Of a DNA stretch of 39,946 bases, positions 1 to 39,946 are shown in pieces; positions within the stretch are counted from its first letter, which is position 1, and each line of letters opens with the position of its first letter. Location of the stretch: NCBI GenBank assembly GCA_021159185.1, contig JAGGSH010000036.1, positions 1 to 39,946 on the forward strand. The letters are read 5' to 3'. The DNA is from a bacterium (GTDB lineage Bacteria > Patescibacteriota > Minisyncoccia > Moranbacterales > UBA9337). A program made the position numbers and the translations under genes. The notes under the pieces were generated by a model, which made no database searches, was not told the DNA's origin, and worked only from the letters and a program-made list of their open reading frames with translations.

Positions 1-137
1 CTAGATTCCGGATAAATTTCTCCGTTGCTGCTCCGAAATTTTCCGGAATGACAGAGAAAGAAAATATAAGCAACGCTAGTGATTCTTACATTTTAAGCCT
101 TTAATTAGTCTTAATTTGCAGTGCTTATTTTAAAGCA

Positions 138-1064
138 ATGATCAATGTCCAAAAAAATGTTCCGTTAGCTCCTTATGCCACTTTTAAAATTGGCGGACCG
201 GCTAAATTTTTTACGGAAGTAAAAAATGAGAAAGAGCTTATAAAGGCTTTAGCATACGCCGAAAAAAATGGTTTAGAGTGTTTTGTCTTAGCCGGCGGGT
301 CAAATGTTTTGATTAGCGATAATGGTTTTAACGGATTAGTAATTAAAATACGCGATACGCGATACGCGATACGCGATACGCGAGTGGAATGCGGGGCGGG
401 AATTCTGCTTTCTGAAATAGTTTCCAAAACAGCGAAAGCCGGGTTGTCAGGACTGGAGTGGGCGGCTGGAATTCCGGGGACAATCGGCGGAGCGGTCAGA
501 GGAAACGCGGGAGCGTTTGGCGGCTGTATGGCGGACGCGGTAGAGAAAGTAAGAGTTGTAGTCCAAGGCAAGCCACAAGCTGTAAACTACAAGCTGCAAG
601 AATGCAAATTCGGATACCGGAGCAGTATTTTTAAAGAAAAACAAAATATTATAATTCTTTCAGTCATATTAAAATTAAAAAAAGGCAATGCTGAAAAAAT
701 TCAGCAAAGAGTTGAAAGTATTATAATTAAAAGAAAAGAAAAACAGCCGCGCTTTCCCAGCGCCGGAAGCTTTTTTAAAAACCCGATAGTTAACGACGAG
801 AAAATTATCAAAAAATTTGAAAGCGACACCGGATTAAAAATGAAAGACAATAAAATTCCGGCCGGATGGCTTATTGAAGAAGCCGGTCTTAAAGGCAAAA
901 AAATTGGCGGCGCGCAAGTGAGCAAGAAACATAGTAATTTTATAATAAACACCGGCGGCGCCACGGCTGAAGATGTAATAATGTTAGCCAGCATCATAAA
1001 ACAGAGAATAAGAAGCGTTTTTAATATTCAATTAATGGAAGAGGCGCAGTTAGTTGGTTTTTAA
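138..1064 (+). CDS. murB: UDP-N-acetylenolpyruvoylglucosamine reductase (MurB)
   Basis: ORF with FAD-binding motifs (YATFKIGGPA, LAGGSNVLI, GIPGTIGGAVRGNAGAFG, ECKFGYRSSIFK, PSAGSFFKNP, AGWLIEEAGLKG). Confidence 0.95.
   Translation: MINVQKNVPLAPYATFKIGGPAKFFTEVKNEKELIKALAYAEKNGLECFVLAGGSNVLISDNGFNGLVIKIRDTRYAIRDTRVECGAGILLSEIVSKTAKAGLSGLEWAAGIPGTIGGAVRGNAGAFGGCMADAVEKVRVVVQGKPQAVNYKLQECKFGYRSSIFKEKQNIIILSVILKLKKGNAEKIQQRVESIIIKRKEKQPRFPSAGSFFKNPIVNDEKIIKKFESDTGLKMKDNKIPAGWLIEEAGLKGKKIGGAQVSKKHSNFIINTGGATAEDVIMLASIIKQRIRSVFNIQLMEEAQLVGF
349..383. repeat. Heptanucleotide tandem repeat TACGCGA x5 inside murB
   Basis: Five exact consecutive TACGCGA units; translated as IRDTRYAIRDTR. Confidence 0.95.
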
Positions 1065-1065
1065 G

Positions 1066-1096
1066 TAAAAAATAGACGCATCCATAGATGCATCTA
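1066..1096. repeat. 31-bp dispersed repeat copy 1 (taaaaaatagacgcatccatagatgcatcta)
   Basis: Matches 7082-7112 with a single mismatch. Confidence 0.9.
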
Positions 1097-1236
1097 GACT
1101 AGTGATAAATACGGCTGGAAAGCCAAGCAGAAATTAACCATCAAAGATAAAGCGGGGGATTGCTGGAGGTGAGAGATTGGAAAAGGAGATAGATTTTTAA
1201 GTAAGATTTTTTTAATGGCGCGCGATGAGATAATAA

Positions 1237-1917
1237 ATGGACATAAAAGATAAAAAGACAATTAAAGATTTGCCGAAAGTAGAAAGGCCAAGAGAGAAAT
1301 TAATGCATTACGGTCCGGAAAAATTGTCAGACGCGGAGCTTCTGGCAATTTTATTGCGGACTGGCGGAAAAGGAATTAATGTCGTAAATCTTTCCAAAAA
1401 GATTTTAAGAAAGTTCAGTAAAATAAAATTGCCGGAAGCAAGATTGAAAGAACTAAAAAACACTTACGGATTGGGCGCGGCCAAATCCTGCGAGATTATC
1501 GCTTGTTTTGAACTGGGCAGGAGAATGCTGCAAAACAAAAAAGCGGTTCTTATTTTATCCCCCAAAGATGTTTGGCGAGAACTAAAGGACATTAGAAATA
1601 ATAAAAAAGAGCATTTTATAATTTTTTATTTGGACGCGCGCAATCAAGAAATTAAAAGAGAAATTATTTCCATTGGTTCGCTTAACGCCAATCTGGTCCA
1701 CCCGCGAGAAGTTTTTGAGCCGGCAGTCAGGCATACGGCCGCCCAAATTATTATTGCCCATAACCATCCATCGGGAGATCCCGAACCGTCGGAAGATGAT
1801 CTGGAAATTACCAAGAGATTGGTTGAAGCCGGAAAAATTTTAGGCATTGAAATCATTGATCATATAATTGTAGCCAAAGGCAGCTTTCTAAGTTTTAAAG
1901 ATAAAAAATTAATTTAG
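1237..1917 (+). CDS. radC: RadC family JAB/MPN-domain protein
   Basis: UPF0758 layout: N-terminal GPEKLSDAELLAILLRTG, JAMM motif AHNHPSGDPEPSEDD, LDARNQEI. Confidence 0.93.
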   Translation: MDIKDKKTIKDLPKVERPREKLMHYGPEKLSDAELLAILLRTGGKGINVVNLSKKILRKFSKIKLPEARLKELKNTYGLGAAKSCEIIACFELGRRMLQNKKAVLILSPKDVWRELKDIRNNKKEHFIIFYLDARNQEIKREIISIGSLNANLVHPREVFEPAVRHTAAQIIIAHNHPSGDPEPSEDDLEITKRLVEAGKILGIEIIDHIIVAKGSFLSFKDKKLI

Positions 1918-1921
1918 CACT

Positions 1922-3760
1922 ATGGGTAAAACGAATTACAAGCCAATGAAAGAAGAAGTTATTTCAGAACCGGAAGAGTATTTAGGGTTTGGCCAAAAGA
2001 AGAAATATTTTGTCTTGGATGGCAAAAAAATAAAATATCTGGCTTCCGGCAAAAAGTATAATTTTTCCGATCCGGAAGAAAAAGTCCGGGCTGAGTATTA
2101 TTTTGATTTGATTGAAAAATATAATTATCCCGCTATGCGAATAGATTTTGAAATTGAAATGCCAAGTCGCACTCCGCAATTTTACGCGGATATTGTAATT
2201 TATGAAGACGATGAAAAGAAAAAACCGTACATCGTTGTTGAATGCAAGAAGGATGGAATTACCGACGCGGAATTTGAGCAGGCCGCTAAGCAAGCGATTG
2301 GAAACGCGCGAGTGCTAAAAGCGCCGTTCGCTATCTGCGTTGCCGGCAATACCCGTCGAGCAATGGAAACGGAAAAGTGGAACGATAAGACTCCGGAAAA
2401 ATCTATTATTACCGATATTCCAATTTCTTACGGCAAGATTGAAGCGTTCAGATATAAAAAAGGCGATCCAAATTGGGATTTAAAAGTTTTAGAAAAGCAG
2501 GAGTTAATTCGCGCGCTTAAGAAATCTCACGATACTTTATGGGCTGGCGGCAAAAGAAACCCGACAGTCGCTTTTGACGAGCTATCCAAAATTATTTTCG
2601 TAAAAATTCGCGATGAAAAGAAGGGCAGAAAAAACGGCGAATATTATGATTTTCAAATTAAAACTCACGAACCAGCCGAAAGTGTTTATAAAAGAATTAA
2701 CAATATTTATGAAGAGGCGAGAGAAAAAGATCCCGAAATTTTTAAAGAAAATTTAAAAGTGGAACCGGAAGAACTTTATACCGTAGTTGAGCATTTACAA
2801 GGGCTTTCATTAAATAAAACCGATCTGGACACTAAGGGCGTGGCGTTTGAGCAGTTTATGGAAGATTTTTTTAAAGGCAAAAACGGACAATACTTTACTC
2901 CCAGAGAAATCGTAAATTTCGCTATCAAAATGATGGACATTAAAAACGATGATTTGGTTTTAGATCCAGCATGCGGTTCAGGCGGTTTTCTTTTGCATAG
3001 TTTGGATAAAATCAGAAATGACGCGAAAGAATATTTTGAAAATGATGAAGCGGAAAAATATCGCTATTGGCACGACTTTGCCCAAAACAATCTTTTTGGT
3101 ATTGAAATCAACGACTCAATCGCTCGGGTGGCCAAAATGAATATGATTATTCATGATGACGGACATACCAATGTTATTGGTTTTGACGCTCTGGAAGATA
3201 TTGATAAGATGAACCGCAAAAATCCTGGTTTTGCTAAAAATCGTTTTGATATTATTGTCACCAATCCTCCTTTTGGCGCTAATGTTAAAGCCAGCGAGCA
3301 TCCATATTTAGAAAAGTTTTTCTTTGGCAAAAATGGCAAGAAGACACGAGCTAATCAAAAAACTGAAATTCTTTTTATTGAACGCTGTGTGGATTTTCTG
3401 AAACCCAGAGTTGGCCAAATGGCTATTGTTTTGCCGGATGGTATTTTGACAAATTCCAGTTTACAATATGTTCGTGATTATTTAATGGAGAAAACACAAA
3501 TTTTAGCAGTGGTCAGTTTGCCACAATTTGCTTTTACTCATTTTGGCGCCGGCGTTAAATCGTCTTTGGTTTTTGTCCGCAAAAAAGCCGATAACGAAAG
3601 ACTCGGTAAACCCTCCAATTCGGCGGGCAGGTATCCAATCTTTATGGCAATCGCTGAACATATTGGCTATGACGCTACTGGGCGCAAGGACCCAAAGAAT
3701 GATTTGAATAAAATTTGCGAAGAATTTAAGAAGTTTAAAAGTAAAAATAAGCTAAATTAA
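1922..3760 (+). CDS. N-6 adenine DNA methylase fused to an N-terminal HSDR_N-type PD-(D/E)XK domain (HsdM-like)
   Basis: SAM motif I VLDPACGSGGFLL, catalytic NPPFG (IIVTNPPFGANVK); N-terminal ADIVIYEDD...YIVVECKK resembles the HsdR N-terminal nuclease domain. Confidence 0.9.
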   Translation: MGKTNYKPMKEEVISEPEEYLGFGQKKKYFVLDGKKIKYLASGKKYNFSDPEEKVRAEYYFDLIEKYNYPAMRIDFEIEMPSRTPQFYADIVIYEDDEKKKPYIVVECKKDGITDAEFEQAAKQAIGNARVLKAPFAICVAGNTRRAMETEKWNDKTPEKSIITDIPISYGKIEAFRYKKGDPNWDLKVLEKQELIRALKKSHDTLWAGGKRNPTVAFDELSKIIFVKIRDEKKGRKNGEYYDFQIKTHEPAESVYKRINNIYEEAREKDPEIFKENLKVEPEELYTVVEHLQGLSLNKTDLDTKGVAFEQFMEDFFKGKNGQYFTPREIVNFAIKMMDIKNDDLVLDPACGSGGFLLHSLDKIRNDAKEYFENDEAEKYRYWHDFAQNNLFGIEINDSIARVAKMNMIIHDDGHTNVIGFDALEDIDKMNRKNPGFAKNRFDIIVTNPPFGANVKASEHPYLEKFFFGKNGKKTRANQKTEILFIERCVDFLKPRVGQMAIVLPDGILTNSSLQYVRDYLMEKTQILAVVSLPQFAFTHFGAGVKSSLVFVRKKADNERLGKPSNSAGRYPIFMAIAEHIGYDATGRKDPKNDLNKICEEFKKFKSKNKLN

Positions 3761-3765
3761 AAAAT

Positions 3766-4851
3766 ATGAACCCATATACACCCCAACAACTTCCATTAAA
3801 AAAATTAAACTGGGAAAGTTTCGTCCATTTGATTGGCAAAGCCAATGCAGAAGTTGCCAGATTTGATGGCCTTTTGCAGAGCATGCCAAATCCTGCAGTG
3901 CTTCTTTCGCCCTTATCAACACAAGAAGCTGTTTTGTCATCTAAAATTGAAGGAACAAGAGCTACTTTGCAGGAAGTCTTGGAATTTGAAGCTGATCCCA
4001 AAAAGGAAACTGAAAAATATCACGACATTCAGGAAATTTTAAACTATAGAAAAGCAATGAGTTATGCAATTAAAGGATTAGATGATATATCTCTTACTAC
4101 CCGACTTATAAGAGGCATTCATAATATTTTGTTGGATAGTGTTAGGGGAAAAGATAAATATAGGGGTGATTTCAGAAGAATCCAAGTTCATATTGGAAAA
4201 TCCAACAAGATTGAAGAAGCCATATATGTGCCGCCGCTTTGCAAAGAAGTTCCTGGTCTTATGTCTAATTTGGAAAAATATTTCCATTTTGATGAAAAAG
4301 ATTATTTAGTTCAGCTGGCGATCGTGCATGCTCAATTTGAAATAATTCATCCCTTTGAAGACGGGAATGGCCGTGTGGGTAGAATACTTATGCCGATATT
4401 TTTGTATTTCAAAAAAGTGCTTTCAAGTCCAATGTTTTACTTAAGTGCTTACTTTGAATCTCATCGTGAAGAATACTATCAAAAACTTCTTGGTATCTCA
4501 AAAGATAACGATTGGGAGAGTTGGATTGAATATTTTTTGAATGCTGTAACAATTCAATCAAAAGAAAACATAAGCAAAGCTAAAGCCATTCATCAGTTAT
4601 ATGACATTAAAAAAGAAAAAATTGTAGAGCTTACGCATTCACAATTTGCGATTAAAGCTTTGGATTTTCTCTTTTGCAATCCAATATTTACCAGTTCACA
4701 ATTTGTAAAAGATTCTAAAATACCTAAAGCAAGTGCTTCAAGAATTTTAAACTCGCTTGATAGTGGCGGGGTTATAAAAGTAATTCAAAAGGGTATTGGA
4801 AGCAGACCTACAACCTATATATTCACAAAGTTGTTAAATATAGTCGGTTAA
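3766..4851 (+). CDS. Fic family protein (Fic_N + Fic core + C-terminal winged helix)
   Basis: Fic motif HPFEDGNGRVGRIL; N-terminal (S/T)xxxE(G/N) inhibitory motif SSKIEG; 5 nt after the hsdM-like stop. Confidence 0.93.
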   Translation: MNPYTPQQLPLKKLNWESFVHLIGKANAEVARFDGLLQSMPNPAVLLSPLSTQEAVLSSKIEGTRATLQEVLEFEADPKKETEKYHDIQEILNYRKAMSYAIKGLDDISLTTRLIRGIHNILLDSVRGKDKYRGDFRRIQVHIGKSNKIEEAIYVPPLCKEVPGLMSNLEKYFHFDEKDYLVQLAIVHAQFEIIHPFEDGNGRVGRILMPIFLYFKKVLSSPMFYLSAYFESHREEYYQKLLGISKDNDWESWIEYFLNAVTIQSKENISKAKAIHQLYDIKKEKIVELTHSQFAIKALDFLFCNPIFTSSQFVKDSKIPKASASRILNSLDSGGVIKVIQKGIGSRPTTYIFTKLLNIVG

Positions 4852-4876
4852 TTTAGCGTCTCACAAAAATAATAAT

Positions 4877-4904
4877 ATGATACACAAATATTTTAGTGTA
4901 TCAT
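4877..4904. repeat. Inverted repeat ATGATACAC-N10-GTGTATCAT between fic and the membrane-protein gene
   Basis: 9-bp perfect arms nested in outer TCTCAC (4859-4864)/GTGAGA (4907-4912) arms. Confidence 0.7.
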
Positions 4905-4946
4905 GGGTGAGATACAAAATATTTAGCGCTCCATAAATAGCGAAAC

Positions 4947-5459
4947 ATGTCGCACAACAACTTCCATTTGCCATTTGCAGGTGGTATGAAAATGGACAAA
5001 AATATGAAAAATGAAGATTTAATAAAAATAAAACAAGACGCAATAGTAATTCAAGAAAACGAGTTGAAAGACACTATCCAAAGTATAGAAAATGAGAACA
5101 CAAAATCCTCATTTGCCTTGGGGCTTGCTGGCATTCTAATTGGATTCATTTTTGGCAATATAGATGATTTATTATTCTGGCAAAAAATTATTTTTTCTTT
5201 ATTTGTCATTATTCCAATCGGTTTTGCTTTTTATAATATATCATCAAAAAAGTTAGCTACTCATACAAAAGTTGATGAAATATTTGTAAATAATTCACCC
5301 AACAACTGGGGAAAATATTTGAATTATAAGCACTTAAGATTAATAGATTGTTATTCTGAAGCTAAGACACTTCTTTATAGGAAAACTACCCTGACCAAAA
5401 TATCATACTTTTTTCTTATTTTAGATTTACTGTTTTTATTAATAATTAATCTCATATGA
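4947..5459 (+). CDS. Hypothetical small membrane protein with about three predicted TM helices (true start may be an internal ATG)
   Basis: Hydrophobic segments FALGLAGILIGFIFG, IIFSLFVIIPIGFAFY, ISYFFLILDLLFLLIINLI; co-directional within the RM operon. Confidence 0.7.
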   Translation: MSHNNFHLPFAGGMKMDKNMKNEDLIKIKQDAIVIQENELKDTIQSIENENTKSSFALGLAGILIGFIFGNIDDLLFWQKIIFSLFVIIPIGFAFYNISSKKLATHTKVDEIFVNNSPNNWGKYLNYKHLRLIDCYSEAKTLLYRKTTLTKISYFFLILDLLFLLIINLI

Positions 5460-5635
5460 TAGACGACAACAAAACACAAAAACATATTGGCGAGCAACGA
5501 CCATTACGATCATCTTCGGGGGATGAAGGTGATAATGCTCAGGATAATAACTCAGACAACGATAATAATCCATTAAAACCAGAGGAAGCACAAAAAGGTG
5601 CAAATTCAAATAATAAAAATTATGACTCAAACTAA
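5456..5635 (+). CDS. Small hydrophilic N/D-rich protein (59 aa), not in the ORF track
   Basis: ATG overlaps the upstream stop (ATGA) and the TAA overlaps the likely hsdS start (ATG 5622); reads MIDDNKTQKHIGEQRPLRSSSGDEGDNAQDNNSDNDNNPLKPEEAQKGANSNNKNYDSN. Confidence 0.5.
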   Translation: MIDDNKTQKHIGEQRPLRSSSGDEGDNAQDNNSDNDNNPLKPEEAQKGANSNNKNYDSN

Positions 5636-7067
5636 AACTCAACAATTAAGTTCCGCCTCCGTTAAAACTTCGGCGGACAGGCCGCAGATTTTTACTATTT
5701 GGAGTAGCGAAATAGAGGGAAGAATTGACCCGTCATTTTATCGGCCGGAATTTAAAATACTGGAAAAGGCATTTGTAGATGGCAAATACCAAGTAAAAAC
5801 ACTTAAAGATATAGCAGAAAAAATTTCCAGTGGCGCTACCCCCTTATCTGGCGGAGATGCCTATACCAATAAAGAAGAGGGCATTCCTTTTATTCGTAGT
5901 GGAGATATTAATGCAGATAAAAATATCAATTTTGATGATTTGCTTTATATCAAAGAATATATTCATCAAAAGAAACTTAAATCATCTCAGCTTAAAAAAG
6001 GAGATGTGCTTATAGCTATTGTAGGCGCTACAATTGGTCAAGTTTCTTTATATGATTATGACAAAGAAGCAAATATAAATCAGGCTATTGCCATGGTTAG
6101 AGTAAATAAGGATATTAATCCCGAATATGTTAAAGAATACTTACTTTCAACAGTCGGACAAAATCAATTAAACAAAATTAAAAGACCTGTTGCGAGGGCA
6201 AACATAAATCTTGAAGAAGTTGGTAGTATTAAGATTCCACTCCCACCCCTCTCAATCCAAAACAAAATCGTGGATATAATGCGGAAGGCGTATAAGGAGA
6301 AGAAACGGAAAGAGGACAAGGCAAAAAAATTATTAGATTCTATTGATGATTTTGTTTTGGGTGAGCTGGAAATAAAAATGCCGGAGATTAAACGAGAAAT
6401 GGTTTTTGAAGTGATGAGTGATAAGGTTGAAAGTAATCGGATAGATGCTGAATATTGGCAACCGTTTTTAGGGAAGATTGAACAGATTATAAGGCGGAGT
6501 AAATATAAAACTCAAAAGTTAAAAAACTTTATTACAAAAATCCATTATGGCGCTTCTACCTCAAACGCTTATGTAGATAGCGGAATTCCCTTACTTCGTA
6601 TTTTAAACTTAAAGCCAAACTGTATTGATGTATCAGATGTAGTTTATTTGCCGGAAAATTTTCGGAAAGAATTAGGCAACGCTTTTGTCAGAGCCGGCGA
6701 TCTACTTATATCCCGAAGCGGCACGGTCGGTATAGTGTCAGTCGTGCCAAAAGAGGCAGACGACTTTGCCTTTGGCTCGTTTATGATTAAATTTTGTTTA
6801 GACAATAAAATAAATAAAGAATTTGTTTCCGTCTGGTTAAATAATAAACTAAACAAGCTATTAATTGAGCGAGAAAAAATTGGCGCCATTCAAAGAAATA
6901 TTACGATTAACACAATTGAAAATTTTAAAATCCCGACTCCGCCTTTGGCAGTCCAAAATAAAATTGCCAAAAAAGTAAATTACAAAGAATCTAGAATTTT
7001 ACAAAAGGAAGCTAGTAAGATTTTAGAAAACGCCAAAGAAAAAGCGGAAAAAATGATTTTAGGATAA
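5622..7067 (+). CDS. hsdS: Type I restriction-modification specificity subunit (HsdS), two TRDs
   Basis: Two TRD-type repeats (GIPFIRSGDI..KKGDVLIAIVGATIGQV; GIPLLRILNL..RAGDLLISRSGTVGIV) each followed by IPLPPLxxQNKI. Confidence 0.92.
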   Translation: MTQTKTQQLSSASVKTSADRPQIFTIWSSEIEGRIDPSFYRPEFKILEKAFVDGKYQVKTLKDIAEKISSGATPLSGGDAYTNKEEGIPFIRSGDINADKNINFDDLLYIKEYIHQKKLKSSQLKKGDVLIAIVGATIGQVSLYDYDKEANINQAIAMVRVNKDINPEYVKEYLLSTVGQNQLNKIKRPVARANINLEEVGSIKIPLPPLSIQNKIVDIMRKAYKEKKRKEDKAKKLLDSIDDFVLGELEIKMPEIKREMVFEVMSDKVESNRIDAEYWQPFLGKIEQIIRRSKYKTQKLKNFITKIHYGASTSNAYVDSGIPLLRILNLKPNCIDVSDVVYLPENFRKELGNAFVRAGDLLISRSGTVGIVSVVPKEADDFAFGSFMIKFCLDNKINKEFVSVWLNNKLNKLLIEREKIGAIQRNITINTIENFKIPTPPLAVQNKIAKKVNYKESRILQKEASKILENAKEKAEKMILG

Positions 7068-7081
7068 GAAAAGCGCGGAAA

Positions 7082-7112
7082 TAAAAAATAGACGCATCCA
7101 TAGATACATCTA
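7082..7112. repeat. 31-bp dispersed repeat copy 2 (taaaaaatagacgcatccatagatacatcta)
   Basis: 30/31 identity to 1066-1096, same orientation. Confidence 0.9.
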
Positions 7113-7142
7113 AAATAATAAACTAATTCATAAATAAAAAAT

Positions 7143-7511
7143 ATGGAAATGAAAAAATCAAATCAGACGCGATTATTATTAAAGGGGCTGAAAATAGACA
7201 GTCGCGCTAAAGACTACATTGAAAAAAGATTGCAGGCGGTCAGGAAAATGCTGGACGATATTTTGCGCGTGGAAATTGAAATTGATCTGGATAAAAAAGG
7301 AAAATTCAGAGTGGAAGTGATGATTAAAACTCCGCGCAAGCTTTATCGGGCGGAAGAAACCACAGAAAGCGTGGAAGGTTCTATTGATTTAGTCGCAGAG
7401 CAATTAAAAGTTCAAATTAGGCGAAGCAAAGATAAAATCGTGGCATTGAAAAAAAGAGGAGGAAGGTCAATTAAGAAAAAAGCAACTATTGATGAAGACG
7501 CAAGGTTTTAA
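7143..7511 (+). CDS. hpf: Ribosome hibernation promoting factor (HPF/RaiA family)
   Basis: Short HPF fold pattern: LKGLKIDSRAKDYIEKRL..., FRVEVMIKTPRKLYRAEE. Confidence 0.85.
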   Translation: MEMKKSNQTRLLLKGLKIDSRAKDYIEKRLQAVRKMLDDILRVEIEIDLDKKGKFRVEVMIKTPRKLYRAEETTESVEGSIDLVAEQLKVQIRRSKDKIVALKKRGGRSIKKKATIDEDARF

Positions 7512-7598
7512 ATTGCTTACTCTCTGAAATCTAACGCGGCACCGCTATTAATTAATTGATTAAATGTTTTATAAGGTTTTCTCTTTTTGCAATCATGC

Positions 7599-8099
7599 TT
7601 ACTCCAGCAACTCCTCCGTAATTCTATTTTGGCAAGTTTCTCTGATATTTTTGTCTTTTATTTGGCGGCAGACATTAAAGTTTTTTTTGGCTATGGCCAG
7701 ATCTTTTAAGCAATAATCTTTTTCTAAGCCGGTTAAATTTTCACAGCTATTGCCGTTTTCTTTTTCAGGCGGAGTTAGTCCGCAAACTTGGCGGCAATAT
7801 CGCAAGTCGCTTTCTTCGGTAAATTCAACGCAGTTATTTTCGCAGTCTTCGTTATCAACTTCTAGAAACTCGCTTTCTCCGTATTCACCGCTTTCTTTTT
7901 CACTTTCTTCCTCTTCCTCTTCATCTTCTTTTTGGATGTTTTTCATTTCTTTTATTTCATCTAAGTCAATTTCATAGGAATCGCTTTTTTCCGCTTCTTC
8001 ACTTTGATTAAAATAACGTTCTTTGATTATAGGATACGCCCAATAAGCCAGCGCCGCCGCTAGAATTATGTAAATTATTAAAAATATTTTGCTTTTCAT
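7599..8099 (-). CDS. Hypothetical membrane-anchored acidic protein with a Cys-containing C-terminal region
   Basis: N-terminal TM helix, EDEEEEEESEKESGEYGE run, several Cys residues. Confidence 0.65.
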   Translation of the reverse strand: MKSKIFLIIYIILAAALAYWAYPIIKERYFNQSEEAEKSDSYEIDLDEIKEMKNIQKEDEEEEEESEKESGEYGESEFLEVDNEDCENNCVEFTEESDLRYCRQVCGLTPPEKENGNSCENLTGLEKDYCLKDLAIAKKNFNVCRQIKDKNIRETCQNRITEELLE

Positions 8100-8188
8100 A
8101 ACTTTATATCATAATACAGCATACTGGAATACTGTATAATGATAAATAAAAAGTGTAAATATGTAAAATGCGCAAAGAGAGGGGATAA

Positions 8189-9718
8189 TCAATAAACTTT
8201 TAAAATATCAATTCCCGTGTAGTAGTATTTCAAAATTTTGTCCCAGCTCCAATTATGCTCGCTGGCGAGATTTAAAGCGCCGTGGGCGGAAAGCCCTACC
8301 ATATGGTTTCCGGCGGCGACTAGTTCGGTGGTGCTTAAGGAAGCGTGTTTTCCGTAAGGATCGCTTACGGATTGGCACCATGGGTAATTATCCGATCCCC
8401 AACGCTCTTTAAAACTTCTGGTTCGCCCGTCCGTCCATGAGCTGTAAGGCGTGATGGCAATGCGGCCGCCGTGCATAACTATTTTTCCTTGAGTATCCAT
8501 AGCGGCGTTTTTTATTCTGGAATGTCCCAATTCCCAGTCATAGCCGTAATAGAGTTGGTTTCCGGGAGTAGCGTTGACCTTAAACTCTTCGCTGGCGTAT
8601 TTGGTGCTGAATTTAATTTTCCAGTAGCCGTAAGTTCTAAAGGAAACAGCCATAACGCGGTTGTAGTCCATATCGCCCGTGCCGGTAATTTCTCCCATTC
8701 CCCAAACGTAATATTCCAGAGGAAGCGTGTTAATCACCCAGATTTTTTTGGAATTGTCGCTATAGCGCAATTTTATTTTTCCCCTGTATTGGTCAAAAGG
8801 GGAAGAAGGGCGGTAAACGTCAAATATCATAGTGGCATTATCTCCGTCCGCCGCTTCAAAGTAAACTATTTCATTAGAAAGCGTTTCCGCTACTGAACCG
8901 TATATTTTCAGCCTGCCGCCGCCGTCATAGGAAACTCTGGTGATAGTTTCAGCTGAAACCGCGGCAATTATCGCCCCGTCGCTATTTTTTATATTGTAAT
9001 TTTTATTAGCTTTGATTTTGAAGGGGGATTCACGGAGATCATCGCGGGAATAATTCCATAATCCCACGGTGATTTCCGGACCTGAAATTCCGCCTTCCAG
9101 ATCGGCTTCACCCAAATCCGTTGTCGGATTATTCAGATAAGCGCGATAGCGGTTATAGCCGTTTTTATATTTACTCTTGTTATACTTTTTATATTTAGCG
9201 TATTTACTCTTGTTATACTTTTTATATTTAGCGTATTTTTTATATTTTTTGTATTTATGCTTATAACCCCGATATTTTTTGTAATAATCCCAGTATTGGG
9301 CGTATTGGGGATACACGGCCGGCTGTTTTTTGTATAATTTATATTTGTAATAATAATCTTTGTAAACAAGCTTTTCCTCCTTATTTTTAAATTTGTATTT
9401 TTCTTTATACTCTTTATACTGCCGGTAAAGTTTCCGTTTTTTATATTTTCTGTATTTTATGTATTTCTGGTACAAATCCAAATCAGCTTCCAATTCTTCA
9501 TTGCTGCTTCCGGAAACTTCATCTTGGGCATGAACAACGAACAACGAACAGTGAACAATAAACAATAAACAATGGACAGCGAACAATAATAAAAAGGCAA
9601 TGATGATATATCTCGTTGTTTTAAATATTTTTGCCATTCCGAACGCAGTGAAGAATCCCGCGCGAATATCGTCAATTTTTTTAAAGCCTTTGTATGTTGA
9701 TTTGTTTTTTTGTTTCAT
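8189..9718 (-). CDS. SpoIID/LytB-domain secreted protein with a Tyr/Lys-rich low-complexity region
   Basis: C-terminal SpoIID-like segment LPLEYYVWGMGEITGTGDMDYNRVMAVSFRTYGYWK ... SLSTTELVAAGNHMVGLSAHGA. Confidence 0.8.
   Translation of the reverse strand: MKQKNKSTYKGFKKIDDIRAGFFTAFGMAKIFKTTRYIIIAFLLLFAVHCLLFIVHCSLFVVHAQDEVSGSSNEELEADLDLYQKYIKYRKYKKRKLYRQYKEYKEKYKFKNKEEKLVYKDYYYKYKLYKKQPAVYPQYAQYWDYYKKYRGYKHKYKKYKKYAKYKKYNKSKYAKYKKYNKSKYKNGYNRYRAYLNNPTTDLGEADLEGGISGPEITVGLWNYSRDDLRESPFKIKANKNYNIKNSDGAIIAAVSAETITRVSYDGGGRLKIYGSVAETLSNEIVYFEAADGDNATMIFDVYRPSSPFDQYRGKIKLRYSDNSKKIWVINTLPLEYYVWGMGEITGTGDMDYNRVMAVSFRTYGYWKIKFSTKYASEEFKVNATPGNQLYYGYDWELGHSRIKNAAMDTQGKIVMHGGRIAITPYSSWTDGRTRSFKERWGSDNYPWCQSVSDPYGKHASLSTTELVAAGNHMVGLSAHGALNLASEHNWSWDKILKYYYTGIDILKVY
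9170..9235. repeat. 33-bp exact tandem duplication in the SpoIID-like gene (11-aa repeat KYAKYKKYNKS)
   Basis: tttactcttgttatactttttatatttagcgta repeated twice. Confidence 0.95.
9532..9587. repeat. Degenerate heptamer array (gaacaac/gaacaat-type, 8 units) inside the signal-peptide coding region
   Basis: gaacaac gaacaac gaacagt gaacaat aaacaat aaacaat ggacagc gaacaat. Confidence 0.85.
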
Positions 9719-9875
9719 TGAAGCGGCTCTAATATTCTGATTACACTTTAATGGAGCTTAATATTGCCAACACCTTGATAATACCTTTTTTATTGTTTAT
9801 TGACAAATAAGCGGAGATTTTTCCATTACATTCTCAATTATTGCCAAACGGTTAAAATTTAGCTAATATGGGTTT

Positions 9876-10814
9876 ATGGAAGGAGAAAAATATTTATCCA
9901 TAGTAGTTCCTCTTTTTAACGAAGAGGGGAATGTAGAAGAGCTTCATCGGAGAATTATTTCAGCTTGCCAAAAAATAGGCGGCGGTTTTGAAATTATTTT
10001 TGTAAACGACGGTTCAACTGATGGAACGGTGAAAGAATGCAAAGGTCTGACGCCATTAAAACTTATTGAATTCAGAAAAAATTTCGGGCAGACGGCCGCG
10101 CTTGACGCGGGCTTTAAAGAAGCCAAAGGGAAAATTATTATTACCATGGACGGGGATTTACAGAACGATCCGGCTGATATCTCTGTTTTACTAAAAGAAA
10201 TGAAAAAGGGCTATGATATTGTTTCCGGATGGCGCTGGCAAAGAAAAGACTCATTGAGCAAAAGAATATTTTCCCGAGGGGCTGACCGGCTTAGGAAAAT
10301 TTTTATGCAAGATAATATTCATGATAGTGGCTGTAGTCTTAAGGCGTATAAAAAAGAATGTTTTCACGATTTGGATCTTTTCGGTGAAATGCACCGTTTT
10401 ATTCCGGCACTTTTAGAAATGCAGGGATATAAAGTGGGGGAAGTGAAAGTTTCCCACTATCCCAGAATTAAAGGCGTCAGCAAATACAACTGGAAGCGCG
10501 CCATCAAAGGACTGGTGGATATGATGGCCGTTTGGTTTTGGAGGAAATACGCTAATCGCCCGTTGCATCTTTTCGGCGCGGCCGGCATCGCGTTTTCTTT
10601 TCTGGGAACCGCTATTCTTATTTGGATGGCTGTCGCCAGAATTTTTTTCAGCCAGCCCCTTCAGGGAAAAATCTGGCCGGTGATAGGAATATTTTTATTT
10701 TTGGTGGGTATCCAGCTTTTTGTTTCCGGCCTTCTAGCGGATATGGCGGTTAAAAATTATTACAAAGCCAGGAATTCAACCAATTATTCCATTAAAAAAA
10801 TAGTTGAAAGATAA
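9876..10814 (+). CDS. Glycosyltransferase family 2 with C-terminal TM helices (DPM1/ArnC-like)
   Basis: IVVPLFNEEGNVEEL, FVNDGSTDGT, TMDGDLQNDP; two C-terminal TM helices. Confidence 0.9.
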   Translation: MEGEKYLSIVVPLFNEEGNVEELHRRIISACQKIGGGFEIIFVNDGSTDGTVKECKGLTPLKLIEFRKNFGQTAALDAGFKEAKGKIIITMDGDLQNDPADISVLLKEMKKGYDIVSGWRWQRKDSLSKRIFSRGADRLRKIFMQDNIHDSGCSLKAYKKECFHDLDLFGEMHRFIPALLEMQGYKVGEVKVSHYPRIKGVSKYNWKRAIKGLVDMMAVWFWRKYANRPLHLFGAAGIAFSFLGTAILIWMAVARIFFSQPLQGKIWPVIGIFLFLVGIQLFVSGLLADMAVKNYYKARNSTNYSIKKIVER

Positions 10815-10924
10815 TTTCCTTGGATTACAAAACTTTTTTTGTCATTCCCGTGAAACTTGTTCTCAGCTCTGATCGAGGAACGGGAATTCAGGGTGAAATC
10901 ACTAGCTTTGTATGGTTATTCCGG

Positions 10925-10944
10925 ATTCCCGCCTGCGCGGGAAT
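10925..10944. repeat. dRS3-like palindrome ATTCCC-N8-GGGAAT
   Basis: ATTCCCGCCTGCGCGGGAAT. Confidence 0.8.
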
Positions 10945-10997
10945 GACATGTAAAAATGGTCAGTAAACGGGAATGACATGTAAAAATGGTCAGTAAA
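10938..10997. repeat. 30-bp exact tandem duplication
   Basis: cgggaatgacatgtaaaaatggtcagtaaa x2. Confidence 0.95.
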
Positions 10998-11016
10998 ATA
11001 GATAGTCTTACTTTTT

Positions 11017-12600
11017 ATGCGTTTTAGCAAAAAGAAAATTTTAATTATCCTGGTGGCTATAGTATTGCTGGGAACATTTCTTCGTTTCTATAAACTGGGG
11101 GAAGTTTCTTTTTCCGCTGATGAATTTTTGGGCGTGAATGTCGCTTACGGATATCTTCAAACGGGGGAGTGGAAAAGATGGGATTTTAATTTAGGGAAAT
11201 TGGCGGATGACAAGCCATATTTTAAAACCGTATTTGATTTTGATATTTGGGACGGAGGAGAAAAATCTTATACGCGCGCCTGGGCGTATAATTGGCAAAT
11301 TGTCCAAGCCTTGAAATTTCTGCCAGCCGATGAAGAATCAACTTTTCGCGCGATAAGCGCTTTGTGGGGAATAATTACGATTTTAATTATTTACTGGACA
11401 GCCGCGGCGTTTACCGGAAATAAAATCATCGGGCTGATAAGCGCTTTTTTATTTGCCATAAGCATTGACGGAATCACTTTTGACAGAAAAGCGCGTATGT
11501 ATGCGATGTTTTTGCCGGTGTTTTTATTATTTTCCCATTTTGTTTATCAACTTTTTGAAAGCCGAAAATATTTGGGCAGTGAATTGGTCAAAAAGATAAA
11601 GCTTAAGGCAGGATTTAACATTGTTTATGTAATTCCGGCAATTACGCTGGGCTTATTGAGCGCTCATTTACATCTATTGGCAGTTAATATTATTCCCGCG
11701 CTTTTAGTTTATTTCTTGGTCTTGGCGTTTATGGAAGCCAAAAACAGGAAAGTTTTTTTAAATCACTATGCCGTTTATGTTTTAACGGCGGCCGCGTTCT
11801 CGGCGGCATTGTTTATTTTCTGCCCGAACATTTTAAGTTTGCTTAAATCATTTCTGACACCCAACGATCATTTTTCCTATATCGGGAAAGTGTTAAGCGA
11901 TTACGCTAGCGGTATTTTAGCTTTAGCTTTAATAATATTAGGCACGGCTTATTTATGGAACAGAGAGAGAAAAAAATGCGTTTTTGTCAGTTCTTTATTT
12001 TGGACAACTCTTTTAATGGCTATCTTTTTTTGGAATCGCAACGCGGGAGAGCAATATATTTTTTTTATAAAACCGTTTCAGATAATTTTACTGTCATCCG
12101 GAATTTATTTTACGGCTAAATTTATCGGAAAAAACTTTAGGCAATACGGCAGGAAATTTTATTGGGTATCTTTGGCGGTTTTGATTTTACTGCTGCCCGA
12201 TTACGTTTATTTTTTTCAAGAAAATAATGCTTACCATCAAAATTCCAATTCGGAACATCCGAATTATAAAAAAGTATTTGGCTATTTCTTGAAAAATAAA
12301 AAAGAGGGAGACATATTAATTACCAGAAATTTTCGCAATTATTATTTCGCGGGGGCTAACGCGAAAGTTTTCAGTATTGGAGGGGAAAGGGCAGGATTGG
12401 AAGAAAAAAAATTAACATTAAAAAGGCTAAAAAAAATTATGAGAGAAAACTCCCGCGGCTGGATAATATTTTCCGATAATGACAAAAGTTTTATTTCTAA
12501 AGATGCCAGGGAATATATCATTAAAAAAACAGAACGCGTTAGCAACTCAAAAGTGCGGGGACCGGTGAGCGTATATTACTGGCGTGATAAGCGTGAATAG
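11017..12600 (+). CDS. GT39/ArnT-like membrane glycosyltransferase
   Basis: Multi-TM; N-terminal LGTFLRFYKLGEVSFSADEF resembles the PMT_2 N-terminus with acidic residue after TM1. Confidence 0.75.
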   Translation: MRFSKKKILIILVAIVLLGTFLRFYKLGEVSFSADEFLGVNVAYGYLQTGEWKRWDFNLGKLADDKPYFKTVFDFDIWDGGEKSYTRAWAYNWQIVQALKFLPADEESTFRAISALWGIITILIIYWTAAAFTGNKIIGLISAFLFAISIDGITFDRKARMYAMFLPVFLLFSHFVYQLFESRKYLGSELVKKIKLKAGFNIVYVIPAITLGLLSAHLHLLAVNIIPALLVYFLVLAFMEAKNRKVFLNHYAVYVLTAAAFSAALFIFCPNILSLLKSFLTPNDHFSYIGKVLSDYASGILALALIILGTAYLWNRERKKCVFVSSLFWTTLLMAIFFWNRNAGEQYIFFIKPFQIILLSSGIYFTAKFIGKNFRQYGRKFYWVSLAVLILLLPDYVYFFQENNAYHQNSNSEHPNYKKVFGYFLKNKKEGDILITRNFRNYYFAGANAKVFSIGGERAGLEEKKLTLKRLKKIMRENSRGWIIFSDNDKSFISKDAREYIIKKTERVSNSKVRGPVSVYYWRDKRE

Positions 12601-12621
12601 CACTGATAAACTTTACGGTTT

Positions 12622-14358
12622 ATGAAACCAAACTTCATCAAAAATAAATATCTTTGGATTTTTCTGGCGGTTTTCGCGCTGGGAATATTTTTGCGAGCTT
12701 ATAATTTCACTTCCTGGCTTCATTTTGAGTTAGATCAAGCCAGAGACGCTAATTTAATCAGCGAGGCGGTTGAAGGCGGGGCAGGGGAACTTCCTTTGCT
12801 TGGTCCGCGGGCGGCCGGTTCATTCTTAAGGCTGGGTCCCGCATTTTACTATATTGAATATATTTTTGCCAAAATTTTCGGTGATACTCCCCAAGGATCA
12901 GCGCTGGCTGTTTTATTTTTTTCTATTTTATCCATTCCGCTTTTTTATATTTTTATCGCCAGATATTTTAGCAAAAAGAAGCTTTCCTTGGGTTTAACTT
13001 TGCTTTTTTCAGTTTCATTATTTATGGTAACTTATTCCCGCTTTGCGTGGAATCCCAATTTAATTCCGTTTTTCACTTTAGCGGTTTCGTATTTTTTGTT
13101 GAGGGCGGTTGACAAAAAGGAAAAGAGAAAAGGCTGGCATTTATTAGCTTCCGCGGTTTTTCTTGGAATTTTAATCCAATTTCATTTTTTGGCGCTGATT
13201 ATTACGCCCTTGGCAATCGCAATATTTTTAATTATTAAAAGGCCTAAAATAAAATTTAAATTCTGGCTGGCGTCCATTTTAGCAATTATTATTTTAAATA
13301 TCCCAATGATTGTTAATGAAATTAAAACAGGAGGAGATAACGCTAAACAATTTATGGAAGTGGTTGCTAAAAAATCAACCAAGGAAAAACATACTCTAAC
13401 TGAAAAAGCGCTTGAGAATTATCTGGAGCATTCGCTGAATTATTGGACTATTATCTCCGGCAGCCAAAGAGGCGAGCTTTTTAGAGCGGAGTCCGTGAAT
13501 GGAAGCAATATAAAATTTGACATTAAGTGCAACCAGTCTTGCCGCGATAATCTTCCTCAAGGAATGTTGGCTTTTTTGATTTTTACCGCCGGATTGTTGT
13601 CGCTGGCGATTAAATTGGCAAAAGAAAGAAATATTGCCAAGAAAGATTTTTTAACGCTTAATGCGATTTATTTCGCTGTTGCTTTCATTATTTTCACGCC
13701 GTTGGCGTTTAAGTTGTCGCCCAGATTTTTTTTAGTGACTATAGCTATCCCTTTTGTATTTCTAGGATTACTGCTGGAAAGATTTTCATATTTAGCCAGA
13801 GATAGGGGGAAAATAGCCTTGGCTATTATCGCGCTCTTGGTAATTTCAAATTTATTTTTTACTTATAAATTTTTTGAAGAATTGCGATTAGCGCCAAATA
13901 AAAATATAGAAATAGGGCGGGACAAAATTTTAAAGCAAAAAACCAGAATTACTCTTGAACAGCAAAACGCAATCACTGATTATTTGGAAAAAATTTATCA
14001 GAGAAATAAATATCCGATATTTTATCATGGACAAAGCGAGTTTCATCGCGCTTTCGCTTACCTTTTAGATAAAAGGAAAATTCCAAGAGATGGAATCAGC
14101 AAGGGTAAAATTTGCCGGCAGGGAAACTATTTTCTAATTGTTCGCGCGCAATCTAATTCTGAAAATTATTCAAGTTATATGAATTATTTTGATGTCTTGG
14201 AAAAAAAATCTTTCGGAACACTTATTATTTTGCGATTAAGACCGAAAGAGAATGCGATTACTTGCGAGAAGTCCAATCAAGAAGAATTTAGAAATTATAA
14301 GAATGAAAGCGGGGCGGCAACGAAAAGATATAAGTGGAATGAAATATTTGAAAAATAA
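12622..14358 (+). CDS. GT39/PMT_2-like membrane glycosyltransferase
   Basis: Multi-TM; ALGIFLRAYNFTSWLHFELDQARDANL. Confidence 0.75.
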   Translation: MKPNFIKNKYLWIFLAVFALGIFLRAYNFTSWLHFELDQARDANLISEAVEGGAGELPLLGPRAAGSFLRLGPAFYYIEYIFAKIFGDTPQGSALAVLFFSILSIPLFYIFIARYFSKKKLSLGLTLLFSVSLFMVTYSRFAWNPNLIPFFTLAVSYFLLRAVDKKEKRKGWHLLASAVFLGILIQFHFLALIITPLAIAIFLIIKRPKIKFKFWLASILAIIILNIPMIVNEIKTGGDNAKQFMEVVAKKSTKEKHTLTEKALENYLEHSLNYWTIISGSQRGELFRAESVNGSNIKFDIKCNQSCRDNLPQGMLAFLIFTAGLLSLAIKLAKERNIAKKDFLTLNAIYFAVAFIIFTPLAFKLSPRFFLVTIAIPFVFLGLLLERFSYLARDRGKIALAIIALLVISNLFFTYKFFEELRLAPNKNIEIGRDKILKQKTRITLEQQNAITDYLEKIYQRNKYPIFYHGQSEFHRAFAYLLDKRKIPRDGISKGKICRQGNYFLIVRAQSNSENYSSYMNYFDVLEKKSFGTLIILRLRPKENAITCEKSNQEEFRNYKNESGAATKRYKWNEIFEK

Positions 14359-14363
14359 ATTTA

Positions 14364-15527
14364 ATGCGCGTTTTGTTTTTTAATTACGAATATCCTCCAT
14401 TGGGAGGCGGGGCGGGAAACGCTACCGCTTATATTTTGCGTGAATTTTCTAAAATTCAAAATCTGAAAGTTGATTTGATAACATCTTCTACCGGCAAAGA
14501 ATACTGTTTAGAAAAAATAGGAAATAATATCAATATTCACCGACTGCCTATTGGGAAAAATAACGAAAATTTTCATTTCCAGTCTCAAAAAGAGCTTTTG
14601 ATTTACGCGTGGCGAGCCTATTTTTTCGCGCGAAAGCTTGCTAAAGAAAATAACTATAATTTAACTCATTCATTTTTTGCAGTTCCTTGCGGTCCACTTT
14701 CCCTTTTCTTAAAATACAGAAAAAAGATTCCATATATCATTTCTCTTCGCGGTTCCGATGTCCCGGGCTACAGCGAAAGATTTATATTGGTTTATAAAAT
14801 ATTGACACCTTTCATTAGGCATATTTGGAAAAAGGCATCAGCTGTAATAGCTAACAGTCTTGATTTCAAAAAATTAGCCCTAAAAACAGATCACGATTGT
14901 CAGATTAGCGTGATTACTAACGGAGTTGATTCCGGGGAATTTTCGCCTAAGGTCTTTTCTGAAAATGATAGGGAAAGAGTCGGAGATTTTAAGATTATTT
15001 GCGGATCCAGAATAACGCCACGAAAAGGATTTCAATCTATGATTCAGGCAATTAAAATTTTTAAAGAGAAAGGATTTTGCGTTAAGTTGGAAATAATCGG
15101 CGAAGGAAATGAGAAAGAGGATTTGGAAAAATTAGTAATAAAGCTAGGATTAAAAAGTGAAGTAGAATTTTTGGGAATTATTAAACATAGCGATTTGCTG
15201 AAATATTATCAAAACGCCAATGTGTATGTTTCCACTTCTCTTAATGAGGGAATGAGCAATACAATGCTGGAAGCATTATCCGCGGGGCTTCCCGTTATAG
15301 CCACTCAAACGGGCGGGACGGACGAGATGGTTAAAGATGGAATTAACGGGTTTGTTATAAAAACAAACGATCCTGCTGATTTAGTCGCTAAAATTGAAAA
15401 AATCAGGCAAGACTTTAAGTTAGAAAAGAAAATGTCGTTTGAAAGCCGCCGCTTGGCAAAAAAAATGAGCTGGAATAACATTGCTCGCGAGTATTATGCT
15501 TTATATAACAAAGTAGCCGATGAATAA
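14364..15527 (+). CDS. Glycosyltransferase family 4
   Basis: FNYEYPPLGGGAG, ITNGVDSGEFSP, GSRITPRKGF, STSLNEGMSNTMLEALSAGLPVIAT. Confidence 0.92.
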   Translation: MRVLFFNYEYPPLGGGAGNATAYILREFSKIQNLKVDLITSSTGKEYCLEKIGNNINIHRLPIGKNNENFHFQSQKELLIYAWRAYFFARKLAKENNYNLTHSFFAVPCGPLSLFLKYRKKIPYIISLRGSDVPGYSERFILVYKILTPFIRHIWKKASAVIANSLDFKKLALKTDHDCQISVITNGVDSGEFSPKVFSENDRERVGDFKIICGSRITPRKGFQSMIQAIKIFKEKGFCVKLEIIGEGNEKEDLEKLVIKLGLKSEVEFLGIIKHSDLLKYYQNANVYVSTSLNEGMSNTMLEALSAGLPVIATQTGGTDEMVKDGINGFVIKTNDPADLVAKIEKIRQDFKLEKKMSFESRRLAKKMSWNNIAREYYALYNKVADE

Positions 15528-15529
15528 TA

Positions 15530-16456
15530 ATGTTCAATAAAAAACTGATAAAATTTTTTATAAAATTAATAATCACACTGCTTTTTCTGTGGTGGATAAT
15601 TTTCAAAATTGATTGGCAGGAAGTTTGGATTTATCTGCAACGGGTTAGTTTTTTGCAGATCGGAGCTTATGTGGCGTTTTATTTTTTGGGAATGCTGGTA
15701 TCTTCGTATAAATGGAAACTTTTAGCGTCTGCCAATCATATTGTTAAAGTGCCATTGGAAAAATTTTTTAAGTATTATTTCGCGGCAACATTTATTAACA
15801 ATTTCATGCCTTCATTTGTCGGAGGGGACGCTTTCAAGGCTTATCGGATTGGAAAATTTGAAAAAAAATATAAAGAAGCTGTTTCAAGCGTAATTATGGA
15901 CAGACTAACCGGACTTTGGGGAGCTATGATTTTGGCTATTGTTTTTGCCATCTTAAATTTAAAAATAATAATGCAACATCAAATTTTATCAATCATTATT
16001 ATTAGTATAATAGTGTTGTTGGCGATGTCATTTTTTGCGTTCAAAAATCCAAAAGTTTTTAATATTATACCAATAAAAATAATTCAATCTTTTTTTCAAA
16101 AGGCCGCTAAGGAAGTCAATGGATACGGTGAAAACGGCAATGTAATCCGCAGAGCCGTTCTGTTTTCATTCCTATTCAATTTCATCGGTTTAGCCGGAGC
16201 AAATTATATTTTATTCCTATCTATGGATATTCAAGTGAATATTTTGAATTATTTGTCTGTTATATTTTTGATTAGCATTGTTTCTTCAATTCCCGTAACA
16301 ATAAATAATATAGGAGTTAAGGAATGGGCGTATATTACTTTTTTTGGATTTTTTGGAATAGCTTCTTCCGCCGTATTGGCGGTGGCAATTTTAAGCCGCA
16401 TACTGCAGATGCTTCTTAGCTTATTCTCCTGGCCGATTTATTTGAGAAATAAATAA
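15530..16456 (+). CDS. Lysylphosphatidylglycerol synthase TM region / UPF0104 family membrane protein
   Basis: Multi-TM; FINNFMPSFVGGDAFKAYRIGK, SVIMDRLTGLWG, SIPVTINNIGVKEWAYITFF. Confidence 0.85.
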   Translation: MFNKKLIKFFIKLIITLLFLWWIIFKIDWQEVWIYLQRVSFLQIGAYVAFYFLGMLVSSYKWKLLASANHIVKVPLEKFFKYYFAATFINNFMPSFVGGDAFKAYRIGKFEKKYKEAVSSVIMDRLTGLWGAMILAIVFAILNLKIIMQHQILSIIIISIIVLLAMSFFAFKNPKVFNIIPIKIIQSFFQKAAKEVNGYGENGNVIRRAVLFSFLFNFIGLAGANYILFLSMDIQVNILNYLSVIFLISIVSSIPVTINNIGVKEWAYITFFGFFGIASSAVLAVAILSRILQMLLSLFSWPIYLRNK

Positions 16457-16481
16457 TATTATCTCAAAATCACAAATTATA

Positions 16482-18392
16482 TTAACGAGCTTTATAACTT
16501 ACATCAACCTTATCCGCTTTAATTATTCTTACGAAATTACTCGGTCTTCCCAGTATTTCCAATTGCCATTCAAAATCATCCGTTTGGTATAATCTGTCAA
16601 ATCTTAACAGATGGGAATAGTTGCTTCTGATTCTTGTTGCGATAAAGCCCGTGGTTTTAGCTTGTCTCCCCGCAGATATAACATAATAATCAAAATTAAT
16701 CTTTTCCAGTTTTTTAAAATCAAGATTTGCGTAGCATTTTCCGCCAAAAAAACCGCACACTCCTATTTTATCAGACCAAATAGTTAATTCTTTTGAGTTA
16801 GGCAGCGAGTTAAGATACCGGGCGGTTTCGTACGCGCCGGCGCCCATGTCTTTTTGGTCTATGTGGTACTTTTTGGGCAATAGAGGCGAGCTGTAGCTCA
16901 TATAAAAAGGAGTTGAAAAATAAAGCGCGCCGGAAAGGAGAATTGCCAATGAGAAAGTAATGACATATTTACTCAAAGCGAATTTATTTAAGCAATTCGC
17001 GATTTCTTTTATGGCCATAGCTCCCAAAATAAACACCAGTGGATAAAGCATCATCTGATAACGAATTGTGCTGGCTACTTGGCCAAAAGTAGAGGCTGAA
17101 TAATAAAGCAGTATAAAAATAATAATATAAAGAGCGACACTTCTTTGAGTGTCAGAAAGCCGGGATTTTTTGAATACGCTTTTTACGCTTAAATAAATTG
17201 TCGGAAGCAAAACCAAAGGAGAAATTCCGAAAAGCAGGGGGTAAAAATCAGCCAGCATTATTTTTATCTGGCTGTAATTTGAATGGGCTGATTTCGGGGA
17301 AGCTAATATTTTTCTGAAGTCAAATAAAAACAAATCAAAATAAGTATTAATGAAAATAATAATAGCTAAGCCTGAAAAAATAAGGAAAATGAATTTGGCA
17401 AACAGTTCCTTTTTTTTCGTTTTTGCCAAATAAATTGAGATTGTTATGGTTATGCCTGTGGCGAGAATGAAAATAAAACAAGGCCATAAAAAACGGAGAA
17501 AGAAAGGCGCGCCGGCCCAAAAATAAAGCAGAACTTTATTAAGCGTCGCCCATATTGACTCAAACGCTTGGGAAAATAAAGTTCCTTTTAAAAGCCGACT
17601 GGGCTTAACCCAAACAGCCGGATAGAGAGTGGCAAAAGTAAGGAGAGATGTGGCAGCTAAAATTAAAAAAGAGTAAAAAGACTTTTTAAAATAGCGTGTG
17701 GCAGTTTCTTTAAAGTATTTTTTGTAATTAATTATATATTCCAAGAAAATTATTCCGAAGAAAAAAATGTAAAGAATATTGGCGGTATATTTGGTGAGGA
17801 GTGACAACCCTAAGAAAAAACCAGACAGATAAAGATATTTTCTGCCGGTATTTTTTATGTAAATCAAGTAAGTGATTATTGACAGCGTGGAAAAAATCCA
17901 AAGAAAAGAATCCGGGTTAATTATTTTATTCATTCCAACAAGGATGGGAGATAATCCGATAAAAGCTGTTGAGATTAAAGATATAGATTCTCCCAGCAGT
18001 TTTCTTAAGAAAAAATAAAAAAGTGGAATCATAAGAACGGTGAAAATAAGTATCGGCAAGCGAAAAGCGAAATACAAAGATTCCATTTTTTCAGGAGAAT
18101 CTTCTTTATATTCGGCGGGATTATTTATTTTCAAGAGACCGATCCCTGAAACAGCCATCAAGGTTACTCCGGGCTTATCGCTTCTTCTCGTTCCGTTCCA
18201 ATCTTTCTCAGTGATATTTTGCCAAAACTTTGGAATTCTGTTGTATAGCCAAAGCGGTTCGTCCACAAAAGCGGCTTTTTGTATATTATAAATTCCAAAA
18301 GCGAAGTTCAAAGCCATTACAAAAATGACTAGCGTTAAAGCCAGTCTGTTTTTGCTCGTGAGAGATTTTTTAAAATGAGACAAATCTGTCAT
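16482..18392 (-). CDS. GT39-like membrane glycosyltransferase
   Basis: Multi-TM protein with PMT_2-like N-terminus and LGLSLLTKYTANILYIF. Confidence 0.75.
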   Translation of the reverse strand: MTDLSHFKKSLTSKNRLALTLVIFVMALNFAFGIYNIQKAAFVDEPLWLYNRIPKFWQNITEKDWNGTRRSDKPGVTLMAVSGIGLLKINNPAEYKEDSPEKMESLYFAFRLPILIFTVLMIPLFYFFLRKLLGESISLISTAFIGLSPILVGMNKIINPDSFLWIFSTLSIITYLIYIKNTGRKYLYLSGFFLGLSLLTKYTANILYIFFFGIIFLEYIINYKKYFKETATRYFKKSFYSFLILAATSLLTFATLYPAVWVKPSRLLKGTLFSQAFESIWATLNKVLLYFWAGAPFFLRFLWPCFIFILATGITITISIYLAKTKKKELFAKFIFLIFSGLAIIIFINTYFDLFLFDFRKILASPKSAHSNYSQIKIMLADFYPLLFGISPLVLLPTIYLSVKSVFKKSRLSDTQRSVALYIIIFILLYYSASTFGQVASTIRYQMMLYPLVFILGAMAIKEIANCLNKFALSKYVITFSLAILLSGALYFSTPFYMSYSSPLLPKKYHIDQKDMGAGAYETARYLNSLPNSKELTIWSDKIGVCGFFGGKCYANLDFKKLEKINFDYYVISAGRQAKTTGFIATRIRSNYSHLLRFDRLYQTDDFEWQLEILGRPSNFVRIIKADKVDVSYKAR

Positions 18393-18405
18393 TCAGCAGG
18401 TTTGC

Positions 18406-19434
18406 TTAGTTGCTTATTTTTCTCAAATTAAAACCGGCATCGTTCCACTCAAAAATAGCCCAAGTGCCATTGGCGCTTAAGAAATCATCAATGATGTAAT
18501 AAGCAACATTATTAATAGTTGTTTGATGCCAAAGGTGAGCTTCTCCGGAAATGGAAACAATATCTTTTTCGGAATTATAAAGTATTTTATCAAGTTTGGC
18601 TCTATTCCTAATGTTATATTTCTTGCCCTTATGCGGTTTCTGAAAATAAAAAAGCGGATGATCACTAAATAAAATGATTTTGTTCAGTGGGGTATTTTCT
18701 AAATCGTTTTTTAACCATTTCAATTGTTTGTTATTTAAATTTCCCCTGTCCCAGTTTTTAGCGGTTCTGGTTTTATTAATCTTATGTTTCCTTTTCTGAT
18801 ATAGCTTTTTATATCTTTTTTTTCGCTTGCTTAGTTTTTTTTCGGTAATATTCTTTTGCTGTAAATATTCGCCAAGCTCTTCGTCATTTCTTAATAAGCT
18901 TTTATATTTTTCATATTTTCTTTTATATTTTTTGCATTTCGCGTCCTTATCGCATTTTCTATATATTTTTCCACCTCCTGTTATGGTATCTAAAATAACG
19001 ATATGAACATTCTTAACATCAAAAGAATGATAAGTTTTTAAAGTCCCGGTTTTCTTTTTCCAATAGCTGAAACTTTTTCTATTATTAATATCATGGTCAC
19101 TAAGAACATGATACAGCGGAGAGGTTGTATTTAACTTTTCCACAACCCATTTCAAATCATCTTTAGCGGTATGAGAGCACTTATTTACTCGGTGACTTAT
19201 ATTATCTCCCAAATCAACATTAAAATCTGTCGCCTCAAGATTAACACTCGAATTGAATTTATTGATAAGCTCTGCTGTTATGGAGTTATTTTTTTTAGCG
19301 CTGCACTTATGTATGTCGGTTATAACTCCTATTTTTACGCTTTCGCTTGCCTCGGCAATACCGCATTTCATTATACAAAAAAACAACGCAAAACATATAA
19401 CCGGAAATAATTTATTTGCGAAGTCTTTCCTCAT
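18406..19434 (-). CDS. Calcineurin-like metallophosphoesterase, secreted, with K/R/Y-rich insert
   Basis: Signal peptide; VITDIH, VDLGDNISH, VLSDHD, LFSDHPLF, ISGEAHLWH. Confidence 0.75.
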   Translation of the reverse strand: MRKDFANKLFPVICFALFFCIMKCGIAEASESVKIGVITDIHKCSAKKNNSITAELINKFNSSVNLEATDFNVDLGDNISHRVNKCSHTAKDDLKWVVEKLNTTSPLYHVLSDHDINNRKSFSYWKKKTGTLKTYHSFDVKNVHIVILDTITGGGKIYRKCDKDAKCKKYKRKYEKYKSLLRNDEELGEYLQQKNITEKKLSKRKKRYKKLYQKRKHKINKTRTAKNWDRGNLNNKQLKWLKNDLENTPLNKIILFSDHPLFYFQKPHKGKKYNIRNRAKLDKILYNSEKDIVSISGEAHLWHQTTINNVAYYIIDDFLSANGTWAIFEWNDAGFNLRKISN

Positions 19435-19461
19435 AAATCATTTTTTGAAACTGATTTAAAC

Positions 19462-20409
19462 TTAGAACCTGCAAACGGCGTTGTGATTTCCCAGTTTGTT
19501 GTCATGATAAGTATTTCCGCTTAAAAATATTGAATCATTCCAATAATTTAAGCTGTAATGCCCTCCGCTGGGATTGCCGCAGTCAATGCCGTATTTGCCG
19601 CTTTTTGACAATTTATTCTTCTCTATTTTGATATCGCCAAGCATGCTGTTTTCTGAATAAAATTGTGCGCAAATAGCGCTGGCATCGTTATTTTTTATTT
19701 TGTTTTTTGAAATTTTTAAGTCGGCTTCTCCCACAATCACTTCAATTCCGCTTTCGCCATTGTCGTAAATTTCGTTATTTTTAATTTTCCCTTTTACATG
19801 AGATCGTATGTCAATTCCTTCCTCGTCATTATCGCAAACTTTATTATCAACCAGCTCTATTTTACCTTTTTTAATGTAAAAACCTTTTCCATCGCCTTTG
19901 TAAATTTTAGAATCTTTAACAGTCACTTTTTCAGAGTCGTTGCGGCTGGACTTCAAAATTTCAATCCCGATTTTTTTGAATTTTTTTATCTTGGAGTTTT
20001 TGATGCTGGCTTTGGCGTTTTCGTCCACTAAAATTCCTGTTTTACCCTTATAAACTCGTATATTTTTTAGGGCGGAATGATCTTTCATTTTTACCGCGTA
20101 TTTATTATTCTTGCCATTTATAATAGTTCTGTTTTTATCTTTTCCGTAAAGCTTTACATACTTTCCGACAGTTATTTGTTCCTTATACTCTCCGTTGGCA
20201 ATATAAACCTTTCGATAGTCTTTATCGTTTGTGAGAGCGGCGGTAATTCCTTCGGCGATAGTGTTGTACGGATGGTCGACGGACCCATTTTCAATTCCGG
20301 TTTCGTTGTCCTTGTCGACATAAACATCATAGCTTGCCGCGGAAGCCGATAATGTTCCCTGAATTCCAAATACTAGAACCAGTAGGCTTAATAATATTTT
20401 TTTCATCAT
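19462..20409 (-). CDS. Secreted right-handed parallel beta-helix protein (DUF1565/pectate-lyase-like)
   Basis: Signal peptide; VDKDNETGIENGSVDHPYNTIAEGI; repeated I/V/N/G ladder. Confidence 0.85.
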   Translation of the reverse strand: MMKKILLSLLVLVFGIQGTLSASAASYDVYVDKDNETGIENGSVDHPYNTIAEGITAALTNDKDYRKVYIANGEYKEQITVGKYVKLYGKDKNRTIINGKNNKYAVKMKDHSALKNIRVYKGKTGILVDENAKASIKNSKIKKFKKIGIEILKSSRNDSEKVTVKDSKIYKGDGKGFYIKKGKIELVDNKVCDNDEEGIDIRSHVKGKIKNNEIYDNGESGIEVIVGEADLKISKNKIKNNDASAICAQFYSENSMLGDIKIEKNKLSKSGKYGIDCGNPSGGHYSLNYWNDSIFLSGNTYHDNKLGNHNAVCRF

Positions 20410-20410
20410 T

Positions 20411-21967
20411 TTATTTTTTAGAGATTAATTTTTTAAAAATTCTAATATCTTCAGAATTAATTTCCCGCAGTATATAAAGAATTATAAAGTATATTGCCAA
20501 AAGAATCAATGCCCAAATTATGAAAATTAAATTTTCGGTTTTAGGAAAAAGAAAAGAAGTATAATACATTATAACAGAAGCTAATATAATTTTAAACAGG
20601 CTTTTAAAATCAATCAAAATTTTAAAATACTTTTTAATAAAATAAAGCATTATAACCATTATGGTCAGCGAGGATAGTGAAGTGGCAATAGCGGCGCCCG
20701 TAAGCGCGTAATTTTTTATTAAAAAATAATTGAGAAGAATATTTAACATCGCTCCGGAAAAAGCGATCCACATGGGGATTTTTACTTTTCCAGCGCCGTT
20801 CACCGCGAAGCTCATTATATAAAAAACGGTCAGAAATCCGACCCCGACGGTTAAAATAGACATAGGAAAAGCCGAAGCTGAATAAGGCGCGCCGTAAAAA
20901 AGTTTAATAATGGGAATGGAGAAAGCAGACATTAAAATTATTATCGGAGGCAGAAGCAGAAGCATTAGGCGAAGTGATTGGCTAACCGCTTTTTTGGTTT
21001 CTTTTAATTTATTTTGCGAAGTTGTTTTGGAAATGGTTGGCAGTAAAACGATAGCCAGCGCGTAGAAAAGATAATAGGGAACGCGGCCGACAGTCAAAGC
21101 GCCGTTGTAAATTCCCGTAAGATAATCGTTATGAAGCAAGCCTTTAACCATATACAAATCAATGGAAATCATAATTTCGTAAAAGAGCAAAAAGAGGGTA
21201 AGAGGCCAAGCGTAATTAATTAGCTTTTTATAGGAAAAACTTTTATTCTCTTCCCTTTTTAAGAGGAGAGCTGGAGAGGGATTCTTAGCTTGCGTATTTT
21301 GTGAGGTTTTTAAATAATTTGAATGTTTCGAATCCTCCTTAATCCATTTTTTCCAAATGGGGAGAATATGGAATTCATCAATTCCAAATGCTATCAAAAA
21401 CACCAAAAACGGGGCGACAATATAACCAGCGACCGCGCCCTCCACTTTGAAAAAGTAAGCCAGTCCGATGATGAAAATCACTTTAGCGGCGGAGCGGACG
21501 GTTTTTAAAACGGCTTGAATATTAAAGCGGTGGATTCCGGTGAAATAATAAAAATAAAAAGAAGCGGCGGCGAAAGCGGGAATTATTAAAGCGGAAATTC
21601 TGAACAGGGGAGTAAGGCTGGAATCGTCCAGCGCGCGGGAAATTAAAGGCGCCAGCGCGAAAAATATCAAAGTGACGGCGCTGATTAAAATTGATTGTAA
21701 AATTAAAGATTGCCGTTTGATAACTTTAATCATGTCCGGACGGGTTTCAAAGAATTCACTCAAATATTTACTCATAGCGGTGGGAATGCCGTTGCCGATT
21801 AAAATTATAATCATAGTAGTGAGCGTTACCACTAGCCCATAGCGTCCATAATCTGCCGGACCCAAAATCCGACCTACGCCGGAATGAACGATGTAGCCGG
21901 AAATGTTAAAAATAATTTCCGCTATAGTAAGCCAAAAAACCGATTTTACGATATGTTGCCTTGACAT
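20411..21967 (-). CDS. Polysaccharide flippase (Wzx/MATE-like)
   Basis: Multi-TM, N-terminal LGPADYGRYGLVVTLTTMIIILIGNGIPTAMSKYLSE. Confidence 0.92.
   Translation of the reverse strand: MSRQHIVKSVFWLTIAEIIFNISGYIVHSGVGRILGPADYGRYGLVVTLTTMIIILIGNGIPTAMSKYLSEFFETRPDMIKVIKRQSLILQSILISAVTLIFFALAPLISRALDDSSLTPLFRISALIIPAFAAASFYFYYFTGIHRFNIQAVLKTVRSAAKVIFIIGLAYFFKVEGAVAGYIVAPFLVFLIAFGIDEFHILPIWKKWIKEDSKHSNYLKTSQNTQAKNPSPALLLKREENKSFSYKKLINYAWPLTLFLLFYEIMISIDLYMVKGLLHNDYLTGIYNGALTVGRVPYYLFYALAIVLLPTISKTTSQNKLKETKKAVSQSLRLMLLLLPPIIILMSAFSIPIIKLFYGAPYSASAFPMSILTVGVGFLTVFYIMSFAVNGAGKVKIPMWIAFSGAMLNILLNYFLIKNYALTGAAIATSLSSLTIMVIMLYFIKKYFKILIDFKSLFKIILASVIMYYTSFLFPKTENLIFIIWALILLAIYFIILYILREINSEDIRIFKKLISKK
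21248..21284. repeat. Dispersed-repeat insertion in the flippase CDS, encoding NPSPALLLKREE
   Basis: ctcttccctttttaagaggagagctggagagggattc in frame. Confidence 0.6.
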
Positions 21968-22641
21968 AGATTTTTTATTTCATCAAAAATTTCTTTTTTA
22001 CTTCTATTGCCGTTGATAATTTTTGCTTGCGGGAAATTTTCAAAATACTGGTCGTATAATTTTTTCTTGTCTTTAAGATATTCCAACCCTTGGTCGGGAA
22101 CGCGATCGCGGTTCATTATATTTTGGGGAGAAGTTTGGAGATAAATGGATGTAAAATTTACAATTTTCAATTTACAATTTTCAATCAATTTACAATTTAC
22201 AATTTTCAAATTCTTACTTTCTAAATAAGTTATGTTTATGATTGTGTCGTAAAAGAAGCGGTCGGATAAAATATGGTCGCATCCTTGTTTTTCTAATTTT
22301 TTTATTAGTCTCTTAAATCGCCAGATGTCTATAAACAGGGCGATCTTGCGAAGCTGGATTTGCAGCCAGTTGGCGCGGGTGACGGATTTAGAACCTATAT
22401 CATTCCCGTCCGCCAATTCGGCGGATAAATTCCGGCGGGAATCTAGATTCCGGATATTTTTTCTTTCACTGTGTTTCAGAAAAAATTCCGGAATGACATT
22501 AACAATGTTGCCGACAGAAAAGTCCACCGCGTGGAAATAAAAAACTCGCTTTCCCCGCGATTCTAAATATTTTTTTAGCAGTTTAATTTGGGTTGATTTT
22601 CCGGAACCATCCAGCCCCGATATTGTAATCACTTTTAGCAT
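21946..22641 (-). CDS. Thymidylate kinase-like P-loop kinase
   Basis: ISGLDGSGKSTQIKLLKKYLESRGKRV; ILSDRFFYDTIIN; overlaps the flippase start. Confidence 0.85.
   Translation of the reverse strand: MLKVITISGLDGSGKSTQIKLLKKYLESRGKRVFYFHAVDFSVGNIVNVIPEFFLKHSERKNIRNLDSRRNLSAELADGNDIGSKSVTRANWLQIQLRKIALFIDIWRFKRLIKKLEKQGCDHILSDRFFYDTIINITYLESKNLKIVNCKLIENCKLKIVNFTSIYLQTSPQNIMNRDRVPDQGLEYLKDKKKLYDQYFENFPQAKIINGNRSKKEIFDEIKNLCQGNIS
22154..22198. repeat. Heptamer-based repeat; 45-nt exact copy of 27756-27800
   Basis: aaatttacaattttcaatttacaattttcaatcaatttacaattt at both sites. Confidence 0.95.
22400..22496. repeat. Composite palindromic dispersed element inside the tmk-like CDS
   Basis: TCATTCC...GGAATGA outer arms, internal TCCGCC-AATTC-GGCGGA hairpin, shared words with 1-55 and 37690-37890. 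Confidence 0.8.
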
Positions 22642-22660
22642 AATACTTGATACATGCTAC

Positions 22661-24157
22661 TTAATACATGAGTGCTGCCACCGGTTGCATTTTTGCTACG
22701 GCGTTAATGATTTTATTTTCTTCCATCCCCGCGATGACTTCTTCTACATCCTTGTAATAAGAACTGTCCTGCAGAATTACCCCTTTAGATTTGGCGTTGT
22801 AAAGCCGAACATTATTTTGCCGCATTTTTTTTAAAAGATCTCCTTTGTCTTTAGGCGCGTTTTCCTGTGTTTCCTTTTTTCTTCCCGTGCCGTGGCTGGC
22901 GGAAAAAAATGAAGAGTCGTTTTCATCTGTGCCCGTTCCTAAATAAGCCGGCGTGCTCATGGAAGACGGAATGAAAACCGGCTCTCCCGTTTGTGAAAAT
23001 AGAGAATGGTCTTTCATTCTTCGCGGCCCGTTGGCTCTGGTAGTTCCGTTGCGGTGCACCCAAATATCTTTATCGAAATGATTTTCTTTATTAACAAAAA
23101 CATGGGGCATATCGTAAAGCAAGTCTAAACTTGCTTGTTTTCCCAAAGTTTTTTCCAAAGCCTGATCCAAATGGTGATTTAAGATCAGGCGATTGGCAAA
23201 TCCAAAATTGGCCGCCGCTTGATGGGCGCGAATAAACATTTTTCCTTCCAAGCTATCTTCGTCGTAAGCGAAAAATTCTTTTTTGTTTTGGAATTCTTTT
23301 ATTTTTTTTGCCAGGCGCTGATAAACTTTTTTCATCTGGCTGTCAAAAAAAGCCGTTCCGATTTTGAGCATTACTTTCTGGCTGAAATGCTCTTTAATTT
23401 TGGGAGTGTACATATAGGAGGCGTATTGCCCGAGCAGTCCCGATCCGGTATGCATTAAAAATACATATTGCCCAATTTTTAATCCGAATTTTTGGGCGAT
23501 ATCTTTATTTTTAATCTCCGTGATTTTCATCAAGTCCAAGAAATGGTTTCCCGCCGCTCCCAAAATTCCCAAGCGGTATTTTCCCACATGAAAGAAAAAT
23601 TTAGGAATAACATCCAAAATGTCGCGGTTGGTTATATCTTTTTCCGCCACCATATTTCCGCCGGAAAAAGTATTTTCTATTTCATTTTTAGTTCTGGTTT
23701 TAAAGCGTTTTTGGAGTGGGGCGATTCCCGAACGGGCGATATCCAAAGCCAGCCCGTAGGAAATTTTAGTTCCAATGTATTTTTTAGTGGGGATGACTTT
23801 AACCAATTCTTTAAATAATTTGTCAATTTTTTTGGCATCCAATGTTTTTTTGTCCAAATTTGTTTTTATTAAACGCATTCCGCAGTTGGGAGCGGTATCG
23901 TTTATTTGGGGAAAAAGAAAGTTCTCGCTGGCGACCACCGTTCCGGTGGGGTTTTTGCGTCCCGGTTTGGGATGAACATCGCTCATAGCGGCGATATGGC
24001 TAAAAAGCCTTTTATCTTTAGCCAAATTTTCCAGTTGGCTGAAAGCGGCTTCGTTAGGCAATAAATCGTCGGAAGTATGAAAAATCACCGGCACTCGCAT
24101 TGCGTCGGTTTTGAATTGTTTTAAATGAGGCGTGATGTTTGACAAATTTTTCATCAT
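22661..24157 (-). CDS. rtcB: RtcB family RNA ligase-like protein
   Basis: AMSDVHPKPGRKNPTGTV, NCGMRLIKT, WVHRNGTTRANGP, ASHGTGRKKE. Confidence 0.85.
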   Translation of the reverse strand: MMKNLSNITPHLKQFKTDAMRVPVIFHTSDDLLPNEAAFSQLENLAKDKRLFSHIAAMSDVHPKPGRKNPTGTVVASENFLFPQINDTAPNCGMRLIKTNLDKKTLDAKKIDKLFKELVKVIPTKKYIGTKISYGLALDIARSGIAPLQKRFKTRTKNEIENTFSGGNMVAEKDITNRDILDVIPKFFFHVGKYRLGILGAAGNHFLDLMKITEIKNKDIAQKFGLKIGQYVFLMHTGSGLLGQYASYMYTPKIKEHFSQKVMLKIGTAFFDSQMKKVYQRLAKKIKEFQNKKEFFAYDEDSLEGKMFIRAHQAAANFGFANRLILNHHLDQALEKTLGKQASLDLLYDMPHVFVNKENHFDKDIWVHRNGTTRANGPRRMKDHSLFSQTGEPVFIPSSMSTPAYLGTGTDENDSSFFSASHGTGRKKETQENAPKDKGDLLKKMRQNNVRLYNAKSKGVILQDSSYYKDVEEVIAGMEENKIINAVAKMQPVAALMY

Positions 24158-24216
24158 ATGTTATGGTTGTATGTTGGTTAAGTTCGTTAAAAAAAGGAAG
24201 GGAAAGGAGGAAAGAC

Positions 24217-24423
24217 ATGAAAGCCACTTGGAAAAATCCCAATTCCCTTCTAGAAAGGGAGCTGGGGTGCGGACCTTTTGAAATATTGAGAAAGGGACCA
24301 GGTGACCGCGTAGTCATCAGGTACAAAGTCCCGTTTAAAAAAAGAAGAAGAGCGGAAAGATCAGTTGGCACGGCGCTGGTGCCATGCCGGCTGTTAAAAA
24401 ATATAAGCGGAAGAAAGAAATAA
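24217..24423 (+). CDS. Small basic hypothetical protein (68 aa)
   Basis: SD-like ggaaaggaggaaagac before ATG 24217; followed by an intrinsic terminator. Confidence 0.6.
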   Translation: MKATWKNPNSLLERELGCGPFEILRKGPGDRVVIRYKVPFKKRRRAERSVGTALVPCRLLKNISGRKK

Positions 24424-24453
24424 AGAGTGAATCTAAACAGATTTGCTCTTTTT
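24422..24453 (+). terminator. Intrinsic terminator
   Basis: AAAGAG-tg-AATCT-aaac-AGATT-tg-CTCTTT followed by TT. Confidence 0.65.
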
Positions 24454-25621
24454 ATTTCCCTAAACTTTCATAAATCTTCTGATATTCACCAGCTATCTTT
24501 TTAATATCAAAATTTTCTTCCGTGTATTTTCTAGCGGTCTTTCCGATGGTTTCTCTCTTGGTCTTATTTTGATAAAGATCTAAAATGGCGTTGGATAATT
24601 TTTCCGCGTCGCCATTTTTTATTATAACAGAATTTTGGCGATTAGCGAATTCTTGCAGAACGGGAATATCGGAAATGATTACCGGTTTTCCGCAAGCCAT
24701 AGCTTCAATAACCGCCAATGGAACGTCAAATTTCCCTTTCATATCGCGGACGGGGAAAAGAATAACATCCGAAGAATTATACAGTTTCGCCATATCGGGA
24801 ACAGTGTCAATAAAAATTACTTTATTTAATAAATTAAGTTTTTTTAATTTTTTAATAACTTTTTCTTTTTTCCGCGCGTCCTTTTTATTTTTCACCCGGC
24901 AAGCAAGGATGAATTTTAAATCCCCCCTAGCCCCCCTTTTTAAAAAAGGGGAGTTAAAAAGAAGTTTGATCACTTTCACAATATCATCTATGGCTCCGAG
25001 GCGGGAATATTCTCCCGGATAAGTTACTATAAAATCTTCAGCTCGTAAATTATTATTCATAAGAAAACGGAAGTTTTTATGGGAGGGCGAATAATAATCC
25101 AAATCAATTCCCGGGTAAATTCTTTTTACATTTTTAAAGCCTAGCGAGTTCAATTTATTTTTAGCGCAGTCGGAATAAGTGACAATTAAATTCCCAAACA
25201 GCATTTTTTTTATTTCGCTGTCGGAAAGCAAATCTTTCCGCAAAGTAGCGATGGTTTGGATAACTTTATGATTTTTTTTAATTACAAAATTTTTAAAGCA
25301 AAAAGAATTTAACTTGCTTGGGGTAAGCATAATATGCAGTATATCAAATTTATTTCTTATGCTAATCAATTTCAAAAGCCTTGCTTTTTGGTAATTGTTA
25401 AGTTTATTAGAAGTGTAAATCGGGCATTGCTCAATATTATCGGGCAAATATTTCAAATTTTCATTGATAAGCAGTCCAATTTTAAAATCAGGCAGATTTC
25501 TCGCTAAATAATAAGCGAAATTTTTTGACGCTTCATCCCAAGGGGGAGCGATGGGACGAGTAATGAAGAGAATTTTGAATTTTGCCTGCCTGCCGGCGAG
25601 GCAGGAATTTTGAATTTCCAT
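24452..25621 (-). CDS. Glycosyltransferase family 4
   Basis: ILFITRPIAPPWDEASKNFAY, RIYPGIDLDYYSP, DVILFPVRDMKGKFDVPLAVIEAMACGKPVIISD. Confidence 0.9.
   Translation of the reverse strand: MEIQNSCLAGRQAKFKILFITRPIAPPWDEASKNFAYYLARNLPDFKIGLLINENLKYLPDNIEQCPIYTSNKLNNYQKARLLKLISIRNKFDILHIMLTPSKLNSFCFKNFVIKKNHKVIQTIATLRKDLLSDSEIKKMLFGNLIVTYSDCAKNKLNSLGFKNVKRIYPGIDLDYYSPSHKNFRFLMNNNLRAEDFIVTYPGEYSRLGAIDDIVKVIKLLFNSPFLKRGARGDLKFILACRVKNKKDARKKEKVIKKLKKLNLLNKVIFIDTVPDMAKLYNSSDVILFPVRDMKGKFDVPLAVIEAMACGKPVIISDIPVLQEFANRQNSVIIKNGDAEKLSNAILDLYQNKTKRETIGKTARKYTEENFDIKKIAGEYQKIYESLGK
24918..24953. repeat. Dispersed-repeat insertion in GT4 CDS (FNSPFLKRGARGDLKF)
   Basis: aaatcccccctagcccccctttttaaaaaaggggag, CCCCTTTTT/AAAAAGGGG hairpin. 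Confidence 0.7.
25571..25619. repeat. Heptamers interrupted by the palindrome CCTGCCTGCCGGCGAGGCAGG at the GT4 N-terminus
   Basis: aattttgaatttt / palindrome / gaattttgaattt. Confidence 0.8.
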
Positions 25622-25634
25622 TGAATTTTCAATG

Positions 25635-25988
25635 CTATAAATTTTTATAAATTTCCTTCTTGTCTTTTTCGTTTGAAGCTTTTATAATAACTTTTTTATT
25701 TTTTATTTCGTTAATAACGACTATTTCTTTTTCTCCTTTGGCGACATTGATATTTCCTTCATTAATTTTTGTATCGTCTGCTAAAACTTCCCAATGAAAA
25801 ATATTTTCATTGCCGCAATTTTCAATCGTGAAATCCAAGTTGCTGTCTTTAGGATTTTCAAAATACAAAAACCATCCGTCATTTAATTGATGTTGTCGAC
25901 GTTCGGTGTAAGCGAGAAAAATAAAACTGGCCAGCAGAAAAATTGCTAACGAAACGATAATTATTTTTTGGTCGTTTTCTTGAATCAT
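25635..25988 (-). CDS. Hypothetical protein with N-terminal TM helix
   Basis: IIIVSLAIFLLASFIFLAYT; 4-nt overlap with the upstream gene. Confidence 0.65.
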   Translation of the reverse strand: MIQENDQKIIIVSLAIFLLASFIFLAYTERRQHQLNDGWFLYFENPKDSNLDFTIENCGNENIFHWEVLADDTKINEGNINVAKGEKEIVVINEIKNKKVIIKASNEKDKKEIYKNL

Positions 25989-28135
25989 TGGTTTCTATAA
26001 TAAACAGCGATTTCATCTCCGGCATAAACATTCCAGAATTCGTCGGATTTTTTAAATTGGGCGCTGTCAAACTTAGGATTTATCATAATAAAATTTACGC
26101 CTGTTCCCATAAAACATTTTTTTCCGTCGGGAGAATCAGGGCTGGAAATCATTTGGAGAGTGCATTGCTCTCTTTTTTTGGTTGGATCTTCGTATCTTTT
26201 GAAATAACTTCTTGAAAACGGAAAACTATAACCCCGCATAAAATAAAGTTTCATCCAAGTGTCGGCGGTAAGATAATTATGGTCTTTTAAAATAATATCT
26301 TCTTCTGAAATTGAATCAGCGAGATAATCGGAAGCGTGGAATGTTTGGAGAGCTTTGGCTGAATTATCGCCGGCGTTTAGTGATTGGGAATTGTCGTAAA
26401 AACCGTTAATGACAAGAGCTGTAAATAATAAGCTGTAAGCCGTAAGCAATAATTTTGGCGGAATATAGTATTTTTTATTTTTTAAATTCTTAGCGTAAGA
26501 AAAAATCCAAACAAAAGCGAAAGCGGCAACAATGGCAAGAGGGTAGGAAATATAATTAGCAATTCGCCCGGAAGGAATATCAAGATACAGCCATTGGGGT
26601 TTCAAAACCATGGCGAACAGCGCGATTAGCCAGCCCAGCAGAAATGAATAAGCGTAGGTTTTTCTTCGGCGGCTCCAGAGCAGTAAGGCGATTCCCAGAA
26701 TCCCTAAGGCCATTCTAGCTTCCCCGGCGGAAAATTTCAATTGGGAAAAAGTCAGTCCGGCCCGGGTCGCTTTAGATGGTTCGCCGACAGCTGTTTTCAC
26801 AGCGCCGGTTTGAATGTAAGCGGGAGTGTAAATTAGCAGCAAGCAGCAAGCAACAAGCAGCAAGCATAATATTACAGGCGGCGAGAAAATAAGTTTTACC
26901 CAATTTTTAAAATGCGGCGGAATGTTTTTAATATTGAAAATCAGAAATATCGCGAGCGCGAAGATTAGGACGAAGATAAAAATGAAAGAGCTTAGATGAT
27001 GCGTGTAAAACAGAGCGGCGGTCAAGAATAAAGCGGCAGCCAAGAACCAAGAATTTTTTTCCTTGAAAGCGCGAAAATAGAAATATAGCGTTAGAGGAAT
27101 AAAAAGATTGCCTAAAATATTTCCAATTACTCCGCCACTGACAAACTTGGCTTGAGGAGAAGCGATGGCGTAAAGCGGACCAAGAAATAAAAGAGTTAAT
27201 ATAGCTGTATTTTGGGCTAGATTGCCACTGGCAGAATTTTGAATTTTGAATTTTGAATTTTGAATGAATTTCCAATGATTTAATTTCGAGTTTTTGAGAA
27301 GATTTTGTTTTATTTGTTTTGGATTTTGATCATTAAGATTTATGATTTGTTTAGGATTTGCAACTTGTAATTTGTAATTTGAATTAGAGAATAATCTTAA
27401 TACCAGAATGAACATTGCCAGTATTCCCATTATATTTGCTAAAAATAATATCAACGACGGGAAATAAGATATAAAGCCTATTCCAGAAATTAAATTTATA
27501 GCGGAGAAAATCAGATGCTCGCCGATAATAAAATCGGCAATCGGGCGCGGCTGGCTGATTTGGTAATGTCCGTTTATTTCAATTATTTTACTTTTCGCGT
27601 AAACGGGCAATTGTCCGGTTTCGGAAATAACTTTTGACCAGTACATATGATGTCCCAAGTCGGTGGAAGTGGGGAAGATGCTGTTTTTTAAATAGGCTGT
27701 TTTTATGAATACAGTGAGAAAAAGCAGAAGGACAATGAGAACAGTTCTTGAGTCTAAATTTACAATTTTCAATTTACAATTTTCAATCAATTTACAATTT
27801 TTCAATTTTTCAATTCTTGATTTAAGATTAAATTGCGACAGCGGACAACTTGCTTTTTGGCGAAATTTATAAATTCCATAGCAAACAGCCGAAAATAACG
27901 CAATCGTTATCAGCACAGAATTTTTTGTTATTAAAAACCCCGCTTTTCCCAAAAGGATTAACAAAAAATTTACAGACGCAATGCTTAAGCCAAAAGAAAT
28001 AACAAATTTTTCCAAATCGGAAAAACATTTTTTTCCAAAAACAGCCAATAACAAAAAATATCCCGGCAGAAAAAGAACCAGAACTATGGAAATGTAAAAT
28101 AAAATTTGGTCTTGCAAAAAATTAGCTAAATCCAT
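25985..28135 (-). CDS. Multi-pass membrane protein, GT-C glycosyltransferase-like
   Basis: Many TM helices; located in a glycan gene cluster. Confidence 0.65.
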   Translation of the reverse strand: MDLANFLQDQILFYISIVLVLFLPGYFLLLAVFGKKCFSDLEKFVISFGLSIASVNFLLILLGKAGFLITKNSVLITIALFSAVCYGIYKFRQKASCPLSQFNLKSRIEKLKNCKLIENCKLKIVNLDSRTVLIVLLLFLTVFIKTAYLKNSIFPTSTDLGHHMYWSKVISETGQLPVYAKSKIIEINGHYQISQPRPIADFIIGEHLIFSAINLISGIGFISYFPSLILFLANIMGILAMFILVLRLFSNSNYKLQVANPKQIINLNDQNPKQIKQNLLKNSKLNHWKFIQNSKFKIQNSASGNLAQNTAILTLLFLGPLYAIASPQAKFVSGGVIGNILGNLFIPLTLYFYFRAFKEKNSWFLAAALFLTAALFYTHHLSSFIFIFVLIFALAIFLIFNIKNIPPHFKNWVKLIFSPPVILCLLLVACCLLLIYTPAYIQTGAVKTAVGEPSKATRAGLTFSQLKFSAGEARMALGILGIALLLWSRRRKTYAYSFLLGWLIALFAMVLKPQWLYLDIPSGRIANYISYPLAIVAAFAFVWIFSYAKNLKNKKYYIPPKLLLTAYSLLFTALVINGFYDNSQSLNAGDNSAKALQTFHASDYLADSISEEDIILKDHNYLTADTWMKLYFMRGYSFPFSRSYFKRYEDPTKKREQCTLQMISSPDSPDGKKCFMGTGVNFIMINPKFDSAQFKKSDEFWNVYAGDEIAVYYRNQ
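26835..26866. repeat. Heptamer array (agcagca-type) in the membrane-protein CDS
   Basis: agcagca agcagca agcaaca agcagca agca. Confidence 0.85.
27234..27265. repeat. Heptamer array gaatttt x4 in the membrane-protein CDS
   Basis: Four exact gaatttt units plus gaat. Confidence 0.95.
27756..27800. repeat. Heptamer-based repeat; 45-nt exact copy of 22154-22198
   Basis: Exact sequence identity. Confidence 0.95.
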
Positions 28136-28335
28136 AAAACACGCGAAGCTATTAGATGAAGCATTGGTTAGTTATATTCTTTATTATTACAGCAACTTTC
28201 AGAAAAAGCAAAGCGTTTTTCTTTTGTGTGAATATGCTTTTCACACGCTTGCCTATCCTATTTTTGGTATTTTTTTAAGATTCTATCCACTTCAGCTTCA
28301 TCTTACTGCATCCTCATCTCCGCTTATCTCCTAAT

Positions 28336-28385
28336 CACAATTCTCATCATTTAGAAACGATCGTTTCTAAATGATGAGAATTGTG
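28336..28385. repeat. 50-bp perfect palindrome upstream of the PaaX/Cas2-like gene
   Basis: cacaattctcatcatttagaaacga|tcgtttctaaatgatgagaattgtg. Confidence 0.97.
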
Positions 28386-28459
28386 GTATGCTGATAATGT
28401 TAAGGTACGGCAATATTGAAATAAACGTCGCGTAAAAAATCTAAAGATTTTTCAAATAA

Positions 28460-29029
28460 ATGAGAATCGGATCTGTTCAAAAGAAAATATTATTGCTTTT
28501 GTTAGGAGGTTTAACGATAGGACTTTCTGGAAATCCCAGGCAATGTTTTCGAGTCGTAAAAATTATCGGTTGGGAGTGGAAAAAAATAAATAGGGAGGAA
28601 AAAAGGCATAGAGCTAATTTTCAGCGTTCACTAAAAAGGTTATATGATCTAAAACTAATTTCCACAAAGAAAAATCCGGACGGAACAGTGGATGTAGTTT
28701 TAACCGAAAAAGGAACAACAAAAGTGAAAAAATATAGCGGAAAGAAGATAAAGCCAAAAAAATTGAAGAACTGGGATAAAAAATGGAGAATAATTATTTT
28801 TGACATACCTGAAAAGGAAAGAATAAAAAGAGATATATTTCGCGCTCACCTCAAAGAAATTGATTTTTTTGAACTTCAAAAATCGGTATGGGTGTCGCCG
28901 GTGGATTATGAAAACGAGATAGATTGCTTAACAAAAGAGTTGAATGCGCATAATCATGTTAATTTTATTGTCACTGATTTTATAAAAAATAAAAAGAGAT
29001 TAGAAAAACATTTCAAATTTAGGGTGTAA
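28460..29029 (+). CDS. PaaX/Cas2-like protein: N-terminal winged helix plus PaaX_C/Cas2-like ferredoxin-fold domain
   Basis: KWRIIIFDIPEKERIKRDIFRAHLKEIDFFELQKSVWVSPVDYENEI pattern. Confidence 0.75.
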   Translation: MRIGSVQKKILLLLLGGLTIGLSGNPRQCFRVVKIIGWEWKKINREEKRHRANFQRSLKRLYDLKLISTKKNPDGTVDVVLTEKGTTKVKKYSGKKIKPKKLKNWDKKWRIIIFDIPEKERIKRDIFRAHLKEIDFFELQKSVWVSPVDYENEIDCLTKELNAHNHVNFIVTDFIKNKKRLEKHFKFRV

Positions 29030-29081
29030 TATAATATAAGTGCATAGCACGGCTTGTTATAGTGTAGCATAAAAAACACTT

Positions 29082-29119
29082 TTCCATCATTTAGAAACGA
29101 TCGTTTCTAAATGATGGAA
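29082..29119. repeat. 38-bp perfect palindrome downstream of the PaaX/Cas2-like gene
   Basis: ttccatcatttagaaacga|tcgtttctaaatgatggaa; shares 32-bp core with 28345-28376. Confidence 0.97.
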
Positions 29120-29207
29120 GAAACTGAAATTTGGTTTTTTGGAAAATTTTTCAGGCACAATATTTTTAAAAAAACAAAAAAGGGGCTTTCATGTTTGAAT
29201 GTAGTAA

Positions 29208-29262
29208 GAGCCAAAAAGAGCCAAAAAGCCTTGACAATATTATAACAATTTGTTTGTATAAA
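29208..29262 (+). promoter_or_regulatory. Putative promoter with tandem 10-bp direct repeats
   Basis: gagccaaaaa x2 immediately before TTGACA (29231-29236); TATAAA at 29257 (spacer 20 nt, long). Confidence 0.4.
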
Positions 29263-29352
29263 GTATCATAGTAAAGGCTATTGCTATGTTCTATTTCCAG
29301 TGAAGTAGAAATGTAACTTTAAATTTGAATTTAAAAAGGGGGCGCATAATCA

Positions 29353-29673
29353 ATGAAAAATGTAATGAAGATTTTTGTCGCGCTAATAATAGTTTTCGTA
29401 ATAGCCACCGGTTCTATTATCGCAAATCACAAATTTCGAACTGTTGCTCAAAAGCATGAGATAATTTATGAAACCATGCTTGTGTTGGATCTTATGGATT
29501 TTGTAGCGACAGGCGGCGGTTTCTTGGGTTACAGCAACTATTTTAAGTGGTGTTACGCAAAATGGAGAAATTCAGACAGGACGATGTTAGAAAAAGCATT
29601 ATTTTGGAACTTCGGTGTATTATACGATGCAATAAGTCCGCTTAAAGAATATCGGTATCCGCTGGAAATCTAA
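29353..29673 (+). CDS. Small hypothetical protein with N-terminal TM/signal segment
   Basis: G-rich SD-like stretch before the start; MKIFVALIIVFVIATGSIIA. Confidence 0.7.
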   Translation: MKNVMKIFVALIIVFVIATGSIIANHKFRTVAQKHEIIYETMLVLDLMDFVATGGGFLGYSNYFKWCYAKWRNSDRTMLEKALFWNFGVLYDAISPLKEYRYPLEI

Positions 29674-29705
29674 TCCCGAAATGATAAATAAAGTTGATTA
29701 TGCAT

Positions 29706-29734
29706 AAGCCACGGCTATTAGCCACGGCTTTTTT
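29706..29734 (+). terminator. Likely intrinsic terminator
   Basis: aagcc-ac-ggct-att-agcc-ac-ggctt followed by a T run. Confidence 0.55.
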
Positions 29735-29738
29735 ATTA

Positions 29739-30824
29739 TTACCGATTACTAATCACTTTTCCAATTTCCTCCAAATACCTCCCTGCGATTTTTTCCCAGC
29801 TGTAATTTTCAATCGTGTATTTTCTGGCTCTTTGGCCGAATTTTTTTCGGAAGCCGTCGTCGTTTAATAAATATTCTATTTTTTTCTTGTAACTTTCGCT
29901 GTCGTAAGGCTTAACTAAAAAACCGTTTTGGCCGTTCTGGATGGCGTCTTTCAATCCTTCCAGATTTGAAGCCACGACCGGAAGTTCGCATGAGGCCGCT
30001 TCCAAAACCACCAAGCCGAATCCTTCCATATCGCCCTTAACTTCTATATTAGGCTGGATAAAAACATCCACGTTATTGTAAAGCTTTAATTTTTCTTCAT
30101 TGCTTATATTTCCCAATAACTTTATTCTATTTTGTAAATCATTTTTTTTGACAGCTTTTTCTATAGCTCTCTTGTCTTTTCCTTCACCAGCAACTACATA
30201 AATAATGTTTTTATCTAGCTGGCGCATTACATTATTTATAAACCAGGTCACGCCTTTCCGCTTAGCCAGCCGTCCCAAAGTTAAGATAATTTTTCGCTCG
30301 CTGGATTTTTCTTTAATAACCAAATTGGAAATATCTCTGGTTTTATCCCTTTTGAATTTTTCCGTATCTACCCCATTGGGAATAAAAACAAATTTTTCTT
30401 CTGGCATTTTTCTCGCGACTCCTTCTTTAATGGTTTGATTTCCAACGGCAATTAATTTATCCAGCTTTTTAATAAAAAAACCGATCCATAATTTTTGGTA
30501 GAGTGGCATCTTATAGGTTAAATCTAATCCGTGAACTATGGAAATAACCGGCTTTTTGTAAAATATTTTCAATATCCAGCCGATAATTCCCAAGACTCCG
30601 TCGCCTAAAAGCAAAACATCATATTTTCTAAATAAAAGAAGCGCTTTTATAAGCGCGTATGGGGCAAAAAACGGCAAGAATATTCTGCCTTTTTTGTTGG
30701 CGATAATTTTAACTTCCGCGATTTCAGAAAGCGCTTTGGCGATTTCGTAATTCTGGTTTTCAATTCCGCCTAAAATTGGAGGATAAGCGCGGGAGATAAA
30801 CAAAATTCTAGTTTTTTCTGACAT
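29739..30824 (-). CDS. Glycosyltransferase family 4
   Basis: FISRAYPPILGGIENQNYE, FIPNGVDTEKFK, MEGFGLVVLEAASCELPVVAS. Confidence 0.93.
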   Translation of the reverse strand: MSEKTRILFISRAYPPILGGIENQNYEIAKALSEIAEVKIIANKKGRIFLPFFAPYALIKALLLFRKYDVLLLGDGVLGIIGWILKIFYKKPVISIVHGLDLTYKMPLYQKLWIGFFIKKLDKLIAVGNQTIKEGVARKMPEEKFVFIPNGVDTEKFKRDKTRDISNLVIKEKSSERKIILTLGRLAKRKGVTWFINNVMRQLDKNIIYVVAGEGKDKRAIEKAVKKNDLQNRIKLLGNISNEEKLKLYNNVDVFIQPNIEVKGDMEGFGLVVLEAASCELPVVASNLEGLKDAIQNGQNGFLVKPYDSESYKKKIEYLLNDDGFRKKFGQRARKYTIENYSWEKIAGRYLEEIGKVISNR

Positions 30825-30866
30825 TTTTCTAGATATTTTAGAATCGCGATTCTTACTAAGTTCGCA

Positions 30867-30915
30867 AATTCCTAATTCCTAATTCCTAATTCCTAATTCC
30901 TAATTCCTAATTCCT
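30867..30915. repeat. Heptamer array aattcct x7
   Basis: Seven exact consecutive units, intergenic. Confidence 0.97.
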
Positions 30916-30989
30916 AATAAAATGCCAAATGCCAAAAAATTAGTCATTGGATATTTTATCATTAAGAATTGATTAGAAATTAGGAATTG

Positions 30990-31949
30990 TTAATTAGAAA
31001 TTTTTTTATATTTTTCTTTCTTAATCCAGTATATTTGATTTTCGGTGATTTTGCGGTTGGTTTTTATCATATCGGCGATGAGAGCGAATATTAAAAACTG
31101 CATACCAACCAATAGGAGAGCGATGGAAAGAAGAAGATAATTTTTGTAAGGAGATATTTTAAATTCTTGAAAATAAAAACAGAGAAAGATAGCGAAAAAT
31201 ATGAAAGAAATTGATACTAAGATTGTTCCGGGAATTCCGAAAAAGTTCATCGGTCGGACATCGCGGATGGCTTTGAGAATAATTCTAGTGCTGTTGTTGA
31301 TGTAGCGGAAAACACTTTTTACTACTCGCGATTGGCGATCTTGAAAGTAAGTTACTTCAACGGGAACCCACGCGACTTTCAAATTTTTTCCGATGGCGTC
31401 AATGATTACTTCCTGCGTGTAAGTGAAATTTCCGGGCAAGTTGAGCCGCAAAAGTGTTTCCCTGTTATACGCCCTAAATCCGCAGGTGAGATCGTTAATT
31501 TTGTGGTTAAGAAATTTTCCGATAATCCAAGCGGCCGTTCTGTTTAAAAAATCTTTTATCCATGGGATGTTTTTGGCTTGGTGCTTTCCAAAACGGTCGG
31601 CGCTTACCATATCCGCTTTTCCATCAAGGATGGGCCGGACAAGCTTGGAAATGTCGCTGGGATTAAACTGTCCGTCGGCGTCTATATTTACCATAATGTC
31701 CGCGCCGTTTTCTAGGGCTTTTTCCACCGCTGTCCGGAAAGTTACTCCGATTCCGCGATTGACTTTATGGGAAAAAATAAAATCAGCTCCGCCATTCTTA
31801 GCGGCCTGGATAGTTTTATCTTCAGATCCGTCGTTAATCACTTGAATAAAAATTTCGCTGAATCCTTTCAAATGGCGGGGGATTTTTCTAATGGTTTCTC
31901 CAATTTTTTCTTCCTCATTGTAAGCGGGAAGGTTTATGATTAGTTTCAT
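30990..31949 (-). CDS. Glycosyltransferase family 2 (DPM1-like, C-terminal TM)
   Basis: INLPAYNEEEKIGETI, VINDGSEDKT, NIDADGQFNPSDI. Confidence 0.92.
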   Translation of the reverse strand: MKLIINLPAYNEEEKIGETIRKIPRHLKGFSEIFIQVINDGSEDKTIQAAKNGGADFIFSHKVNRGIGVTFRTAVEKALENGADIMVNIDADGQFNPSDISKLVRPILDGKADMVSADRFGKHQAKNIPWIKDFLNRTAAWIIGKFLNHKINDLTCGFRAYNRETLLRLNLPGNFTYTQEVIIDAIGKNLKVAWVPVEVTYFQDRQSRVVKSVFRYINNSTRIILKAIRDVRPMNFFGIPGTILVSISFIFFAIFLCFYFQEFKISPYKNYLLLSIALLLVGMQFLIFALIADMIKTNRKITENQIYWIKKEKYKKISN

Positions 31950-31952
31950 GGC

Positions 31953-32183
31953 TTATTTCTTCTTGATTATCAATTTCGGGTCAACGCAGTTGAAATTACA
32001 TCGGGCGTTGTCTATGCCTTGGTGGAGGAGTTCGTTTTGGCATTCTTTTAATCTTTTTTGGCACTCTGTTTTGCTTTCATTAAAATAATTGCGGTTTATT
32101 TCATAACCGAAATAATCCAACGCGAAAGCGGCTATGACGGCAAAGCCCACTATCCAGATTATAAGTTTTAATAAATGAAACAT
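31953..32183 (-). CDS. Hypothetical small protein with one N-terminal TM helix
   Basis: LIIWIVGFAVIAAFALDYFG; between GT2 and dehydrogenase genes on the same strand. Confidence 0.55.
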   Translation of the reverse strand: MFHLLKLIIWIVGFAVIAAFALDYFGYEINRNYFNESKTECQKRLKECQNELLHQGIDNARCNFNCVDPKLIIKKK

Positions 32184-32191
32184 ATCCTGAG

Positions 32192-32313
32192 AATTTCTAA
32201 TTTCTAATTTCTAATCAATGTCCAATGCCCAAATTCCCAATGACTAAACTTTGGTCATTTGTCATTTTTTAATTGGGATTTGATTAGGTGTTAGAAATTA
32301 GAAATTAGAAATT
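32192..32313. repeat. Heptamer dyad element with 23-bp perfect inverted arms
   Basis: aatttctaatttctaatttctaa (32192-32214) and its exact reverse complement at 32291-32313. Confidence 0.95.
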
Positions 32314-32318
32314 TTATC

Positions 32319-33614
32319 CTATCTTCCTATTCCTTTATATATTATACCAAACTTTTCAATTTTTTTCTTGTTTAAACAATTTTTTCCGTCAATAATGGCT
32401 TTAATTTTTTGTTTTTTAAAAATTTCAGGATTAATTTCTTTGAATTCGTTATGGTCAGACGCTAATATGACAGCGTCTGATTTTTTTAACAAAGCGTTTA
32501 GATTTTTAACATTGGACATTTGAGGAAAGTAGGGATCAAATACAAAAACTTTGGCTTTATGATTTTTTAGCTTTTCTATTATTTTAAGAGCGGGCGTTTT
32601 CCTAAGATCGTCCACATTGGCCTTATAAGAAAGCCCCAGTACTCCTACCGCGGTTCCGTTTAACGGCAGTTTAATCTCGTTAAGCGCGTCTTGGAGCAAT
32701 TCCACCGTATAAGCGGGCATAGAATTGTTTACTTTTCTGGCAATTTTTAAAAACTCGTGGTCAAACCCGGACAGCTTGGCCCGTTCAATAAGATAGTAAG
32801 GGTCAACAGGAATGCAGTGTCCGCCTACTCCGCAACTGGGCCAGTGGGGCATAAAAGCGAAAGGTTTAGTGGAAGCTCCTTTAATTACATCTACCGCGTC
32901 AATTCCCATGCGGTCAAAAGATTTGGCCAATTCGTTCACGAAAGCGATATTTATATCCCGAAAAGAATTTTCCACTATTTTAACCGCTTCGGCTTCGCGA
33001 ATAGATTTCATAGGATAAATTTCTGCGTCAATTATGTCCCGATAAAATTTAAGCGCCAGCTCCAGGCCTTTTTTATTGAATGAGCCGACCACGCGCGGTA
33101 TATTAGTTATATTCCATTTAGGATCGCCGGGATTGATTCTTTCCGGACAATGCGCCAAATAGTAATTCTTTCCGATTTTATAACCGGCTTTTTTAAAGAT
33201 AGGTTCTATCACTTCTTCGCATACCCCGGGATTGATGGTAGATTCAATGATTATTAAAGGCCTTCTTTCTGTTTTTAAATTTTTAGCGGCAGCTTCCGCG
33301 GCGCTTTTAATCGGTTCAAGATCAGGATAGAAGTTTTTATCCACGGGAGTGGGAACGCAAATTAGAATAATGTCGGCTTTCCTGATAATTTTGCTGTCAG
33401 TAGAAGCTTTCAAATTTACTTGCGATAAATTTTCGTCTAAAAATTTTTCTTTAATCGGACTTTTGCCGGAGCTAATTTTCTTAATTTTCTTCTCGTCATA
33501 ATCCAATCCGTAAACTTTATATCCCTTTAAAGCGCACTGTGTCGCTAAAGGAAGCCCGACATAACCCAGGCCGATTACGCAGACGGATTTATTGTTTTTC
33601 TTTTTTGCGAACAT
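32319..33614 (-). CDS. Nucleotide-sugar dehydrogenase (UDP-glucose/GDP-mannose dehydrogenase family, WecC/WbpA-like)
   Basis: VIGLGYVGLPLATQCA, ESTINPGVCEEV, NSFRDINIAFVNELA, GVGGHCIPVDPYYL. Confidence 0.93.
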   Translation of the reverse strand: MFAKKKNNKSVCVIGLGYVGLPLATQCALKGYKVYGLDYDEKKIKKISSGKSPIKEKFLDENLSQVNLKASTDSKIIRKADIILICVPTPVDKNFYPDLEPIKSAAEAAAKNLKTERRPLIIIESTINPGVCEEVIEPIFKKAGYKIGKNYYLAHCPERINPGDPKWNITNIPRVVGSFNKKGLELALKFYRDIIDAEIYPMKSIREAEAVKIVENSFRDINIAFVNELAKSFDRMGIDAVDVIKGASTKPFAFMPHWPSCGVGGHCIPVDPYYLIERAKLSGFDHEFLKIARKVNNSMPAYTVELLQDALNEIKLPLNGTAVGVLGLSYKANVDDLRKTPALKIIEKLKNHKAKVFVFDPYFPQMSNVKNLNALLKKSDAVILASDHNEFKEINPEIFKKQKIKAIIDGKNCLNKKKIEKFGIIYKGIGR

Positions 33615-33823
33615 AGATATTGTATAATAGATTAGAATGCGGTAAAATATTTTTAAGCTAGATTAATGATAGCAAGCTGGCGGGTTGTTGGCAACATTGG
33701 TATAATAATTTAATTGTGGATACATACACTGGTTAAATTTTAAAAAATGCTTTATAATTTGGCTTAAGGAGGAATGGCAATAACAGCTTTAAAGTTTTAT
33801 TTGCAAAATAACTGGTATTGATT

Positions 33824-34282
33824 ATGAAAGTTAAAGATATAATGACGAAGGATGTTATTTTTGTTTCTCCCGAAACGAAAATAAATAAAGTGGCTGATAA
33901 ATTAATAAAACACAGGATACACGGCGTTCCAGTAGTAAAGAAGGGTAGACTGGTTGGAATTATAACCGAAACGGATTTTTTTACTAAAGATCCTCTGGGC
34001 ATTTATTTGCCGTCGTATGCTAATTTTATAAAAGATTTGAAACTTGACAAAAAAGTTTCCGGAGATCAAAAGAAAAAATTTAAAAAAATAGTAAATGCTG
34101 TCGCTAGTGATATAATGACAAAAGAATGCATCACAGTTTCTCCAAATGCGAAAATAACTGAATTGGTAAATCTATTCCGAAAAAATGAGCTCTGCTTATT
34201 GCCGGTTATTGATGAAAATAATTCCTTGGCGGGCATTGTGGCGTTAGCGGATGTTATTAATTTAATTAACGATGCCCAATAG
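33824..34282 (+). CDS. CBS-domain pair protein
   Basis: KVKDIMTKDVIFVSPETKINKVADKLIKHRIHGVPVV and a second CBS ASDIMTKECITVSPNAKI; ATG at 33824 (ORF track begins at TTG 33818). Confidence 0.88.
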   Translation: MKVKDIMTKDVIFVSPETKINKVADKLIKHRIHGVPVVKKGRLVGIITETDFFTKDPLGIYLPSYANFIKDLKLDKKVSGDQKKKFKKIVNAVASDIMTKECITVSPNAKITELVNLFRKNELCLLPVIDENNSLAGIVALADVINLINDAQ

Positions 34283-34320
34283 TTGTAGTTGCGTAAAAAA
34301 CAAATAAAATTATAAAAAAA

Positions 34321-36159
34321 ATGTCAAATAAAGGGAAAAAAAGACCCATAGATAAAACCGTTGAAAGCGCTTATTCACAGTGGGGCAAAACTTTTACTTT
34401 AATTAAGAAGACCAAAGTAAAAACTTGGCAAGGAGTTTTTTTGATTGCTTTCCTTGCCGGATCAGTGAGCGCTTTAATTTGGGGGACCGCGCTGAATATC
34501 CAGACTATTTCGGAAGCAGAAGGAGAAACTGCGATTCTAAGTTTAGATCCTGCTACGCAAGATGTTTCCACCGGAGAAACTTTTGATCTGGATATAATTT
34601 TAAACACTAATGATAATGATGTAGTGGCAGTGAGGGCGATTGTGAATTACGATACGAGTAATTTCAATCTTGAAAACTGGAACACCGATAACTCTGTTTT
34701 TTCCAGCAATAACACCTGCGTTTATAATGGCAAGCCTTGCGAGATTGTGTCTAATGATACCGTAAACGGCATAATAGATATTACGCTATCCAAGCCGAGC
34801 GGAGGAGTGAATACTTCTTCCGGAGTAATTGCTACGCTTACTTTTAGGGCGTTGCAATCAGTAGCGGCTGATAATATAACTTTTAATTTTACCGCGGGAA
34901 GTTATGATGATTCGGATGCAATATTGGATGGAATCGGAGATGACGGAGAAGGAACGGATATTTTAGCGTCTGTTATTAACTCTACAATCACTGTTGATAT
35001 GCCAACTTGCGAAAGTTTTAGCTACTCTGATTGGGGGGCTTGCCAACCGGGGGGAACGCAAACCAGAACCATTTTAACTAGATCTCCCGAAAATTGCGTT
35101 GGCGGTAATCCGTTTACTGTACAGGAATGCGTGTATGTTCCGCCGACTTGCTCCAGTTTTACTTACAATGACTGGGAAGAATGCCAGCCGAATAGCACCA
35201 GATCAAGAACGGTCGCGTCCAGTTTTCCGGATGGCTGTATTGGTGGTGATCCAAAACTTACAGAGAGCTGTAATTACACGGGAGTGACAACTTGCGCCAG
35301 TTTTACTTACAATGACTGGGGAGAATGCCAACCGAATAACACCAGATCAAGGACGGTCGCGTCCAGATCTCCGGAGAATTGTTCCGGCGGAAATCCGATT
35401 CTTACGGAAGCATGCGTATACGCTTTACCTGCTTGCGCCAGCTTCACTTATTCTGATTGGGGAGAATGTCGGCCGGACGGAACTAGAATTAGAACGGTTA
35501 TTTCCAGTTCTCCGGCGAGCTGTGATGCCAGCGGCGCCATAACTTTAGAGGAATGCGAATACGCGGGAGAGGATGGAGAGGAAGAGGAAATTGCCAAAGA
35601 GATAGAAGTTTCCAAGCCAAAATTAAAAATAAGCGGCAAGAAAAAGTTAAGTTTTCCTAAATCCAAGAAAATATGCTCCAAATCCAAGAAATTTTCTTTC
35701 AAAGGAACCGCGGAAGGGATTGAAGATGGAATAGTGCAAGTGTGGGTGGACAAAAAGTTAAAGAAAGAAGTTGATATTAAAAATAATAGTTGGAAAGTGA
35801 AAGTAAAAGTCAAAAAGAATAAAACTTATTCGTTCAGGTTTAAATACATTGACAGCAACGGGAACGAGGTAGATAAATCGGGAAAATATTATGTCAAAGT
35901 GGATTCCAAAAAACCCAAGATTACCGATCTGTCAACATTCCTAGTCAAGCGTCCCGGAGATAAGATTTGGTGGAAAGCCACTGACAATGACAAAGTGAAA
36001 TATTATAAGTATTACTTTAACGGCAAAAAGAAGAAAACCAAGAAAGCCGCGATGGTAATTCCCGCCAGCACTCCCCGCGGAATTTACACTCTGCAGGTGA
36101 GAGCTTACGATAAAGCCGGAAATAAAGCGCGTAAATATGTGGCAGTAAGAGTGAGATAG
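34321..36159 (+). CDS. Cell-surface protein: TM anchor, cohesin-like domain, four TSP1-like Cys/Trp repeats, Lys-rich Ig-like C-terminus
   Basis: Cohesin-like AILSLDPATQDVSTGETFDLDIILNT; four repeats starting CxSFxYxDWxxC at nt 35008, 35149, 35293, 35434. Confidence 0.8.
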   Translation: MSNKGKKRPIDKTVESAYSQWGKTFTLIKKTKVKTWQGVFLIAFLAGSVSALIWGTALNIQTISEAEGETAILSLDPATQDVSTGETFDLDIILNTNDNDVVAVRAIVNYDTSNFNLENWNTDNSVFSSNNTCVYNGKPCEIVSNDTVNGIIDITLSKPSGGVNTSSGVIATLTFRALQSVAADNITFNFTAGSYDDSDAILDGIGDDGEGTDILASVINSTITVDMPTCESFSYSDWGACQPGGTQTRTILTRSPENCVGGNPFTVQECVYVPPTCSSFTYNDWEECQPNSTRSRTVASSFPDGCIGGDPKLTESCNYTGVTTCASFTYNDWGECQPNNTRSRTVASRSPENCSGGNPILTEACVYALPACASFTYSDWGECRPDGTRIRTVISSSPASCDASGAITLEECEYAGEDGEEEEIAKEIEVSKPKLKISGKKKLSFPKSKKICSKSKKFSFKGTAEGIEDGIVQVWVDKKLKKEVDIKNNSWKVKVKVKKNKTYSFRFKYIDSNGNEVDKSGKYYVKVDSKKPKITDLSTFLVKRPGDKIWWKATDNDKVKYYKYYFNGKKKKTKKAAMVIPASTPRGIYTLQVRAYDKAGNKARKYVAVRVR

Positions 36160-36176
36160 ATAGTATCGAGTTATAG

Positions 36177-36205
36177 TAAACAGTCCGCGATTAGCGGACT
36201 GTTTA
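36177..36205 (+). terminator. Hairpin after the surface-protein gene, possible terminator
   Basis: 12-bp stem taaacagtccgc-gatta-gcggactgttta; weak T tract. Confidence 0.5.
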
Positions 36206-36285
36206 TAAACCGGCAAAAAATTGCCTCTTGTTTTTTAGTAGGCAGTTAGTTATGATATTTAGTAGGCGCTTGTCCCGCTTAAAGT

Positions 36286-36356
36286 TCGGGGATCGTCTAA
36301 TGGTAGGACGCCAGGTTCTGGTCCTGTAAATCGGGGTTCAAATCCCTGTCCCCGAA
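36286..36356 (+). tRNA. tRNA-Gln (anticodon CUG)
   Basis: Complete cloverleaf by hand: acceptor TCGGGGA/TCCCCGA, D stem GTCT/GGAC, anticodon loop TTCTGGT, T arm CGGGG-TTCAAAT-CCCTG; CCA not encoded. Confidence 0.92.
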
Positions 36357-36388
36357 CTTTACGCGGGAGTTCCGTGATGCGCAAGTTC

Positions 36389-36439
36389 GCCACGTCATCC
36401 GACGTGGCGCTCTGTCGCATGACAGGGCAAATCCTGCCC
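36389..36439. other. Cluster of three adjacent hairpins, possible structured RNA or element
   Basis: GCCACGTC-atcc-GACGTGGC; CTGTC-gcat-GACAG; GGGCA-aatcc-TGCCC. Confidence 0.4.
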
Positions 36440-36519
36440 GGACAACGCATGTTCAATGTATCGCGATATATTAGTGAAAATTGGAAAGTAATTGGCGTAG
36501 ATTAGCGATTTATATCATT

Positions 36520-37665
36520 ATGAAAATTGCCATTCAAGCGGCTGATTTGGATCATAATAGAATAGACGGAACCAGAGTGTATCTGCTTAATTTGCTTCGC
36601 CATTTTGGGAAAATTTCGCCCAATGACGAATTTTTAATTTACCATAGAAAAAACTTTAATTCGGAATTAACTCCGCCTGAATTAGAAAATTACAAAATCA
36701 AAAAAGCGGATTTTCCTTTTCTTTGGACGCAAACTCGCTTTGCTTGGGAAATTTGGAAAGATAATCCTGACGCCTTATGGATGCCAATGCACAACTTGCC
36801 CGCCGTAAAAAGAAATGATCTAAAAACTATCGTAACAATTCACGATCTGGCCTTTAAATATTTTCCCGACCATTTTCCTAAAAAAGATTTATTTAAGTTA
36901 AATTTTTTAGCCGGCCAGGCGATAAAAAACGCTGATAAAATTATCGCCGTTTCCCAGTCAACCAAGAAAGATATTTTGAAATTTTATCCTAAAATTAAAG
37001 AAGAAAAAATAAAAGTAATCTACCACGGCTTTGACGCGGAATTATTTCACCGGCAATTTCCTGAGGAAAAAGTAAAAAAAATTCTTACAAGCTACAAGTT
37101 ACAAGTTACAAACTACATATTGTATGTTGGCGCTATCCAGCCCCGCAAAAACCTAGAAACTTTAATTAAGGCGTTTGAGTTATATAAAAAAGAATTAAAA
37201 ATTAAGAATTATGAATTACGAGATTTGAAATTGGTTCTAGCTGGAGGAAAAGCTTGGATGTGGGAAAGCACGATAGAAAAAATTAAAAAAAGCCCCTTCA
37301 AAAAAGATATCATATTAACCGGCAAAATAAGTTTTGAGGATTTGGCAGTTTTATATAAAAACGCCGGCATTTTTATTTTTCCTTCTCTGTATGAAGGATT
37401 TGGCATTCCGATTTTGGAAGCTTTTGCTTCCGGCGTTCCGGTGATTTGCGCCAGAAATTCCAGTTTATCGGAAGTAGGAGGAAAAGCGGCGGAATATTTT
37501 AAGGGCTCTGACGCTGAAGAATTACGCGGGAAAATTGAAAAAGTTTTAAGCGACAAAGAATTGCAAAATTTAATGATTATCAAAGGAAAGAAGCAGATTG
37601 AGAAATTTTCATGGGAAAAATGCGCGCGAGAAACACTGGAATGGATTAAGAGCCAGATTTCATAA
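36520..37665 (+). CDS. Glycosyltransferase family 4
   Basis: VYHGFDAELF, YVGAIQPRKNLETLIKAF, SLYEGFGIPILEAFASGVPVIC; start at MKIAIQAADLDHNRIDGTRVY. Confidence 0.92.
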   Translation: MKIAIQAADLDHNRIDGTRVYLLNLLRHFGKISPNDEFLIYHRKNFNSELTPPELENYKIKKADFPFLWTQTRFAWEIWKDNPDALWMPMHNLPAVKRNDLKTIVTIHDLAFKYFPDHFPKKDLFKLNFLAGQAIKNADKIIAVSQSTKKDILKFYPKIKEEKIKVIYHGFDAELFHRQFPEEKVKKILTSYKLQVTNYILYVGAIQPRKNLETLIKAFELYKKELKIKNYELRDLKLVLAGGKAWMWESTIEKIKKSPFKKDIILTGKISFEDLAVLYKNAGIFIFPSLYEGFGIPILEAFASGVPVICARNSSLSEVGGKAAEYFKGSDAEELRGKIEKVLSDKELQNLMIIKGKKQIEKFSWEKCARETLEWIKSQIS

Positions 37666-37686
37666 GATTGTTTTTATTGTAAATTT

Positions 37687-37892
37687 TCTATTTGTCATTC
37701 CGGAATTTTTTCTAGAGCGTCTGTCCGCCTTTAGCGGAAAGCGAAAGAAAAAATATCCGGAATCTAGCGTTACTAAAATTTTTTTACGCTTGAGATAATT
37801 GAAAGCGTAGATTCCGGATATTTTCTCCGTTGCTACTTCGAAAATTCCGGAATGACATAAAGTTTCGCTCCAAAATTTTCCGGAATGACATA
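37687..37892. repeat. Cluster of palindromic dispersed elements (gtcattccgg...ccggaatgaca)
   Basis: Multiple copies of ttccggaatgaca and gattccggata; related to 1-55 and 22400-22496. Confidence 0.8.
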
Positions 37893-37928
37893 AAACGAGA
37901 CTGTAAATAACGCTAGGATTTTTTATGA

Positions 37929-38366
37929 TTAAGGAATAAAAAGAATTTTGTAAAAATAAATCAAAACAAAACAAGATAGGGGAGTGATAATCAAAATTTC
38001 CCAAAGGCTGAATCTAAAAAGGGAGTTAGCGATTAAGATAAGAAAAAATATAGTTAGAGCAGTAAGAAATATTTTCCAAGTCCGTTTGTTAGTAGTCAGG
38101 CCTATCCGCCGAATTGGCGGATTTTTTTTATCAGATGCGCTAAATTGAAAATCGTTTTTTCTTCCCAGAAATACAATTAATTCTAAAATGGCAAAAATTA
38201 TTAAAATTAATTTCAGAAGACTTAAATGGTTTGAAATAATTCCGGGAAGAGCGTTTTCGGCCAGTAAAAATAAAGAAAAAGCGATCAATGAAAATACCAA
38301 AATGTCATTGAGAATTTTATAAGCCAGTGCGGAAAAGTTTTTAGATGTTTTCTTATTGTAATCCAT
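37929..38366 (-). CDS. Hypothetical membrane protein
   Basis: Four or so hydrophobic segments; overlaps the upstream ORF by 14 nt. Confidence 0.6.
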   Translation of the reverse strand: MDYNKKTSKNFSALAYKILNDILVFSLIAFSLFLLAENALPGIISNHLSLLKLILIIFAILELIVFLGRKNDFQFSASDKKNPPIRRIGLTTNKRTWKIFLTALTIFFLILIANSLFRFSLWEILIITPLSCFVLIYFYKILFIP

Positions 38367-39312
38367 ATCTTAAAAATATTTTACTTTTAATTTCTGAAAG
38401 AGAAAGCTTAAAGCTTTTCCAATCAGCCACTTTCCGCATAACAACACTTATTTTTTCAACTTCAATATCATCGCCAAAATTAATTTCAAATTGATAATCC
38501 TTGCCAATCAACGGATTCAATTCGTCAATCGGAATTGCGCAACTATAATGATTGGCAAAGAAAAAACTTTTTTTAAGCGAGCATTCTTTTTTTATCACTA
38601 GCCCTTTTTCTTCTGCCAGCACCGCTTTTTTTCGCAAGTCGGATTTAGCCAGCGCTTCTCCTTTAATCTCATGCCTTTCTTCATCTTGAATATAAAAATA
38701 TTTGCTATTTTCCTTAGTTAAAAAAACTGTTCCGCTTGGGTGGGCGTTGTCTATAGTGAAAAGACCCTGCTTTTTATATTGGCTTAAATCTTTTCCGTCG
38801 GCAGTTTTCACATTATTCCAACTAAAACCGGACAGTTCAAAGGTCCGGGGATTATTGATGGGAAACTTTTTATTATGTCCGATAATGAAAACTGATTTTC
38901 CCGATGACACCAGTGAATTTATGGAATAATCGGCGGGACTTAAAATATTTTCTCCTGTCGGATAGAAAAATGCTTGGTACGATTTTCTTACGGAAAGTTT
39001 ATTATTTTCCAAAGGCGCTGAATCTTTTTTTAGCAAGAAGCTTATTTTCGCTTTGGAAAAATTTCCGGCAGAGGCGGCATTGAAAATTAATTTATCCTCA
39101 AATTTTTGAAAACCGACAAGGGTATTTTTAGAGCTATTCGGATGGAGGAGAGAAAAGCTGAAATATTGGGAAGGAAAAAGAATTAAATAGCCCATCCAAA
39201 ACATTCCAGCAAGAAAGGCCAGAAAAACAAAGACTCTTAGAATCTTATATCTTTTTTCCCAAGCAGAAGCAAGTTTTATTTTTTTAGTTAAATTGAACAT
39301 ATTTACTTGCAA
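38353..39312 (-). CDS. Hypothetical membrane-anchored protein
   Basis: N-terminal TM helix FVFLAFLAGMFWMGYLILF then a soluble region. Confidence 0.6.
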   Translation of the reverse strand: MQVNMFNLTKKIKLASAWEKRYKILRVFVFLAFLAGMFWMGYLILFPSQYFSFSLLHPNSSKNTLVGFQKFEDKLIFNAASAGNFSKAKISFLLKKDSAPLENNKLSVRKSYQAFFYPTGENILSPADYSINSLVSSGKSVFIIGHNKKFPINNPRTFELSGFSWNNVKTADGKDLSQYKKQGLFTIDNAHPSGTVFLTKENSKYFYIQDEERHEIKGEALAKSDLRKKAVLAEEKGLVIKKECSLKKSFFFANHYSCAIPIDELNPLIGKDYQFEINFGDDIEVEKISVVMRKVADWKSFKLSLSEIKSKIFLRYGLQ

Positions 39313-39332
39313 GATACGCTAGGTCATTTTTT

Positions 39333-39470
39333 ATGCCATTCCCAGGTTCTTCTTTATGCCATTCCCGATTTATTTTTTTATGTCATTCCCGCATTTATGT
39401 CATTCCCGCGCAAGCGGGAATCTAGAGTGTTTTTTTAAGCTAGTGACTTTATCCCTGCCTGCCGGCAGGC
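39333..39470. repeat. Array of atgYcattccc half-units ending in a dRS3-like palindrome and GCCTGCCGGCAGGC
   Basis: Half-units at 39333, 39356, 39380, 39397; ATTCCCGCGCAAGCGGGAAT at 39402-39421; 14-bp palindrome 39457-39470. Confidence 0.85.
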
Positions 39471-39656
39471 AAGCTAGATTCCCGTCTGCCGTTGCGGACG
39501 GAATGACATAGGAGGGCATTCTGGATTCTCTGGCTATGCCAGACAGGCTTGTCTGCCGCTCGCATTCCAAGCTTCTCTTATCATGTTATCTTAGTTAGTT
39601 TTGATTTTGTTCTACTTTATTTTAATTCATTTTAATTTAATTTCCAACTTCCAAGG

Positions 39657-39708
39657 ATTATATACCACTGCGGTGCGGTCGCAATTTAATGGTATATAAT
39701 TTTTTTTG
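39657..39708 (+). terminator. Terminator-like hairpin with T run
   Basis: attatatacca (39657-39667) / tggtatataat (39690-39700) followed by T8; no obvious cognate gene. Confidence 0.4.
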
Positions 39709-39946
39709 GTTTTGTATTTTACGCTTATGCCTTTTTATTCTGGATTTCGGAAAAGAATCAGAGATAGTAAAATCATCACTTCCTAATTTCAAAAATTTTT
39801 CCGCTTATTTTTGTCCTTTCTTTTTTAGGCAGTGGAATATTTTTTTTATTATTAAAAGTTTTCAATCGGGCGGTTTCCAACTGGTATTTTTTGAAAAAAA
39901 CATTTTTTTTTCCCATAACGCTTTTTTTTAAAAAAATTTTTTTTTT

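Follow-up and report, generated by a model that had tools for sequence, protein, structure and literature searches.

What kind of restriction-modification (RM) system carries a nuclease fused to its methylase and a separate specificity (S) subunit, with no hsdR beside them, and why do three further genes lie between its two parts? These questions are raised by a locus in the window, that is, the whole 39,946-nucleotide stretch of patescibacterial DNA analysed here. Positions 1922 to 7067 of the window contain five ORFs, all on the plus strand and all at the positions given by a preliminary description of the sequence. That description had read the row as a methylase, a Fic protein, a membrane protein, a tiny ORF, and an S subunit, placed between radC and hpf with no hsdR among them; the five ORFs and the absence of hsdR between radC and hpf are both confirmed (Table 1).

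Layout of the locus

Spacing within the row is tight. Only 4 nt separate radC from the RM gene and 5 nt separate the RM gene from fic; the gene for the membrane (TM) protein and the tiny ORF share an ATGA overlap, and the tiny ORF and the S gene overlap by 14 nt. The exception is the 134-nt gap between fic and the TM gene, which contains a strong hairpin. The ORFs stand beyond chance because of their Pfam E-values and, in the case of the tiny ORF, because it is conserved in the nearest related locus, L018. Translation of S probably starts at ATG 5622 rather than at GTG 5598, because the N-terminal sequence MTQTKTQQ is common to L018, L021, and (as MTPTKTQQ) L019. For the TM protein, ATG 4986 is the probable start codon, since the similarity to L018 sets in slightly 5' of it. 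A promoter scan gave a signal no better than chance.

Table 1. Features of the RM locus and its borders in the window
Feature	Position	Strand	Basis or remark
Left copy of 39-nt direct repeat	1063-1101	+	90% identity to right copy; palindromic core
radC	1237-1917	+	5' of RM gene; part of inserted block
RM fusion, 612 aa	1922-3760	+	Pfam, BsaXI profile match, catalytic residues, Foldseek
Nuclease domain of RM, residues 51-155	2072-2386	+	Pfam and AF2 core
Fic, SoFic type, class II	3766-4851	+	Pfam Fic_N and Fic, motifs, PADLOC
Hairpin between fic and TM genes	4858-4913	+	Fold -17.3 kcal/mol, z -5.3
Small membrane protein, 157 aa, 3 predicted TM helices	4986 (or 4947)-5459	+	Hydropathy
Tiny acidic ORF, 59 aa	5456-5635	+	Conserved in L018
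S subunit, two TRDs	5622-7067	+	Methylase_S x2
Right copy of 39-nt direct repeat	7079-7117	+	Just 5' of hpf
hpf	7143-7511	+	3' of S

The RM fusion protein

The RM protein joins an N-terminal PD-(D/E)xK nuclease to a gamma-class N6-adenine methyltransferase (MTase). Pfam places HSDR_N_2 at residues 51 to 155 (E = 3e-15) and N6_Mtase at residues 303 to 569 (E = 1.8e-42), and the MTase motifs DPACGSGGF and NPPF are present. The nuclease residues are E53, E77, D90, E107, K109, and Q124; the stretch ADIVI...VVECKK, which had been proposed to hold the PD-(D/E)XK candidates, indeed supplies D90, E107, and K109.

Multiple comparisons connect this protein to the restriction enzyme BsaXI. With the single RM sequence as query, the best match in the PDB is RM.BsaXI over residues 164 to 559, the N-terminal piece being sub-threshold, and a profile built from 24 family members matches BsaXI over 5 to 759, nuclease included, with an E-value of 1.5e-88. 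Cleavage by BsaXI is abolished by the substitutions E73A, D90A, E105A, and K107A (PMC11997821). Residue counting in the pairwise PDB alignment equates these four positions with E77, D90, E107, and K109 of the window RM. Among the 36 family members that have the nuclease domain, D90 is kept in every one, E107 and K109 in 34 each, and E77 in 31; E53 and Q124 are kept in 31 and 32, respectively. An AF2 model of the RM protein (whole-model mean pLDDT 52) was used for the N-terminal core only, where residues 51 to 150 (pLDDT about 62-85) are predicted to form an alpha-beta-beta-beta-alpha-beta core. In a Foldseek search with the model, the top three PDB matches are all BsaXI. Judged from its sequence, the RM enzyme is probably functional.

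Assignment of the system

Features of Type IIB enzymes are present at the locus: a single chain carries both the PD-(D/E)xK nuclease and the gamma-class adenine MTase, and a separate S subunit carries two TRDs, as for a bipartite target. No ATP-dependent translocase is encoded in the locus, where there is no ResIII match, and a cognate HsdR with nuclease and helicase motor, the mark of Type I systems, was not found. Against a Type IIB assignment, the HSDR_N_2 family is named after Type I R subunits, PADLOC assigns the RM protein as a Type I methylase, the best NCBIfam matches are MADS proteins (at scores well under the cut-offs), the knob and paddle of BsaXI are missing, and AF2 models the protein poorly overall. 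The BcgI-like (Type IIB) reading is nevertheless well supported by the sequence, because stand-alone RM and S pairs occur on plasmids and prophages. The preference for a BcgI-type over a classical Type I system had been voiced in the preliminary description, and it is borne out by the homology to BsaXI, the intact catalytic residues, and the finding that the one hsdR of the genome is partnered elsewhere. Thus, the window system is likely to be a self-sufficient BcgI/BsaXI-type RM enzyme that was acquired horizontally.

By analogy with these enzymes, we infer that one S chain joins a pair of RM chains in an (RM)2S complex, that the complex methylates DNA, and that it cleaves DNA without translocating along it. 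S would bind the bipartite target through its two TRDs. RM would methylate adenines on both strands, and the N-terminal PD-(D/E)xK domains would cut unmethylated invading DNA at a fixed distance, on either side of the target as is typical of Type IIB enzymes, with no involvement of an ATP-driven HsdR motor.

Searches of the host genome (0.94 Mb in 42 contigs; 96% complete) used families and proteins as queries. The check for an hsdR elsewhere did return one, on contig 7, which has an M-S fusion of its own as partner. In the contig-7 row, an 838-aa hsdR comes first, then a Schlafen/AlbA_2-like gene, then the M-S fusion (794 aa), and last a reverse transcriptase of the UG13b type; the M-S fusion is only 27% identical to the window M over 317 aa. 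Counted over the whole genome, N6_Mtase and S each occur at two loci, namely, this Type I-like row and the window pair. The reverse transcriptase (10196-11587 of L017, on contig 7) lies directly 3' of the Type I-like row and matches its PADLOC defence model with an E-value of 7e-139. The window genes might be a classical Type I M and S that borrow the contig-7 hsdR, the N-terminal domain of M being an accessory, and Type I M and S cores can in principle bind R in trans. However, that hsdR stands in one row with its own M-S fusion, the window RM has its own intact nuclease, and homologous pairs on plasmids and prophages have no hsdR in view, all of which makes borrowing improbable. A cognate hsdR elsewhere in the genome, combined with degraded nuclease residues, had been named beforehand as evidence against a BcgI-type enzyme; this combination is absent, because the contig-7 hsdR has its own M and S and the window nuclease is intact.

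The RM protein might instead be an orphan methyltransferase, its nuclease domain vestigial and its role epigenetic or anti-restriction. Degraded nucleases do occur among the relatives, in both tandem copies of locus L035 and, in part, in L038. But the catalytic residues are all intact in the window protein and in nearly all relatives (25-90% identity), and RM is under strong purifying selection, with dN/dS of about 0.06/1.58 relative to L018; an orphan role is thus very improbable. The L035 row (7589-17407) consists of a tandem pair of RM-like genes, with the nuclease motif degraded in both, then S, and then a 1380-aa protein, and it is possibly MADS-related.

That the window pair is a reduced MADS (MAD2 plus MAD5), with the interposed genes standing in for other mad genes, is very improbable. 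MAD2 and MAD5 are the best NCBIfam matches, but their scores of 328.8 and 143.3 bits are far below the curated cut-offs of 720 and 400. Pfam, NCBIfam, and PADLOC scans of the locus proteins detected no further mad gene, and in PADLOC several methylase models of Types I and II outscore mad2 on RM.

Insertion between murB and hpf

In nine relatives that have both genes on one fragment, murB adjoins hpf with a gap of about 29-249 nt, and none of radC, RM, and S is found at the junction in any of the nine; direct adjacency of murB and hpf is thus the arrangement of most relatives. In the window, a 6-kb block from radC to S lies between murB and hpf and is bounded by a 39-nt direct repeat. The gene radC is also found 5' of M in L018, L020, L037, L099, and L175, and the other genomes searched from the same genus and family gave no match to RM. 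The 24-nt core of the repeat, whose chance expectation in the window is 0, is palindromic, is terminator-like on the minus strand, and has a handful of genomic copies. From the sequence, the simplest account is that the block arrived by transfer into, or by recombination at, the flanking repeat. A target-site duplication is not claimed for the repeat, given that copies of the element are scattered through the genome. A palindromic element like TAGAGGCATCTATAGATGCCTCTA, two copies of which border the inserted block, is found at C1:35690, C8:39940, C10:15791, C10:34496, and C11:3610 of the same genome, and the same-genus genome G380 has a related repeat array 5' of hpf, near a contig end.

Other features were seen nearby. 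Tandem arrays of 7-bp units are numerous in the window (348-383, 22155-22209, 26835-26866, 27234-27265, 27757-27815, 30867-30918, and others), and an array of five ATACGCG units sits inside the murB reading frame. A 7-bp unit is not divisible by three, so slippage frameshifts could arise. On the minus strand, positions 8189 to 9718 encode a 509-aa protein that is SpoIID-like by eye, with a great abundance of Lys/Tyr repeats in its N-terminal half. At L117 (4248-6174), radC is followed directly by fic, without RM, as another case of a radC-linked defence-like gene.

Relatives and specificity turnover

The nearest database relatives of RM come mostly from patescibacterial MAGs (for example, Zambryskibacteria, Parcubacteria, Falkowbacteria, and Moraniibacteriota). 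Homologues at about 28-36% identity form two-gene RM and S cassettes with mostly intact nuclease residues. Such cassettes are plasmid-borne in Klebsiella, Tessaracoccus, Skermanella, Flammeovirga, and Trichormus and lie in a prophage in one mycobacterial case, and no hsdR is annotated near the pairs of Klebsiella, Skermanella, Flammeovirga, the mycobacterial prophage, and Trichormus. In Collinsella and Picosynechococcus, RM and S are fused into one protein. These arrangements fit a self-sufficient system.

The window S contains two Methylase_S repeats (Pfam, 9e-31). Working RM systems are expected to show TRD exchange, and exchange is seen here: S halves are about 26 to 86% identical across loci whose RM proteins are 78-91% identical, and a TRD has changed position, the N-terminal half of the L022 S being 59% identical to the C-terminal half of the window S (M, 79%). 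In more distant patescibacterial loci (L033, L101, L103, L104, and L106), proteins of about 200 aa with an N terminus that is LexA-like by eye lie 5' of M, which suggests SOS-type or controller-protein regulation there.

The genes between RM and S

The Fic protein (P0002) matches Pfam Fic_N (6e-28) and Fic (2e-19). It has the active-site motif HPFEDGNGRVGR and the inhibitory motif SSKIEG, in agreement with the SoFic pattern of HPFx(D/E)GNGRxxR plus an N-terminal inhibitory (S/T)xxxE(G/N). The PADLOC SoFic model matches with an E-value of 2e-115 and SoFic entries of the PDB with E about 1e-35; the NCBIfam SoFic score is 182 bits, below the cut-off of 550.

The N-terminal half of the TM protein has a weak match to PycTM (PADLOC E = 2.5e-4, and 4e-4 in L018). 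Since no cyclase domain is found by Pfam among the locus genes, the protein is not classed as Pycsar. Its AF2 model (pLDDT 48) was discarded. Protein P0003 has no relatives in IMG/VR and marginal matches only in 380 patescibacterial genomes.

Comparison with L018 separates these genes from one another. The two loci are 91% identical in RM, about 88-89% in the TM protein, and 85% in S. The DNA sequences cease to be similar at the 3' end of RM (3753) and align again from 4964, which lies 22 nt 5' of the TM start; the exchanged segment, 3754 to 4963, holds fic in the window and an SLFN_AlbA_2 gene in L018. The hairpin, which lies inside this segment, is without a T tract, and its sequence is not conserved in L018. 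The TM gene and the tiny ORF are both under purifying selection relative to L018 (dN 0.04-0.05, dS 0.51-0.58), and the tiny ORF (about 0.05/0.51) keeps its frame across a 3-nt indel. We considered whether the tiny ORF could be an antitoxin to Fic, as AS1 is in the SoFic system, and rejected this, because L018 lacks Fic yet retains the tiny ORF beside the TM gene. Since the TM gene and the tiny ORF persist together without Fic, a link of the tiny ORF to the TM protein or to translation of S is more likely.

The RM-S interval in Patescibacteria

The preliminary description had taken Fic and the membrane protein as parts of a composite defence module. In this form the idea finds partial support: Fic is not conserved, and the TM protein and the tiny ORF recur together in one relative (L018) only. 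A conserved order M-fic-TM-S is likewise rejected, the Fic slot of L018 being filled by the unrelated SLFN_AlbA_2 gene. Other patescibacterial loci have, in this interval, NYN and TM genes (L020, L106), DUF3800 and TM genes (L021), an NYN gene (L033), an IS200-like transposase and a DUF5677-like gene (L019), an AAA ATPase (L037), an LPD3-domain protein (L103), two small proteins, one of them DUF4760 (L104), or a 183-aa gene and a one-TM gene (L184).

Among loci with RM and a separate S, cargo is present in 11 of 19 patescibacterial loci versus none of 8 plasmid or phage loci (Fisher P = 0.008, in a small sample uncorrected for phylogeny and replicon type). Locus L024, labelled TA06, has an RM with 80% identity and is therefore grouped with the patescibacterial loci. 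A TM gene adjoins S in about 7 of the 11 (P = 0.008 versus an assumed background of 25%, or 0.02 if the window and L018 are counted once). Of 20 other patescibacterial Fic loci, at least 3 (L113, L114, and L123) have a SoFic-type gene within or close to a Type I RM operon. A search of mostly open-access literature found nothing on genes between hsdM and hsdS. In a weaker form, then, the idea is supported by the sequences: in Patescibacteria, defence-like cargo repeatedly occupies the space between RM and S.

The cargo genes might also be chance insertions in a permissive spot, functionally unlinked to RM. Cargo is unrelated between loci, an IS200-like transposase is present in L019, and 8 of the 19 loci have no cargo at all. 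However, the main cargo genes share the strand of the operon and frequently overlap their neighbours or are only a short gap away from them, the same kinds recur (NYN, DUF3800, Fic/Schlafen, small TM), and there is purifying selection on the TM gene and tiny ORF; on balance, we come down slightly against chance insertion.

As for function, analogy with known systems makes a second, growth-arresting layer of defence, acting through AMPylation by Fic and through the membrane protein, the likeliest, if speculative, role of the cargo. In the EcoprrI/PrrC system, the RM complex holds PrrC, and inhibition of RM frees it (PMC3874165, PMC12707154). Whether the cargo guards RM as PrrC guards EcoprrI is, by this analogy, a tentative and rather doubtful proposal. 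More ambitious, and unlikely, is the idea that the patescibacterial RM-S space is a dedicated, exchangeable slot whose two-gene module is silenced by RM and freed when a phage blocks RM; the module would often be a soluble enzyme (Fic, Schlafen/AlbA_2, NYN, DUF3800) followed by a small membrane protein.

These findings suggest that complete BcgI/BsaXI-like restriction enzymes, some of them on plasmids and prophages, are numerous among proteins now labelled 'N-6 DNA methylase' or 'Type I M'. The RM-S interval offers a site in which to search for new abortive-infection effectors of ultra-small episymbionts, and the window locus allows a direct test of whether the PrrC principle of guarding the RM is general.

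Comparison with known systems

The system best compared with the window pair is RM.BsaXI with S.BsaXI (Type IIB; PDB 8w0p, 8w2p, 8w2q). The two have in common the order nuclease, helical connector, gamma MTase, a separate S with two TRDs, and four catalytic residues that align; BcgI-like RM chains have also been modelled as nuclease-connector-MTase (PMC11997821). In contrast, the knob and paddle of BsaXI, the latter of which contributes to its cleavage (PMC11997821), have no counterpart in the window RM (612 versus 916 aa), and only the window system has genes inserted between RM and S. BcgI, the archetype of Type IIB, compared here by its published layout, is likewise composed of two subunits, 2R~M + S1~S2 (PMC3874165). 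MADS also pairs an MTase that has the same N-terminal region with an S protein, but its other mad genes are absent from the window locus.

As to the cargo, SoFic, which is antiphage via abortive infection (PMC12249575), and the window Fic share the Fic_N plus Fic architecture and the active-site and inhibitory motifs. Unlike in SoFic, no AS1-like small antitoxin gene is recognised directly 3' of the window fic. EcoprrI/PrrC and the window locus are alike in having an additional toxin-like gene within an RM operon. However, EcoprrI is a Type IC system and PrrC an anticodon nuclease, whereas the window cargo consists of Fic and a TM protein, whose link to RM is one of position only.
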